Below, piece after piece: positions 1 through 64,000 of a stretch of 64,000 nt of DNA (positions within the stretch are counted from its first letter, which is position 1; each line of letters opens with the position of its first letter). The notes beneath the pieces are model-generated. The model was not told the origin of the DNA. It was given only the letters and a program-made list of their open reading frames with translations, and ran no database searches. The translations under genes and the position numbers were made by a program. The stretch covers positions 372,001-436,000 of the forward strand of contig CALSRZ010000001.1 of NCBI GenBank assembly GCA_943788895.1, in the 5' to 3' direction. The DNA comes from an uncultured Pseudomonadales bacterium. GTDB lineage: Bacteria > Pseudomonadota > Gammaproteobacteria > Pseudomonadales > Porticoccaceae.

Positions 1-2
1 CG

Positions 3-410
3 GCACTTAGATTTTCCCGAATTCCTATCTTCCAGAATGGCAGTGATGACCTTATTGGTTTTGTGCGCAAGGATGAGATGCATATTGAGGCTGCAGTAGG
101 TCGCGGGGAGACCAAACTCGCCGAGCTAAAGCATGATTTTTTAAGTGCATTAGAGAACAAGCCGCTGCCAGATTTAATGCAAAAAATGGTCAGTGAGCGC
201 ATATCAATCAGTCTGGTAATCAATGAGTATGGTGATCCACTGGGTGTTGTCACAATGGAAGACCTGGTAGAAACCATGCTTGGTATGGAAATTGTCGATG
301 AGTCAGACAACCATATTGATATGCAAGAGCGCGCCCGGGAACTCTGGCGGCTCAGGGCAAAGGCCAGTGGCCCTGATTTAAATATCGAGGAAGATCAAAG
401 CCAAGCCTGA
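3..410 (+). CDS. CBS-domain protein of the CNNM/CorC (DUF21) type, 3' end only
   Basis: This is the end of a gene that begins before the window; the frame is open from base 3. The visible part holds the end of one CBS domain (RIPIFQNGSDDLIGFVRKDE) and a complete second CBS domain with the typical NEYGDPLGVVTMEDL and ETMLGMEIVDESD stretches. It ends in a short charged tail. Paired CBS domains followed by this acidic motif are usual in membrane proteins of the CNNM/HlyC-CorC family, which bind adenine nucleotides and are linked to magnesium or other cation transport. The membrane domain is outside the window, so the family call rests on the CBS part alone. A GTG at 63 lies inside the CBS domain and is not the start. 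Confidence 0.8.
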   Translation, partial: ALRFSRIPIFQNGSDDLIGFVRKDEMHIEAAVGRGETKLAELKHDFLSALENKPLPDLMQKMVSERISISLVINEYGDPLGVVTMEDLVETMLGMEIVDESDNHIDMQERARELWRLRAKASGPDLNIEEDQSQA

Positions 411-665
411 ACGATTGTTTTTTCTATGTTTTTGTTTCGGCCGGTTGTGGTTTATACAAAAAGCCTTCACCTGACTCTTGTTTATGTCTGATTTATTTGC
501 CGAGTGCTTCAGCATTACCGGTAACCCCCTCTATACTCCCATTTATCGCACTTTTTCAGCTTGCTACCGTTTTTATACATCTAAAACTCTGAAATTTTGT
601 TATTTTTCAGAAAAATTTTAAGGTCAGACTTACAAGACCATAACAGGCAGTATTTAGGGGGAAAA

Positions 666-2659
666 ATGTTAGCTAATATTAAGCTTCTACCAATAATCTT
701 ATTCGCAAGTTTTTTGGGTCTACAGGGCTGTGGCGGCGGGGGTGGTAGCGATACTTCAAATCCTTCCAACCCACCAGTTGGCAATACAGATGGCGGAACT
801 ACCGATGGTGGAACTACCGATGGTGGAACTACCGATGGTGGGCTACCGATGGCGGAACTACCGATGGTAGCTCAGACGGTGGTTCCAGCGATGGTTCAAC
901 CGACGGTGGTGTAGCCGTGGATCGAAGCCCTGCAGAAATTCTCGGCAACCCCCAATTCCAGGCCATCTCCTACGGTGGTTACAGATCAACCAGCCGCTCA
1001 AATGGCCCCAGCATTACTGATATCAAGGAAGACCTGCAAATTATGTCGGCCATGGGTATTAGAGTTCTACGAACCTACAATACTTCCGGCTATCCTTTCG
1101 CAGCTAACACCCTGCAAGCTATCAGCGAAATCAAGCAGGCCGACCCAAGCTTTGAAATGTATGTCATGTTGGGTATCTGGATTAGCTGTAAGAACGCATG
1201 GACAAGTGCCCCGGACCATACCCAGGAAGATCTGGTCAATAACACCAGAGAAATAGATACCGCGATTGATCTGGTCAATGACTATCCGGATATTGTTAAG
1301 TTTCTTGCGGTAGGTAATGAGGCAATGGTGCAATGGGCGACCAGTTATTATGTAGTGCCTGAAATTATTCTTAACCATGTGAACTCTCTGCAGAACCTTA
1401 AGGCCAATGGTGGTATCCCGGCTGATACCTGGATCACCAGTTCAGATAACTTCGCCTCATGGGGCGGCGGCGGTGGCGAATACCACAATGCCGACCTCAA
1501 TGCGCTGATCAATGCTGTGGACTTCGTCTCACTGCATACCTACCCATTCCACGACACTCATTACAATCCGGTTTTCTGGCATGTACCTGCCGATGAAGAG
1601 AACCTCAGTGATGAGGCTAAAACTGAAGCTGCAATGCTGCGCGCTAAGGACTATGCAATTTCTCAGTACCAGGCGACGAAGAGCTATATCGACAGCAAAT
1701 CCTTAAGCAGTAAGCCTATTCATATTGGCGAAACTGGCTGGTCTACCATAGCCAACTGGCAGTACGGCAATCCGGGATCAAATGCTGCGGACGAATACAA
1801 AGAGAAGCTTTACTTCGACCATATGCGCGAGTGGACTGATCAGAATGGCATCTCCATGTTCTATTTTGAAGCCTTTAACGAACCCTGGAAGGATGCATCC
1901 AATAGCCAGGGCTCAGAAAACCACTTTGGTCTTTTCACTGTTGAAGGCGAAGCGAAATACGCTCTCTGGGATATGGTTGATAACGGCGTATTTGATGGCT
2001 TGACCCGTGGCGGTTCTGCAATCACCAAAACCTATGATGGTAATGAGCAGGCGCTTCTCAATGCTGTCTATGCTCCGCCAATGGACACTTCCGGTGGCAA
2101 CGGTTCTACTTCAAATGTGAATGACAACCGCACAGCCGGTGAGCTGGTCACTGAATCTACCTATGTAGTTGATGATAGTTCGCTGGTTCCCAGTGGTTCT
2201 AACAGCATTACCTATCCCAGCAGCACATTGTTGGTAAACCCTTGGGAAGGCACTTCCGAATTAAGCCTTTCCGATGGTGTTGTAACCGTGACTACAGGAA
2301 CTGGTGAGTGGTGGGGCGCTGCGTTGGAAATCGAATCATCTTCCGGCGAGGATCTCTCGGGTTTTGCCAATGGTAAGCTGGTCTTTGATATTAAAGGTGC
2401 TACTGCATCAACTTTCGCTTTAGGATTTCAGTCAGGTCTATGGGGCAACAGTTCAAGGCCACAGGTTAATAATTTTGTGCGCTTTGGGCCAAGCCAAACT
2501 CGCTCGATCACATCTTCCTGGGTAACCTATGAAATACCGGTATCTGAGTTAAATAAAGGTGCGGATCTCGCTGATGTTACATCGCTGATCTATTTTATGG
2601 GCGTCTCTTCTTTCGATGGCAAAACAATTGAAGTTAGAAATATCTCCTATAGAAAATAA
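666..2659 (+). CDS. GH17 beta-1,3-glucanase lipoprotein, interrupted by a frameshift near 840
   Basis: An ATG at 666 follows a strong AGGGGGA ribosome site. It opens a lipoprotein signal peptide ending in lipobox LQGC, then a Gly/Ser/Thr/Asp linker. The frame is lost in the linker because one 15-bp repeat unit has 14 bp. In the next frame the protein continues without a stop as a glycoside hydrolase family 17 domain: VGNE at codons 132-135 counted from GTG 917 (acid/base Glu135) and GETGW with Glu272 as likely nucleophile. A C-terminal region of about 150 residues looks like a beta-sandwich carbohydrate-binding or ExoP-type domain. Family knowledge: GH17 enzymes cut beta-1,3-glucans such as laminarin, here probably at the cell surface. 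Restoring one base in the repeat joins both parts. GTG 917 alone would give an enzyme without an export signal, so I treat this as one gene. Sequence error, slippage or real inactivation cannot be told apart. Confidence 0.8.
789..868 (+). repeat. Tandem 15-bp repeat coding a Thr-Asp-Gly-Gly linker
   Basis: The unit is GATGGYGGAACTACC. Copies lie at 789-803, 804-818, 819-833, 834-847 and 848-862, with a partial copy to 868. The fourth copy is only 14 bp (GATGGTGGGCTACC), which shifts the reading frame of the GH17 lipoprotein gene. Near-identical tandem repeats of this kind are prone to slippage and to read or assembly errors. Confidence 0.9.
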
Positions 2660-2675
2660 TCTCCAAAGAATAGCT

Positions 2676-2710
2676 CTCTGCGCAGCGTTGAATTTCTCAG
2701 CGCTGCGGAG
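2676..2710 (+). terminator. Possible stem-loop terminator after the GH17 gene
   Basis: CGCAGCG (2681-2687) pairs with CGCTGCG (2701-2707), extended by CTC/GAG with a 2-nt bulge. It lies 16 nt after the GH17 stop codon. No real U-tract follows, so this is a weak call. Confidence 0.35.
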
Positions 2711-2768
2711 ACAGTTCTCAAGTTGTAGCTTCTTTTAATACCTGTTTGTCGCAAAAAATAGATCCTGA

Positions 2769-2805
2769 TTTTTTAAGTGCTATGCTTATAAAAGCACTTA
2801 AAAAA
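2769..2805. promoter_or_regulatory. Perfect 12-bp inverted repeat just upstream of the fimT ribosome site
   Basis: TTTTTTAAGTGC (2769-2780) and GCACTTAAAAAA (2794-2805) are exact reverse complements around a 13-nt loop. The second arm ends four bases before the AGGAG ribosome site (2810-2814) of the pseudopilin gene at 2822. It could be an mRNA hairpin affecting translation, or a DNA operator. No U-tract follows it, so a plain intrinsic terminator is unlikely. Confidence 0.6.
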
Positions 2806-2821
2806 TGACAGGAGTCCAGGG

Positions 2822-3385
2822 ATGAACCGGTATGCCAACACGCGTGCGTTTACGCTTTTAGAATTAATTATCACCCTTGCCATAGCGGCAATCCTGCTAA
2901 CGATTGCCACCCCCTCATTTACTAATTTCACTCAAAAGCGCGCTGTCAGTCAAAAGGCAGTACAGGTTCGCAGTGCCCTTGAATTGGCACGAGGTCTCGC
3001 TGTATCACAGCATCAGATATGGAAAGTTTGTACGGTGAATGCACTGGATGCCTGTGTTAAAGAAGATGGTGTGCGCCTATTAGTTTTTCGTGATGACAAT
3101 CTGGATAACAGTTTTAGCACCGGTGAATCCCTGCAACGAGATATTGATATCAACGCTGTTGAGATTGAGTTATCGGCTTCTTTTGGGGTCAACTATATTA
3201 GATTTTCAGGCAGTGGTGAGGCAATGGAATTGGGTAACTATGAAGTCTGTTCCTCTAACCAAAACTTTGATTATGGACGAAGGGCAATTATCTTCCGCAG
3301 CGGTCGTATCCGTCTATCCAGTGACACAGATGCTGATGGTTATGACGACGATGGCGGCGTAAAAATTGAATGCCATACGCCCTAG
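2822..3385 (+). CDS. fimT: Minor pseudopilin, GspH/FimT family
   Basis: The 187-residue product starts with a class III prepilin leader: nine residues ending in TRA, then FTLLELIITLAIAAILL with the invariant Glu5 of the mature protein. Cleavage would follow Ala9, where most prepilins have Gly; Ala is tolerated by the prepilin peptidase in some pilins. The rest is a globular domain with several cysteines, as in the FimT/FimU/GspH family. These minor pilins prime type IV pilus assembly and sit at the tip. AGGAG lies 7 nt before the ATG. It is the first gene of a pilus block that continues with pilE, pilV, pilW, pilX and pilY1. A gap of about 150 bp with its own regulatory signals separates it from pilE. 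FimU is an equally possible name. Confidence 0.85.
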   Translation: MNRYANTRAFTLLELIITLAIAAILLTIATPSFTNFTQKRAVSQKAVQVRSALELARGLAVSQHQIWKVCTVNALDACVKEDGVRLLVFRDDNLDNSFSTGESLQRDIDINAVEIELSASFGVNYIRFSGSGEAMELGNYEVCSSNQNFDYGRRAIIFRSGRIRLSSDTDADGYDDDGGVKIECHTP

Positions 3386-3401
3386 TCATTTCATCAAAAA
3401 T

Positions 3402-3431
3402 AACGTTAGTCTGAATTTTCACTACGTTAGT
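3402..3431 (+). promoter_or_regulatory. Probable LytTR-family (AlgR-like) binding site upstream of pilE
   Basis: AACGTTAGT (3402-3410) and TACGTTAGT (3423-3431) form a direct repeat with a 12-bp spacer, so the two copies are 21 bp (two helix turns) apart. Both fit the published LytTR half-site [TA][AC][CA]GTTN[AG][TG], and the core resembles the Pseudomonas AlgR box CCGTTCGTC. It lies about 100 bp before the pilE start. In P. aeruginosa AlgR controls the fimU-pilVWXY1Y2E operon, so position and sequence agree. Binding itself is inferred. Confidence 0.6.
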
Positions 3432-3532
3432 CGGCTTATGGTTTCTTTTGCCGATCAGTTGATTACAGTAGCTTGCATTAGTAGCTTCACCAATGGTTTA
3501 AAAACCGAAAATGGATTTCAACGAGCGAGGCC

Positions 3533-3934
3533 ATGATGAGCCGTAGGCAAACCGCAGGATTTTCACTGCTGGAACTAATGATAGTGATTGTAATCGTCGC
3601 CATTCTGGCCGCGGTTGCCTATCCTAGCTACCAGCAACATGTCGTGCGTACCAACCGCGCCGCCGCGCAACAATACCTGCTCGAAGTCACCAGCCTGCAG
3701 CATCAATTTATTCTCGATAATCGCAGTTACTCAACAACCCTCGCAGCATTGGGCACTAGCCCCGAAACGGCGATTAGCGATAACTACACAGTCACTATTA
3801 CCGGCGTTGATAACACCGCCTCACCACCGACATTCACCCTTCAGGCGGCACCCAGATCGGGAACCATACAGCAGGGTAGCGACACACTCACGGTCAATCA
3901 TCTGGGGCAAAAAAATGCGACCTGGTATGACTAA
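3533..3934 (+). CDS. pilE: Type IV minor pilin PilE
   Basis: The product has 133 residues. The leader MMSRRQTAG ends in Gly and is followed by FSLLELMIVIVIVAILAAVAYPSYQ, the classic N-methylated pilin helix with Glu5. The body fits PilE: a single hydrophobic helix, an NRSYST stretch and a short C-terminal domain ending near the KNATWYD residues. PilE is a minor pilin needed for pilus assembly and biogenesis of the tip complex. Two adjacent ATG codons at 3533 and 3536 could both start translation; a GAGCGAGG stretch lies upstream. In P. aeruginosa pilE is the last gene of the minor pilin operon, whereas here it comes before pilV. The 3' end overlaps the pilV start. Confidence 0.88.
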   Translation: MMSRRQTAGFSLLELMIVIVIVAILAAVAYPSYQQHVVRTNRAAAQQYLLEVTSLQHQFILDNRSYSTTLAALGTSPETAISDNYTVTITGVDNTASPPTFTLQAAPRSGTIQQGSDTLTVNHLGQKNATWYD

Positions 3935-4496
3935 TCTCAGAGCTAAAGCTAGAGGCTTTAGCATTATTGAAGTGCTGATCACGCTACTGGTCTTTTCGGT
4001 GGGCCTGCTCGGTTATGCCTCATTGCAAAACCGCGCGCAAAAAGCCCAGTTAGAAGTTTACCAGCGTGTCTACGCCCTTAACCTGATTGACTATATGACC
4101 GACCAGATCAGGGCTAATCCAGCCGCTCAGGGCTGTTATGGCCTCGCCGGAGCCGAGGTTGGCACGGGCTATTCCGGTTCTTATAGCTGTTCAAGTTACG
4201 GTACCGCAGATACCCAGGCGCAGGTGGTTGCAGCGGTCAATGAATGGAGTGATTTACTTAAAGGCAGCGGTGAAGTCGTCGCTGGCAACAATGTCGGTGG
4301 GCTGTTAAACGCCCGTGGCTGCATTGTTTACGACAACGTTAATGAAACCTATACAGTTTCAGTGGTCTGGCAAGGCCTAGTAGAGACGATCACGCCAACC
4401 AGCACAAACTGTGGCAGTACAAGTTATGGCGGTTCTACGAGTAAATTGCGTCGTGCCGTGACCTATCAATTGCAAACCCCAGCACTGGGGAGCTAA
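3915..4496 (+). CDS. pilV: Type IV minor pilin PilV
   Basis: The leader ends KARG, followed by FSIIEVLITLLVFSVGLLGY, a PilV-type pilin helix with Glu5. A central part contains four or more cysteines, as usual for PilV. I chose ATG 3915 because GGGG (3904-3907) lies seven bases before it; ATG 3927, which overlaps the pilE stop, is the alternative and would shorten the leader from 14 to 10 residues. The frame is open much further upstream (from 3615), but that part overlaps pilE in another frame and carries no pilin features. PilV belongs to the PilVWX tip complex that presents PilY1 on the pilus. It overlaps pilE by 20 nt and lies 2 nt before pilW. Confidence 0.88.
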   Translation: MRPGMTNLRAKARGFSIIEVLITLLVFSVGLLGYASLQNRAQKAQLEVYQRVYALNLIDYMTDQIRANPAAQGCYGLAGAEVGTGYSGSYSCSSYGTADTQAQVVAAVNEWSDLLKGSGEVVAGNNVGGLLNARGCIVYDNVNETYTVSVVWQGLVETITPTSTNCGSTSYGGSTSKLRRAVTYQLQTPALGS

Positions 4497-4498
4497 CT

Positions 4499-5458
4499 AT
4501 GCGTACTTATCCTCAGCACAAAAAATACCAGTCGGGCTTTTCAATGGTCGAACTTTTAATCGCCGTCGCGTTGGGTATTCTTCTCTCCTGGGCGATCCTC
4601 GATGTCACATTGACCTCCACGCGCACTGCCCGAGAAGTTGAGTTAACCAGCGAAACGGTTGAGAACGGACGCTATCTCAGCCAACTATTAAAGAACGAAA
4701 TCCGCCTGGCTGGATTTTATGGCCGCCTGGAAAACTATAGCAGCGGCGCTGCCGCCCAGCCTGATGCCTGCACTGAACTTGCATCCGCAGATTTGATCAA
4801 TGGTATGAGCTTCCCTCTGTTTGGTGTGGATGGCGTTGCACCCGGTTTCACAACCTGCAATGGCGATACTTTATTAACCGGCTCCGATGCATTGTTAATT
4901 CGTCGCGCAAATACAGACTTTGTCACCAGCACTGCTGGTCTGGATGCCAATCAACACTATTTACAGGCAAGCATAAAGGCCATGGTGCTTGATACTGGAA
5001 CTAACAGTGCAAACTTTAGCCTGCTGGAAAAAGACAGCGTCACACTGGCGCCAATTCGTGAGTACCATCAAGATATTTATTATGTTGACGACGCCAATGT
5101 ATTTAAACGCTTAAGGCTGGTTAACGGCGCCTATACCTCCGAGCCCATGGTCGAGGGTATCGATGATTTTCAGCTTGTTTATGGCATTGACCGTTCAGGC
5201 GATGGCATCCCCAATGCCGATGGTGGCAATGCTGCCTTTGTTGAGCTCCCTGCCAGCGCTGAGGAATGGGAGGACGTGGTTTCAGTAAAAATATTCCTAG
5301 TTCTGAGCAGCACCAACCCAGCCCCGGGCTTAAACGATGCCAAAACCTACAGCTATGCAGATAAAGCCGGAGTCACCTTTGCCGACAGTAAAAAGCGCCG
5401 TTTGTTTAGCTCGGTGGCAAGGCTGACCAATGTCAGTATCAAGAGGGCAGGCATATGA
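4499..5458 (+). CDS. pilW: Type IV pilus assembly protein PilW
   Basis: The 319-residue product has a prepilin leader ending KYQSG and then FSMVELLIAVALGILLSWAI with Glu5. After the helix come ENGRYLSQLLKNEIRLAGFYG and a long globular region, both typical of PilW. PilW is a minor pilin of the tip complex with PilV, PilX and PilY1. Its start lies 2 nt after pilV, and its TGA overlaps the ATG of pilX (ATATGA), so the three genes are probably translationally coupled. Confidence 0.9.
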   Translation: MRTYPQHKKYQSGFSMVELLIAVALGILLSWAILDVTLTSTRTAREVELTSETVENGRYLSQLLKNEIRLAGFYGRLENYSSGAAAQPDACTELASADLINGMSFPLFGVDGVAPGFTTCNGDTLLTGSDALLIRRANTDFVTSTAGLDANQHYLQASIKAMVLDTGTNSANFSLLEKDSVTLAPIREYHQDIYYVDDANVFKRLRLVNGAYTSEPMVEGIDDFQLVYGIDRSGDGIPNADGGNAAFVELPASAEEWEDVVSVKIFLVLSSTNPAPGLNDAKTYSYADKAGVTFADSKKRRLFSSVARLTNVSIKRAGI

Positions 5459-5943
5459 ACAAGATTTATAGAGAATCGCATGCGCAAAGCGGCGCAGTAT
5501 TGGTTGTAGCACTTTTGATGCTATTGGTACTTACCACGCTGGGAGTTGCCACGATCAGTTCCACCAATATCAATTTGCAGCTGGTGCAAAGCCAGCAGCG
5601 CCAGCAGGAAACCGAGCAGGTGGCAGAAAATGCGATTAACCATCTGCTCAGTGATATTGATTACTTCGCTAATAACAGCGCCTATCTGGATGGCAATGGT
5701 GATTTCACGATTGCATTTCCAACCGATGTTAGCAATGGCATGACGGTTGCCGTCAACAGCCTGCAATGTTTGCTGCAGGCGACCCCCAGTGGTTGTTCAC
5801 TGGTCGAGGGCAGCTCTGCACCCTGTCATCCGGATTATTACTGGGAGGCAAATGTCAGCGTTACTGATAGTACCTCCGGCGCATCATCGACCTTTGTCGA
5901 AGGATTTAAATTTAGGTATTTAGCAGGTTACTGCCCGCTCTAA
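5455..5943 (+). CDS. pilX: Type IV pilus assembly protein PilX
   Basis: The 162-residue product begins MNKIYRESHAQSGAVLVV, the PilX form of the prepilin leader, in which Gly-Ala-Val replaces the usual Gly-Phe-Thr and Glu5 is absent. A hydrophobic helix (VVALLMLLVLTTLGVATISS) and a QQRQQETEQVAENAIN stretch follow, as in the PilX N domain. Four cysteines lie in the second half. PilX works in the minor pilin tip complex. The start codon overlaps the pilW stop by 4 nt. pilY1 follows after 18 nt with an AGGAGG site. Confidence 0.88.
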   Translation: MNKIYRESHAQSGAVLVVALLMLLVLTTLGVATISSTNINLQLVQSQQRQQETEQVAENAINHLLSDIDYFANNSAYLDGNGDFTIAFPTDVSNGMTVAVNSLQCLLQATPSGCSLVEGSSAPCHPDYYWEANVSVTDSTSGASSTFVEGFKFRYLAGYCPL

Positions 5944-5961
5944 TCTGCCAGGAGGCTAGCT

Positions 5962-8900
5962 ATGAAATTATCAGGGTTACAACCATTAACGGTGCTGGTC
6001 GCTGCTGTGCTGGCCGTCTTATCCCCCAGTTTAAACTCGGCGGATATCGATATTTTTCGTACCAATTCTGAGAATGTTGAGGCGCCCAATGTGCTGTTTG
6101 TGCTGGATAATTCCGCCAACTGGAACAGCAACTCCAGCGGGGTTACCAAGCAGCAGATTATGCATGAGGCGCTGTTTAAATTTCTCGACGGTATGAAGCA
6201 ACGGTTTGTTGATAATCCCGACTTTGTCGGCATTAATATTGGCATATTGGTTTACTCCAGTGGCAACTCTCCAAAGGGTGGTAAAGCCATTCAGGCATTC
6301 CTGAAAATTGAATCGGCAGGTTCCACTGCTATAGATACCATCAAGGCGCGCCTCTACTGTAATGAAGATGCTTTTAAGGGTAGTGGTGCCGCAACGAGAG
6401 AGGCTGCCTGTAATGCACAGCTAAGCTCCGAATGGGGTTCCGTCGGCTTTGACGAATCGCTTTTTTATGGTTCAGAGAATCTGCCTAAGACCAATAACGC
6501 GCCAATGGCATTGGCCTTTAATGAAGCCTATCTGTGGTTTGCCGGTAAGCCTTTTCAGGCGGGTCAACAGGATGGTTCTCAGGATGATGTTATTGATGGC
6601 TACGACCCGGCAGCCTTCAATGGCGATAACTATATAAGCCCGATTGATGAGTTGGCCTGTGCCAACAATTACATTTTATTTATCTCCAACGGCGGCCCGG
6701 ATAGCGGCGAAAATAATGTTGCAGAATCCAAACTCAATGCCCTTGGTGGGGTGTTTTCCGGTGATCCATTGTCCACAGGCTTTCACACTGGTGAAGAGGC
6801 CAGTTGGTTGGATGAATACGCCCGTTACCTGAATACTAACGATATCAATGATCAGGAAGACGGCAAGCAGAATGTATCTGTCTACGCCATTGATGTATTT
6901 GAAGCACTAAATAGTGCGGGTGAGCAATATGACCCACTGACCGATGCGGAAGACTATAAAAAAGAATTTGGACTAACCAAGCCAGATGCTTCAAAACATG
7001 CTCTGATGTACAACGCATCCGCAGGTGTGGGTGGTGGAGACTATCTGATTGCCTCTGATGCCGATGCATTAGCCGCCGCACTAAGCGATGTGATTGACGA
7101 TATTTTAGAAAAGAACAGTGTTTTTGCCGCGGTGAGTTTACCGGTATCAGTGAATATAAAAGGCACCAATGAAAACCAGATTTATATGGGGATCTTTAGA
7201 CCCTCACAGAAACCTCGTTGGGCCGGAAATCTTAAACTCTATCAAATTGGCTTAGATTCTATTACTGGCAAGCCGATATTGGTGGATGGCGATGGTGCCC
7301 CCGCCGAGGATACAGGTACTGGCTTTATTGAAACCGATGCACGCAGTTTTTGGACGGCTACTAGTACCTACTGGGAAAATATTCCCACCCTGTCGGTCAA
7401 GCGAGGTTCGGTGGCAACCAGCCCCAGTGATAATCCCGACGGTAAAGAAGTAGAGCGTGGTGGTGTAGCTCAGGGGCTGCGAGAATATATTGGCACTGGC
7501 CGTACGGTGTATACCTGTACCGGAGCCTGCAGTACCTTGGAAAACTTTGCGACCAGCAACAGCAATCTTAGCTTTACCGATTTTGATGCCGCCGATGCCA
7601 CCGAGATGAACAAAATCATTAACTGGTCAAAGGGTATCGACCTGGAAGATGCGGATAATGACGACCCTACAGATACCACGGATATTCGCCCCAATGTGCA
7701 TGGTGATGTTATCCATTCACAGCCAGTGGTAATCAACTACGGTGGCAATATTGGACCCTATGTTTTTTATGGCTCCAATGACGGAATGTTTCACGGGGTA
7801 AAAGGTGGTGTGATCGAGAAGACTGAAAACAGCGGTTCAAAAGACGGTGAAGAGGTCTGGGCATTTACCGCCCCGGAACAGTTTAAACAGCTTAAAGTAC
7901 TCTACGACAACACAACCCTGACCGGCAGTTTTGATAACAAGCCTTACTTCTTCGATGGCGCTGTGGGTAGCTATGTTGTCTACGACAGTAATAACGAGGT
8001 AAGCAAGGCGATTATTTATCTAACCGCGCGCCGCGGTGGTGACTTAATTTATGCGCTGGATGTTAGCAATCCGCTAGTCCCGACTGTTAAGTGGAGGAAA
8101 AGCTCCACAGACAATGGCTTTAGCGAGATGGGCCAGACCTGGTCGAAACCGACGCTTACCAAGGTAAAAGTGGGTACAACTGATAAAGTCGTTCTTATGA
8201 TGGGTTTGGGTTATGACCCGGATGTTGATGATGGGGGCGTTGCATCGCGAAGCCAGGGACGCGGGGTTATCGTTATCGACGCTGAGACCGGGGCAGATAT
8301 CTGGCAGGTGACCTCGGGAACAGTTTCCAGCCCCTCGGGCACAGTGCTGACAGAATCGGCAATGAGCTTCAGTGTGCCATCGGATTTGGCGGTAGTAGAC
8401 CGAGATGGCAATGGCTATTCAGATCGCGTCTATTTTGGTGATACGGGCGGGCAACTATGGCGGCTCGATATTGGTAGTTCGACCCTTGGCGACTGGAAAG
8501 CAACAAGGCTATTTCAATTCTCTTCAGGTGCAACTCAGCGATTCCTCAATGCACCAGATGTGGTTGAAAGCCCTGATGGTAGCTATGACATGGTTATTAT
8601 TGGTTCCGGTGACCGTGAAAAACCTGTAGATACCACAGTGCAGAATTATATGCTGTTTTATCGCGACTACGATCAAGCTGGGGTATCGACGGCGACAGGG
8701 GCTTTACAACTCAGCGATCTGGCTGCAGCCGACACCCTGTCTGGAGGCACTCTAGAGTTTGATCCCGATCAGGATATAGTGGCTAACAGTAAATTTTTAA
8801 AAGGCTGGTATCTGACTTTTGAGAGCGGAGAGAAAGTTGTTACATCGGCGTTAACCGCCAATGAAACCACAACATTTGCCACCAATGTCCCTGGCATTAA

Positions 8901-9192
8901 TAGTGCCTGTAGTGACCTTGGCGAAGCGCGAATCTATAAAATTAATCCGTTTACAGTTGCCGGCACTGCAGCAGGTGATAAAAACTATGTAGAGGTTGAG
9001 GGCGGCGGGTTTCTACCACCACCGGTGGGTTTTACGGTAATCATAGAAGTTGAAAACTGTGATGGCGACGGAAATTGCATCACAGAAGAGAAAGCAGTCA
9101 GTGGAATAATGTTCGGCTTCCACGCCGAAGATACTCAGGGTGATCCATTGGGTGTGCGCCGTAAAGTCTGGTGGTATAACGAACGTGACTAG
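5962..9192 (+). CDS. pilY1: PilC/PilY1 family pilus tip adhesin
   Basis: This 1076-residue protein has a Sec signal peptide (cleavage likely near NSA) and an N-terminal von Willebrand A-like domain. That domain begins NVLFVLDNSANWN, where the metal-site motif DxSxS is incomplete, as in many PilY1 proteins. The C-terminal half is the PilY1 beta-propeller domain (PQ-like repeats such as VHGDVIHSQPVV and YFGDTGGQLWRLD). It contains a calcium-loop-like sequence, DRDGNGYSD, at residues 813-821, matching the place where P. aeruginosa PilY1 binds calcium to control retraction. PilY1 is exported with the pilus tip and acts in adhesion and surface sensing. AGGAGG precedes the start. It closes the pilus operon and faces pilR, with only 64 nt between the stop codons. 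Confidence 0.92.
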   Translation: MKLSGLQPLTVLVAAVLAVLSPSLNSADIDIFRTNSENVEAPNVLFVLDNSANWNSNSSGVTKQQIMHEALFKFLDGMKQRFVDNPDFVGINIGILVYSSGNSPKGGKAIQAFLKIESAGSTAIDTIKARLYCNEDAFKGSGAATREAACNAQLSSEWGSVGFDESLFYGSENLPKTNNAPMALAFNEAYLWFAGKPFQAGQQDGSQDDVIDGYDPAAFNGDNYISPIDELACANNYILFISNGGPDSGENNVAESKLNALGGVFSGDPLSTGFHTGEEASWLDEYARYLNTNDINDQEDGKQNVSVYAIDVFEALNSAGEQYDPLTDAEDYKKEFGLTKPDASKHALMYNASAGVGGGDYLIASDADALAAALSDVIDDILEKNSVFAAVSLPVSVNIKGTNENQIYMGIFRPSQKPRWAGNLKLYQIGLDSITGKPILVDGDGAPAEDTGTGFIETDARSFWTATSTYWENIPTLSVKRGSVATSPSDNPDGKEVERGGVAQGLREYIGTGRTVYTCTGACSTLENFATSNSNLSFTDFDAADATEMNKIINWSKGIDLEDADNDDPTDTTDIRPNVHGDVIHSQPVVINYGGNIGPYVFYGSNDGMFHGVKGGVIEKTENSGSKDGEEVWAFTAPEQFKQLKVLYDNTTLTGSFDNKPYFFDGAVGSYVVYDSNNEVSKAIIYLTARRGGDLIYALDVSNPLVPTVKWRKSSTDNGFSEMGQTWSKPTLTKVKVGTTDKVVLMMGLGYDPDVDDGGVASRSQGRGVIVIDAETGADIWQVTSGTVSSPSGTVLTESAMSFSVPSDLAVVDRDGNGYSDRVYFGDTGGQLWRLDIGSSTLGDWKATRLFQFSSGATQRFLNAPDVVESPDGSYDMVIIGSGDREKPVDTTVQNYMLFYRDYDQAGVSTATGALQLSDLAAADTLSGGTLEFDPDQDIVANSKFLKGWYLTFESGEKVVTSALTANETTTFATNVPGINSACSDLGEARIYKINPFTVAGTAAGDKNYVEVEGGGFLPPPVGFTVIIEVENCDGDGNCITEEKAVSGIMFGFHAEDTQGDPLGVRRKVWWYNERD

Positions 9193-9216
9193 CTCTTGAT
9201 GACTAACCTTTCATAA

Positions 9217-9253
9217 CTAGCGCTTAATAAACAGTCCTTTAAACCGGCGCTAG
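9217..9253. terminator. Inverted repeat between the convergent pilY1 and pilR genes
   Basis: CTAGCGC (9217-9223) pairs with GCGCTAG (9247-9253) across a 23-nt loop, and TAA/TTA outside can extend the stem with a bulge. Its position between two converging stops suggests a two-way terminator. There is no T-tract, so the call is weak. Confidence 0.3.
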
Positions 9254-9256
9254 GGG

Positions 9257-10624
9257 TTACTCATCATTGAGCCCTAACTTCTGCAGTCGGTAGCGAATCG
9301 AACGGAAACTAATCCCTAATTTTTTCGCTGCTTCGGTTTTATTCCAGCGCGCCTGTTCGAGGGTATCGAGAAGAATTTCTTTCTCGATTTCCTCAAGATG
9401 ATCATCCAGCGAGCTTATAGGTTCACTGATATTAGATCTTTTCGACAGGCCCAGTCGATCTGACTTTTTTCTCGGTTCTCTGGTCGCTGATAAAGCGCTG
9501 GGATTGAGCTTTAAGTCTTCCAGCTCAATACGATTGTTCTCGCAGAGGGTGGAGGCTCGTTCAAGAATATTTTCCAACTCTCTGACATTGCCGGGAAAGC
9601 TGTAATTGAGCAGCGCATTCATCGCACTGGTTGAAAGACTTATCTGTTCATTGAGTTCCGCGAGCAGATGCTCCGCAAGCAGTTGAATATCTTCCGGCCG
9701 CTGGCGAAGGTTGGGCATATGGATATCAATCACATTGAGCCGGTAAAACAGATCGCTGCGAAAGGCGCCGCGATTCACCGCCTCTTGAAGATCTTTATGG
9801 GTGGCACTTATCAGCCGCACATCGACATCAATTTCACTTTCTGAACCCACCGGCCGAATACGTTTTTCCTGAATGGCGCGCAGTAATTTAACCTGCATAT
9901 CCAGTGGTAGATCGGCCACTTCATCAAGAAATAGCGTTCCGCCATTGGCCGCCTGAAACAGTCCTTTCTTGTCTTCAAAAGCACCGGTAAAACTGCCTTT
10001 GCGATGACCAAAAAATTCCGATTCCATAAGGTTACTGGGGATAGCGCCACAGTTAACCGGCACAAAAGGTGCCGCTCCTCTTGAGCTCTGCCGGTGAATA
10101 GATCGTGCCGCCAACTCTTTACCTGTCCCCGATTCTCCACTGATAAACATCGGCGCCTGACTGCGCGCCACCTTGCTGATCTGTTGGCGAATATCACGCA
10201 TCAGAGAGGAGTCGCCAAGCAGAAGAGGATTATCAACAGTAGCTATTGTTTGAGACTGTGGCGATAGGGTTAAAGCATTGGTGATTAGCGCGCGTAAACG
10301 TGGAAGTTCAACAGGCTTAGACAGAAAGTCGAAGGCACCAAGCTTTAGTGCATCCACCGCCAGATCCACATTGCCATAGGCGGTCAGCACTGCGATCGGT
10401 AGCTCTGGGTAGTTTTTCTGCGTGTAGTCGACCAGTTCGAGGCCGTTGCCATCGGGCAGCCGCATATCGGTTAAGCAGAGATCAAAGGTCTTTTCTTGCA
10501 GTGCGGTCCTAGCTTCTTTTACGGTTTCCACAGCCGTTGAATCTATACCCATCTTTGCAAGTGTCAGCTTTAGTAACTCGCGTAAATCCAGTTCGTCATC
10601 AATGATCAGAACGGTTTTTTTCAT
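9257..10624 (-). CDS. pilR: NtrC-family response regulator PilR
   Basis: The domain order is receiver, AAA+ and Fis-type helix-turn-helix. The receiver has an IDDE acidic pair and the phosphorylated Asp in LCLTDMRLPDG (residue 53 from this start). The sigma54-interacting AAA+ domain has Walker A GESGTGKE and a GAFTGA-type loop reading GSFTGA. The DNA-binding end reads ISFRSIRYRLQKLGL. With PilS it activates RpoN-dependent pilin transcription. I prefer ATG 10624 (MKKTVLI), which has AAGGA nine bases upstream; ATG 10633 sits directly against that AAGGA. It overlaps the end of pilS by 26 nt. The GAFTGA alanine is replaced by serine, which some NtrC-type proteins share. Confidence 0.93.
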   Translation of the reverse strand: MKKTVLIIDDELDLRELLKLTLAKMGIDSTAVETVKEARTALQEKTFDLCLTDMRLPDGNGLELVDYTQKNYPELPIAVLTAYGNVDLAVDALKLGAFDFLSKPVELPRLRALITNALTLSPQSQTIATVDNPLLLGDSSLMRDIRQQISKVARSQAPMFISGESGTGKELAARSIHRQSSRGAAPFVPVNCGAIPSNLMESEFFGHRKGSFTGAFEDKKGLFQAANGGTLFLDEVADLPLDMQVKLLRAIQEKRIRPVGSESEIDVDVRLISATHKDLQEAVNRGAFRSDLFYRLNVIDIHMPNLRQRPEDIQLLAEHLLAELNEQISLSTSAMNALLNYSFPGNVRELENILERASTLCENNRIELEDLKLNPSALSATREPRKKSDRLGLSKRSNISEPISSLDDHLEEIEKEILLDTLEQARWNKTEAAKKLGISFRSIRYRLQKLGLNDE

Positions 10625-12275
10625 TAGCTGCATTCCTTGGCAGTTGCTTGGCCGGGTCGGAAAATACTATTTGAAAATAGTGCTCTGACGGGCCCCTGTA
10701 TACATAGCTTAGTGTAGCGAAGTTGATTTCACAAAGTTCCCGGGCAATGTACAGACCGAGTCCGGTACCCTGATTTTCAGTGGTAAAAAACGGCTCGAAA
10801 ATTTTATTTCTATTCTCACTGCTAACCCCCGATCCGCGGTCGTAAATTTTCAGCATCGCCAGATCCATATCCTGTTGGTAATCAAATTTAATCGCCGCCC
10901 ATGGCGCGCCGGACTGCAACTCGGAATGGCGCAGGGCGTTTTCCAGTAAATTTGTCAGTACCTGTTGCAGTTGGCTGCTATCAAAAGGTGCAGAGACAGA
11001 CTGTGCAGAATGGTCGATCTCAATACAGGGATTATCGAACTGTTTACTCTCCTCGAGATGAGTTTTACTCAGCAGGCAGTTTTCATGGATATTGGCGATC
11101 TCAATTTGCGGGGTCTTCTGGCGCGACAGCTGCAATATATCCCGCACCAGTTTGTCGACTCTGGTGCTATGTCTTAGCACCACATCAACCAGCTTTTGAT
11201 CCTGCTCTGCTAGGCGCGATTCATTGAGCAGTTGCGCAGCATGACTGATAGCGCCGAGGGGATTGCGCACCTCGTGGGCAATACTCGAGGTCAGCTGCCC
11301 CAGGGAACTGTTCTTTAGCTGTTGGGCATGTTGCGACAGGGTGCGGGCATCCTCGATAAACATAATGGTATCCCGAATGTTGTCGCCAATGTTGTCGCCG
11401 ATGATTTCACTAAAGCTGATCTGCAGTGGAATATCAGAACTGGATGCCTGATAGGTGGGCAGCTGTCTGTGGGGATTGGCCTCCCAGTTTCGGTAGTAGT
11501 TGATCAGGGTCGACATCTGTGTCAGTGAGTCACCGCGGGCGAGTAGCTTCTCGCCATCGACAGATCCAAGTAAAAGAGAAGCGCGTTCATTGAGCTGTTC
11601 GATACGAAAGGCGCGATCAAAAACAACAATCCCGGTAAGCATCTTATTGATCACTAGATCATTCAGTTGCTGAAGTCTTGTGGCGGCCTGAGCCTCGGTT
11701 TTGGCTAGCTCTTGAGCAATGGTTAGACGCTTGTTGAGGAAGATAAAAATAACCGCTGTGGCAAATAGCAAAATGCCAAAAATACCACTGCGGACAACTC
11801 CGGACTCATCGCCACTGCTGAGCAAAAATTCCGAGAGACTGACAGAGACTGGAATAAAGCTGGCGATAGCCACCATAGACAGCGCCAGCAGGGTACGCAA
11901 AAAAGTCGCAGACGCAGCGACAGTTACCATCAGCAGATATGCCACAGAGCCGGCTAGGCCGCCGGAGGCATGGGTCATTAGATTGATCGCGATAATATCG
12001 ATCAGCAACATGGCAAACAGCGCTGTCTCGCTCGGCTGCCAACGCTTTAGATAAAACAGCGGCAGACTGATCAGGTTAATGCCTATATAAGCAGAGGCGG
12101 TCAGAGAGAAGAGCGAGGGGTTATCACTGCCTAGATAGGTGGGGGCAAAGTCAAACTGCACTAGCCATAAGAGCAGGCAGGATAGAAATAGACGGTAACT
12201 GGCATAGAGTCGCAGCAGTCTTGGCGATGATGGTGATGATAAGGGGAAGTGGTCGTCGAGGCTGGCCAGCTGCAT
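10599..12275 (-). CDS. pilS: Sensor histidine kinase PilS
   Basis: The N-terminal 170 or so residues hold about six membrane helices, as in Pseudomonas PilS. A coiled linker and a PAS-like region follow. The HisKA motif SSIAHEVRNPLGAISHAAQLL has its phosphorylated His at residue 334 from this start. An HATPase domain follows (N box LENALRHS, G box GTGLGLYIARELCE). PilS senses pilin levels in the membrane and phosphorylates PilR. I prefer ATG 12275, which has GGAG eight bases upstream; ATG 12293 would add six residues but has no clear ribosome site. The gene is 61 nt after nadE with this start. The repeated GDNIGDNIRD stretch before the HisKA domain is a local 12-bp duplication. Confidence 0.92.
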   Translation of the reverse strand: MQLASLDDHFPLSSPSSPRLLRLYASYRLFLSCLLLWLVQFDFAPTYLGSDNPSLFSLTASAYIGINLISLPLFYLKRWQPSETALFAMLLIDIIAINLMTHASGGLAGSVAYLLMVTVAASATFLRTLLALSMVAIASFIPVSVSLSEFLLSSGDESGVVRSGIFGILLFATAVIFIFLNKRLTIAQELAKTEAQAATRLQQLNDLVINKMLTGIVVFDRAFRIEQLNERASLLLGSVDGEKLLARGDSLTQMSTLINYYRNWEANPHRQLPTYQASSSDIPLQISFSEIIGDNIGDNIRDTIMFIEDARTLSQHAQQLKNSSLGQLTSSIAHEVRNPLGAISHAAQLLNESRLAEQDQKLVDVVLRHSTRVDKLVRDILQLSRQKTPQIEIANIHENCLLSKTHLEESKQFDNPCIEIDHSAQSVSAPFDSSQLQQVLTNLLENALRHSELQSGAPWAAIKFDYQQDMDLAMLKIYDRGSGVSSENRNKIFEPFFTTENQGTGLGLYIARELCEINFATLSYVYRGPSEHYFQIVFSDPAKQLPRNAANEKNRSDH

Positions 12276-12336
12276 GCTAAAATCTCCATCCAAATTGGAG
12301 TTTAACTCTTCACAGGGCGGTTGCTGTTAGTCAGCT

Positions 12337-13170
12337 CTAGTCGTAAATAGTCGCTATCGGCAAACGCTTGTGTTGAGTCTTTGTATAGATGGCAATCAGC
12401 CGTTCCTCAGCCGCCTTGCTCACCGGTTTATTCTCAAGAAAATCATCAATATCATCGTAACTGAGGCCCAGCACAGACTCATCAGTCTTTTGCGGCATCA
12501 GGCACTCGAGATCCGCAGTGGGTGTCTTGTCTACCAGAGTTTCCGGAGCACCCATGGTTTTAGCCAGCAGGCGAACCTGGCGCTTACTTAAACCAAACAG
12601 CGGTGCCAGATCGCAGGCACCGTCACCAAACTTAGTATAGAAGCCGGTAATGTTTTCTGCCGAATGATCTGTACCCAGAACCAAACCGCCCAAAATGCCG
12701 GCAATCTCATATTGAGAGACCATACGTGCGCGAGCCTTAACATTACCCTTGGCGAAATCCGTCGCTTCGTCATGTAGCGCATGCAGCTTATTTTCCGCCA
12801 GCGTCGCGCAGACATTTTCGTGAATAGCATCGGCGCCGGGTTTGATATTGACCGTCAGGCTTTGGCTCGGCTGGATAAATGTCAGGGCAACCTGCGCATC
12901 ATCCTCATCCATCTGTACGCCGTAGGGAAGGCGCACGGCAACAAACTGATAGTCGCTGCAACCCTTTTCGGTGTTCAATTGCTCTACGGAAAGCTGCGCA
13001 AGGCGGCCACATGTTGAGGAATCAACGCCGCCGCTAATGCCCAGCACCAGCGTTTTACAGCCGGAGGCGAGCAGTTGGTTTTTGATAAAGGTGGTGCGGC
13101 GGTCGATCTCAAAATGCGCGTCTATTTCACTGAGCACGCGCATCTCTTTAATAATATCTGCTTTATTCAT
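12337..13170 (-). CDS. nadE: Ammonia-dependent NAD synthetase NadE
   Basis: The 277-residue protein carries the ATP pyrophosphatase P-loop SGGVDS at residues 46-51 and the downstream NVKARARM and [18 protein letters not shown] motifs. It makes NAD from nicotinate adenine dinucleotide with ammonia. It lacks the glutaminase domain of the long form; its length fits the E. coli type. It lies 32 nt downstream of bamD on the same strand and 61 nt upstream of pilS, so bamD-nadE-pilS-pilR could be read together. No strong ribosome site precedes the ATG. Confidence 0.93.
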
Positions 13171-13202
13171 CGAGGTTAAAACCAGTCTTTAAAGGGTTAA
13201 CA

Positions 13203-14207
13203 CTAGTCCATTAGTCCAAAAGTAAGCCAGCTCCAGATAGAGCGTGAGTCTTTCTGCTGTTTGTCCTGTTCTTCATCCTTATCAATAATCAGTTCAGCAT
13301 CGCGAACGGATTTATTGAAAACCTCACGGGTATCAAATGCTGGAGGCTGAACACGATCGATCAAGCCCAGGGTGATTTTACCCATAAGGGCATTTTCGTT
13401 GCCGACCAGGCGCTTATCAAAATCAAAAACGCCATTCTTATCTAGAGAGGGATGCTCAGGATAATTGGCGGCCAGTACCTGAACTGCATTGTTAGACAGC
13501 TCCTGCATGCCGAGCATCATATAGCCCTGGGCCATTACCGCCAGACCATCTGGTACAGCCGGAGTCTGTTGGAAGTTTTCCACCACAAAGCGACCGCGGT
13601 TGGCGGCAGCTAGATAGGCCTTACGTGAGAAATAATAGTTAGCTACATGAATCTCGGCGCGAGCCAACTGATTGCGCAGATTGACCAGGCGCTTGCGCGC
13701 ATCCGCCGCATAGGGGCTTTTAGGAAAACGGGTCAGAAACTCAGAGAGCGTGCCAAAGGCACTGCGCGCCGAGCCAATATCGCGCTTTGAATTATCAGTG
13801 GGTAGAAAGCTATCGAAAAAGCCGGAAGCCTGGGATATCTCAGACAGGCCTTTTAAATAGTAGGCGTAGTCAACATTAACATGCTGGGGGTGGAGACGGA
13901 TAAAGCGCTCCGCAGAGGCAATGCTCGAAGTGTAATCAGCAGATTTGTAATGGGCGTAAATCAGTTCCAGCTGCGCCTGCTCGGCATATTTGCCAAACGG
14001 AAACTGCGACTCCAGCAGTTGAAGATTACTGATCGCCAGCGTCCAGTTACCTGAGTTAAGGCTGGTCTGGATTTTTTCGTAAAAATCCCGCTCGGTGAAA
14101 TCTTCAGTGACTTCTTCAGTAGGTTCCTCATCGCTCGATCCCAGCCATGAGCAACCAGAGATAAACGTTAAACTCATTAACAGCAAAATAATTGACGCGT
14201 TTTTCAT
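13203..14207 (-). CDS. bamD: Outer membrane assembly lipoprotein BamD
   Basis: The product has a lipoprotein signal peptide (MKNASIILLLMSLTFISGC, lipobox ISGC) and TPR-like repeats, including FYEKIQTSLNSGNW and FPFGKYAEQAQLELIYAHYK, as in BamD/ComL. At 334 residues it is longer than the E. coli form, about the size of pseudomonad homologues, with a charged C-terminal tail (DKDEEQDKQQKD). BamD is an essential part of the BAM complex that inserts beta-barrel proteins. It is divergent from rluD, as in Pseudomonas; the 177 bp between them must hold both promoters, but no convincing pair of hexamers stood out. GGGA lies seven bases before the ATG. Confidence 0.92.
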   Translation of the reverse strand: MKNASIILLLMSLTFISGCSWLGSSDEEPTEEVTEDFTERDFYEKIQTSLNSGNWTLAISNLQLLESQFPFGKYAEQAQLELIYAHYKSADYTSSIASAERFIRLHPQHVNVDYAYYLKGLSEISQASGFFDSFLPTDNSKRDIGSARSAFGTLSEFLTRFPKSPYAADARKRLVNLRNQLARAEIHVANYYFSRKAYLAAANRGRFVVENFQQTPAVPDGLAVMAQGYMMLGMQELSNNAVQVLAANYPEHPSLDKNGVFDFDKRLVGNENALMGKITLGLIDRVQPPAFDTREVFNKSVRDAELIIDKDEEQDKQQKDSRSIWSWLTFGLMD

Positions 14208-14384
14208 GTAATATTCCCAGCTTGAGATGCGGTTGACTCAATAGTCGATGTAATCGTGCATTTAACCACACAGCCTGCCTTAAACCAATCTGTGCGGTTA
14301 ATTTCACGCCCGCGATTTATGACAACATGTTTTGCCCTATAGCGGCATTCGAATTAAAAATATTCTAGTTTAGGAACAGCAAGT

Positions 14385-15350
14385 TTGACTGATTTTATTG
14401 ACCACATTGAACAAAAAGCTACAGTAGCCACTGAAGACTGCGGGCGCAGACTGGATCAAATCGCCGCCGAACTGTTTCCGGAATTCTCTCGCTCGCGACT
14501 GCAGCAGTGGATCAAATCCGGTGATCTTCAGGTCAATGGTCAGCAACTGCCGCCCAAGCAAAAGCTGCTCGGCGGTGAACAGCTATCGATTTCCACCCAG
14601 CTAAAAGCCGAGGGCGACTGGCAGGCAGAAGATATTCCCCTCAATATAGTCTTCGAAGATGACCATATTATTGTGATCAACAAGCCAACTAACTTTGTCG
14701 TGCACCCGGCCGCCGGCAATCGCGATGGCACCCTGCTCAATGCATTGTTATTTCACTTTCCACAGCTGGCATCGGTACCGCGCGCCGGAATAGTCCATCG
14801 ACTCGACAAAGACACCACCGGCTTAATGGTCGTCGCCAAAACCCTTGCCGCCCATACAGATCTGGTTGCCCAGCTGCAGGCGCGAAGCGTTAGCCGTGAA
14901 TATGAAGCCGTCGTCAGCGGCGTGATGACCGGCGGTGGCTGTGTCGATCAGCCAATTGGCCGTCACCCCAAACAGCGCGTAAAAATGGCTGTTGTCCGCG
15001 ATGGCAAAGAAGCCCGAACCCACTATAAAGTTCTTCAGCGCTTTGACGGGCATACCTATATCCGCCTTAAGCTGGAGACCGGCCGTACCCACCAGATACG
15101 CGTGCATATGGCCAGTATCAAATTTCCAATTGTTGGCGACGATGTCTACGGTGGTCGCTTCCGTATCCATAAAGGCGTCTCAGATCAGTTGCGTGAGACC
15201 CTTCAGAGTTTTGATCGCCAGGCACTCCACGCCCGCGAGCTGGGACTGGTTCATCCCCATACGGGTGAGTTTGTCAGCTGGAAGACAGAACTTCCCGAAG
15301 ATATGCAAAATCTACTTGCAGCCTTAAACCAAGAGCAAGAGAAAGCGTAA
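14385..15350 (+). CDS. rluD: 23S rRNA pseudouridine synthase RluD
   Basis: The 321-residue protein has an N-terminal S4 RNA-binding domain (RLDQIAAELFPEFSRSRLQQW) and an RsuA/RluA catalytic domain with HRLDKDTTGLMVVAKT, in which Asp141 is the catalytic residue. RluD modifies U1911, U1915 and U1917 of 23S rRNA. Translation seems to start at TTG 14385 with AGGA about nine bases upstream; no in-frame ATG lies near. pgeF follows after 13 nt with an AAGGAGAGGG site, which is the usual pairing. Confidence 0.92.
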   Translation: MTDFIDHIEQKATVATEDCGRRLDQIAAELFPEFSRSRLQQWIKSGDLQVNGQQLPPKQKLLGGEQLSISTQLKAEGDWQAEDIPLNIVFEDDHIIVINKPTNFVVHPAAGNRDGTLLNALLFHFPQLASVPRAGIVHRLDKDTTGLMVVAKTLAAHTDLVAQLQARSVSREYEAVVSGVMTGGGCVDQPIGRHPKQRVKMAVVRDGKEARTHYKVLQRFDGHTYIRLKLETGRTHQIRVHMASIKFPIVGDDVYGGRFRIHKGVSDQLRETLQSFDRQALHARELGLVHPHTGEFVSWKTELPEDMQNLLAALNQEQEKA

Positions 15351-15363
15351 AAGGAGAGGGCAG

Positions 15364-16125
15364 ATGGCAGAGAATTTCCTGATTCCCGACTGGCCAGCGC
15401 CAGCGCAGGTTAAGTCTGCGATTATCCTGCGCAGTGGCGGCTGTAGTCGCGCACCCTTTGAGAGCAATAATCTGGCCCTGCATGTGGAGGACAATGCGTC
15501 AGATGTGCAGAAAAATCGCGACGGCCTTGTCGATAGTCTCGCACTGCCTGCCCAGCCCCTGTGGCTGAATCAATGCCATGGCACTGATCTGGTTTATGTG
15601 CCGCAAGCTTCACAGGCCGCCAGCGCCGATGGTAGTTACAGCGATACAGCCAATACAGTCTGTGCCATTTTAACCGCTGACTGTCTGCCGGTACTGTTCT
15701 GCAATCAATCCGGCAGCCAGGTTGCCGCAGCCCATGCCGGCTGGCGGGGACTTTGTGGCGGCATATTGCGAAAAACCGTTGCCACCTTTAAGCATTCCCC
15801 GGATCAGGTTATGGCCTATCTGGGTCCAGCGATAGGCCCGCAGGTATTTGAAGTGGGTGCCGAAGTCCTGCAGGCGTTTCTCCACAGTGCGCAAAATGCA
15901 CAGCATAATCAGGCGGTAATAGCAGCCTTTAAAGCCGTTGATGGCAGTGCCGATAAATATCTTGCCGACCTCTATGCCCTGGCGCGCGCGGAATTAGCCG
16001 CCTCTGGTGTCATCGAGATCTACGGTGGAAACTACTGCAGTTACTCTGATAGTGAACGCTTTTATTCGTTTAGACGCGAGCCAAAAACCGGCCGCAACGC
16101 CTCGCTGGTTTGGCTGCAGAGTTAA
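15364..16125 (+). CDS. pgeF: Multicopper/purine nucleoside phosphorylase-like protein PgeF (YfiH)
   Basis: The 253-residue product shows the YfiH/LACC1 family motifs: NQCHGTDLVYVP, LTADCLPVLF, AAAHAGWRGLCGGI, AYLGPAIGPQVFEVG and YSDSERFYSFRRE. The Cys and His residues in the second and third motifs form the zinc site. Family members act as purine nucleoside phosphorylase/adenosine deaminase, and E. coli YfiH also corrects misincorporated serine in peptidoglycan precursors. It follows rluD after 13 nt behind a strong ribosome site. The gap after it carries the rplU promoter. Confidence 0.9.
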   Translation: MAENFLIPDWPAPAQVKSAIILRSGGCSRAPFESNNLALHVEDNASDVQKNRDGLVDSLALPAQPLWLNQCHGTDLVYVPQASQAASADGSYSDTANTVCAILTADCLPVLFCNQSGSQVAAAHAGWRGLCGGILRKTVATFKHSPDQVMAYLGPAIGPQVFEVGAEVLQAFLHSAQNAQHNQAVIAAFKAVDGSADKYLADLYALARAELAASGVIEIYGGNYCSYSDSERFYSFRREPKTGRNASLVWLQS

Positions 16126-16172
16126 GCTGCAACCGCGCTTTCATATTCCTTGTATTTTCCCTGTTTAAACAC

Positions 16173-16201
16173 TTGATAACAGTAGGGTGTTCCATTAGAA
16201 T
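16173..16201 (+). promoter_or_regulatory. Sigma70-type promoter of rplU-rpmA
   Basis: TTGATA (16173-16178) and TAGAAT (16196-16201) are separated by exactly 17 bp. They lie about 95 bp before the rplU start. Transcription would begin near 16208. Confidence 0.75.
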
Positions 16202-16207
16202 TGCCGC

Positions 16208-16296
16208 CCTCTCGCAGGGGCTATTGGCTCCAGGATAGTAAGCGACGGAATTTGGCCTCTACGTACCGTGTGGCCACCATAAATTTGGAGCAGAAC
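16208..16296 (+). promoter_or_regulatory. Possible structured mRNA leader of rplU
   Basis: Given the promoter at 16173, the leader would be about 89 nt. It can form CCCT/AGGG around 16207-16219 and TGGCC (16253-16257) with GGCCA (16272-16276) over a 14-nt loop. The second hairpin ends eight bases before the TTTGGAG ribosome site (16284-16290). Such a leader could serve autoregulation by a ribosomal protein. That is inference. Confidence 0.3.
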
Positions 16297-16611
16297 ATGT
16301 ACGCAGTAATCAAAAGTGGCGGAAAGCAGCATCGAGTTGTCGAGGGTGAGACCTTACTACTGGAGAAGCTTGATCTGGCGACTGGTGATAATATCGATTT
16401 TGAAGAAGTCTTGATGGTCGGCGAAGGTGCTGAAGTCAAGATTGGTGCCCCTCATGTAGAGGGCAGTAAAGTGAGCGCTGAGATTATCTCTCACGGTCGT
16501 GGTGACAAAGTGAATATCATTAAATTCCGTCGTCGCAAGCACTCGCGCACCCAACAGGGCCACAGACAGTGGTATACAGAAGTTAAGATTACTGGCATCA
16601 ACGCCGGATAA
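16297..16611 (+). CDS. rplU: 50S ribosomal protein L21
   Basis: The 104-residue protein begins [17 protein letters not shown] and carries the basic stretch [22 protein letters not shown], both diagnostic of bacterial L21. The frame is open from 16201, but ATG 16297 gives the conserved N-terminus and has TTTGGAG upstream. L21 binds 23S rRNA together with L20. rpmA follows after 18 nt, the usual partner. Confidence 0.97.
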
Positions 16612-16629
16612 TTCTAAGAGGATATAGCA

Positions 16630-16887
16630 ATGGCTCACAAGAAAGCTGGTGGTAGTACTAAGAACGGTCGCGATTCAGAAAGTAAACGCCTTGGTGTCAA
16701 GGTGTATGGCGGCCAGGAAATCAATGCAGGCAGCATTATTGTTCGTCAGCGTGGAACCAAATTCCACCCAGGCAACAACGTCGGCATGGGTAAAGATCAC
16801 ACATTGTTCGCCACCTCAGAAGGTGTTGTGCAGTTCGTGACTAAAGGCCCGCTAAACCGCAAGTATGCAGAAGTGGTATCCGCGTAA
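16630..16887 (+). CDS. rpmA: 50S ribosomal protein L27
   Basis: The 85-residue product begins [19 protein letters not shown], the conserved L27 N-terminal arm that reaches the peptidyl transferase centre, and continues with [10 protein letters not shown] and [21 protein letters not shown]. It has the short gammaproteobacterial N-terminus, without the cleaved extension of Firmicutes. An AAGAGGA site precedes the ATG. A strong terminator lies 19 nt after the stop. Confidence 0.97.
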
Positions 16888-16905
16888 CCTATACCTCTTC
16901 AGTTT

Positions 16906-16932
16906 AAAAAGCCCCTACGCGGGGCTTTTTTT
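16906..16932 (+). terminator. Intrinsic terminator of the rplU-rpmA unit
   Basis: AAAAAGCCCC (16906-16915) pairs with GGGGCTTTTT after a TACGC loop and is followed by a run of seven T (16926-16932). The A-tract on the other side could let it work in both directions. Confidence 0.9.
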
Positions 16933-16945
16933 ATGGGCGGCTTTT

Positions 16946-16975
16946 ATTGGCCGGGCACTTATTGGCCGGGCACTT
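16946..16975. repeat. Perfect 15-bp tandem duplication
   Basis: ATTGGCCGGGCACTT occurs twice in direct succession (16946-16960, 16961-16975) between the rpmA terminator and obg. It looks like a small slippage duplication; no function is apparent. Confidence 0.85.
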
Positions 16976-17026
16976 TTTCAAAAGAGCATTTCACACGAAA
17001 ATGACACAACCTACTGGCAACTGTAA

Positions 17027-18262
<1,236 letters not shown>

Positions 18263-18268
18263 ACGAGC

Positions 18269-19393
18269 ATGACTAGAACAATTGCAAAAGACGCTAAACG
18301 TCTAGTGATAAAAATCGGCAGTGCACTGCTGACCAATAATGGCGCCGGTCTCGATCGCGCGGCCATAGACGGCTGGGTTGAACAAATTGACCAGCTATTA
18401 GCGCAGGGTAAAGAAATTGTTCTCGTCTCCTCCGGCTCAGTTGCCGAAGGCATAGTGCGCCTCGGCTGGAAAACCCGCCCCGAGACTATTCATGAACTGC
18501 AAGCCGCAGCCGCAGTTGGGCAGATGGGTCTGATTCAAACCTACGAGAGCAGCTTTAAACGCTTTGGTCGTTTAACTGCACAGATTCTCCTCGATCACGA
18601 TGATCTGGCCAACCGCCAGCGCTATCTCAATGCACGCAGCGCGCTGCAGGCATTAATTAACTTAAATGTTATCCCTATAGTGAATGAAAATGACACTGTA
18701 GTAACCGATGAAATACGCTTTGGTGACAACGACAGCCTGGCGGCACTGGTCGCTAACCTAATCGATGCCGATCTGCTGGTTATCCTCACCGACAAAGATG
18801 GCCTCTATACGGCCAATCCCGATCAGGATGCCAATGCCACATTGATCTCTGAAGCTATGGCCAACGATGCCAGTCTCGACGCACTTGCCGGTGACAGTAG
18901 CAGCGGCCTTGGTCGTGGTGGCATGGTTACCAAACTGCAGGCAGCAAGATTAGCTGAGCGCTCCGGCTGCAGCACAGTGATTGTCGGTGGACGCAATAAC
19001 AATATTCTCGGTGCAGTCGCCGCTGGCGACAATGTCGGTACCATGCTCAGCGCCAGTCAGCAGCCTCTTGCTGCCCGCAAACAGTGGTTGGCCGGCCATC
19101 TTCAGGTCAAGGGTCAGCTGCAGTTGGATGCCGGTGCCGTCAAGGTGTTGACCGGTCAGGGGCGCAGCCTACTAGCAGTGGGTGTCACTGAGGTCTCAGG
19201 GCAATTTACTCGCGGCGACCTGGTCAGCTGTGTTGACTCTCAGGGGCGCGAGATCGCCCGCGGTCTGGTTAACTACAGCTCCGATGAAGCAGTTCGTATC
19301 AAGGGTCAGGGCACAGAAGCCATCGCCGATATACTCGGTTATCTCGAAGATGATGAGCTGATTCACCGCGATAATATGGTTATCAATAGCTAG
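18269..19393 (+). CDS. proB: Glutamate 5-kinase ProB
   Basis: The 374-residue product has the amino-acid kinase domain ([48 protein letters not shown] and [14 protein letters not shown]) and a C-terminal PUA domain. It phosphorylates glutamate in the first step of proline synthesis and is usually feedback-inhibited by proline. The start lies 6 nt after obg, so the two are co-transcribed, as in Pseudomonas. No proA gene is near. Confidence 0.95.
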
Positions 19394-19562
19394 AACTTCC
19401 TAAAACCTCTAGAAGCTCCAATCAGTTGTTATTTCTATTTTGTGTCAGCGCCGGAATGTGTAGAATAAGCGGTTAGGAATCGCGGTCGACACTGGCCCGT
19501 AGCAATGCGTCCAAAACCATTAGTCCAATGGGCTGGACCAACTATAAATAGAAAGACTACCT

Positions 19563-22500
19563 ATGCGGCTTAAATCGATAAAACTGGCTGGATTCAAATC
19601 CTTCGTTGATCCGACAACAGTCAACTTCCCAAGTAACCTCGCAGCAGTCGTGGGCCCCAATGGCTGCGGCAAGTCGAATATTATCGACGCCGTGCGCTGG
19701 GTTATGGGTGAAAGCTCCGCGAAAAACCTGCGTGGCGAGTCCATGTCAGACGTTATCTTTAACGGCTCCGGTGGTCGCAAGCCAGTGGGTCAGGCATCTA
19801 TTGAGCTGATCTTTGATAACTCCGAAGGCAGGATTGTCGGCGAATACGCCTCCTATTCTGAAATTGGTATCAAGCGCAAAGTTACCCGAGACGGGCAGTC
19901 CAACTACTACCTGAACGGCAGCAAATGTCGGCGTCGCGATATTACCGATATCTTCCTCGGCACCGGCCTAGGACCGCGCAGCTATGCGATTATCGAGCAG
20001 GGCATGATCTCGCGGCTGATTGAAGCGCGTCCCGATGAACTGCGTATCTATATTGAAGAAGCCGCCGGCATCTCAAAATACAAAGAGCGCCGCCGCGAAA
20101 CTGAAAACCGCATGCGCCGCACCATGGAAAACCTCGAGCGTCTCACCGATATTCGCGATGAGCTCGGTCGCCAGCTCGGCCGCCTTGAGCGCCAGGCAAA
20201 ATCTGCAGAAAAATACTCCGAATACAAAAAAGAAGAGCGTCAATTCTCCTCTGAATTACTGGCCTTAAAGTGGCGCGGTTACGACCAGTCCGCCTCTGTG
20301 CAAAAACAGCTGATTGGCGAACTGGAAATTGACCAGGAAAAAGTTCTTACCCAGCGCAGCGCTTGCGATACTGCGATTGAAAAGCTGCGTACCCAGTCAA
20401 CCGATCTCGGTGATGCCTTTAATGAAGTGCAGGCGCGCTTCTACAAAGTGGGTGGTGATGTAGCGCGTATTGAGCAGGCAATCGAGCACGCCCAACAGCG
20501 CGCCTCGGAACTGCATAAAGACCTCGAGCAGACCGAGCGCAACTTTACCGAATCTGAACAGCATCTAAATACCGATATTGAAAAAGCTGCTGGCTGGCAA
20601 GCCGAGTTCGATGAACTGGCACCGGCATTGGAAAAAGCCCGTGAAGCCGAAGGGATTTCCACTCAGGCACTGCAGTCTGCCGAAGAGGCGATGAGCCAGT
20701 GGCAGCAGACCTGGGACGAGTTTAACCAGCAGTCAGCGGCACCGCGCCAACAGGCCGAAGTTCAGCAGTCGCGCATTCAGCATCTCGAGCAATTGCTGCG
20801 CCGACTCAGTGAGCGTCACGAAAACCTGTCCACTGAAGCGAGTAGTTTTCAGGCCAGCCCGGCCGAAGAAGAGATGGCCGCCATTCAGGATCAGCTCAAT
20901 GATGCAGAAGTAGCGCGCAAATCTATCGAGGCACAGCGTCAGGAAAACAGCCAAGAAATTGAAGCGGCGCGCAGCAGTGAAAAAGAGCTTAGCGCAGCAC
21001 TGGATCAGGCACGCAGCCGTCAGCAGACCCTTGAAGGCCGCAGGGCCTCTCTGGAAGCACTGCAACAGGCAGCCATGGGTGATGATGCTGAGAAACAGTG
21101 GCTCGAGTCCAAAGGTCTTGGCGCCAACGCCCGCCTTGCCGACTCGGTCAAACCAGATGAAGGCTGGGAAGTTGCTGCAGAAACTGTCTTGGGCAGCTAT
21201 CTGCAAGCTGTTGCCGTCGATGATATCGCGGCCAATATTGGTCTACTTGATGACTTCAAAAAAGGCGAGCTTCTATTAGTTGGTAAAGCTGGTAGCGAAG
21301 CTCAGGCTGCTGGTAATAAAGCGCAACTGCTTAGCGAGTTGGTCTCTGGCGATGCAGCCCGTGGCTTGATCAATAATATTTATGCTGCAGAGAGCCTCTC
21401 TGACGCACTGGCCCTTCAGCCATCCCTGTCAGCTATTGAGTCAGTAGTTACCCGCGATGGTATCTGGTTAGGTAGTAACTGGTTGCGCGTTGCACGTGAC
21501 AAAGATGCCACCGCCGGTGTCCTTAAGCGCAAGCAGGAACTGGCCACTATTGGCGATCAGAAGCAAGAAGTTGAAACTCAGGTTGCCGAGCTGGAAACCC
21601 AGCGCCAAAGCAATGAAAACCAACTGCAGGCACTTGAAACCCGTCGGCAGGAAATCGCCGCCAGTGTTGCACAGCAACAGAGCAGCTACGCTGATCTGCG
21701 CTCCAAGCTAAGTGGTTTTCAGGTCCAGATTGAACAGCTTAAAGCGCGTAAAGAACGCGCCGAGAAAGATCTTACTGACGTTCAGCAGCAGCAGAGCAGC
21801 GAACAGGAAAATCTTGCCACCGCCCGCCAGGTACTCCAGCAGGCGATTGAAAAGATGGATGCCGATACCCAGCAGCGCGAAGAGTTAGTCGCCCAGCGCG
21901 ATCAACTGCGTCAACAGCTGGACAGCAGCAGTCAAACCGCTCGCCAGGATCGCGATAAGCGCCATGATCTTGCCGTTCGCGAAGGCTCGTTGACCACCCA
22001 GTTAACCTCTATTCTTGAAGGTATCGAGCGCCTTAAAGTCCAGGTAGCCAGACTTCAGGAACGTCGTGCACAGCTGCGCGAAGCCTTTAATATCAAAGAT
22101 GACCCCACCGACAAGTACAAAGTTGAGCTGGAAGAAAAGCTCGAGTTGCGACTGGCAATAGATACCGAGCTCGGTGAAGCCAGAACCGCACTTGAGTCAG
22201 TGGATCATCAGATGCGCGAGCAGGAAAAACTCCGCGGCGAACTGGAAAATCAGCTTCAGGTGGTGCGCGGCAAGTTGGAAAAGCAGCGTATTTCCGCCCA
22301 AGAGATCAGCACCCTCAGTCGCACTATCGAAGAGCAGATTGCTGAAAAGCAGGGCGACCTTGAAACTCTGCTGGAAAACCTTGCCGAAGATGCCGAGATG
22401 GTCGACTGGGAAGAGCAGCTGCAGTTGATCGCCAATCGCATCCAGCGACTCGGGCCGATTAACCTCGCCGCTATCGACGAATACAAAATTGAATCTGAGC

Positions 22501-23063
22501 GCAAAGACTATCTGGACGCACAGAATGCAGAGCTTGAAGAAGCACTGAACACCTTGAAGACCGCCATCCAAAAGATTGATCGCGAGACGCGTACGCGCTT
22601 TAAAGAAACCTTTGAGCTGGTTAACAAGCATATTCAGGAACTGTTCCCGAAACTCTTTGGCGGTGGCCACGCCTATCTGGAAATGACCGGCGACGATCTG
22701 CTTGATACTGGTGTCACCCTGATGGCCAGACCACCGGGCAAAAAGAACGCCTCTATCCAGTTGCTCTCCGGTGGTGAAAAAGCCCTGACAGCGATCGCCA
22801 TGGTATTTGCTATATTTAGGCTAAACCCAGCACCATTCTGTATGCTCGACGAGGTCGATGCGCCACTGGATGATGCCAATGTGGGTCGCTACGCCAATAT
22901 GGTTAAAGAGATGTCTGAGCATGTGCAGTTTATCTTTATTACCCACAATAAGATCTCTATGGAAGTCGCCAATCAGTTGATGGGTGTGACCATGCACGAG
23001 CCGGGCGTATCGCGACTGGTAACTGTCGATGTCAATCAGGCCGCAGAGCTGGCGGATGCCTAA
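19563..23063 (+). CDS. smc: Chromosome segregation ATPase Smc
   Basis: The 1166-residue protein has the SMC layout: an N-terminal head with Walker A GPNGCGKS (residues 31-38), a first long coiled coil, a hinge at about residues 510-655, a second coiled coil, and a C-terminal head with signature LLSGGEKAL (from residue 1067) and Walker B MLDEVDAPLDD (Asp1096, Glu1097). It forms the condensin-like complex with ScpA and ScpB, whose genes lie at 44.4-46.0 kb in this window. A 169-bp gap precedes it with a TAGAAT hexamer at 19461-19466, but without a good -35. zipA and ligA follow, the same order as in Pseudomonas. Confidence 0.96.
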   Translation: MRLKSIKLAGFKSFVDPTTVNFPSNLAAVVGPNGCGKSNIIDAVRWVMGESSAKNLRGESMSDVIFNGSGGRKPVGQASIELIFDNSEGRIVGEYASYSEIGIKRKVTRDGQSNYYLNGSKCRRRDITDIFLGTGLGPRSYAIIEQGMISRLIEARPDELRIYIEEAAGISKYKERRRETENRMRRTMENLERLTDIRDELGRQLGRLERQAKSAEKYSEYKKEERQFSSELLALKWRGYDQSASVQKQLIGELEIDQEKVLTQRSACDTAIEKLRTQSTDLGDAFNEVQARFYKVGGDVARIEQAIEHAQQRASELHKDLEQTERNFTESEQHLNTDIEKAAGWQAEFDELAPALEKAREAEGISTQALQSAEEAMSQWQQTWDEFNQQSAAPRQQAEVQQSRIQHLEQLLRRLSERHENLSTEASSFQASPAEEEMAAIQDQLNDAEVARKSIEAQRQENSQEIEAARSSEKELSAALDQARSRQQTLEGRRASLEALQQAAMGDDAEKQWLESKGLGANARLADSVKPDEGWEVAAETVLGSYLQAVAVDDIAANIGLLDDFKKGELLLVGKAGSEAQAAGNKAQLLSELVSGDAARGLINNIYAAESLSDALALQPSLSAIESVVTRDGIWLGSNWLRVARDKDATAGVLKRKQELATIGDQKQEVETQVAELETQRQSNENQLQALETRRQEIAASVAQQQSSYADLRSKLSGFQVQIEQLKARKERAEKDLTDVQQQQSSEQENLATARQVLQQAIEKMDADTQQREELVAQRDQLRQQLDSSSQTARQDRDKRHDLAVREGSLTTQLTSILEGIERLKVQVARLQERRAQLREAFNIKDDPTDKYKVELEEKLELRLAIDTELGEARTALESVDHQMREQEKLRGELENQLQVVRGKLEKQRISAQEISTLSRTIEEQIAEKQGDLETLLENLAEDAEMVDWEEQLQLIANRIQRLGPINLAAIDEYKIESERKDYLDAQNAELEEALNTLKTAIQKIDRETRTRFKETFELVNKHIQELFPKLFGGGHAYLEMTGDDLLDTGVTLMARPPGKKNASIQLLSGGEKALTAIAMVFAIFRLNPAPFCMLDEVDAPLDDANVGRYANMVKEMSEHVQFIFITHNKISMEVANQLMGVTMHEPGVSRLVTVDVNQAAELADA

Positions 23064-23180
23064 TAAGAATTTAGTATCAATATTAAAAAAGTAGTTGCAG
23101 GGAAGAAAAGATAAGGTGAGTTTGGCAGTAGCCAGTCTCGATAATAATAAAAGTGATAGATAGCTGAGTATTTAGCCTTT

Positions 23181-24005
23181 ATGGATTTAATTGGCCCAAG
23201 AGAAGTTTTAATCGCTGTAGGCTCGCTGGTTTTTCTGGCAGTCATACTGGATGGTGCGCGGCGTATTAAACATCATCGATATGACAATCTGCATATGTCC
23301 TCACGCGAGCTGCAGAAATCTTCAAAAGCCGATGGCGAAGAGGACGATGATGATCTTTTTAATGCCAGCCAATTCCCCTCCGGTGGTGGCCGAGTGGTCG
23401 GTATCAGAGATGAAGAGGATATTCAGCAGGTCGAAGAAAACCTGCGTCGCGCCCTCGATAATAAACCGGACTTTGGTCTTAACCAGCCACGTCAGGAACA
23501 GTTTGATTTAAACGACACTCCCGAATCTACAGAAACCCCGGAAAAGCAGCCCGAGCGCCCCAATAACCAGACCATGCAGCAGCAGATACTGGTGATGCAT
23601 CTAATGGCCCCCAAAGGCGAGAAGCTCAGCGGTCGTGATCTTCAGGAAGCTGCCTTAAAAGTCGGCTTTCGCTACGGCGAGTTAAAAATATTCCAACGTC
23701 ATCTCGATGAAGATGGCTCTGGCGAAGTGCTGTTCAGCATGGCCAATCTGGTCAACCCTGGCACCTTTGATCTAAATACCATCGACGAAATGACCACGCC
23801 TGGTGTGACATTGTTTATGGCACTGGATGATCTCGAAGACCCGGTTGCCGCTTTCAACCTGATGGTTGAATCAGTGGATACACTGGTTGAGGCCCTGGAC
23901 TTAAGTGTTCTCGACGAAACCCGCAGCTCCATGACTCGTCAGACAATTGATCATTACCGACAGCGCGCTAAGGATATCTCTATTCGACGCGCTCAGGACC
24001 ACTGA
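23181..24005 (+). CDS. zipA: Cell division protein ZipA
   Basis: The 274-residue product has an N-terminal membrane anchor (residues 7-25, VLIAVGSLVFLAVIL), then a basic segment, an acidic and Pro/Gln-rich linker, and a C-terminal ZipA domain (VMHLMAPKGEKLSGRDL, GFRYGELKIFQRHLDEDG, FSMANLVNPGTFDL). ZipA ties FtsZ to the inner membrane at the division site. Its linker is shorter than in E. coli. It lies between smc and ligA. Confidence 0.92.
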   Translation: MDLIGPREVLIAVGSLVFLAVILDGARRIKHHRYDNLHMSSRELQKSSKADGEEDDDDLFNASQFPSGGGRVVGIRDEEDIQQVEENLRRALDNKPDFGLNQPRQEQFDLNDTPESTETPEKQPERPNNQTMQQQILVMHLMAPKGEKLSGRDLQEAALKVGFRYGELKIFQRHLDEDGSGEVLFSMANLVNPGTFDLNTIDEMTTPGVTLFMALDDLEDPVAAFNLMVESVDTLVEALDLSVLDETRSSMTRQTIDHYRQRAKDISIRRAQDH

Positions 24006-24024
24006 CTTAAAAGGTCTTTTCTAA

Positions 24025-26055
<2,031 letters not shown>

Positions 26056-26107
26056 AATAGGCTCAAATAAGCTTATTAAAGGATTTTAGACTGACAGGGA
26101 GAAGACA

Positions 26108-26533
26108 ATGAATACTGATGTTCGCAGTGAATCCGTAGTCTACGGCTGCATTAAAAATATTGCCGCCGAAGAGGTCGCCTACCACCGGCGCCACAACCGC
26201 GATGCCATGGAGAAGCTGCCCTCCGCAGAGTCCTGGAGCCTGGTCAACCGGGAAATGTTCTCAGTGCCGGAACAGCAGGTAACCGATGCCAGCCTGATGA
26301 CCGAAGTGATGCACTTTGGCGCTTCCTATCAGGGTGTAGAGCACGAGTGGAACTATTGGCTTGAACAGTTTGAGTCACTGCTGCGTAAAATGTACTGGGT
26401 CAGCGCGACTGTGCATCTGGAGACAGAGATGTCCGGACTGCACTCCTTCGTTTTTGCCACCGATGGTGCCGCCCACGAACCCGACCAGTCGGATATACAG
26501 ATCCGCTGTGAATGGGTAAAAGACGCTGGCTAA
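26108..26533 (+). CDS. Uncharacterised 141-residue protein downstream of ligA
   Basis: I do not recognise a named family. The product is soluble, without a signal peptide or membrane segment. It is rich in Glu, His and Trp (for example WNYWLEQFESLLRKMYW) and ends in a mixed alpha/beta-like stretch (TVHLETEMSGLHSFVFATDG). A GGGAG site precedes the ATG, and coding looks normal. It stands between ligA and a short membrane protein in the same direction. A conserved hypothetical gene is also found after ligA in pseudomonads; whether this is its orthologue needs alignment. Confidence 0.7.
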   Translation: MNTDVRSESVVYGCIKNIAAEEVAYHRRHNRDAMEKLPSAESWSLVNREMFSVPEQQVTDASLMTEVMHFGASYQGVEHEWNYWLEQFESLLRKMYWVSATVHLETEMSGLHSFVFATDGAAHEPDQSDIQIRCEWVKDAG

Positions 26534-26569
26534 TAGCCTATATGAATAAGTTAATAGAGGAATCACCCG

Positions 26570-26794
26570 TTGAAAAAGGCCGCTACAAAAAAAGCCATCA
26601 GGCAGCGCTCTGCATGGCTCGCTTCCATGTTCGGCTGTGCCGCCTTTTTGCTGATGGCGGTCAAACTCTATAATGTCTCGGTCAGCTCACTGCTGAGCAA
26701 CCTGCTGACCGCACTGCTGGTTCTGGGAATTATTATTGCCGCTGCCGCCAGTCTGGTCTGGCTGAAATCTGTTATACGTAAGTGGCGCAAATAG
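26570..26794 (+). CDS. Small two-helix membrane protein
   Basis: The 74-residue product has a basic N-terminus (KKAATKKAIRQR), two hydrophobic helices (about residues 17-31 and 41-65) and a basic C-terminus (KSVIRKWRK), so both ends should face the cytoplasm. Translation appears to start at TTG 26570 with AGAGGA about eight bases upstream; the first ATG would remove most of the first helix. The stop codon directly abuts the GTG of the following MFS gene, which suggests coupling. Function unknown. Confidence 0.6.
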   Translation: MKKAATKKAIRQRSAWLASMFGCAAFLLMAVKLYNVSVSSLLSNLLTALLVLGIIIAAAASLVWLKSVIRKWRK

Positions 26795-28027
26795 GTGGCA
26801 GCACAGGAATTTCATTTTCGCCACTTTCTGGCAACCATTGGCACTAGCAATCTGGCCATGGGCCTGCACACGGTTCTCTATCCCTGGCTGGTAGTCGGCG
26901 TGCTCGAGCTGTCACCCAGCCAACTGGGTCTCGCCCAGCTCGCAGTACTGTTACCCAATCTACTGTTTATTTTGCCCGGCGGGGTTATCTCAGATCGCCG
27001 TCATCGCGGCTCCTGGCTGTCGCTACTCTACCTTCTCTACAGTCTGCCTATTGCCATTCTGATTGGTGCCGCCCTATCTGGCGAGCTGACCTTTTCGCTA
27101 TTGCTGATGTTTGGCATGGTCTTTGGAAGCATCTCGGCATTTGTCCAGCCGGCTCGGGAAAGCCTGCTTGGCTATGCCTCCCAAGACCTTATGCATCAGG
27201 CCGTAGCCAAGGTAGTAATGGTGCAGTTTATCGCTCAGGGCATTGGTTTTGTTATCGCAGGCCAGCTGGATACTATAGGTCTGACCACATTGCTTATTGT
27301 GCAGATGCTAATGTTTGCTCTCAGTTCAATACTGATTAAGCGCAGCCATCCACAACGAGTGATAGAAACGGATATTGCCGACCCTCAAGCCGAGACAGAA
27401 GAGCCAAAGCGCGAAACATTACAGGAACTGCGCGCCGGCTTTGCCCTGTTTCTAACCGACAAATCGCTGCTGCATTTACTGCTGCTGGTCACCGCCACAG
27501 GCTTTCTCGCCTTCGGTGTCTATCTGGTAGGTATGCCACTTTTGGCCAGAGAGGCCTATCAGGGTGGTGCGGGGCTCTATGCGATATTACAGGTAACCTT
27601 CACCATGGGTATTGTGCTGGCAAACTTAGTGGTCAGTCGCCAGAAACATGCCTTTAAGCGACCGGGTCGCCTAATGATAATCAGCTTTCTCGGCCGCGGA
27701 GGACTGCTCGCGGCGGTCGCCCTGATGCCCAACTTCTGGATACTCTTTCCGGTGATTTTTGCCTGGGGTGCCTTTTCGGGAATGTCGATGACCTTGGGGC
27801 GCACCATTCTCCACAATCAGGTTCCCCACTCCCATCGCTCGCGAGCGGCATCGGTCTATCAGCTCTGTCTGTTTGCTGGAGCGCCTCTGGGTGCCTGGGC
27901 CTGTGGTGTAGCCATAGAACAAGTGGGATTAGCGCAGACCTTTACGGTTATTGCCGGGCTGACACTGGTCGTCTCAGTGATTGCGACAATGTCGCCACTA
28001 TGGGCTTTAAAGGCGACTAATAATTAG
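26795..28027 (+). CDS. Major facilitator superfamily transporter (MFS_3/EntS-like)
   Basis: The 410-residue product has about twelve membrane helices. The loop between helices 2 and 3 carries PGGVISDRRHRGSW, a variant of the MFS motif GxLaDrxgrr, and the central cytoplasmic loop is charged (DPQAETEEPKRE). The start is GTG 26795, immediately after the TAG of the upstream small membrane protein, with no good ribosome site of its own. The family includes exporters of siderophores, drugs and other small molecules; no substrate can be named. It converges on the RNA methyltransferase gene, with 5 nt between stops. Confidence 0.8.
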   Translation: MAAQEFHFRHFLATIGTSNLAMGLHTVLYPWLVVGVLELSPSQLGLAQLAVLLPNLLFILPGGVISDRRHRGSWLSLLYLLYSLPIAILIGAALSGELTFSLLLMFGMVFGSISAFVQPARESLLGYASQDLMHQAVAKVVMVQFIAQGIGFVIAGQLDTIGLTTLLIVQMLMFALSSILIKRSHPQRVIETDIADPQAETEEPKRETLQELRAGFALFLTDKSLLHLLLLVTATGFLAFGVYLVGMPLLAREAYQGGAGLYAILQVTFTMGIVLANLVVSRQKHAFKRPGRLMIISFLGRGGLLAAVALMPNFWILFPVIFAWGAFSGMSMTLGRTILHNQVPHSHRSRAASVYQLCLFAGAPLGAWACGVAIEQVGLAQTFTVIAGLTLVVSVIATMSPLWALKATNN

Positions 28028-28028
28028 A

Positions 28029-28062
28029 GCGGCTAAAGGCTTTTAAAAGCAATTAAAGCCGC
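28029..28062. terminator. Possible two-way terminator between convergent genes
   Basis: GCGGCT (28029-28034) pairs with AGCCGC (28057-28062), and inside lies the perfect palindrome GCTTTTAAAAGC (28039-28050). It overlaps the 3' end of the minus-strand methyltransferase gene. The role is inferred from position only. Confidence 0.3.
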
Positions 28063-28812
28063 AGTGATCGCCACATTTAGCGACTCCACACCATTGGCCA
28101 TAGGAATCCCCACCCGGTGATCACTAAGCGCAGCAATCTCTTTGCTAACTCCCTCAGTCTCATTACCTAAGACATAGATAATCGGTGCCCTCGGCTTAAA
28201 CTCCCCAAGAGGGGTCGCCTGATGGGAGGAGAGGGTGCAGATTTCAAAGCCTTTCTGTTTAAACTCTTTTAGTGTGCGAGCGAGAGAATCGCAGCGCAGA
28301 ATATTACCCTTAAACACTGTACCGGCACTGGCCTTGATCACCAGTGGGCCAATATCCGCGCAGCCTTTACTCGGCAGCAGCAAACCATGGGCGGGGCTGG
28401 CGGTAACACTGCGGATAATCATCCCCAGATTCTGCGGATTGGTAATGCCATCCAGCGCAATCAAGGGCCGCTGTGATGCCTCGGGCAGCTGTTCTAGAGC
28501 CTGCTCATAGGGCTCATAGCCCTGACAGTGAATATCGCAGGCAACGCCCTGATCCTGTTTGCTATTGCGTGAAATACGCGCCAGCTGCTCACGGCTGTGA
28601 TAACAGATTTCAATATTGCGCTGGCTTGCCAGAGTTTTAATCTGCTCGACTATACCGCCGCCACGATTCGACTCGGCAAGATGTAGGCGAAAAATTTGTA
28701 GACTGCTATCAGAGAGTATTTCCAGTACCGGCTTGCGTCCATAGACGGTGATTAGACGATTGAAAAATGATTTCTTGGCCAAGTATTCCTGGCTGTCAGT
28801 TGTGTTGGTCAT
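28033..28812 (-). CDS. TrmH/SpoU-family RNA 2'-O-methyltransferase
   Basis: The 259-residue protein has an N-terminal substrate-binding part (YGRKPVLEIL) and the three SPOUT motifs: DGITNPQNLGMIIRSVTA (motif 1), VLGNETEGVS (motif 2) and IPMANGVESLNVAITAALIAF (motif 3). These form the knotted S-adenosylmethionine site. The family methylates ribose 2'-OH in rRNA or tRNA; the layout is RlmB-like, but the target cannot be read from the sequence. It is the last of six minus-strand genes starting at 32.2 kb, 55 nt after pdxJ. Confidence 0.85.
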   Translation of the reverse strand: MTNTTDSQEYLAKKSFFNRLITVYGRKPVLEILSDSSLQIFRLHLAESNRGGGIVEQIKTLASQRNIEICYHSREQLARISRNSKQDQGVACDIHCQGYEPYEQALEQLPEASQRPLIALDGITNPQNLGMIIRSVTASPAHGLLLPSKGCADIGPLVIKASAGTVFKGNILRCDSLARTLKEFKQKGFEICTLSSHQATPLGEFKPRAPIIYVLGNETEGVSKEIAALSDHRVGIPMANGVESLNVAITAALIAFKSL

Positions 28813-28867
28813 TTTTCATCCGCTGCTTATGTGGTTTGGGTTGGCAATTGCGCCAGGGGTTGTGACG

Positions 28868-29623
28868 TTACTCGCTGAGCAGTGCCTTATAAGCTTGCAC
28901 AGCCTTTGGCATGCCCATCGCCAGCGAATCGACGGTAAAGGCATGACCAATAGAAACTTCCAGCAGACTGGGAATGCTGGCAAATTTGGCCAGGTTATCC
29001 AGATTGAGATCATGGCCCGCATTGACACCCATTCCCAGTTGGGTCGCCAGTTCAGCGGCGGCAAAATGGTCCTGAAAAATCGACGCCAAGTTATCACTGC
29101 TCCAGGCCGCAGCATAGGGGCCAGTATAGAGCTCAATACGATCCGCACCGACCTGTTTGGCCAGCTTAATCTGCTCGAGATCGGGGTCCATAAACAGGCT
29201 AACGCGCATTCCCAGACTGTGGAGATGCTCAATAATCGGCTTTAACTGCTCCCCTGAACTGTGCAGATCAAAACCGTGGTCAGAGGTCAGCTGATCATCG
29301 CCATCTGGCACCAGGGTGCACTGGTCGGGATTGGTCTCTTCCACTAACTCAATAAAACCCGGATAGCTGCCCACTGCCGGTGCAAAGGGATTACCTTCAA
29401 TATTAAACTCAACAGATTCCAGGGGTTTAACCAGTGCGGCCAACCGACGCACATCATCCGGGCGAATATGCCGTTGATCGGGACGCGGATGCACAGTAAT
29501 ACCATCGGCACCGTTGGCAATACAGACCTTGGCATGCTCGACAACATCCGGATAATTACCCTCACGAGAATTGCGGATCAGGGCGACCTTATTGAGATTA
29601 ATACTGAGTGCAGTCATAGTCAT
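28868..29623 (-). CDS. pdxJ: Pyridoxine 5'-phosphate synthase PdxJ
   Basis: The 251-residue TIM-barrel protein begins with LSINLNKVALIRNSR and has GADGITVHPRPDQRHI, EFNIEGNP, CTLVPD and ELYTGPYA, all PdxJ signatures with the active-site His and Glu. It joins 3-amino-1-hydroxyacetone phosphate and deoxyxylulose phosphate in vitamin B6 synthesis. The start codon shares one base with the stop of the cyclophilin gene (TAATG), so the two are coupled; an ATG two codons later is possible. In enterobacteria pdxJ follows recO; here that context is absent. Confidence 0.94.
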   Translation of the reverse strand: MTMTALSINLNKVALIRNSREGNYPDVVEHAKVCIANGADGITVHPRPDQRHIRPDDVRRLAALVKPLESVEFNIEGNPFAPAVGSYPGFIELVEETNPDQCTLVPDGDDQLTSDHGFDLHSSGEQLKPIIEHLHSLGMRVSLFMDPDLEQIKLAKQVGADRIELYTGPYAAAWSSDNLASIFQDHFAAAELATQLGMGVNAGHDLNLDNLAKFASIPSLLEVSIGHAFTVDSLAMGMPKAVQAYKALLSE

Positions 29624-30318
29624 TATCTATTTAGAGGAACCGGCATTTCATAGGCCGGTTCAATAGTTTTTGGTTTAGGCTCTGGCAGTGCGCTCCATGC
29701 TTTTGGATTTAGCAGGCGCGCTTTAAGAATACGTATCGGCACTACCGGAACATCCTGATACATTCCCATCGAACGCACCTCGACAGCAGCTATAGCATCG
29801 ACAACGTCAATGCCTGAAATAACTCCGCCGAAAACCGTATAGCCCGGTCTTGTAGCCGTGGCGTCGAGGCGTCTATTGGTTTTATGGTTGATAAAAAACT
29901 GCGCCTTGGCGCTATTAGGATCAGCAATACGCGCCATAGCAATGCTGCCACGGGTATTGCTCAAACCATTATGGGATTCATTAACAATTGGAGCACGGCC
30001 GGGTTCGCGGAAACTCATATCAAAAGTATGGCCGCCGGACTGGATCATAAAACCCTTGATCACGCGGTGAAAGATCAGGCCATCGTAATGGTAATTGTTG
30101 GTGTTTTTTATAAAGTTATCGACGCTGATCGGTGCTTTATCAGCGTACAGCTCAAGAATGATATCGCCCATCTCTGTGGACAGCTTCACCCTTGGATTTT
30201 CAGAATTTTTGCCTTCAGGAACAGCCTGTTCCGTTTTAACTTCCCCGGCAAATACCTGAGAGCTGAGCAGCAACGAACCGGCTATTAATACAAAGAGTAA
30301 AACAACAGATTTTTTCAT
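29623..30318 (-). CDS. Periplasmic cyclophilin-type peptidyl-prolyl isomerase
   Basis: The 231-residue product has a Sec signal peptide cut after VFA and a cyclophilin domain (VKLSTEMGDIILELYADKAPISVDNF, FHRVIKGFMIQSGG, AMARIADPNSAKAQFFIN, YTVFGGVISGIDVVD). The catalytic Arg lies in FHRVI and the Phe/Gln pocket is intact. It is close to PpiA. It should catalyse proline isomerisation of exported proteins in the periplasm. A short C-terminal extension is Pro/Lys-rich. The stop overlaps the pdxJ start by one base. Confidence 0.9.
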   Translation of the reverse strand: MKKSVVLLFVLIAGSLLLSSQVFAGEVKTEQAVPEGKNSENPRVKLSTEMGDIILELYADKAPISVDNFIKNTNNYHYDGLIFHRVIKGFMIQSGGHTFDMSFREPGRAPIVNESHNGLSNTRGSIAMARIADPNSAKAQFFINHKTNRRLDATATRPGYTVFGGVISGIDVVDAIAAVEVRSMGMYQDVPVVPIRILKARLLNPKAWSALPEPKPKTIEPAYEMPVPLNR

Positions 30319-30361
30319 TACCGCTCCATTAATTATTCTTTTAAGACTCTACTGCCGCCCT

Positions 30362-31075
30362 CTACTGCCACTCTGAAAACCGCTTGCGACCGCGCAGTTT
30401 AGGAATCAGGATAACCAGAATAGCACCTAAAAATACCGTTAGGCCGCCGTACAGAAATGACTCATTGCGTTTATCTTTCTGCAGATCATCAACATTGGCT
30501 TTTAAAGCATCGTTTTCACGCTGCAGCATATGATTATTTTTAACCAGCTGTTCATTCTGCTGGTTGAGAGTAATCGCATCCGATGAAATTGTTTTGATCT
30601 CTGCCAGCTCACGAGCCACAGTTTCATTGTCACCCAGCGAGCTATCCAACTGATCGCGCAGTGCTTTTGACTCAGCGCGCAGTTCCTTGAAGTCTCTATC
30701 CAGTTCAGAGTTACGCTTTTTAAGCGCAGAAAGTTCTTTTTGTTGCTGATTAAGTTTGATGCGCGCAATAGGCTCATCAACCAAATACTGAGCTTCCATC
30801 CAGCCTTCAGTACCTCTTGCAGTGATCAGGTGGCCCCAGCCATCGACCACTTCCAAAAGACGCATCTTGCTACCGGTTTTAATACCCCGGTGAACGATGG
30901 TGCAGCGAGAGCAGGGTGTCTCGCGCAGCGGCACAAGAAACTCATCGGTAACGTAAACAGTCTTTTCCTGCGGATAGACCTTTTCTGCTGTAACTGTTTC
31001 TACAGACTCTTCAGCAAAAGCGGTATTGCTAAGCGAAAGTGCGAGAACAGAGATTGCCAAAAATAGATATTTCAT
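30362..31075 (-). CDS. Membrane-anchored SH3-domain protein (YgiM/TIGR04211 type)
   Basis: The order of parts is a signal peptide (MKYLFLAISVLALSLSNTAFA), a bacterial SH3 domain (YVTDEFLVPLRE to WMEAQYL), a long coiled coil (about residues 105-200), a membrane helix (LYGGLTVFLGAILVILI) and a basic tail. This is the layout of the TIGR04211/YgiM family, whose role in the envelope is not settled. I chose ATG 31075, because 22 residues upstream in the same frame are not signal-like. The SH3 domain carries a CSRC motif where relatives usually have Gly-Pro-Ser, so a periplasmic disulfide is possible. Confidence 0.82.
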   Translation of the reverse strand: MKYLFLAISVLALSLSNTAFAEESVETVTAEKVYPQEKTVYVTDEFLVPLRETPCSRCTIVHRGIKTGSKMRLLEVVDGWGHLITARGTEGWMEAQYLVDEPIARIKLNQQQKELSALKKRNSELDRDFKELRAESKALRDQLDSSLGDNETVARELAEIKTISSDAITLNQQNEQLVKNNHMLQRENDALKANVDDLQKDKRNESFLYGGLTVFLGAILVILIPKLRGRKRFSEWQ

Positions 31076-31160
31076 GGTTTTTAAAGATGCTGTGTTGTAG
31101 AAGCGTGGATAATACTCTGATCGGCGGCAAATGATAACCATTTGCCGCCTAAACCAGGGT

Positions 31161-31460
31161 TTAGGGAAGAACTTTCTTGAAAGGTTTCACGGTTACCTGT
31201 TTATAGACACCGGCATCCATATAGGGATCTGCATCAGCCCACTGCTGAGCATCGGCTAAACTGGCAAATTCGGCGATCACCAGACTGCCCGTAAAACCAG
31301 CTTCACCGGGATCCATAGCATCTATAGCCGGATGCGGGCCAGCGACAAACAGGCGGCCATCATTTTTTAAAGTCTGTAAACGCTCCAGATGGGCTGGACG
31401 CGCCTGCAGGCGTTTATCCAAACTGTTATCCACATCTTCGCTGATAATTGCATACCACAT
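31161..31460 (-). CDS. yciI: YciI family protein
   Basis: The roughly 99-residue product reads [18 protein letters not shown], then [28 protein letters not shown] and [16 protein letters not shown], closely matching E. coli YciI, a small dimeric ferredoxin-like fold of unclear enzymatic role. ATG 31460 is preferred over ATG 31466, since AGGG lies seven bases before it. It sits between a multi-pass membrane protein and the SH3 protein; in many gammaproteobacteria yciI also neighbours a septation or membrane gene. Confidence 0.88.
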
Positions 31461-31472
31461 AATCATACCCTG

Positions 31473-32231
31473 TTATTTTTGTTTAATAATGTCTTCCAGA
31501 GGAATACCGGTCAGGCGCTTAATACCCCTGAACAGATAGAACATATCGGCAATCATCACCAGCATTGCCGGCACCGCAATCACCGGAAAACTCAGCGCCG
31601 TCATCTTGCCCAGCTGCTCGTTAAATTCAATAGTTCCCGGAGCTGCCGTAAGCATATAGATGGCGAGAAAATAGTTGAGAACCGCCGAAAGTAAAAATGA
31701 TCCGGCGAGAATCCACGAGGCGTTGATAAGTAGCTGGTCAAATTCTGCCTGACGGTTATTGGCCTTTAGAGCCGCGGCTATTTTATCCGTCTCAAGAATT
31801 GAATCATTGAGCAGAAAGGTATGAATTAGAGGCTGAGAGGTTTTAAGCGAGACCAGCGTTGCCAGGCCAAACAGCAGCGGAATACTTGCCTCTTTAATCG
31901 CGATATAGATTGCATCCAGCTCCATCAAACTGATGCCGCCGGTCATAGAGACACTGATAACACCCAGTGCGGAAAAGAAATTGATCTTACCGCGGGTAAA
32001 GAAATCTCTAATACCGTAGATAATTGGAAAGGACAGAGCCACCACAATCGCCAGTTTGATTCCTAGGTAATCGTCGCCGCTAAGCTTGGTTAGCACCAGA
32101 GTGGGTATGGCTATATTAAAGGCCAGATTGAGAAGCAGGCTTTCTTTAGGTGCTTCTTTAGGTGCTTCTGATTTCGGCTTCGAGTCTGGGCTGCTATTTG
32201 TGATTTCGTCCATAGTATCAATAGTAATCAT
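31473..32231 (-). CDS. Multi-pass membrane protein of the VC0807-like family
   Basis: The 252-residue product has a hydrophilic N-terminus with a short repeated EAPKEAPKE stretch, then about six membrane helices with charged loops (IRDFFTRGKINFF, AALKANNRQAEFDQL). It resembles the VC0807 family of uncharacterised membrane proteins. ATG 32231 or ATG 32213 could start it; neither has a good ribosome site. It begins the minus-strand group and is divergent from the ThDP gene, with 187 bp between them. No function can be given. Confidence 0.65.
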   Translation of the reverse strand: MITIDTMDEITNSSPDSKPKSEAPKEAPKESLLLNLAFNIAIPTLVLTKLSGDDYLGIKLAIVVALSFPIIYGIRDFFTRGKINFFSALGVISVSMTGGISLMELDAIYIAIKEASIPLLFGLATLVSLKTSQPLIHTFLLNDSILETDKIAAALKANNRQAEFDQLLINASWILAGSFLLSAVLNYFLAIYMLTAAPGTIEFNEQLGKMTALSFPVIAVPAMLVMIADMFYLFRGIKRLTGIPLEDIIKQK

Positions 32232-32343
32232 CTGTCTAGTGAAGCGGGCATTGTAACCACTGAGTGGCGATTGTCGATATGGCGAGTCTTAATAAAGTAA
32301 AAAGAGTCTGTCAGTGAAGAATATTTTATTGCCAACATCGCAT

Positions 32344-32383
32344 TCTTGATCTATTACTTTGGTTAATAAAAAAAGGATCAAGA
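32344..32383. promoter_or_regulatory. Inverted repeat upstream of the ThDP operon
   Basis: TCTTGATC (32344-32351) and GATCAAGA (32376-32383) are exact reverse complements with 24 bp between. Their centres are 32 bp (about three helix turns) apart, 36 bp before the start at 32419. They could be an operator for a dimeric regulator or an mRNA stem. No regulator gene lies next to it. Confidence 0.45.
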
Positions 32384-32418
32384 CTTCTTTGTATGTTGCT
32401 AATTTATAAGGCAAAAAG

Positions 32419-34251
32419 ATGACAGAGTTGGAAAAGGAAGCGATTCCTAAAGTGATACAAAAGGGTGCTCAAACTGTTCGGAAGGGCGCTCAAGCTGTCC
32501 CGGCGATAGGGCCAAAAATGGCCGATTTATTAGTCGCCTATTTAAATCAACTGGGTGTGGAATATGTTTTTGGTGTGCCAGGAGGTGCAATAGAGCCTCT
32601 CTATGATGCATTGGCACGCAGCGAGAGACAGGGCGGCGTTAGAGCCGTAGTCGCTCGTCATGAAACCGGCGCAGCATTTATGGCCGATGGCTACGCCAGA
32701 AACAGCGGTAAGTTAGGTGTCTGCTGTTCAACCACAGGCCCGGGCGCAACCAATATGATTACCGGCGTTGCATCCGCCTATGAAAACAACGTGCCGATGC
32801 TGGTAATAACCGCACAGACGGCTATTTCAACCTTTGGCAAAGGGGCTATTCAGGACTCATCCTGTACTGGTGTAAACACCGTAGGTCTCTACCAACACTG
32901 CAGCAGATACAACACTCTTATTTCTCATAAAGATCAATTTGAACACAAGTTGGCTGCGGCAATTATGTCTGCTCTCGGCTCACCAGCCGGGCCTGCACAT
33001 ATCAGCATACCGCGCGATGTAATGGCTATGCCTATATCGGTTACCGAAGCCAATTATCAGTTAAATACCCTGTTAGATAAGCCTGAGTTGATTGATGACC
33101 ACGCAGTGGATCAGCTTTTTGCCGAATTAAAAAAAGCGAAAAAGCCAGTGTTTATTATTGGCGATGAAGCCTGTGATGCGATTGGCAGCATTCTTACATT
33201 GGTAGTAAAGACCGGCGCTGATCTTATCGTGACACCCCAGGGCAAAGGGCTGGTTAGTCCCTATCACCCTCAGTTTAAAGGGGTCTTTGGTTTTGCCGGC
33301 CACAGTGCCGCTCGTGAGGTATTGGTTGATCCTAAAGTGGATTTGGTAATTGCTATTGGTGCTCGGTTTGGCGAGTTCTCTAGCAATGCTTGGGATACTA
33401 AAAGCTTGCTTAATGGCAAGCTGGTACATGTTGAATCCACCGAAGCTAATTTGACCAGAACACCCATGGCAAAATTACATGTCAGAGGTTGCCTCGAAAC
33501 CATTTTTGATCGAATCGCCAGCCGCTTTGGAATAGATACAAAGCGGTATATGAGACTGGTTAAATCGAGCAGTGCAAAGTCTGAAGCAACCATGACCAGA
33601 CATTTTGAGTTTGACGACGAGCAGGGCTATTGCTCAGATGCATCGCCGATTAAACCCCAGCGTCTGATGCGCGATCTTCCAAGATTATTTCCACCTCACA
33701 GCCGTTATCTGGTTGATACTGGAAACAGTCTGGCATGGGGCACTCACTACCTGCATCCTTTTGACCGACGATTTTCTGGCAAGCGCGAAGAGCGCGGTGG
33801 ACTGTTTAGTGCCTCGGTAGATTTCGCCTCCATGGGTTGGGCAATTGGCAATGCAGTGGGAACCAGTCTGGCAGTTTCTAATACACCGGTTGTCTGTATT
33901 ACTGGTGATGGCAGCTGGTTAATGAGCGGTCAAGAAATCACTGTCGCTATCGAAGAAAAATTAACTATTATTTTTGTCATTCTAAATGACAGTGCCTACG
34001 GCATGGTGCGTCACGGCCAGACTCTTACCGGCGCTGAGCCTACAGCCAGCGCATTGGCCAATGTCGACTTCGCCGCAATGGCTATGTCGATGGGAGCTCC
34101 AGGGCATATTATTCACTCGCCAGAAGACCTTAATCGTCTCGATATAAAGACTATCTGCCAGCGCAAGTCCCCCACAGTTTTGGACGTAAGAATTGATCAA
34201 AATGAAGCCCCCCCGATCGGGTTGCGAACCAATGTGTTGCAAAGCGGATGA
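32419..34251 (+). CDS. Thiamine-diphosphate enzyme of the acetolactate-synthase superfamily, substrate unknown
   Basis: The 610-residue protein has the three-domain layout of AHAS-like ThDP enzymes. The Pyr domain holds the catalytic Glu82 in VVARHETGAAFMADGYAR. The central domain reads KPVFIIGDEACD. The PP domain has the cofactor motif GDGS (496-499) to LND (522-524), where most relatives have NN. An N-terminal extension of about 30 residues carries a short repeat (KGAQTVRKGAQAV) not usual in IlvB. No small AHAS subunit gene is near, and the QIDxxF-type substrate region of biosynthetic AHAS is replaced by GKGAIQDSSCTGVNTVGLY, so a branched-chain role is unlikely. It would decarboxylate a 2-oxo acid or join two carbonyl compounds. 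AAGG lies six bases before the ATG. Its stop overlaps the next start (ATGA), so it is coupled to the citrate-synthase-like gene. Confidence 0.85.
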   Translation: MTELEKEAIPKVIQKGAQTVRKGAQAVPAIGPKMADLLVAYLNQLGVEYVFGVPGGAIEPLYDALARSERQGGVRAVVARHETGAAFMADGYARNSGKLGVCCSTTGPGATNMITGVASAYENNVPMLVITAQTAISTFGKGAIQDSSCTGVNTVGLYQHCSRYNTLISHKDQFEHKLAAAIMSALGSPAGPAHISIPRDVMAMPISVTEANYQLNTLLDKPELIDDHAVDQLFAELKKAKKPVFIIGDEACDAIGSILTLVVKTGADLIVTPQGKGLVSPYHPQFKGVFGFAGHSAAREVLVDPKVDLVIAIGARFGEFSSNAWDTKSLLNGKLVHVESTEANLTRTPMAKLHVRGCLETIFDRIASRFGIDTKRYMRLVKSSSAKSEATMTRHFEFDDEQGYCSDASPIKPQRLMRDLPRLFPPHSRYLVDTGNSLAWGTHYLHPFDRRFSGKREERGGLFSASVDFASMGWAIGNAVGTSLAVSNTPVVCITGDGSWLMSGQEITVAIEEKLTIIFVILNDSAYGMVRHGQTLTGAEPTASALANVDFAAMAMSMGAPGHIIHSPEDLNRLDIKTICQRKSPTVLDVRIDQNEAPPIGLRTNVLQSG

Positions 34252-35039
34252 CGGATAAACCGGTTGAAACCATCACCACTAAAATTTGGCGAGAGACTCC
34301 AGAAGTAGATAATCCCTTTGCAGCAGCAGACTGTTTTTGCGCTGGATACAATGTCTATGGCGATCTCTTAAAAAATGCCAGCTTTATCGACTACCTGTTT
34401 TTATTATTTAAATTGCAGCCTCCCAATCCTCAGCAATCTGCGCTGCTGGAAGGGCTGGCTATTGCACTGGCCAATCCCGGCCCAAGGGATCATAGCGTTA
34501 GAGCGGCGATGAGCGCAGGTGTTGGTGGCTCCACCCATCCCTCGGCATTAATTGCCGCACTCTCAGTTGGCGCGGGGAATCTCGGTGGTGCCCGTGAGGT
34601 TTTCCATACCGTTGAATACTGGCAACACTGTAATACCAGCTTAAAAGACTGGCAGCAGTTAATTAAAAATCCACCTGCGGAACAGCGCGCAGATGTCTGG
34701 TTGCCAATGGAGCATCCGCCCGGTTTTGATCCCAATGGGGTCAGCTGTCCGACCCCGGTAAAACAGACCCTGGCTTATCTTGCTGATGTAGGCAAAACAG
34801 TGCATTTAAATTGGTTGCAAGATAACCGACAACAGTTGGAGGAGTTTGCCGACTGTCCCCTGGCATTTTCTGGCGTTGCTGCAGCGGCACTTTTTGATCT
34901 GGGTTTTTCCCCTGAACAGGCAGAGATGCTCTATCTATTGCTACGTCTGCCCGGTGCTGCAGTGCACTCTTTAGAGCAGGAAAAACTTGGCTGGCGGAAG
35001 TATCCTTTTTTTGCCAATGGCTTCAAATTAAATCCGTAA
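34248..35039 (+). CDS. Citrate-synthase-like protein A, catalytic residues apparently lost
   Basis: The 263-residue product matches the short citrate synthase/citryl-CoA lyase fold: an N-terminal part FIDYLFLLFKL, then DHSVRAAMSAGVGGS (81-95) at the place of the DHxxNAST helix, GNLGGA (110-115) at the place of the LHGGA loop, PPGFDPNG (157-164) at the place of the GFGHxxY loop, and PLAFSGVAAAALFDLGF (204-220) at the place of the NVDFYSG helix. By this alignment His264 of E. coli GltA becomes Leu112, His305 becomes a non-His residue, and Asp362 becomes Ala206. So it may bind an acyl-CoA but hardly catalyse normal citrate chemistry. It overlaps the ThDP gene by 4 nt and precedes a second paralogue by 27 nt. 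The alignment is by eye. Confidence 0.7.
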   Translation: MTDKPVETITTKIWRETPEVDNPFAAADCFCAGYNVYGDLLKNASFIDYLFLLFKLQPPNPQQSALLEGLAIALANPGPRDHSVRAAMSAGVGGSTHPSALIAALSVGAGNLGGAREVFHTVEYWQHCNTSLKDWQQLIKNPPAEQRADVWLPMEHPPGFDPNGVSCPTPVKQTLAYLADVGKTVHLNWLQDNRQQLEEFADCPLAFSGVAAAALFDLGFSPEQAEMLYLLLRLPGAAVHSLEQEKLGWRKYPFFANGFKLNP

Positions 35040-35066
35040 ACACAACTACAAATTTGGAAAAACTGT

Positions 35067-35873
35067 ATGCCTGTTCACAGTAAGTTAGAGAAGTTTGAGG
35101 ATAATTGGCGAACCTCAATTGGCGGTTGGTCTCTTGAGGGGAAAGTGGTTTTGCGCGGCAAGGATGTTTTTACCGAGTTGAATGAAAAGCCATGGATGGA
35201 ATATCTGTTATATGCGGCAACTGGCAAAGAATCGCCAAAGCTAGGCCGCTTAATAGAAGCTATTTGGGTGATCTGTACCAGCTTTCCCGACCCGCGAATT
35301 TGGAATAATCGGATCTCTGCACTGGCAGGAACCGCTCGATCAACTGGAGTTCTGGCGGCAGCCGGGTCGTTGGCAGTAACAGAGGCGACGGTATACGGGT
35401 TAAAGCCAATTAAAGGCGCTTCAGATTTTCTAATTCGTGCAGATCAGCGACTTAAAGAAGGTGAAAGTTTAGAGCAGATAATAAAGACAGAGTTAAAACA
35501 ATTCCGCAGTGTTTACGGGTATGGACGGCCAATTGCAGATGCGGATGAACGAGTAAAGCCAATGATGGAATTTGCTCGTTCAATTGGTTGTGGTAATGGC
35601 AAGTACGTCAAGCTGGCTTTTGACGTTGATGAGTATTTAAGCAATACCAGACTTAAGTATAAGATCAATATCGCGGCAGTTTGTGCGGCATTGTTGGCTG
35701 ACGAAGGTATAGATCCAGCTGAATTGTACAACTTGGCTACCTTGTCTTTTACGGCTGGCGCTATGCCCTGTTTTATCGATGCAAGTAATCAGCAGGAGGG
35801 AGGATTTTTTCCCTTGCGAACCTCTCGACTCAGTTTTACAGGCGTCGAGGAGATCAGACACTGGGAGGTGTAG
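35067..35873 (+). CDS. Citrate-synthase-like protein B, catalytic residues apparently lost
   Basis: The 268-residue product begins with NWRTSIGGWSLEGKVVLRGKDV, a typical citryl-CoA lyase N-terminus. It continues with GTARSTGVLAAAGSLAV, YGLKPIKGASDF (110-121) at the place of the HGGA loop, VYGYGRPIADADERVKP (149-165) at the place of the GYGHPVYxxxDPR loop, and KINIAAVCAALLADEGI (199-215) at the place of the NVDFYSG helix. The three catalytic positions read Lys116, Arg154 and Ala, instead of His, His and Asp. It is a paralogue of protein A; the two may form a heteromer working with the ThDP enzyme. The gene ends 3 nt before the TonB receptor start. Confidence 0.7.
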   Translation: MPVHSKLEKFEDNWRTSIGGWSLEGKVVLRGKDVFTELNEKPWMEYLLYAATGKESPKLGRLIEAIWVICTSFPDPRIWNNRISALAGTARSTGVLAAAGSLAVTEATVYGLKPIKGASDFLIRADQRLKEGESLEQIIKTELKQFRSVYGYGRPIADADERVKPMMEFARSIGCGNGKYVKLAFDVDEYLSNTRLKYKINIAAVCAALLADEGIDPAELYNLATLSFTAGAMPCFIDASNQQEGGFFPLRTSRLSFTGVEEIRHWEV

Positions 35874-35876
35874 AGC

Positions 35877-38006
35877 ATGAGTAAATTATATGGAGTATTT
35901 TTGGTCGCAGGGCTAATTTCAATCAATAGCTTGGGTCAGGATAGTTTAAATTCGGATGTTGATTTTGCCGGATTCTACGGGGATGAAGATTTTGTCTCTA
36001 TTGCTACAGGTAGTGTTCAGCCAATTGCCAAAGCTCCGGCAGTCGCCTCGGTAATTACGGCCCAGCAGATTCAAGCTATGGGTGCCAGAGATATTGATCA
36101 GGTGCTTGAGACCGTTCCTGGTCTCCATGTTACTCGCAGTCCTCTTTATAACTCTATGTACATCTTTCGAGGAGTTAATGCTGATTTTAACCCTCAGGTA
36201 TTAATGTTAATAAATGGTATTCCGCTGACTAATCTTTTTCAGGGAGATCGAAATTTAATCTGGACCGGCATGCCAGTTGAGGCAATCGCAAGGATAGAGG
36301 TGATTCGTGGTCCAGGTTCCGCACTTTATGGTGCCGATGCCTTTGCTGGTGTTATCAATATAGTGACCAAGGGGCCGGAAGAGATAGAGAAAAACTCTGC
36401 CGGTGCAGTTATAGGTGACTTTGGCACAAGAGAGGTATGGTTGGCCGCAGAGGGAGAAACTGGCGAGATGGCCTATTCAGCGGTTATTGAATTGGGCGAA
36501 ACCGATGGTACTGATGAGCAGATTGAGAGCGATGCCCAAAGCCTGCTAGATTTTCTCTCGGGAACCTCGGTATCAAATGCGCCCGGATCGGTTAATCGCT
36601 CTCAGCAAAATATCGATATTAGACTCGAAGCTCTCTACAAAAAGATGCGCTTTAGGCTTGGCGGTCAAATTCGTAAAGATATTGGCGATGGTGCCGGTGT
36701 AGCTGAAACACTCAACAGAAAAAATAAATTCGCCAGCCAGCGATTTAATGCTGATTTTACTTATACAGAAGATGAACTTTCGAAAAACACCTCATTGGAA
36801 TTTCAGGCCAGTTATCTGGATACCTCCCAGGAAGTTGAAGGCGACTTTATTCTCTACCCCCCTGGTTCCAGAGGCCCATTTTTCGATTCACTTGGTGCAC
36901 CGATATTTCCGCCTTTCCCTGACGGCGTAATAGGCAATCCGGAGATTTTTGAAAATCATCTTCGCGCCAGCCTGCGTCTCAACTACAAAGGCATAGAACA
37001 TCATAATCTGAGTATGGGCAGCGGCTATTACCACGGCCAGATCGACAAGGTCACCGAAGAGAAAAACTTTGGTATCAATCCGGATACATTGCTGCTGATT
37101 CTGCCCGGTGATTCACTAGTGGATGTCTCTGATACGCCGCTGGTATTTCTGACCGAAGACGAGCGCGAAAATCACTATCTGTATTTTCAGGATGTCTGGT
37201 TGATTGACAATGACTGGGAGCTAACTGCAGGTCTTCGCTACGATAATTATTCCGATTTTGGTTCCACCACCAATCCGCGTATCGCACTGGTCTGGTCGAC
37301 CAGCTATAAGTTAACCACCAAGTTCCTCTACGGCGAGGCGTTTCGTGCGCCATCTTTTGCCCAGACAAGGGCGATTAATAATCCATTGATTCTGGGTAAT
37401 ATCGATCTTAAGCCGGAAGAGATTAAGAGTTATGAGGTTGCATTCGATTACCGTCCGAACTATCAATTAACCTTAAATACCAATTTTTTCTATTATGATT
37501 GGACGGATATTATTCAGTTTATACCGGATATGAGTGGCAGCACTCGAACGGCGCAAAATGCCGGAGAGCAGACTGGTTATGGCATGGAGTTTGAGGTCAA
37601 TTGGTCGGCGACAGATAATTTAACTATCAGCAGTAACTTTTCCATTCAGAAATCTACTGATGAAACCCTTGATGTAGCAGCCTCCAAATCACCGGAAAAG
37701 CAGTTCTATCTGCGCGGGGACTGGACATTGCCCAGTGATTGGCGGGTGGATATGCAGGCTAACTGGGTGATGGACCGAAATCGCATGATAGGAGATTCAC
37801 GTCCACAGATTGATGATTATCTTATTGTCGACGTATCAGTTCGTAAGATTTTAACAAAGTCATTTGAGGTGGGGTTTACGATTAATAATGCTTTTGATGA
37901 GGATGCTCGAGAGCCGAGCCCCAACTCCGCCCCAGTGCCTTTTATACCCAATGATCTACCCTTATCAGGTAGAACAGTATTAGGTGAAATCCGCTATAGC
38001 TTTTAA
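35877..38006 (+). CDS. TonB-dependent outer membrane receptor
   Basis: The 709-residue product has a short signal peptide, a plug domain (APAVASVITAQQIQAMGARD, VLETVPGLHV, YIFRGVNADFNPQVLMLING, IARIEVIRGPGSALYGADAFAG VINIVTKG as consecutive blocks) and a 22-strand-type barrel ending in the aromatic residue of IRYSF. It should import a ligand across the outer membrane with TonB energy. It starts 3 nt after the second citrate-synthase-like gene, so import and the metabolic genes are probably co-expressed. The ligand is unknown; the barrel gives no siderophore- or sugar-specific clue that I can read. Confidence 0.9.
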   Translation: MSKLYGVFLVAGLISINSLGQDSLNSDVDFAGFYGDEDFVSIATGSVQPIAKAPAVASVITAQQIQAMGARDIDQVLETVPGLHVTRSPLYNSMYIFRGVNADFNPQVLMLINGIPLTNLFQGDRNLIWTGMPVEAIARIEVIRGPGSALYGADAFAGVINIVTKGPEEIEKNSAGAVIGDFGTREVWLAAEGETGEMAYSAVIELGETDGTDEQIESDAQSLLDFLSGTSVSNAPGSVNRSQQNIDIRLEALYKKMRFRLGGQIRKDIGDGAGVAETLNRKNKFASQRFNADFTYTEDELSKNTSLEFQASYLDTSQEVEGDFILYPPGSRGPFFDSLGAPIFPPFPDGVIGNPEIFENHLRASLRLNYKGIEHHNLSMGSGYYHGQIDKVTEEKNFGINPDTLLLILPGDSLVDVSDTPLVFLTEDERENHYLYFQDVWLIDNDWELTAGLRYDNYSDFGSTTNPRIALVWSTSYKLTTKFLYGEAFRAPSFAQTRAINNPLILGNIDLKPEEIKSYEVAFDYRPNYQLTLNTNFFYYDWTDIIQFIPDMSGSTRTAQNAGEQTGYGMEFEVNWSATDNLTISSNFSIQKSTDETLDVAASKSPEKQFYLRGDWTLPSDWRVDMQANWVMDRNRMIGDSRPQIDDYLIVDVSVRKILTKSFEVGFTINNAFDEDAREPSPNSAPVPFIPNDLPLSGRTVLGEIRYSF

Positions 38007-38044
38007 ACGCCGGTTAGACTGAGGGTGAAAGTGAGGGGTTCAAT

Positions 38045-38079
38045 GTCAGCTTTGGTCTAGATGACTGGCTGACTTTTTT
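38045..38079 (+). terminator. Terminator-like hairpin after the TonB receptor gene
   Basis: GTCAGC (38045-38050) pairs with GCTGAC (38068-38073) across a 17-nt loop and is followed by six T (38074-38079). The stem is short, so read-through into the next two genes is likely. Confidence 0.45.
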
Positions 38080-38117
38080 ACGGCAGTACAGGGAGTAGTG
38101 CTATAAAGATCAAACAG

Positions 38118-39047
38118 ATGGTTTCTGTATTTTGGCTGGCTCTGGCCGGTCTATTCTCCACAGTAGTTGTCCCACTGGCTGGCGCTGAAACTGTTGCTGA
38201 AGAAGCTATTGATCTGGTGATTATTTATCCAGAGGTACGCGAGCCCTTTGCCAGAGTTTTTGAAGAGGTTGTTCGAGGGGCAGAGCAGGGCTATCAGCAA
38301 AAAGTCAGGCGAGTCTCTATGGCGAATAATCAATCGCCTGTCGATTTTGTCCATGTGCTAGATCAGAACTCTCCGGTGCTGGTTCTCGGCAACCGACTGG
38401 CACGGCAGGTCACCAAGCACAATGCTGAAAGCCCTTTGATTGTTGGCGCGGTAAACAGCGAATACAGCAATGTATTTGGAATTACGCTTATTCCTGATGT
38501 CGAGATTATCGCCACTAAACTGCCGGTGCTGTTACCGGGAGTCAAGACTGTGCATATAGTCACCAATTCTGAAAACACCCTGTTTGATTTTGATCGTGCC
38601 GCCTCTGTGCTGTTGCAGCAGGGTATAGAGCTCACTATTCATCAGGCTGAGGATATAAGAGTTGCTGCTGGGGTTTACCGGGACCTGATGCCGACACTGG
38701 GTGAACAGGACGCTGTGTGGATTCTTCCCAAAGGTTCCTTTGTGAATAATGCAGTGCTGGCAATTTTGCTTCAGGAGTCATGGGAAAAACACTTTGTGGT
38801 TTTCTCCTCAAATCCTATCCATGTTAAACGCGGGGCACTATTTTCAATATACCCAAACAATTACAAAATGGGTTTAAGCCTCGGTCGCCTGGCTCAGGAT
38901 ATAGTGCAGGGCAATTCACCCCAACGTCAGATGCAGGCGCTGGAGGATGTGTTTGTTACTGTGAATGAGCGCACCAGTAATCATCTGGGCATTAACCTTA
39001 CCGATGATATGCGCAGGCATATTGATTTGATTCTTCCGGCTCGCTAA
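38118..39047 (+). CDS. Periplasmic substrate-binding protein (ABC_sub_bind/PF04392-like)
   Basis: The 309-residue product has a hydrophobic export signal and the two-lobed binding-protein pattern of the PF04392 group (IDLVIIYPEVREPFARVFEEV, SPVLVLGNRLARQVTKHN, VFGITLIPDVEIIATKLPVLLPGVKTVHIV). No ABC permease or ATPase gene is near; instead the gene lies 2 nt before a membrane hybrid kinase, so it most likely presents a ligand to that kinase. ATG 38118 has no ribosome site at normal distance and gives a signal peptide without positive charges. An in-frame ATA at 38103 has GGGAG seven bases before it and would add two lysines (xKIKQM), so a rare AUA start is possible. Confidence 0.75.
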   Translation: MVSVFWLALAGLFSTVVVPLAGAETVAEEAIDLVIIYPEVREPFARVFEEVVRGAEQGYQQKVRRVSMANNQSPVDFVHVLDQNSPVLVLGNRLARQVTKHNAESPLIVGAVNSEYSNVFGITLIPDVEIIATKLPVLLPGVKTVHIVTNSENTLFDFDRAASVLLQQGIELTIHQAEDIRVAAGVYRDLMPTLGEQDAVWILPKGSFVNNAVLAILLQESWEKHFVVFSSNPIHVKRGALFSIYPNNYKMGLSLGRLAQDIVQGNSPQRQMQALEDVFVTVNERTSNHLGINLTDDMRRHIDLILPAR

Positions 39048-39049
39048 CC

Positions 39050-42000
39050 ATGAAAATAAACACGAGAAAAGGCTGGTTCGATAAGTTGAGATTTAAAACT
39101 CAGCTGACACTGGTTTTTGTTGTCGGAATTCTGTTGGTGGCGACTCTCACTTCGGTGATCGTGAGCAAGATATCCAGTGGCATTATTGAAGATCATCAGG
39201 TTCTTCAAGGAATGCAGGTAACCGAGTCACTGGCTCGCCAAAGTGAGGTAGCACTGCTCTACCAGAGCCCTGAAAGTGCTGAGGATATTGGTAAAAATGC
39301 GATTAATTTTCCCGGTGTAAAGGGAATTATTATTGAGACGGAAAAGTCAGACCTGCTATTTAATATAGGTGTTACCTCGCTTGATTCGTTGAACCTGGAT
39401 TCTCCGCGATCGGCTCTTGATAGATCCGGCGAATTGAGCCTGGCTGAAGAGAATGAAAATCTTTGGAAGTTTACCTCACCGGTCTTTGTCAGCGGTGATG
39501 ACGGTGATCTTGAGATGCAGGCTGTAGAGAGTTTAGTCAAAGAGAAAATTTTACTCGGTTATATTACCGTTTTCGTCGGCAAAGATACCCTGAGGCTGAT
39601 GCAGCAGAGCACCCTGAGAATTAACCTGCTGGTTTCCTTTGCCGGGGCGATGATTTTGCTTTTGGTTCTGTTGTATTTTTCCCGCCGTCTGACACGTCCA
39701 ATTGAGCGTCTGTCGGCGGTGATGAAGAGGGCGCGGGATGGTAAAAAGAAAACCATCAGAGCCCGGGTCAATGGCCCGGTCGATATTACCGAGATGCAGG
39801 ATTCTTTTAATAGCATGATGCAGGTACTCGAAGATCGTCAGGGTGAATTGGAGCGGGTGATGAATTCGGCACTGGAATCTGCGCGTGTAAAGGGTGAATT
39901 TGCCGCCAATGTAACCCACGAATTGCGGACACCGATGAATGCTGTTCTGGGAATGCTCGATCTGCTGTTGACCATGGGACTGAGTTACAAGCAGAAGGAG
40001 TATGTAGAGACAGCCAAGACATCCGGCGAGAGTTTGCTCAGCCTTATTGATGAGATACTGGATTTCTCCGAAGGAGATGCCGGTAAGATCAGCATCAACA
40101 ATCACGACTACCTGCTCAATGAAAGTCTCGATGATATTGTTGGTTTACTGTCCAGTACGGCACTGAAAAAGCAGATAGATATTGGCTATATCGTCGATGA
40201 AAATGTGCCTCAGGCACTGCATTCAGACAGCGTGCGAATCCGTCAGGTACTGATTAATCTGGCGGGTAATGGCGTCAAATTTACTGAGACTGGAGAGGTC
40301 TCAATTCATGTCAGCGTCGATCGCGATATTGCCGATGCAGATAAAACTGAGGACCTTACCCAGCTTAAATTTGTGGTTAAAGATACCGGTATAGGTGTCT
40401 CCCTGGAAGATCAGTCGCGGGTCTTTGATGCCTTTACTCAGGTTGATTCCTCGACCACCAAAGAGTATCAGGGCACCGGCTTGGGCCTTGCTATAAGCAC
40501 CCAGATTATCGAGATGATGGGCGGCGATATCTTTGTCTCCAGTGAGGTGGGTGTCGGCAGCGAGTTTGGTTTTACCCTGCCGATACAGACCCGTCAGCCA
40601 CCAGAACAGCCCCCACTACATGAGGAGCTGGATGGCATCAATGCGCTGTTTGTCAGTGACAGTGAAATACTCAATGCAGTTGCCAGTCAAAAGCTCAGCG
40701 CCCTGGGTGTTGGTGTTATGTTTGCCAGCTGCGGCTCTGAGGCGCTAAAACTTATTCGCGAGAGCACCCCTGCAGAGCGTTTCGATATTTTGTTTGTGGA
40801 TCAGGATATCAGTGATATCAAGATCAATGATTTTATCGGCTTTGTTAAAAAGGAAGAGAATTTTGGTAAGCGTCTGGCAGTAATGTTAAGCAACCCCTGG
40901 GCGGTTGATCCCCAGATTCGCGATCTTTCGCTGCCGCGCCTGAACAAACCGCTGCGCTCCAGCTCCTTTGCCGATCTGCTGATTAAATATTTTGTGACCG
41001 AAAATCTCAGCGAGTCGGATGAATATCAGCTGTTAAAAGAGCCGCAGGGTGAAGGCTGCAGGGTATTAATTGTCGATGATAATCGCGCCAACCAACAGGT
41101 CGCTATGGCCATGTTGGAAAAGCTTAACTGCCGGGCCAGTGTCGCGGAAAATGGTCAAAAAGCCTTGGAGCGAGTGAGTCGCGAGCACTATGACCTGATA
41201 TTGATGGATTGCAATATGCCGGTAATGAACGGCTATGACGCGACAGGAAAAATACGTGATCTCGAAGGCGATAAAGCCGGAACCCTGCCAATTATTGCGA
41301 TGACCGCAAATAATAGTGAGGCTGAGGAGGAGCACTGTAAAGATGTGGGTATGAATGACTTCTTACCCAAGCCCCTAAGTCTGAGTGGCTTGAGCGACAA
41401 GCTCGAGCAGTGGGTAGGTAGTCAGTTTAAACAGGCGCAGCAGTCCGAGTCCGAACCGCAGTCCTCAGCAACTGAGGTAAAGCAACCTGAAGCGGCCTAC
41501 AGATCCCTGAGCTATGACGTTAAAGTGATCGAAGCACTGCGTGAGGCAGTGGGTGAAGTTGTGTCTTCGATGATTTCAGCCTTTGTCGAAGATACTCCGG
41601 TCTACCTTGAAAAATTAAGAGCGGCTGCCATAGAAAACAATGCTCGACATGTTCGCGAAATGGCCCATACCATCAAGGGCAGTGCGGCTAATTTTGGTGC
41701 CCAAAAACTGGTTGAGCTGAGCAGGGTTCTCGAAGATCGCGCCGCTCAGGATGATCTCAGTCGAGTGCTGGATCATGTCAGTAAAATTTCTGATGCCTTT
41801 GATATTTTAGAAGATGATTTAAAGCAGGAAATATCGCCGGTCAATCAGTCCGCTAAAGTGGCGTTTAAAAATGATCGTCACAGCCGAATTCTGGTGGTTG
41901 ATGACGATCGCACCATGCGTCTGGCATTAGTTGATGCATTTCTAAAAGAGAACTACGAAGTCGAAGAGGCGAGCAATGGTATGCACGCGCTGAATATCTG

Positions 42001-43558
42001 CAAACGGCGGATGCCGGATTTAGTCCTGATGGATGCAGTGATGCCCGAGCTGGATGGCTTTGATGCCTGCCAGATGATTCGCGATACCGCTCAGGGCGCC
42101 GATATCCCCGTGTTGATGGTAACGGCCCTTGAAGATGAAGACTCAATTGTCAGGGCATTTTCCAGTGGTGCCACAGACTATATTGCCAAGCCGATAAACT
42201 TCTCGGTGATGAAGCAGCGTGTAGCGCGCCTGATCAAGGCCAATAAGGCAGAGAAAGATGTTAAAAAACTCGCCTACCACGACCCGTTAACAGGTCTGCC
42301 GAATCGCGCCCAGTTAAAGCAGCAGATACGCATTATTGTTAACCGTGCAGCCATAGAAAAGCAGCGCTTCGCGATTCTGTTTCTCGATTTAGATCGCTTT
42401 AAAATGATCAATGACACCATGGGTCACGATGCCGGTGATCTTTTATTGAAAGCAGTTGCCGATCGAATCCGCCACTGTGTGCGCGAGAATGACTTTATTG
42501 CCCGCCTTGGCGGTGATGAGTTTACCATTCTGCTGGAAAATATAGAGAGCCCCGAAGGTGCCGCCAATGTCGCCGAAAAGATCTGCAGGTCAGTGGGCCA
42601 ACCCTTTGTATTTATGCAGCAGAAGATGTTTGTCACCACCAGTATTGGCATATCGATTTTCCCCGACGATGGCGAGGACGTCAGCGCACTGATCAAGCAC
42701 GCGGATTCAGCGATGTTCCGCGCAAAGGAAAAGCGCAATAATTTCTGTTTCTACGAACAGGGCATGGAAGCAGAGATTGCCAAACGCTTAAGGCTGGAAC
42801 AGGAACTGCGTAAAGCCATAGATGAAGATGAGCTGGTTTTACACTACCAGCCACAGGTCAACCTAAAGACCGGCGAACTGATTGGCGCCGAGGCACTGGT
42901 GCGCTGGCAGCACCCGGTAAAAGGTCTGGTATCGCCAGATGTATTTATACCCCTTGCCGAAGAGAGCGGCTTGATCAACCAGCTTAGCGACTGGGTGCTG
43001 GAAAATGCCGCCGTGCAGTTAAAAGCATGGATTCACAAAGGTCATCAATTAACCCTTGCGGTTAATCTATCGGTCAAGGACTTGATGGCCGAAGAGCTGC
43101 ACACCAAGTTACACGATCTTATGCAGCGCAACAGCCTGCCGAAAAATGTTCTTGAGCTGGAAATTACCGAGAGCACATTGATGGATCACCCAGAGCTAAT
43201 GATCACCGAAATTAACAAGATCAAGCGCATGGGTGTGACTATTGCCATCGACGACTTTGGCAGTGGTTATTCATCGCTTAACTATCTCAAGCGCCTGCCG
43301 GTAGATGTATTAAAAATTGATCGTTCATTTATTGCTGATATTGAATCAGACCCCAGCGACAGTGCCATAGTCGCAGGTATTATCGGTCTCGCCAAAAGCC
43401 TGAAGATGAAGACCGTTGCCGAGGGTGTTGAAACCGAACAGCAGCGCCAGATACTCGAAGAGTTAGGCTGTGATAATTATCAGGGCTATCTGTTCAGCAA
43501 GCCCCTGACCTCCAAGTCGTTTGTAAAGAAGTTTTTATCCGCAGAAAAAGCAATCTAA
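39050..43558 (+). CDS. Hybrid histidine kinase with three receivers, HPt, GGDEF and EAL domains
   Basis: The 1502-residue protein has, in order: a membrane helix (about 16-40), a periplasmic sensor of some 145 residues, a second helix (190-212), HAMP, HisKA with VTHELRTPMN (His290), HATPase (GTGLGLAIS), a degenerate receiver (Asp584 kept, first acidic residue Ser, Thr changed to Ser), a full receiver (Asp720 in LILMDCNMP), an HPt (His873 in MAHTIKGSAANFG), a third receiver (Asp995 in LVLMDAVMPELDG), GGDEF (1154-1158, with RxxD inhibition site five residues upstream) and EAL (1281-1283, with DDFGSGYSS). All catalytic motifs of both c-di-GMP domains look intact. The first part is BarA/EvgS-like; fused GGDEF-EAL makes it a complete phosphorelay with its own c-di-GMP output. 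It lies 2 nt after the binding-protein gene. Confidence 0.93.
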   Translation: MKINTRKGWFDKLRFKTQLTLVFVVGILLVATLTSVIVSKISSGIIEDHQVLQGMQVTESLARQSEVALLYQSPESAEDIGKNAINFPGVKGIIIETEKSDLLFNIGVTSLDSLNLDSPRSALDRSGELSLAEENENLWKFTSPVFVSGDDGDLEMQAVESLVKEKILLGYITVFVGKDTLRLMQQSTLRINLLVSFAGAMILLLVLLYFSRRLTRPIERLSAVMKRARDGKKKTIRARVNGPVDITEMQDSFNSMMQVLEDRQGELERVMNSALESARVKGEFAANVTHELRTPMNAVLGMLDLLLTMGLSYKQKEYVETAKTSGESLLSLIDEILDFSEGDAGKISINNHDYLLNESLDDIVGLLSSTALKKQIDIGYIVDENVPQALHSDSVRIRQVLINLAGNGVKFTETGEVSIHVSVDRDIADADKTEDLTQLKFVVKDTGIGVSLEDQSRVFDAFTQVDSSTTKEYQGTGLGLAISTQIIEMMGGDIFVSSEVGVGSEFGFTLPIQTRQPPEQPPLHEELDGINALFVSDSEILNAVASQKLSALGVGVMFASCGSEALKLIRESTPAERFDILFVDQDISDIKINDFIGFVKKEENFGKRLAVMLSNPWAVDPQIRDLSLPRLNKPLRSSSFADLLIKYFVTENLSESDEYQLLKEPQGEGCRVLIVDDNRANQQVAMAMLEKLNCRASVAENGQKALERVSREHYDLILMDCNMPVMNGYDATGKIRDLEGDKAGTLPIIAMTANNSEAEEEHCKDVGMNDFLPKPLSLSGLSDKLEQWVGSQFKQAQQSESEPQSSATEVKQPEAAYRSLSYDVKVIEALREAVGEVVSSMISAFVEDTPVYLEKLRAAAIENNARHVREMAHTIKGSAANFGAQKLVELSRVLEDRAAQDDLSRVLDHVSKISDAFDILEDDLKQEISPVNQSAKVAFKNDRHSRILVVDDDRTMRLALVDAFLKENYEVEEASNGMHALNICKRRMPDLVLMDAVMPELDGFDACQMIRDTAQGADIPVLMVTALEDEDSIVRAFSSGATDYIAKPINFSVMKQRVARLIKANKAEKDVKKLAYHDPLTGLPNRAQLKQQIRIIVNRAAIEKQRFAILFLDLDRFKMINDTMGHDAGDLLLKAVADRIRHCVRENDFIARLGGDEFTILLENIESPEGAANVAEKICRSVGQPFVFMQQKMFVTTSIGISIFPDDGEDVSALIKHADSAMFRAKEKRNNFCFYEQGMEAEIAKRLRLEQELRKAIDEDELVLHYQPQVNLKTGELIGAEALVRWQHPVKGLVSPDVFIPLAEESGLINQLSDWVLENAAVQLKAWIHKGHQLTLAVNLSVKDLMAEELHTKLHDLMQRNSLPKNVLELEITESTLMDHPELMITEINKIKRMGVTIAIDDFGSGYSSLNYLKRLPVDVLKIDRSFIADIESDPSDSAIVAGIIGLAKSLKMKTVAEGVETEQQRQILEELGCDNYQGYLFSKPLTSKSFVKKFLSAEKAI

Positions 43559-43657
43559 ATCAACTTATTGGCATTGCTGTATGGGATAATGCCGGCCAAA
43601 ATTACCCAGTGTGATATTTCATTTAGCCCTATAAGTTTATCTTTGGAGAGTCCGTCC

Positions 43658-44275
43658 TTGAGTGAATATTTTTCAATTCATCCAGAAAATCCTCAACAGC
43701 GCCTGATCGCCAAAGCGGCCGAGATTGTTCGCAAGGGCGGGGTTATTGTCTACCCAACTGACTCTGTGTATGCCATCGGCTGCCATATAGGTGACAAGCA
43801 GGCCCTCGATCGTATTCGTGCTATTCGCCACATCGACAAAAATCATAACTTTACATTGATGTGCCGAGATCTCTCTGAACTGGCCAGCTATGCCAAGGTT
43901 GATAACAGCGCCTTTCGCAGCCTTAAAGCCAGCACCCCAGGCCCCTTTACCTTTATCCTGCCGGCCACCTCAGAAGTGCCGCGGCGACTGATGCACCCCA
44001 AGCGTAAAACCATCGGCCTGCGGGTTCCCGATAGCCCGATTGCCCAGGCACTGCTCGAAGAGCTTGCCGAGCCAATGATGAGCGTCACCCTGATACTGCC
44101 TGGCGACGACTATCCGCTATCAGACCCCTACGATATTCGCAGCGCCATGGAAGCTCATGTGGATGTGATTGTCGATGGCGGCTATTGCGGGCTTGAGCCA
44201 ACCACTGTGGTCGATATGACCGACGACCTGCCACAGATTACCCGTCAGGGAATGGGTGATTTTTCGGCAAATTGA
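43658..44275 (+). CDS. yciO: YciO, Sua5/YrdC-family protein
   Basis: The product matches E. coli YciO along its length: FSIHPENPQQRLI, EIVRKGGVIVYPTDSVYAIGC, HNFTLMCRDLSEL, STPGPFTFIL, PRRLMHPKRKTIGLRVP and QGMGDFSAN. The family fold binds ATP/threonylcarbamoyl-AMP; YciO itself is a paralogue of TsaC with weaker or different activity. I place the start at TTG 43658 (MSEYFSIHP), with GGAGAG seven bases upstream, as in E. coli. A longer frame from 43568 is open but not conserved. scpA-scpB-rluB follow after 77 nt. Confidence 0.88.
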   Translation: MSEYFSIHPENPQQRLIAKAAEIVRKGGVIVYPTDSVYAIGCHIGDKQALDRIRAIRHIDKNHNFTLMCRDLSELASYAKVDNSAFRSLKASTPGPFTFILPATSEVPRRLMHPKRKTIGLRVPDSPIAQALLEELAEPMMSVTLILPGDDYPLSDPYDIRSAMEAHVDVIVDGGYCGLEPTTVVDMTDDLPQITRQGMGDFSAN

Positions 44276-44352
44276 TAATCATGGTCGTTTCAATGATGGT
44301 TAAGTACAGCATTGCGGTTATAATTGCGTTCAAATGATAAATTGAGTCGACC

Positions 44353-45216
44353 GTGACTACCCAAGCCACTCCTCTGGAAGAAAATAATACGCTCGAACAG
44401 CCCGGCGAAATTGCTGGTGGCGCCCCGCGTCCAGAGCAAGAGGAGATGCCGTTTGCCATGGTTCAGGGCAAAGAGCTCACCGTGGTACCCAAAGATCTGT
44501 ATATCCCACCGGATGCCCTGGAAGTTTTTCTCGAAGCCTTTGAGGGACCGCTGGATCTGCTGCTGTATTTAATTCGCCGTCAAAATCTCGATATTCTCGA
44601 GATCAATGTCGCCGAAATTACCAGCCAATATATGGGTTATATCGGTCTGATGGAATCTATCCATCTCGAGTTGGCATCAGAGTATCTGGTGATGGCAGCC
44701 ATGCTCGCCGAGATTAAATCGCGCATGCTGTTGCCCCGTCAGGTCACCGAAGACGATGATGAAGAAGATCCACGGGCAGAGCTAATCCGTCGCCTGCAAG
44801 AGTATGAGCGATTCAAGAAAGCCGCCGACGATATTGATGAGATGCCGCGCCTCGGTCGCGATATTCACCAGGCATCAGCTCATGCGCCGGAGCGCAATCA
44901 GGAAGTGCCGCATCCGACCGTTGATATGCGCGAAGTATTGGCTGCTCTTGCGGATGTACTGCAGCGCGCAGAAATGTTTGAAAGCCATCAGGTGGAAATG
45001 GAAAAACTCTCCACCAGAGAGCGTATGACCAGAGTGCTGGATACCCTTCAGGGTGAGCAATTTGTGCCCTTTGTAAGCTTGTTTAAGCTCTCCGAGGGCA
45101 AACTTGGCGTAGTGGTAACATTCTTGGCCATTATGGAACTGATTAAAGAGTCACTGGTAGAGATCGTGCAGAGCGAATCCTTTGGCCCAATACATGTAAA
45201 AGCTAGAACATCATGA
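44353..45216 (+). CDS. scpA: Segregation and condensation protein ScpA
   Basis: The 287-residue kleisin has an unusual 55-residue hydrophilic N-terminal extension, then the conserved ScpA start VFLEAFEGPLDLLLYLIRRQNLDILEI, a helical middle (AAMLAEIKSRMLLPRQ) and a C-terminal winged helix (FVPFVSLFKLSEGKLGVVVTFLAIMELIKE). It bridges the two Smc heads together with ScpB. Translation starts at GTG 44353; a later ATG at 44449 would still keep the core. The stop overlaps the scpB start (ATGA), so they are coupled. Confidence 0.93.
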   Translation: MTTQATPLEENNTLEQPGEIAGGAPRPEQEEMPFAMVQGKELTVVPKDLYIPPDALEVFLEAFEGPLDLLLYLIRRQNLDILEINVAEITSQYMGYIGLMESIHLELASEYLVMAAMLAEIKSRMLLPRQVTEDDDEEDPRAELIRRLQEYERFKKAADDIDEMPRLGRDIHQASAHAPERNQEVPHPTVDMREVLAALADVLQRAEMFESHQVEMEKLSTRERMTRVLDTLQGEQFVPFVSLFKLSEGKLGVVVTFLAIMELIKESLVEIVQSESFGPIHVKARTS

Positions 45217-45962
45217 ATGCAGATTTAATAAAAAGAATTATCGAAGGCGCTCTTTTGGCCGCCGGCAAGCCAATGGATATAGCGAAAATTGAAAGCCTCT
45301 TTGAAGAGGAGCAATGTCCACCGCGCGACCAGATTCGAGCCGCGCTCGAAGAGATCGAAGAAGATTGTCGCGGCCGTGGTTTTGAGCTTGCGCAGACCGC
45401 CAGCGGTTACCGCTTCCAGGTTCGCCAGGATCTTGCCGAATGGGTCAACCGACTGTGGACCGAGAAGCCCAAACGCTACTCCCGCGCCATGCTCGAGACA
45501 CTGGCACTAATCGCCTATCGCCAGCCACTGACACGTGGTGATATTGAGCAGGTGCGCGGTGTTGCCGTGAGTTCAGATATTATCCGCACCCTGCAAGAGC
45601 GCGACTGGGTGCGAGTGGTTGGCTACCGCGATGTACCGGGCAAGCCAGCGCTCTATGCAACCACCAAGAATTTTCTCGATTACTTTAATCTTAAAAACCT
45701 CGAACAGCTGCCGGCACTCAGTGAAATTAAAGATTTCGCCGAACTCGATCCAGAGCTTGAGCTGGCTCTTTCAGGAAAATCTGAAGCCCCAGTCGCGGCC
45801 AATGATGAAGTGCCAGACACTAGCCTCGAAGATTTCGATCTTAAGCAGCAGGATGACGGCGTTGAACTTGAGAGTGAGGGCGAGCTTGAGAGCGATCTTG
45901 ATGAACAGCCAGACACAGAATTTAATACAGACGAACTAAGAAGCGGCTCCAACCATGAGTGA
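45213..45962 (+). CDS. scpB: Segregation and condensation protein ScpB
   Basis: The 249-residue product has two winged-helix domains typical of ScpB (RIIEGALLAAGKPMDIAKIESLF as consecutive pieces; YSRAMLETLALIAYRQPLTRGDIEQVRGV; GKPALYATTKNFLDYFNL) and a long acidic C-terminal tail (EGELESDLDEQPDTEF) not needed for the fold. It works with Smc (19.6 kb) and ScpA in chromosome condensation. Its end overlaps rluB by 8 nt, the usual arrangement in gammaproteobacteria. Confidence 0.94.
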   Translation: MNADLIKRIIEGALLAAGKPMDIAKIESLFEEEQCPPRDQIRAALEEIEEDCRGRGFELAQTASGYRFQVRQDLAEWVNRLWTEKPKRYSRAMLETLALIAYRQPLTRGDIEQVRGVAVSSDIIRTLQERDWVRVVGYRDVPGKPALYATTKNFLDYFNLKNLEQLPALSEIKDFAELDPELELALSGKSEAPVAANDEVPDTSLEDFDLKQQDDGVELESEGELESDLDEQPDTEFNTDELRSGSNHE

Positions 45963-46791
45963 AAAACTGCAAAAAATGCTGGCAACCGCTGGACTGGGTT
46001 CGCGCCGTGAACTTGAAAAGTGGATCTCTGCTGGACGAGTTTCAGTAAACGGCTCAGTGGCTAAATTAGGTGATCGCGCCGAGAGCGATGACCGAATTTT
46101 AGTTGATGGTCGCCCGATTAAAATTGTTACCGATGACAGTCCGCGAGTACTGATGTACAGCAAGCCGGAAGGGGAGGTATCAACTACCTCAGATCCGGAT
46201 GGCCGACCCACAGTATTCGATCGCCTGCCGCGTTTAAGTCGCGGTCGCTGGATCGCCATTGGCCGCCTCGATATCAACACCAGTGGACTGCTGCTGTTTA
46301 CCAACCATGGTGAACTGGCCAACCGGCTCATGCATCCCTCCTACGAAGTAAAGCGTGAGTATATGGTGCGTATTCACGGCGATGTCGACGAAGCCATGAT
46401 TAAACGTCTGACCGATGGTGTTGTGCTCGAAGATGGTATTGCCAGTTTTCAGACAGTTAAAGCCCAGCATGCCCGCGGTTCCAATGATGAAGGCGGTCGC
46501 AACCGCTGGTTTAGAGTGATTCTCGCCGAGGGGCGAACTCGCGAAGTTAGACGTCTTTGGGAGTCTCAGGATGTAGAGGTTAATCGTCTTAAGCGAATCA
46601 GTTACGGCCCAATCGACCTGCCATCCATTGTGCGCAGCTCAGACTTTATCGAACTGGATCCCAAGCAAGTTGTATCACTGTTTAATGCGGTTAGCTTGAG
46701 ACCGCCGAGATTTAGTGAAAAGAATGTATTGCGCGATATGCGCGAGCGCAAAGAGAAGAAACTCCGCGCCCGTGGTAATCCCTATAAGTAA
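45955..46791 (+). CDS. rluB: 23S rRNA pseudouridine synthase RluB
   Basis: The 278-residue protein has an N-terminal S4 domain (KLQKMLATAGLGSRRELEKWI) and the RsuA-type catalytic block GRLDINTSGLLLFTNHGELANRLMHP with the catalytic Asp. RluB modifies U2605 of 23S rRNA. The C-terminal tail is short and basic (RERKEKKLRARGNPYK). It overlaps scpB by 8 nt and converges on yciK. Confidence 0.93.
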   Translation: MSEKLQKMLATAGLGSRRELEKWISAGRVSVNGSVAKLGDRAESDDRILVDGRPIKIVTDDSPRVLMYSKPEGEVSTTSDPDGRPTVFDRLPRLSRGRWIAIGRLDINTSGLLLFTNHGELANRLMHPSYEVKREYMVRIHGDVDEAMIKRLTDGVVLEDGIASFQTVKAQHARGSNDEGGRNRWFRVILAEGRTREVRRLWESQDVEVNRLKRISYGPIDLPSIVRSSDFIELDPKQVVSLFNAVSLRPPRFSEKNVLRDMRERKEKKLRARGNPYK

Positions 46792-46792
46792 T

Positions 46793-46810
46793 AGCTCTTA
46801 ATTACGAGCT
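46793..46810. terminator. Short hairpin between convergent rluB and yciK
   Basis: AGCTC (46793-46797) pairs with GAGCT (46806-46810) over an 8-nt loop, followed on the plus strand by TTTA. The stem is only five base pairs, so this is weak. Confidence 0.3.
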
Positions 46811-47578
46811 TTAGCGTTGCGGTTGAGCGTCGACAGACTGACCATTGACCGCATTGCTATCCGATCCAAGCAAGTAAAGATAAACCGGCATAATCTCTGC
46901 AGCTGATTTCAGGCTGCCGGGATTTTCCGCAGGAAATGCCTGAGCGCGCATACCTGTAGCAGTGGCGCCGGGATTGATGGCATTAACTCGCACCGAGCCC
47001 AGCCCCTCGAGCTCCGAAGCCCAGACCTGAACCATTCCCTCCACTGCAAATTTCGATACTGCATAAGCACCCCAGAAAGAGCGTCCAACACGACCCACAC
47101 CAGAGGTGGTAAAGATCACCGAAGCATCCGCAGACTTTTCCAGAACCGGCATCAATGCCTGAGTCATTTGGAACTGAGCCGTCACATTAACCTGCATAAC
47201 CTTATCCCAGACATCCTGACGATAATTGCTCAGCGGTGTGCGCTGGCCGAGAATTCCCGCGTTGTGTAGCAGACCGTCAAGATGGCCAAACTGCTCGTCA
47301 ATATGAACGCAGAGCTCATCGAAGTTCTCGCTGGTCGCGCCCTCAAGATCTATAGGGTAAATAATTGGCTCGGGGCCGCCGGCCTCAATAACCTGATCGT
47401 AGACCTGTTCGAGCTTGGCGACTGTTCTGCCGGCGAGAATCACCGTTGCGCCGTGAGCGGCGCAGCTCAGCGCCGCAGCCTTGCCAATACCATCACCGGC
47501 ACCGGTAATAAGAATAATCTGTTCTGCCAGCAGGTCAGTTTGTGGCTGGTACTCGGCAATTTGTGTTGCAGATAGCAT
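46811..47578 (-). CDS. yciK: Short-chain dehydrogenase YciK
   Basis: The 255-residue protein has the Rossmann motif LITGAGDGIGKAAA, the NAG motif (LLHNAGILGQRTPLS), catalytic YAVSK and the conserved INPGATATGMRAQAFP. It matches the YciK family, oxidoreductases of unknown natural substrate. It lies 14 nt after mupP on the minus strand in the same mtaD-ubiG-mupP-yciK order as P. aeruginosa PA3170-PA3173. Confidence 0.88.
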   Translation of the reverse strand: MLSATQIAEYQPQTDLLAEQIILITGAGDGIGKAAALSCAAHGATVILAGRTVAKLEQVYDQVIEAGGPEPIIYPIDLEGATSENFDELCVHIDEQFGHLDGLLHNAGILGQRTPLSNYRQDVWDKVMQVNVTAQFQMTQALMPVLEKSADASVIFTTSGVGRVGRSFWGAYAVSKFAVEGMVQVWASELEGLGSVRVNAINPGATATGMRAQAFPAENPGSLKSAAEIMPVYLYLLGSDSNAVNGQSVDAQPQR

Positions 47579-47592
47579 AGCTTGTGCTCTTG

Positions 47593-48255
47593 TTAATTTT
47601 TAAACAGAAAGGAGTGCAGGTGCTGGGACTCTTCGACAATCCAATCCGCCTGCCAGTTGGCAATGTTTTCATGCTGCTCAATATAGCCCCAGCCCGCAGC
47701 AACATTCCTTGTTCCCGCAGCACGCCCAGCCTCAATATCTCTCACATGGTCACCCACATAGAGGCAATCAACTGGGTCGATGGAAATCTCCGAACAAGCC
47801 AATAAAATCGGTTCTGGATGAGGTTTGGTCTGCGCTACATGATCCGGACAGATCACCGTCGCCGCAGCCTCCATCAATCCTAGCTGAACCATCGCCGACT
47901 CTGTATAGCGCCACGGCTTATTGGTCACCACACCCCAGGGAATCTCGCGCAAGCGGCACTCATCCAGCACCAGCTGCAGTCCCTCAAAAAGTGCTGTTTT
48001 ATCCGCCAGGTTGGCAAAGTAGAGTTCCAAAAACTCCTCGCGCAGAGCTTCAAAATCTTCATGGCTAGGATCAATTTTAAAGCCACTCTGAATTAAGCCC
48101 ACTGAACCATTAGTGACACTGGTACGGATAGCATTATCCGGCAGCGGCTCACGACCATGCAGACCTAATTGCTTGTTTAAGGCAGTAATAAAGTCCGGCG
48201 CTGTATCCAGAAGTGTTCCATCCAGATCAAACAGCAGTCCCTTAAAATCGAGCAT
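47593..48255 (-). CDS. mupP: HAD phosphatase, probably MupP (MurNAc-6-phosphate phosphatase)
   Basis: The 220-residue product has HAD motif I FDLDGTLLDTAPDF, motif II VVTNKP and motif IV YVGDHVRDIEAGRAAG. It is in the phosphoglycolate phosphatase subfamily. I choose MupP over Gph because it sits between ubiG and yciK, exactly like P. aeruginosa PA3172, which dephosphorylates MurNAc-6-phosphate in cell-wall recycling. The start lies 12 nt after ubiG. Confidence 0.82.
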   Translation of the reverse strand: MLDFKGLLFDLDGTLLDTAPDFITALNKQLGLHGREPLPDNAIRTSVTNGSVGLIQSGFKIDPSHEDFEALREEFLELYFANLADKTALFEGLQLVLDECRLREIPWGVVTNKPWRYTESAMVQLGLMEAAATVICPDHVAQTKPHPEPILLACSEISIDPVDCLYVGDHVRDIEAGRAAGTRNVAAGWGYIEQHENIANWQADWIVEESQHLHSFLFKN

Positions 48256-48267
48256 AGTAAAAGTCCG

Positions 48268-48993
48268 TTAGGCCGGTTTGCGCGCGCAAATCATATAGTT
48301 CACGCTGACATCGGAATCATTTAGGCGATAGGTTTTAGTCAGCGGGTTGTAGGTCAGGCCGGTCATCTCATCGATCTCCAGCCCCGCCTCTCTAATCCAC
48401 TGGCCGAGTTCCGCCGGGCGAATAAATTTGCCGTATTCATGGGTGCCCTTGGGCAGCATACGCAAGACATATTCAACACCAATCACCGCGAACAAATAGG
48501 ACTTGGGGTTGCGATTAATGGTCGAGAAAAACAGCGAGCCACCGGGTTTGGTTAGGGCGGCACAGGCGGCAACAACCGAGCCGGGATCGGGCACATGCTC
48601 GAGCATCTCCAGACAGGTCACCGTATCAAAAGTCTCGCCATGCTTCTGGGCAAAATCTTCCGCGGTAGATTTTTGGTAGTCCACCTCAACCCCGGATTCC
48701 AGCTTGTGCAGATTACCCACCGCCAGCGGTGCTTCGCCCATATCGATACCGGTAACCTCCGCGCCGCGCTGAGCCAGCGCCTCACAGAGAATACCGCCAC
48801 CGCAGCCGACATCCAGCACCTTCTGCTCGGCAACCGGCGCCAGCTTATCTATCCAGTTAGCGCGCAGCGGATTGATATCGTGCAGCGGTTTGAACTCACT
48901 GTTGCGATCCCACCAGCGGCTTGCCAGTTTTTCAAACTTGGCAACTTCGCCGGGATCGACATTTAAATTTCCATTGTTTTCGCTGTTAGACAT
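48268..48993 (-). CDS. ubiG: Ubiquinone biosynthesis O-methyltransferase UbiG
   Basis: The 241-residue protein starts [18 protein letters not shown] and has the methyltransferase motif [31 protein letters not shown] and [13 protein letters not shown], all UbiG hallmarks. It performs both O-methylations in ubiquinone synthesis. It lies 28 nt after the mtaD remnant on the minus strand. Nothing is unusual in its length or motifs. Confidence 0.95.
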
Positions 48994-49021
48994 AAGCAGT
49001 AAGTACCAATAAATGTTTGTG

Positions 49022-50347
49022 TTAGTCAGGTTTAATCTGGGTACGCCAATGATCGGCGGACTGGATCAGCTCGGCCTCATTCAGGGTCAGCAGTGCGCGC
49101 TCTTTCATCAGCGCCTTGCCAGCCACCCAGCTGTGGGTCACCTGGCTGCCCGCATTGGTATAGACCAATTGAGAGGCCGGATTATACAGCGGTTTCTGGC
49201 TGAGTGAGTTGATTTCCACGGCAATGATATCGGCGCTCTTACCCGCTTCCAGACTGCCGATCTGATCCTGCCAGCCCAGCGCTTTGGCACCATTAAGTGT
49301 TGCCATACGCAGTGCGGCATGGGCATCCAGCGCCGCGGCATCACCAGAGACACCTTTGGCCAGCAGTGCCGCGGTTTTTAGTTCACCAAACAGATCCAAG
49401 TCATTGTTGCTCGCCGCACCATCGGTGCCCAGTGCAACATTGATACCTGCATCCATTAACTCAGCGACCGGGCAGAAGCCACTGGCCAGTTTTAGATTGG
49501 ACTCCGGGCAGTGCACCACATGGCAGTTGTTATCCTTGAATTAAGCGAATATCATCCTTATCGATCTGGGTCATATGCACCAGCTGAGTCTGCGGCAGCA
49601 GAATACCCAGATCATCGAGTCGCTGCATTGGGCGACAGCTGTAAAGATGCACTGAATCGCTAATTTCTTTTGCTGTCTCATGACAGTGAATATGCACCGC
49701 CATATCCAGCTCATTGGCATAGGTGGCGATTCTGCGCAGAGTCTCATCGCCAACCGTATAGGGCGCATGGGGCGCGCAGGCAATCTTAATTAAATCATTG
49801 TCTTTATAGGTGTCGCGAAGTTGCAGACCCTGATGAATATAGTCATCGGGATCCTTGCCGCCAGCCGTCGGGAAATCAAACACCGTAAAGCCAATCTGAC
49901 TGCGCATACCGCAGGCGCGAACCTGCTCGGCGGCACTGTCGGCAAAGAAATACATATCGGCAAAACAGGTAGTGCCGGTTTGAATCATCTCGGCCATTGC
50001 CAGCTTGGTGCCATCGGCAACAAATTGTTCACCTAGAAAACGATTTTCAACGGGCCAGATATGCTCCTCCAACCAAGGCTCTAAAGCTTGGTCATCCGCA
50101 TAACCGCGCAGCAGGCTCATCGCCGCATGGCCGTGAGCATTGACCAGACCCGGCATCAGAATATGGTCATCCAAATCGACCACCGATTGCGCCTCAAATT
50201 TATTTGCAGCCTCGCTTTGCGGGTAGATGCCGACGATCTTCTGCCCATTCGATTGCCAGTGCAGCAATCTTCAAAAACACTGTTCTCCGGAACGATCGGA
50301 ATAATCCATCGGCTATTTATAAGTAAATCGATTTTTGTTGGCTGCAT
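49022..50347 (-). pseudogene. mtaD: MtaD-like amidohydrolase (TRZ/ATZ family) broken by at least two frameshifts
   Basis: Three reading frames together spell a 5-methylthioadenosine/S-adenosylhomocysteine deaminase of the amidohydrolase family. The N-terminus MQPTKIDLLINSRWI starts at 50347. Near 50246-50268 the frame moves to one reading KIVGIYPQSEAAN, the metal site NAHGHAAMSLLRGY and VHIHCHETAKEI. Near 49534 a second shift (CAAGGAT where CAAGAT would continue) leads into [32 protein letters not shown]. Each part is well conserved, so decay is recent or the sequence has errors. It stands upstream of ubiG as in P. aeruginosa, but mtnA, which lies between mtaD and gyrA there, is missing. The similar frameshift in nearby gyrA favours error; loss of mtnA favours real decay. 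Confidence 0.8.
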
Positions 50348-50450
50348 GTGGGCTCCTGAGCAAGTGCTGGGAGTATACCGACTTTTTAATTGGGTTTAAG
50401 CTCTGTGGTGAGTTTCAGGGCAATAAAAGCGACCCATAGGGGGATATATG

Positions 50451-50459
50451 TGGTAATAT
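50451..50459 (+). promoter_or_regulatory. Extended -10 element, candidate gyrA promoter
   Basis: TGGTAATAT (50451-50459) fits the extended -10 form TGn-TATAAT with one mismatch, 119 bp before gyrA. No good -35 lies 17 bp upstream, as expected for extended -10 promoters. Nothing else was seen in the 230-bp gap between mtaD and gyrA. Confidence 0.35.
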
Positions 50460-50577
50460 TTCGGGCTTTGAAATGGCGGGTTTTAGCACCCAGGGTGCAT
50501 GCAAATCACCGCCAAATTAGAGTCTAGATGCGCAAGCAAAATAATAGCAATAAAAAACTAGGACGCGACGGAATCTT

Positions 50578-53221
50578 ATGGGTGAAATAGCAAAAGAAAT
50601 TGTTCCAGTAAATATCGAAGACGAGCTCAAACAGTCATACCTAGCCTACGCGATGAGCGTAATTGTCGGCCGGGCGCTGCCAGATGTTAGAGACGGCCTC
50701 AAGCCGGTTCACCGTCGCGCACTGTTCGCTATGCATGAGCTGGGCAACGACTGGAACAAAGCCTACAAAAAGTCAGCCCGTGTTGTTGGTGATGTAATTG
50801 GTAAGTATCACCCACACGGTGACTCGGCCGTTTACGAGACCATTGTTCGCATGGCTCAGCCGTTCTCACTGCGTTATATGCTTGTTGATGGCCAGGGTAA
50901 CTTCGGTTCGGTCGATGGCGACTCCGCTGCGGCAATGCGATACACCGAAATCCGTATGACCAAAATCGCCCATGCGCTGATTGAGGATCTGGAAAAAGAT
51001 ACTGTCGACTTTGTCCCCAACTATGATGAAACCGAGCATGATTCCCGTGGTTATGCCAACCCGCATACCCAATCTGCTGGTTAATGGCTCCTCTGGTATT
51101 GCCGTAGGTATGGCGACCAATATTCCGCCCCACAACCTGACTGAAGTGGTTAAAGGTTGTCTGGCGATGATTGAAAACCCGGATATTACCGTCGATGAAC
51201 TGATGGAATATATTCCCGGCCCAGATTTCCCTACCGGCGCTATTATCAATGGCCGCGCGGGCATTATTGAAGCCTACCGCACCGGTCGTGGCCGCATTCG
51301 TATTCGCGCCAAAGCGGATATTGAAGTCAATGAAAAGACCAAGCGCGAAACCATTATTATCACCGAGATTCCCTACCAGCTAAACAAGGCGCGTCTGATT
51401 GAGCGTATTGCCGAACTGGTTAAAGAGAAAAAGCTCGAAGGTATCTCCGAGCTGCGCGATGAGTCTGATAAAGACGGTATGCGCATCGTTATTGAAATTA
51501 AGCGCGCCGATGTTGGCGAAGTGGTTCTCAACAACCTTTTCGCCCAGACTCAATTGCAGAGCGTATTCGGTATCAACGTGGTTGCACTGGTCGATGGCCA
51601 GCCAAAGATTCTCAATCTTCAGCAGCTAATTCAGGCCTTCCTGCGTCACCGCCGCGAAGTGGTCACGCGCAGAACTATCTATCTGCTGCGCAAGGCCCGT
51701 GAACGCGCCCATACGCTTGAAGGTTTTGCGGTTGCACTGTCCAATATTGATGAAATTATCACCCTGATCAAGCAGTCACCGACTGCGGCAGAAGCCCGTG
51801 AAGCACTGGTTGCGCGCGGCTGGAACCCAGGTACAGTGACCGCCATGCTAGAGCGTGCAGGTCCCCAAGCGACTCGGCCCGACTGGTTGGAAGAGCAGTT
51901 CGGAATGCGTGATGGCAAATACTATCTGTCACCAGAACAGGCCAAAGATATTCTCGAACTGCGTCTGCACCGTCTGACCGGTATGGAGCAGGACAAGATT
52001 ATTGCTGAATTTGCCGTCAAGCTTGAAGAGATTGCTGAATATCAGGATATTCTTGGTGACCTGACTCGTCTAATGACGGTTATCCGTGAAGAACTGGAAG
52101 CGGTTGTTGAAGAGTTTGGCGATGAGCGACGCACGGAAATTATTGAATCCATGCACGACCTCACCGTAGAAGATCTGATCACTGAAGAAGATCGAGTGGT
52201 AACCATCTCCAACGGTGGCTATGCCAAGACACAGCCCCTGAGTGACTACCAGGCCCAGCGTCGCGGTGGTATGGGCAAGTCGGCAACTGCCGTTAAAGAC
52301 GAAGATTTTGTTGAGCATCTGCTGGTTGCCAGCACCCATGCAACGATTCTCTGCTTTACCAACCTCGGCAAGGTTTACTGGCTCAAGGTTTATCAGATTC
52401 CAGTTGCTGGCCGCAATTCACGAGGCCGTCCAGTGGTTAATCTGCTGCCTCTTGATGAAGGCGAGCGCATTAGCTCAATTCTGCCCGTAGAAGAGTACAG
52501 CGCCGACAAGTTTGTCATTATGGCAACTGCCAATGGCACCGTGAAGAAGACCTCACTGGAGCAGTACTCGCGACCACGAAGTGTGGGTCTGCGTGCAGTT
52601 GATCTGGTTGAAGGCGATCATCTGGTCGGCACCGCTATTATTGATGACGACAGCGATATTATGCTGTTGAGCTCGGAAGGTAAGGCAGTACGCTTTGCCA
52701 GCACCGATGCTCGCGCCATGGGTCGTGTCTCTAAAGGTGTGCGCGGTATGCGTCTGCCGGAAGAGCACAAAGTGATCTCGATGGTTGTTCCCGAAGAAGA
52801 TGGCTTCCTGTTGACTGTCTGTCAAAACGGCTACGGCAAGCGCACCAAGGTTACCGAGTTCCCAACCAAGGGTCGCGGTGGTAAAGGTATGATTGCGATT
52901 CAGGCCAGTGAGCGAAACGGTCCACTGGTAGGCTCGACCCAGCTGTTTGCCGGTGACGAGATTATGCTGATCTCCGATCAGGGCACCATGGTGAGAACAC
53001 GCGGTGATGAAGTTTCTGTGGTTGGTCGCAACACTCAGGGTGTACGAATTATTCGTCTGAAGGATACTGAGAATCTGGTTCGATTGGCACGTATTGCCGA
53101 GCCGGAGGAAGAGGAAATTTTTGATGAAGATGGAGAGGTTGTTGAATCTAGCGCCGAAGTCGCTGCTTCTGATGAAACACCTACCGATGACACTTCATCC
53201 GCTGAGGGCTCTGAAGGTTAA
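50578..53221 (+). CDS. gyrA: DNA gyrase subunit A with an apparent +1 frameshift near 51037
   Basis: The first frame encodes the normal GyrA N-terminus with the quinolone region (Ser83, Glu87) and catalytic Tyr122 in [11 protein letters not shown]. It runs off frame at NYDETE. The second frame continues [20 protein letters not shown] and onwards through the whole breakage-reunion and C-terminal beta-pinwheel domains. Dropping one base near 51037 gives ACC GAG ATG ATT CCC and joins both exactly as in other GyrA proteins. Gyrase is essential, so an error in the sequence is the likely cause. The GyrA box reads QRRGGMG, where QRRGGKG is usual. The tail is acidic ([15 protein letters not shown]). 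pheA follows after 5 nt. Confidence 0.93.
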
Positions 53222-53226
53222 AAACA

Positions 53227-54312
53227 ATGGCTGAAAAGAATCCACTTCTCGATCTGAGAAACGAAATTGATGCCCTTGATCAGCAGATCATGGAAAAAAT
53301 CAGCGCCCGGGCGCGCTGCGCTCAGAGCGTTGCTGAGATAAAAGAAAAGCTCGGCGACACTGCCTATTACAAACCTGAGCGTGAAGCTCAGGTGCTGCGC
53401 GCAGTGATGGAAAGAAATACCGGGCCTCTCGACAATGAAGATATGGCACGTCTGTTTCGACAGATTATGTCTGCCTGTTTAGCGCTTGAACAACAAATCA
53501 AAGTTGCCTTTCTCGGTCCCGAGGGAACCTTTACTCAGGAAGCCGCACTCAAGCACTTTGGCGACTCTGCAGAGACTGTACCCAAAGCGGCAATCGACGA
53601 AGTGTTTCGCGATGTTCTCGCCGGTTCCTGCAACTACGGTGTAGTGCCCGTTGAAAACTCAACGGAGGGCGTGGTCAGCCATACCCTCGACAGCTTTATG
53701 GATTCATCGGTGAAGATCTGTGGTGAAGTTGAATTGCGTATTCATCAGCACTTTATGATCGGGCCCAACACCAACAAAGACAATATTACCCGAGTCTATT
53801 CCCATGCTCAGTCTCTGGCGCAATGTCGCAAGTGGCTGGATTCAAACTACCCGAATATTGAACGAGTGGCGGTTAGCAGCAATGCCGAAGCCGCACGACG
53901 GGTAAAAGGCGAGTGGAACTCCGCGGCAATTGCCGGCGATATGTCCTGCGATCTCTACGAACTGGATAAGCTCTGGGAAAATATTGAAGACCGTCCGGAT
54001 AACTCAACACGCTTCCTGATTATTGGTCGTGAAGCAGTAGGTCCCAGCGGCAATGATAAAACCTCCATCGTGGTGTCGGTTAACAATAAACCCGGCGCAC
54101 TCCACGACCTGATCGAGCCATTCCGCAAACACGATTTGGATATGACCCGTCTCGAGTCGCGGCCCTCGCGCAGCAGCAAATGGTCCTATGTCTTCTTTAT
54201 CGATTTTGCTGGCCATCAGGACGATCCGGTTGCCGCCAAGGTACTCAAAGAACTCACTGAAGATGTCGCCGAACTCAAGATTCTCGGCTCCTATCCTCAG
54301 GCGGTACTGTAA
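53227..54312 (+). CDS. pheA: Bifunctional chorismate mutase/prephenate dehydratase PheA
   Basis: The 361-residue P-protein has an AroQ chorismate mutase domain (LRNEIDALDQQIMEKISARA), a prephenate dehydratase domain (VAFLGPEGTFTQEAALKHFG, VPVENSTEGVVSHTLD, NSTRFLIIG) and a C-terminal ACT domain with the ESRPS motif that binds phenylalanine for feedback control. It leads to phenylpyruvate. It starts 5 nt after gyrA. In P. aeruginosa serC separates these two genes; it is absent here. Confidence 0.95.
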   Translation: MAEKNPLLDLRNEIDALDQQIMEKISARARCAQSVAEIKEKLGDTAYYKPEREAQVLRAVMERNTGPLDNEDMARLFRQIMSACLALEQQIKVAFLGPEGTFTQEAALKHFGDSAETVPKAAIDEVFRDVLAGSCNYGVVPVENSTEGVVSHTLDSFMDSSVKICGEVELRIHQHFMIGPNTNKDNITRVYSHAQSLAQCRKWLDSNYPNIERVAVSSNAEAARRVKGEWNSAAIAGDMSCDLYELDKLWENIEDRPDNSTRFLIIGREAVGPSGNDKTSIVVSVNNKPGALHDLIEPFRKHDLDMTRLESRPSRSSKWSYVFFIDFAGHQDDPVAAKVLKELTEDVAELKILGSYPQAVL

Positions 54313-54344
54313 CTACTTTCTGCTTTACTCAAAGTGATGGTTTA

Positions 54345-56591
54345 ATGGTTAAAAATTCTCACACAGCTGACAACTCGATCAATCGACTAGTTGTTATCGG
54401 ACTGGGCCTAATTGGCTCAAGTCTTGCTGTAGCTACTCGAAATGCCGGATTGGTATCAGAAGTAGTGGGGATTTCCCGACGTACATCAACCCTGGACCTA
54501 GCGTTGGAGATGGGCGTAATTGATCGCGCCGAACAGAGCCTGGAAGCCATTGCCCCACAGCTTGGTGCTGGCGATGTCGTGGTAATCGGCGTACCAACCC
54601 TTACCGTGCCATCCATTCTAAAAGACTGCCACAGACTGCTCTCACCTGAAGTAACGATTACCGATGTCGCCAGTGTAAAGGGCAGTGTGGTCGATGCAGC
54701 TCAGGCTATTTATGGAACATTACCAGCACAGCTGGTGCCCGGCCATCCCATTGCCGGCTCAGAGAAAAGTGGTGTTACCGCCGCCAAGGCTGATCTGTTT
54801 AAAGATCATCGGGTAATCTTAACCCCCCATGCCAACAGCACTGAAGATCATATTCAGCGAGTCGAGAAACTCTGGCAGTCAGTCGGCGCCATGGTCTCCT
54901 CAATGGATATCAAAGATCACGATGAAGTATTGGCCGCCACCAGTCACCTGCCACATTTTCTTGCCTACTCACTGGTCGATACACTGGCCGGTATGCGCGA
55001 TAACCGCGAAATATTTCGCTATGCCGCCGGCGGCTTCCGCGACTTTACCCGAATAGCCGCAAGCGACCCGATAATGTGGCGCGATATAGCCCTCGCCAAT
55101 CGCGAAGCCATTCTCAGCGTGCTCGATAAAATTATGAGCGACTTTACTGAGATGCGTAGCGCTATCGACAGTGGCGACCAGAACTACCTGATGGACGTAT
55201 TTACCCGTGCACGCGATGCGCGAAATCATTTTGGACAATTAATAGAAAGTAAGGCACTAGAACAACCCATGTCAGAAAAAATAATAAATTACACAGTCTC
55301 TCCCGGGGGAGAAGCACGCGGTGAAATCCGCGTACCAGGCGACAAATCCATGTCTCACCGCTCAATTATGCTCGGCTCTATCGCCGAGGGTATGACCGAA
55401 GTCACCGGCTTCCTCGAAGGGGAAGACAGCCTTGCGACACTGCAGGCTTTCCGCGATATGGGTGTTGTGATTGAAGGCCCCAATGATGGTCGCGTGGTTA
55501 TCCACGGTGTTGGTCTGCACGGACTAAAAGCGCCAGAAAAACCCCTCTATCTGGGTAATTCAGGCACCTCGATGCGTCTGCTAGCTGGCCTGCTGGCTGG
55601 TCAAAGCTTTGATGTCGAACTGACTGGTGACGAATCCCTTTCAGGTCGCCCTATGGCCCGCGTTGCCAATCCACTGGCAGAGATGGGTGCCGTTATTGAA
55701 ACCGCAGAGGGCGGCAGACCGCCAATGCGTATAAAAGGTGGCAACAAACTTAAAGCCATTGATTATGTTCTGCCCATGGCCAGTGCCCAGGTTAAATCCT
55801 GCGTACTTCTAGCCGGACTCTACGCCGAAGGCGTAACCTCCACCGTCGAGCCAGCACCGACACGCGATCACAGTGAACGTATGCTGCGTGGCTTTGGCTA
55901 CGATGTCACCACCGAAGGCAGCAAAGCCTCACTGAGTGGCGGCGGATCCCTGAGCGCAACACGAATCGATGTGCCCGCAGATATATCTTCCTCTGCATTC
56001 TTTATGGTTGCCGCAGCAATTACCCCAGGATCCGATATCACCTTGCGCCATGTGGGCGTCAACCCAACGCGTGTTGGTGTGATCAATATCCTTCGCCAGA
56101 TGGGCACCAGCATAGAGCTGTCAAACCAGCGCGAAGTCGGCGGTGAGCCAGTAGCCGATATCCGTGTCCGTCACGCTGAATTAAACGGCATAGTAATCCC
56201 TGAAGATCAGGTGCCGTTGGCGATTGATGAATTCCCAGTACTCTTTATAGCTGCAGCCTGCGCCAAGGGCGAAACCGTATTAACTGGTGCCGAAGAACTG
56301 CGCGTTAAAGAGAGCGACCGAATCCAAAGCATGGCCGATGGCCTGGTAACTCTGGGTGTCGATGCCCAGTCAACGCCTGACGGCATTCGTATTCAAGGCG
56401 GCAAGATCGGCGGCGGTGAAGTTCACAGCCACGACGATCACCGAATTGCTATGGCCTTTGCGATTGCCGGCTTGCGTGCAGAAAGTGAAATACTGATACA
56501 CGACTGTAACAATGTTGCGACATCATTCCCTGACTTTGTCGGGTTAGCCGCTGCTGTAGGGCTAACGATCAACATGGATACAGCGGAGTAA
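54345..56591 (+). CDS. tyrA-aroA: Fused prephenate dehydrogenase/EPSP synthase (TyrA-AroA)
   Basis: The 748-residue protein joins two enzymes. Residues 1-300 are prephenate dehydrogenase (GLGLIGSSLAVATRN, VPGHPIAGSEKSGV, TSHLPHFLAYSLVD). Residues 310-748 are EPSP synthase (GEIRVPGDKSMSHRSIML, YLGNSGTSMRLLAGLLAG, DHSERMLRGFGYD, KESDRI, HDDHRIAMAFAIAGL). The same fusion is known in Pseudomonas and relatives. It covers a shikimate-pathway step and the first tyrosine-specific step. An internal ATG at 55269 could in principle give free AroA, but it lacks a ribosome site. Pseudomonas has hisC between pheA and this gene; here it is missing. cmk follows after 3 nt. Confidence 0.95.
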   Translation: MVKNSHTADNSINRLVVIGLGLIGSSLAVATRNAGLVSEVVGISRRTSTLDLALEMGVIDRAEQSLEAIAPQLGAGDVVVIGVPTLTVPSILKDCHRLLSPEVTITDVASVKGSVVDAAQAIYGTLPAQLVPGHPIAGSEKSGVTAAKADLFKDHRVILTPHANSTEDHIQRVEKLWQSVGAMVSSMDIKDHDEVLAATSHLPHFLAYSLVDTLAGMRDNREIFRYAAGGFRDFTRIAASDPIMWRDIALANREAILSVLDKIMSDFTEMRSAIDSGDQNYLMDVFTRARDARNHFGQLIESKALEQPMSEKIINYTVSPGGEARGEIRVPGDKSMSHRSIMLGSIAEGMTEVTGFLEGEDSLATLQAFRDMGVVIEGPNDGRVVIHGVGLHGLKAPEKPLYLGNSGTSMRLLAGLLAGQSFDVELTGDESLSGRPMARVANPLAEMGAVIETAEGGRPPMRIKGGNKLKAIDYVLPMASAQVKSCVLLAGLYAEGVTSTVEPAPTRDHSERMLRGFGYDVTTEGSKASLSGGGSLSATRIDVPADISSSAFFMVAAAITPGSDITLRHVGVNPTRVGVINILRQMGTSIELSNQREVGGEPVADIRVRHAELNGIVIPEDQVPLAIDEFPVLFIAAACAKGETVLTGAEELRVKESDRIQSMADGLVTLGVDAQSTPDGIRIQGGKIGGGEVHSHDDHRIAMAFAIAGLRAESEILIHDCNNVATSFPDFVGLAAAVGLTINMDTAE

Positions 56592-56594
56592 AGA

Positions 56595-57293
56595 ATGTCT
56601 GCGCAAAATAACGTAGCCGTAATCACCATTGACGGCCCAAGCGGTGCTGGAAAAGGCACTATCAGTCGTATCGTCGCGAAAAAGCTCGGCTATCACTATC
56701 TCGATAGTGGCGCTCTTTATCGCCTGCTGGGTCTTGCCAGTGAACGTCACAATGTCAAACTCACCAGTGTCAGCTGTCTGGCGACGCTGGCAGAGCATAT
56801 GGATGTTAGCTTTAAAACCTCCGGTCAGGGTGACCTTAGTATTCACCTCGAAGGGGAGAACGTCACCCGCGAATTGCGCACCGAAGAGACCGGCGCACTG
56901 GCCTCTCAGGTCGCTGGATTTCCGCAAGTTCGCGCCGCACTGCTCAAACGTCAGAGATCCTTTGCTCAGGCCCCCGGTCTGGTTGCCGATGGCCGCGATA
57001 TGGGCACCGCAATATTCCCCGATGCCCCAGTTAAGCTCTACCTTACCGCCAGTGCCGAAGAACGTGGTGCGCGGCGCTACAAAGAGTTGCTAGCAAAGGG
57101 CGAAAATGTTAGTCTGCCCGCCCTCGTAGAGCAGGTACGCTCTAGAGATGAACGCGATATAAACCGAGAGGCCTCTCCACTGCGAGCTGCAGAGGACGCC
57201 ATACAGATAGATACCTCGGCAATGTCGATTCAAGAAGTGACGGATGAAGTGCTAAACCTGCTATCTCTAAAAGGTTTTGTGCCACACCCCTAA
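56595..57293 (+). CDS. cmk: Cytidylate kinase Cmk
   Basis: The 232-residue product has the P-loop ITIDGPSGAGKGTISRIVAKKLGY (as two adjoining blocks), YLDSGALYR, VADGRDMGTAIFPDAPVKLYLTAS in pieces and RDERDINREASPL, all CMP/dCMP kinase motifs. It makes CDP and dCDP. It directly follows tyrA-aroA and precedes rpsA, a conserved order. The 156-bp gap after it must hold the rpsA leader and perhaps its promoter. Confidence 0.95.
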   Translation: MSAQNNVAVITIDGPSGAGKGTISRIVAKKLGYHYLDSGALYRLLGLASERHNVKLTSVSCLATLAEHMDVSFKTSGQGDLSIHLEGENVTRELRTEETGALASQVAGFPQVRAALLKRQRSFAQAPGLVADGRDMGTAIFPDAPVKLYLTASAEERGARRYKELLAKGENVSLPALVEQVRSRDERDINREASPLRAAEDAIQIDTSAMSIQEVTDEVLNLLSLKGFVPHP

Positions 57294-57449
57294 GGGAGTT
57301 TTAAACTCAATGGGCAACGCAGCAATCGCCAGCTTATATTGCTGTAGGCCTTTATTTTAACTGACCCGCGTAAACTGGCCACGCGGAAAAAAGAGACCGA
57401 CGCGAGCAGTTCCTCTGTCGACTCTCTGTCATATATCAGGTATTTTTCC

Positions 57450-59129
57450 ATGAGCGAAAATTTCGCAGATCTATTTGAAGAAAGTCTCAAGACAGTTGAG
57501 ATGAATCCCGGCGCCATCATCACAGGCGTAATTATCGATATCGATAAAGACTGGGTAACCGTACACGCAGGACTGAAGTCAGAAGGCGTCATTCCAGCAG
57601 AACAATTTTTTAACGATAAAGGCGAACTAGAAGTTGCTGTAGGCGACGAAGTTCAGGTAGCCCTCGAAGCTGTTGAAGACGGATTCGGTGCAACCAAGCT
57701 TTCTCGTGAAAAAGCCCGCCGCGCAGAATCCTGGATCGAACTTGAAGCAGCTCACAAAGCTGACGAAGTCGTTATCGGTGTTATCAGCGGTAAGGTTAAA
57801 GGTGGCTTCACAGTTGATGTTCGCGGCTTACGCGCGTTCCTACCAGGTTCACTGGTAGACGTTCGCCCACTGCGCGAAATCACCCACCTCGAAAACATTG
57901 AACTCGAATTCAAAGTTATCAAATTAGATCCTAAGCGCAACAACGTTGTTGTAAGCCGTCGTGCCGTTATGGAGAGTGCAAACTCTGTAGAACGTGAAGA
58001 ACTGCTGGCCAACCTCGAAGAGGGCGCATCACTCAAAGGTGTTATTAAGAACCTTACTGATTACGGCGCGTTCGTTGATCTGGGTGGAATCGATGGTCTG
58101 TTGCACATCACTGACATGTCTTGGAAGCGTATCAAGCATCCATCAGAGATGATCAATGTTGGCGACGAGATCGACGTTAAAGTACTTAAGTTTGACCGCG
58201 AGCGTAACCGCGTATCTCTGGGCATGAAGCAGATGGGCGAAGATCCTTGGGGCGACATCAAAGGTCGTTACCCAGAAGGCGCACGTGCTAAAGCCAAGAT
58301 CACCAACCTTACTGACTACGGTTGTTTTGCCGAGTTGGAAGACGGTGTTGAAGGTCTGGTACACGTCTCTGAAATGGATTGGACTAACAAGAACGTACAC
58401 CCATCTAAGATTGTCCAGCTGGGCGACGAAGTTGAAGTTATGGTTCTGGATATCGACGAAGAACGTCGTCGTATCTCACTGGGTATCAAGCAGTGTCACA
58501 CCAACCCATGGGACGACTTTGCTACTACTATGGGCAAAGGCGACAAGATCTCAGGTAAGATCAAGTCAATCACTGACTTCGGTATCTTTATCGGTCTGGA
58601 CGGTGGAATTGATGGTCTGGTTCACCTGTCTGATATCTCTTGGAACGAAACTGGCGAAGACGCCGTTCGCAACTTCAAGAAAGGTGAAGAAGTTGAGACA
58701 GTTGTACTTAGCATCGATGCAGAGCGCGAGCGCATCTCACTGGGTATCAAGCAGCTTTCTGACGATCCATTCAACGAATACGTCACAGTCAATGACAAAG
58801 GCGCTATCGTAACTGGTACCGTTAAAGAAGTTGATGCCAAAGGCGCAACCATTGATCTGGGCAACGATATCGAAGCTTACCTGAAAGGTTCTGAGCTATC
58901 TCGCGAGAAAGTAGAAGATGCTCGTCAAGAACTGCAGGAAGGCCAAGAAGTAGAAGCCAAGATTATCAATGTAGATCGTAAAACCCGCGCCATTAGCCTG
59001 TCTATTAAGGCTAAAGACGTCGCTGAAGAGAAAGCCGTTGTTAAAGCTCATCGCAAGACCGAAGCTGATGCAACTTCATCCTCAGCAACAACGATCGGTG
59101 ATCTGATCAAAGCTCAGATGGACAAGTAA
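57450..59129 (+). CDS. rpsA: 30S ribosomal protein S1
   Basis: The 559-residue protein has six S1 repeats; repeats 3 to 6 show the strong pattern ([54 protein letters not shown] and a more diverged last copy). Length matches E. coli S1 (557). S1 brings mRNA to the small subunit. The ribosome site is poor (AGG about 13 bases upstream), which is usual for rpsA, since S1 regulates its own translation through the leader. The leader 57294-57449 contains GGAGTTTTAAACTC, a palindrome at its start, but I could not fix a promoter. Confidence 0.96.
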
Positions 59130-59157
59130 TTAACCACTTGTTTTTAAACTGAGAATG

Positions 59158-59187
59158 AAAAAGGGTGGCTCTGCCACCCTTTTTTTT
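59158..59187 (+). terminator. Intrinsic terminator after rpsA
   Basis: GGGTGGC (59163-59169) pairs with GCCACCC (59173-59179) over a TCT loop, with A bases before and eight T after (59180-59187). It separates rpsA from ihfB, which therefore needs its own promoter in 59188-59335. Confidence 0.92.
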
Positions 59188-59335
59188 CGCCTAAAAAACA
59201 CCAAGGGTGCAGTTTTTGCTTGTATAAATCTAAAACTTCAATAAAATCAACGAGTAATGATTGTCAGGGAAAGATTCTTTACTCCGCTAGCTGCAATTTA
59301 TAAACCCAGAAAATAAAAAGACCAACGAATCAAGC

Positions 59336-59620
59336 ATGACTAAATCCGAATTAATCGAAAAGATCGCCGCCAGCCAAGATCAGCTGCCCCCCAGAGATGT
59401 GGAACTTGCTGTAAGAATGGTACTAGAGCGCATGACTCAGGCAATGGTCAACAATGAGCGTATCGAGATTCGTGGCTTTGGCAGCTTTTCTCTGCACTAC
59501 CGCGCGCCTCGCGTAGGTCGCAATCCCAAGACGGGTGATGCGGTGCAGTTAACTGGGAAGTATGTGCCTTACTTTAAGCCTGGTAAGGATCTGCGTACTC
59601 GGGTTAACGACAGTCTATAG
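59336..59620 (+). CDS. ihfB: Integration host factor subunit beta
   Basis: The 94-residue product begins [21 protein letters not shown] and has [29 protein letters not shown] with the DNA-minor-groove Pro and [11 protein letters not shown], which identify IhfB. With IhfA it bends DNA, and it also assists sigma54 promoters such as those used by PilR. It follows rpsA, the standard order, and converges on rep. Confidence 0.95.
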
Positions 59621-59642
59621 TTGCTGGAAATATTGGTTTCAG

Positions 59643-61673
59643 TTACCCAAACAACGACTTCAAAGCCGCCAACGATTCCTCACCCTTAGCCTGATTCTCC
59701 TCAGCACTTAACTCCTCGCCACCACCAATCCGAATCAAATCATCCTCAGGCAGTTCATCAATAAACCGACTCGGTGTAGTCGCTGAGGTCTCACCAAACT
59801 GAGTTCTCTGCCTGGCACTGGTCATCGTCAGTGTACGCTGAGCTCGAGTAATCCCCACATAGGCAAGCCGACGCTCTTCCTCAATCTGCCCACCCTCAAC
59901 ACTGTTGCGGTGGGGCAAAATATCTTCTTCCATACCAATCATAAAGACATGCAAAAACTCCAAACCTTTAGCGGCATGCAAAGTCATTAACTGCACTTTA
60001 TCGTCAGCAGATTCCTCTTTTTCGCGGTCGAGCAGATCTCTAAGAATCAGTTTAGAGATGGCATTTTCGATTTTGCTATCACCGTTCTCTTCATCGGTGG
60101 CAGTCTCATCATTCTTTAGCACCTGGGCTAATTGATTAAGCAAAAACTGCACATTCTCCCAGCGCTTTTGGGCGACATGATCGCTGCTGGCATTTTGTCT
60201 TAGCCAGTCGAGGTAATCGATATCGTCGAGCATTTCATTAATTGCTTCAATCGGTTTGCCGTTGTAGACATTACGATTGATATTTTGCACCCAGTGTTTA
60301 AAGCGTTTTAAACGCTCCAGATTTTTAGGCGGCATGGTGGCGGTTAGGCCAACCTCATCGATAGCATCATAGAGCGATAGATTGCGCTTATTAGAATACT
60401 CACCAAGCTTCTCAAGAGTGGTCGGGCCGATCTGCCGTCTTGGAGTATTGATAATTCGCAGCATGGCATTGTCATCATCCGGGTTAATAATTAACCGCAG
60501 GTAGGCCATAATATCTTTGATTTCGGTCTTGGCATAAAACGATTGGCCGCCGGTAATCTCGTAGGGAATACTTTGAGATTGCAGCTTAATCTCGACCATC
60601 TTGGCCTGATAGTTACCGCGATAGAGCACCGCAAAGTCGCTGTATTTACAGCGGCGTTTTAGGCGCATATCAATAATTTCATTGACCACCCGCTCGCATT
60701 CGGCCTCTTCATTATCACTGCTGATAAAACGCAGCGGATCGCCGGGTCCCAGTTCACTCCACAGCGCCTTGCTGATCAGGTGAGGGTTGTTGTCGATCAA
60801 GGTGTTGGCGGCTTTTAGAATGCGGCCAGTCGAGCGGTAGTTCTGCTCGAGCTTAACAATATTGAGTGCCGGGAAATCTTCTTGAAGCTGCATCAGGTTT
60901 TCTGGTCTGGCACCGCGCCAGGCGTAAATCGATTGGTCGTCGTCGCCTACGACGGTCAGCGCCTGCTTTTCATTAACCAGGGTTTTCACCAGCTCGTACT
61001 GGGCGAGGTTGGTGTCTTGGTATTCATCGACCAGCAGGTAGCGTATACGTCGCTGCCATTTGGCAAGAATCTCTGGCTGGCTTTTAAACAACAGCACCGG
61101 GATCATAATCAGGTCATCGAAGTCGACGGCGTTATAGGCTTTTAGGGCGCGCTGATAGCGTTCGTAGAGCATGGCAATTGCCTGCTCGCCGGTGCTATTC
61201 GATGCATTGGCGGTCTGGTGGGGTTCGAGCAGACCGTTCTTCCAGTTGGAGATAGTGTTCTGTGCTGTGTCGATCAGTTTTTCATCGAGTTCTGTATTGC
61301 GCACCAGCAGTTCTTTAAGCAGGTTTTTGCAGTCTTCCTGATCGAGTATCGAGAAGCCGGGTTTAAAACCCAGTGCCTTGCTCTCGGTGCGGATAATATT
61401 TAGGCCGAGGTTGTGGAAGGTCGAGACGGTTAGGCCTTTGCCTTCGGCTTTGCCGAGCAGGGCAGAGACTCGCGCCTTCATTTCACGGGCGGCTTTATTG
61501 GTAAAGGTAACAGCGGCAATATTGCGCGCGGGTATCTCGCACTTTTCCACCAGATAGGCGATCTTGCGTGTGATTACACTGGTTTTACCACTACCGGCAC
61601 CGGCGAGTACCAGCAGTGGGCCATCGATATACTTCAGCGCTTCATGCTGTTGGGGATTTAAGTTTTGCGACAT
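59643..61673 (-). CDS. rep: ATP-dependent DNA helicase Rep
   Basis: The 676-residue superfamily 1 helicase has LNPQQHEALKYIDGPLLVLAG followed by Walker A GAGSGKT, FTNKAAREMKARV, DEYQDTN (motif II), GDDDQSIYAWRGA (motif III), YRSTGRIL, LMTLHAAKGLEF and VGITRAQRTL. Length and the N-terminus match Rep rather than UvrD. Rep helps forks pass protein blocks. It starts 7 nt after valS on the minus strand. Confidence 0.93.
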   Translation of the reverse strand: MSQNLNPQQHEALKYIDGPLLVLAGAGSGKTSVITRKIAYLVEKCEIPARNIAAVTFTNKAAREMKARVSALLGKAEGKGLTVSTFHNLGLNIIRTESKALGFKPGFSILDQEDCKNLLKELLVRNTELDEKLIDTAQNTISNWKNGLLEPHQTANASNSTGEQAIAMLYERYQRALKAYNAVDFDDLIMIPVLLFKSQPEILAKWQRRIRYLLVDEYQDTNLAQYELVKTLVNEKQALTVVGDDDQSIYAWRGARPENLMQLQEDFPALNIVKLEQNYRSTGRILKAANTLIDNNPHLISKALWSELGPGDPLRFISSDNEEAECERVVNEIIDMRLKRRCKYSDFAVLYRGNYQAKMVEIKLQSQSIPYEITGGQSFYAKTEIKDIMAYLRLIINPDDDNAMLRIINTPRRQIGPTTLEKLGEYSNKRNLSLYDAIDEVGLTATMPPKNLERLKRFKHWVQNINRNVYNGKPIEAINEMLDDIDYLDWLRQNASSDHVAQKRWENVQFLLNQLAQVLKNDETATDEENGDSKIENAISKLILRDLLDREKEESADDKVQLMTLHAAKGLEFLHVFMIGMEEDILPHRNSVEGGQIEEERRLAYVGITRAQRTLTMTSARQRTQFGETSATTPSRFIDELPEDDLIRIGGGEELSAEENQAKGEESLAALKSLFG

Positions 61674-61680
61674 TCCCGGA

Positions 61681-64000
61681 TTAAGCCATTTCAGCTATTG
61701 CAGTGCGTTTCTCTTGTAACTGGGACAGGGAGCTTTCGAAGTCGCTAAGCTTTTGACGCTCTTTGGCGACCACTTCTGCGGGCGCATTATCGACAAACTT
61801 GGCATTGCTGAGTTTGCCGGTAAGCTTTTTCGCTTCAAGGGCATTTTTGTCAATTTCACGATCGAGGCGCGCCAGTTCTGCGTCCACATCAATTAGTCCG
61901 GCCATGGGCACCAGGATTTCCAGATCACCAGCCAGTGCTGTGGCGGATAAAGGCGCATCTTCAGGGTTATCCAACCAGGTAATGGATTCCAAGCTGGCCA
62001 GTTTGCTCAGGAACTGACGATTCTCTTCCAGTCGACGCTGATCGCTGGCATCGCCTTTGGTCATATAGATCGGCAGTGCTTTGGCCGGGGAGATATTCAT
62101 CTCGCCGCGGATATTGCGTACGCCGACAATCACGGTTTTTAGCCATTCGATATCGGCCAGGGCATCTTGGTCAATCTTACTCTGGTCGGCAACCGGGAAG
62201 GGCTGCAACATAATAGTGTCGCCCTCGGCTTTAAGCTCAATACCGGCGAAGGGAGCAATGGTCTGCCAGATCTCTTCGGTGATAAACGGCAGCATTGGGT
62301 GAGCCAGGCGCAGAATCGCTTCCAGAACGCGTACCAATGTGCGGCGGGTGCCTTTTTTAAGCTCTGGATCGCCATTCTCATCCCAGAGTACTGGTTTGGA
62401 GAGTTCTAAGTACCAGTCGCAGTATTCATTCCAGACAAAGTCGTAGAGAGCCTGTGCTGCCAGATCAAATCTGTAGCTGTCGATGGCTTCGGTCACGTCG
62501 ATCTCGGCCTGCTGCAGGCGCGAGATAATCCAGCGATCCGCCAGACTCAGTTTGTAGTTTTCACTACCGTCCTGACCGCAGTCCTCAACGCCGCCTTCTT
62601 CGCTCTGAACATTCATCAGCACATAGCGTGAGGCGTTCCAGATTTTGTTGCAGAAGTTTCTATAACCTTCCAGTCGCTTCATATCCCAGTTGATATCACG
62701 GCCGGTTGAGGCCAGTGCGCAGAGGGTGAAACGCAGGGCATCTGAACCATGGGGTTCTATGCCATCGGGGAATTGCTTGCGGGTGCGCGCGGCGATCTTT
62801 TCAGCCAGTTGCGGCTGCATCATATTGCCGGTGCGTTTTTCCAGCAGTGATTCGATATCAATACCGTCGATCATATCCAGAGGATCGAGGACATTGCCTT
62901 TTGACTTGGACATTTTCTGACCCTGCTCATCGCGGATCAGGCCGGTCACATAGACAGTTTTAAACGGTACTTCAGACTCGCCATTTTCATCCTTGATCAG
63001 GTGCATGGACATCATCACCATACGCGCAACCCAGAAGAAAATAATATCGAAACCAGTCACCAGCACATCGGTGGGGTGGAAGGTTTTTAAGCGATCAGTC
63101 TGCTCGGGCCAGCCCTGAGTGCCAAAGGTCCAGAGGGCAGAGGAGAACCAGGTATCCAGTACATCTTCGTCCTGTTTAAGAGGTCTATCACCGAGATCGT
63201 ATTTTTCACGAACGTCCTCTTCACTGCGGCCAACATAGGCCTTGCCGGCGTCGTCGTACCAGGCGGGAATCTGGTGGCCCCACCACAGCTGGCGTGAGAT
63301 ACACCAGTCCTGAATATTGCGCATCCACGAGAAGTACATATTTTCGTACTGCTGGGGAACAAATTTAATCCGCCCATCTTCTACCGCTTCAATCGCTGGG
63401 CCAGCCAGTTTCTTGGCATCCACATACCATTGGTTAGTCAGCAGCGGTTCAATAACTACGCCGCCGCGATCACCGTAGGGCACGGTCATATCGTTTTCTT
63501 CAATACTGTCCAGCAGACCCAAGGCCTCAAAGTCAGCGACGATTTCACGACGCGCGGCAAAGCGTTCCATACCGCGATACTTTTCTGGAAGAGTAGGATC
63601 GAGTTCGTTGTTATCACTACCATCGCTATTAACGCATTCCGCGGTTTGGCGAATATCGGCATTGGTGGTGAGAATATTGATCATTGGCAGCTTTTGACGC
63701 TGGCCAACTTCGTAGTCATTAAAGTCGTGGGCTGGGGTGATCTTTACACAGCCAGTGCCTTTTTCCATATCCGCATAGTCATCAGCGACAATCGGAATGA
63801 GTCTGCCCACTAAGGGTAATTCAACAAACTTGCCGATCAGGTTTTGATAGCGGGGATCTTCAGGATTAACCGCTACGCCGGTATCACCGAGCATGGTTTC
63901 CGGGCGGGTGGTGGCAACAATAATATAGTCTTTGCCATCCTCAGTGGTTGCGCCATCGGCCAGCGGGTAGCGCAGATGCCACATCTTGCCTTTGACTTCA
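61681..64000 (-). CDS. valS: Valine-tRNA ligase, 3' part
   Basis: The gene enters from the right edge of the window; the frame is open to 64000 ([13 protein letters not shown]). Present are the editing domain ([38 protein letters not shown]), the [17 protein letters not shown] motif, the [18 protein letters not shown] site, the anticodon-binding domain and the C-terminal coiled coil ([20 protein letters not shown]). The HIGH motif lies outside. The ATG at 63984 is internal. ValS charges tRNA-Val. rep lies 7 nt downstream. Confidence 0.96.

Follow-up and report, generated by a model that had tools for sequence, protein, structure and literature searches.

A conserved six-gene block in a SAR92-type marine bacterium, probably one system for making and sensing a small molecule

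A block of six plus-strand genes was found in a SAR92-type marine bacterium at positions 32419-43558 of the window, the window being the whole stretch of 64,000 nucleotides that was analysed. The genes encode, in order, a ThDP enzyme, two citryl-CoA-lyase-like proteins (CSL1 and CSL2), a TonB-dependent receptor, a periplasmic binding protein and a hybrid sensor kinase, with successive gaps of -4, 27, 3, 111 and 2 nt between them. All six reading frames and gaps agreed with the original prediction. The next plus-strand frame, yciO, starts at 43568, 9 nt past the kinase gene. It was not counted as a member of the block, because where the block is absent it was kept beside the upstream flank. This was so in all 17 of the block-less neighbourhoods fetched, which were selected out of the 22 genomes that gave a yciO hit in a search of 24. 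Open frames of the compared loci were called with a simple script. A recent foreign island was considered and rejected, as composition gave no support for it: the GC content was 0.477 in the block and 0.505 in the rest of the window, within the range of 0.469-0.526 for slices of 11 kb. No riboswitch was detected, no Rfam family reaching the gathering threshold in 31000-45000. A promoter scan gave 20 sites against 16.2 expected and a terminator scan 21 against 12.1; neither was used as evidence.

The first gene (32419-34251, plus strand) encodes a ThDP-dependent, acetolactate-synthase-like enzyme of 610 aa with the N, M and C domains of the Pfam TPP_enzyme families. Its motifs are intact: Glu82, which we take to be the ThDP catalytic Glu, and the GDG at 496-498 and Asn523, presumably the GDG...N cofactor motif, were invariant in 29 of 29 aligned sequences. 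In domains, cofactor motifs and NCBIfam model hits the enzyme resembles the large subunit of acetolactate synthase (ALS) and the ScyA-type acyloin synthases. It differs from them in its scores, which were under the cut-off of every NCBIfam model among the matches listed (25 of 55). The best ALS model among these gave 296.6 bits against a cut-off of 509 (NF006187), and TIGR00118 gave 286.7 against 538.35. The nearest solved structures also differ, since the best PDB matches of the ThDP profile were BbmA and CsmA, followed by E. coli ALS I. In a tree, a 100/99 branch separated 23 ThDP enzymes of the system from the eight other ThDP enzymes compared; the sequence from locus L188 formed a long branch in the same tree.

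CSL1 (34248-35039, plus strand, 263 aa) and CSL2 (35067-35873, plus strand, 268 aa) had no match in Pfam and matched the NCBIfam citryl-CoA lyase models far under the cut-offs. Profiles of 32 sequences each matched the citryl-CoA lyase 6hxp with E values of 9.6e-26 for CSL1 and 3.4e-17 for CSL2. The structure model of CSL2 (pLDDT 83.9) had 6hxp as its best PDB fold (E 3e-9, TM 0.74/0.77), so that the citryl-CoA-lyase fold is assigned by model and profile for CSL2 and by profile only for CSL1. In the fold of CSL2, in both profiles and in length the proteins are like citryl-CoA lyase and the CCL module of ATP-citrate lyase. They differ in being side-by-side paralogues and in the loss of two residues. 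The column of the GYGH His, which we take to be catalytic in citryl-CoA lyase, contained Pro (20), Ser (8), Thr (2) or Ala (2) and no His in 32 of 32 CSL1 sequences, and no His was present at this place in 32 of 32 CSL2 sequences. The Asp column, which we read from the NVDG motif as that of the catalytic Asp (the one mutated in the PDB entries D1026A and D541A), contained Asp in none of the 32 CSL1 (position 208) and none of the 32 CSL2 sequences (position 203). The term pseudo-citrate synthases in the original prediction is thus supported by the residues. A further difference is the invariant Arg154 of CSL2, which was conserved in 32 of 32 sequences together with Asp160, Arg162 and Asn201. 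When CSL2 was aligned with 6hxp the His fell in an insertion and Arg154 stood opposite the next Arg, and in the alignment with 2p2w Arg154 occupied the His column. Plasmid carriage of the block was rejected on the matches of a plasmid search: none for CSL2, seven distant ones for CSL1 (22.6-25.6% identity, four labelled citryl-CoA lyase) and two weak partial ones for the binding protein.

The fourth gene (35877-38006, plus strand) encodes a TonB-dependent outer-membrane receptor of 709 aa (Pfam Plug and TonB_dep_Rec_b-barrel), linked to the block also in distant genomes. It matched haem and siderophore receptor models of NCBIfam below their cut-offs, and a citrate-synthase-like scaffold would be suited to tricarboxylate chemistry. 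Both points would fit a metallophore pathway, in which a carboxylate chelator made by the enzymes would be retrieved as its metal complex by the receptor and reported on by binding protein and kinase. We regard this as improbable: neither a chelator synthetase nor an exporter is present among the six genes, and no Fur-box-like site was found in the window with one 19-nt consensus at three mismatches or fewer (a weak test; the box of the organism itself may differ).

The periplasmic binding protein (38118-39047, plus strand, 309 aa; Pfam ABC_sub_bind, PF04392) gave a structure model with pLDDT 88.9, and its best folds were the L-Trp binding protein 3lft, 3lkv and CD0873. Neither PF02653 nor PF06541, which we assume to be the usual permeases for PF04392 proteins, was found in the organism's own genome (93.1% complete). 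The gene is followed after 2 nt by that of the hybrid sensor kinase (39050-43558, plus strand, 1502 aa), which contains HAMP, HisKA, HATPase, two REC, Hpt, GGDEF and EAL domains in Pfam and has intact motifs (His290 in HELRTP, GGDEF at 1154, EAL at 1281). Binding protein and kinase were both present in 19 of 31 neighbourhoods within the class. The expected c-di-GMP output was supported at the level of domains: the kinase carries GGDEF-EAL in the window and separate GGDEF-EAL proteins were present in 13 of the 31 neighbourhoods (two confirmed with Pfam), but no GGDEF-EAL was detected in the stretches of L083 and L084. In having a gene for a periplasmic binding protein beside that of a membrane hybrid kinase the block is like LuxP-LuxQ, the AI-2 system, and LuxP was among the fold matches at ranks 23, 41 and 47. 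The block differs from it in that the closest folds are the L-Trp binding protein and its kin, in the linked TonB receptor and ThDP/CSL enzymes, and in the GGDEF-EAL within the kinase.

Conservation of the block was analysed in 31 CSL2 neighbourhoods across the class, with bit thresholds for the family calls set for this analysis; two of the locus sets share some genomes. All six families were found within 20 kb, in several orders, in 16 of the 31, and outside the class in 4 of 8 loci. The block is thus a conserved unit, which supports this part of the original prediction; the small keto or hydroxy acid proposed there as the sensed signal is a candidate. Because the families recur together in distant bacteria, the six genes probably act as one system, in which a small molecule is made and sensed. 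The original prediction had named unlinked places of the four upstream genes and the two sensor genes as the sign of an accidental neighbourhood. Such separation is not general, since 12 of the 16 neighbourhoods not cut by a contig end hold all six families, but loci with only the triad of receptor, binding protein and kinase, or only the ThDP-CSL genes, do exist. ThDP-CSL1-CSL2 stood without the triad in the stretches of L081, L093 and L137-L140. CSL2 and the triad were present with no CSL1 or ThDP hit in L098 and L102, both cut, and L039 had no binding-protein or kinase hit within 12.8 kb after the TonB gene.

In 274 genomes, with cut-offs of E <= 1e-3 for CSL2 and E <= 1e-5 for the binding protein, 30 had both, 3 CSL2 alone, 13 the binding protein alone and 228 neither (Fisher p 1.7e-26; kinship was uncorrected and the genomes are unevenly related, so this is not a p value for independent samples). 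Three of the 30 (G107, G255, G267) were counted on weak hits, and in G267 no block gene was near the CSL2 hit (4.7e-5). The order of G187 was represented by four genomes, one with the binding protein. Within the genus, between fixed flanks, the block was present, absent or reduced to stumps, whose break points differ among the relatives and whose deletions reach from the enzyme side into the kinase gene. SAR92 clade bacterium H231 (L033) is a genome in which all six genes are present. A chance neighbourhood was rejected on the linkage, the co-occurrence and this block-less and stump pattern. Since either part is found without the other, a metabolic ThDP-CSL unit and a sensory TonB-binding protein-kinase unit might be unrelated and adjoin only through a shared preferred place. 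We consider this very unlikely, as the linkage is kept across several gene orders and two classes, the binding protein occurs in 30 of 33 CSL2 genomes and the deletions extend from one part into the other.

In another class, 15 genomes gave a binding-protein hit and no CSL2 hit. Eleven of these were examined, and none of their 12 loci gave a hit for ThDP, CSL1 or CSL2 within the stretch. Ten of the loci (L220-L225, L227, L229-L231) had the three triad families in the same order as the block; in L226 and L228 a contig end interrupts the triad. The triad exists without the enzymes, and the molecule it recognises could therefore come from outside. This suits nutrient sensing with breakdown, in which an outside hydroxy-ketone or keto acid is imported, sensed and cleaved by the ThDP enzyme and CSL1/CSL2 in the lyase direction. 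Both ThDP carboligases and citryl-CoA lyases act on C-C bonds and can work as lyases, and the usual cargo of TonB receptors is nutrients or metal chelates. We nevertheless find breakdown unlikely. The block contains no permease gene and the genome neither tested permease family, and no dehydrogenase or CoA-enzyme family was common to at least four loci among the unassigned open frames. Clustering of these frames gave five clusters in at least four loci, none of them universal: a loose ABC-ATPase-type cluster (10 loci, in varied places) and CheR-, REC-, MCP- and CheW-type clusters.

Enzymes found in place of the CSL pair or in addition to it are also mostly of biosynthetic kinds, which speaks against breakdown. 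In two genomes the orthologous ThDP enzyme stands not with the CSL pair but with a methyltransferase (L187) or a KASIII (L188). Tailoring-type enzymes occurred inside the block, namely a sulfotransferase (L042), an Asn-synthase-type amidotransferase (L100) and an SDR (L101 and L104). In L137-L140 ThDP-CSL1-CSL2 lies beside a large protein-kinase/AAA sensor, and some of these loci add LuxR-type regulator, FkbH-like, MaoC/SDR, methyltransferase or AMP-ligase genes. These swaps and additions therefore favour, at the level of sequence, enzymes that make the ligand rather than degrade it.

Our best reading, to which we give an even chance, is that the block combines a cassette for making a ligand with a module for uptake and sensing, whose output is often c-di-GMP. 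The ThDP enzyme would couple a 2-oxo acid to an acceptor in the cytoplasm, forming an acyloin-type C-C bond. CSL1 and CSL2 would be its partner, probably paired as a heterodimer that keeps the citryl-CoA-lyase scaffold, and may bind or tailor a carboxylate or CoA intermediate in a rebuilt site. The product would be exported and re-enter across the outer membrane via the TonB receptor; the periplasmic protein would bind this same molecule and report to the hybrid kinase, which would tune c-di-GMP through GGDEF-EAL. This reading is supported by the six-gene linkage in rearranged orders and in the other class, the co-occurrence of CSL2 and binding protein, the stumps, the swapped partners and added tailoring enzymes, and the absence of both tested permease families from the genome. 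Against it count the four genomes of the class with a strong binding protein and no CSL2 hit (G119, G258, G260, G286), the uncut loci L096 and L101 with CSL1-CSL2-TonB and neither ThDP enzyme nor binding protein, the lack of an exporter in the block, the loose ABC-ATPase-type cluster, and the finding of each tailoring enzyme once or twice only.

More tentatively, and with less than even confidence, the ligand-making cassette may belong to a new and widespread class of chemical communication among Gram-negative bacteria. A constant ThDP acyloin-type synthase would work with interchangeable partners (pseudo-citrate-synthase pair, methyltransferase or KASIII), and sulfotransferase, amidotransferase or reductase additions would give each lineage a private molecule. 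The citryl-CoA lyase site would have been rebuilt around the invariant Arg for a new reaction. A matched receptor, binding protein and kinase would convert the molecule into c-di-GMP or chemotaxis, and receiver-only genomes would detect it without producing it. No description of the block combination was found in one open-access library, outside which most subscription papers lie; this agrees with the combination being undescribed, as originally proposed.

If the ligand-making reading is true, SAR92-clade marine bacteria and many other Gammaproteobacteria would own a dedicated circuit for making, importing and sensing a small molecule, and c-di-GMP would be its likely output. The pairs of 'dead' citryl-CoA-lyase relatives that accompany a ThDP enzyme would be a natural set and a clean case of a core metabolic scaffold given a new job. 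The full, receiver-only and lost states among relatives would make social and ecological tests direct.

The genome containing the window comprises 1.95 Mb on six contigs. The original prediction had placed six genes on the + strand at 32419-43558 of the window; all six open reading frames were present at the claimed coordinates, and the intergenic gaps of -4, 27, 3, 111 and 2 nt matched its account. They encode a ThDP enzyme of three Pfam domains, two citryl-CoA-lyase-like "pseudo-citrate synthases" (CSL1 and CSL2), for which no Pfam match was obtained, a TonB receptor, a PF04392 binding protein (SBP) and a hybrid kinase (HK). The kinase comprises HAMP, HisKA, HATPase, two REC, Hpt, GGDEF and EAL domains, and retains the HELRTP, GGDEF and EAL motifs. 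The yciO gene lies 9 nt downstream of the block, yet it was rejected as a member, as block-less relatives still carry it beside the upstream flank.

Searching 274 genomes of the class (a Gammaproteobacteria sample including the window's genome) with CSL2 gave 33 matches in 26 of 222 genera. Excluding our own genome and one weak match (G267), 31 neighbourhoods were fetched. All six families were found in 16 of these 31, and in 12 of the 16 that were uncut by a contig end. The uncut exceptions were L081, with ThDP-CSL1-CSL2 and the receptor, binding protein and kinase beginning approx. 9 kb onward on the same contig, L094, with CSL2 alone, and L096 and L101, which lacked ThDP enzyme and SBP. Gene order was ThDP-CSL1-CSL2-TonB-SBP-HK in L082, L087, L091 and L095, ThDP-TonB-CSL1-CSL2-SBP-HK in L099 and L043 and CSL1-CSL2-ThDP-TonB-SBP-HK in L041, and SBP and HK were on the opposite strand in L078, L080, L085 and L104. 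The block of L104 held two ThDP and two TonB receptor genes (7081-8988; 15997-17883), perhaps for two molecules or a mixed product.

The binding-protein search over the same 274 genomes gave 43 matches. Both proteins were found in 30 genomes, CSL2 only in 3, SBP only in 13 and neither in 228 (Fisher p 1.7e-26, with kinship ignored and a few matches weak); restricted to the 32 strong SBP matches, the counts were 28, 5, 4 and 237, respectively. Against 398 genomes of the phylum the CSL2 profile gave 67 matches, ten at E < 1e-76 and the next at 2.5e-16, and eight of these ten fell outside the class. Four of the eight, all from one class, held all six genes in the order TonB-CSL1-CSL2-ThDP-SBP-HK, with SBP and kinase at only ~80-120 bits, and the other four held ThDP-CSL1-CSL2 with the other three genes absent. 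No ThDP match was found in eight neighbourhoods of weaker citrate-synthase-like matches (L145-L152). The guess that the six genes form one system survived the comparison with relatives, in which unlinked sites for the four upstream and the two sensor genes were not the general pattern, and a mere neighbourhood of genes is a very improbable reading.

Within the genus, CSL1 was found in 11 of 35 genomes, our own counted (17 of 56 over all relatives), though in G011, G016 and G020 it was interrupted or cut short. Ten loci were retrieved from named genomes with the window's ThDP protein, under titles naming Pseudomonadales, Porticoccaceae or the SAR92 clade. Seven held all six genes in identical order and the remaining three ended at contig edges. 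Among the seven, frames were broken in L029 (CSL1) and L034 (ThDP, TonB), and L026 had a disturbed stretch within CSL2. Of the 24 genus genomes without a CSL1 match, 22 contained yciO; 17 of these neighbourhoods were fetched, and in all 17 the site was flanked by the upstream gene and yciO. Block genes were absent between these flanks in ten, which could reflect either losses or older absence. Stumps were found in five: ThDP residues 33-322 only (L257), ThDP 32-171 adjoining kinase 913-1496 (L269), and kinase tails 1226-1501 (L255), 1442-1500 (L256) and 1332-1498 (L266; less certain at 45% identity). A further remnant, in G016 (L038), consisted of ThDP, CSL1 residues 1-217 and a kinase tail. 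Because the break points of the stumps differ, we concluded that the block was lost more than once in the genus; varied stumps between intact flanks would be expected if a costly or niche-bound trait were lost repeatedly. In the block-less L265 and L267 an unlike kinase, 33-34% identical over the kinase core, lay between upstream flank and yciO.

In profile searches citryl-CoA lyase (6hxp) was the best solved relative of both CSL families, and the predicted model of CSL2 had the same fold. The GYGH His column held P, S, T or A in 32/32 CSL1, and this His was missing in 32/32 CSL2, where the invariant Arg154 stands at its place or adjacent, depending on the alignment. The Asp of the NVDG motif was missing in all 32 sequences of each family, and the first His was retained in 7/32 CSL1. 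We take the lost His and Asp positions to be the catalytic ones of citryl-CoA lyase, which titles of Asp-mutant entries support. With these residues lost, the old reaction is unlikely in CSL1 and CSL2. Arg154, Asp160, Arg162 and Asn201 were kept without exception in CSL2, and judged from the alignments the pocket is evidently held under strong constraint.

The genome gave only one PF04392 match, the binding protein (38118-39047), and neither a PF02653 nor a PF06541 permease was found there; the protein is therefore better read as a receptor than as an importer component. Its model (pLDDT 88.9) was closest in fold to an L-Trp binding protein, 3lkv and CD0873, with LuxP ranked lower. It was the least conserved block protein, with a median identity of 48% over seven same-genus loci, where pdxJ reached 82% and ThDP 81% (six loci), a pattern that might reflect shifting specificity for ligand or kinase. 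Among 78 genomes from the class to which the four outside six-gene loci belong, 19 had a binding-protein match. Neither ThDP nor CSL matches were found in 12 loci from 11 of these genomes without CSL2; TonB, SBP and kinase stood together in ten, and the other two were cut by contig ends. In L220 and L221, TonB and SBP were 60-70% identical to those of a full system. That the block is a metal-chelator system we consider improbable.

GGDEF-EAL was fused to the kinase in the window, L043 and L082, and a separate, non-kinase match was found in 13 of 31 class neighbourhoods; the two such proteins scanned with Pfam (L080, L104) were REC-REC-PAS-GGDEF-EAL. For L083, GGDEF-EAL was found neither in the kinase nor in its vicinity. 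CheR-, CheW- and MCP-type genes adjoined the block in L076, L078, L080 and L085 (Pfam-checked in L078), hinting at a chemotaxis-type output for this group.

The cofactor and catalytic motifs of the ThDP enzyme were intact in 29/29 sequences. Among its solved relatives BbmA and CsmA ranked ahead of E. coli ALS I, and it scored below the cut-off in each of the 25 NCBIfam models listed of 55. According to passages of PMC9822442, the ThDP enzymes ScyA and NzsH join 2-oxo acids, which parallels the first step proposed here. We favour ligand synthesis plus sensing, to which we give about an even chance, over the other readings, including sensing plus breakdown of the ligand, which is possible but rather unlikely. 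An open-access literature search (titles and abstract openings, subscription papers being mostly outside its scope) found no description of this gene set.

In a tree of 31 ThDP sequences, a 100/99 branch separated 23 system enzymes, including two from the other class and two from variant operons, from eight other ThDP enzymes. Both variant enzymes, one with a long branch, fell within a 21-member group (100/99) excluding the other class. The variant operons combined the ThDP enzyme with a methyltransferase (L187), or with KASIII and a 131-aa protein (L188), followed by TonB, SBP and kinase, and no CSL match was found within either stretch. The 131-aa protein (L188:5668-6060, - strand), between ThDP enzyme and KASIII, had no Pfam or NCBIfam match. 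Tailoring-type genes were found inside blocks: a sulfotransferase (L042), an Asn-synthase-type amidotransferase (L100) and SDRs (L101, L104). In L137-L140, ThDP-CSL1-CSL2 lay near a protein-kinase/AAA protein of about 1700 residues, with GAF and histidine-kinase parts in L137 and L139 and cut in L138. An FkbH-like gene (L137, L140) and, in single loci, a LuxR-type regulator (L139), MaoC/SDR (L140), a methyltransferase (L137) and an AMP-ligase (L138) were also near; this third setting of the enzyme genes may represent a separate natural-product cluster. Taken across the family, the blocks look like a means of making varied molecules by a constant C-C enzyme with exchangeable partners.
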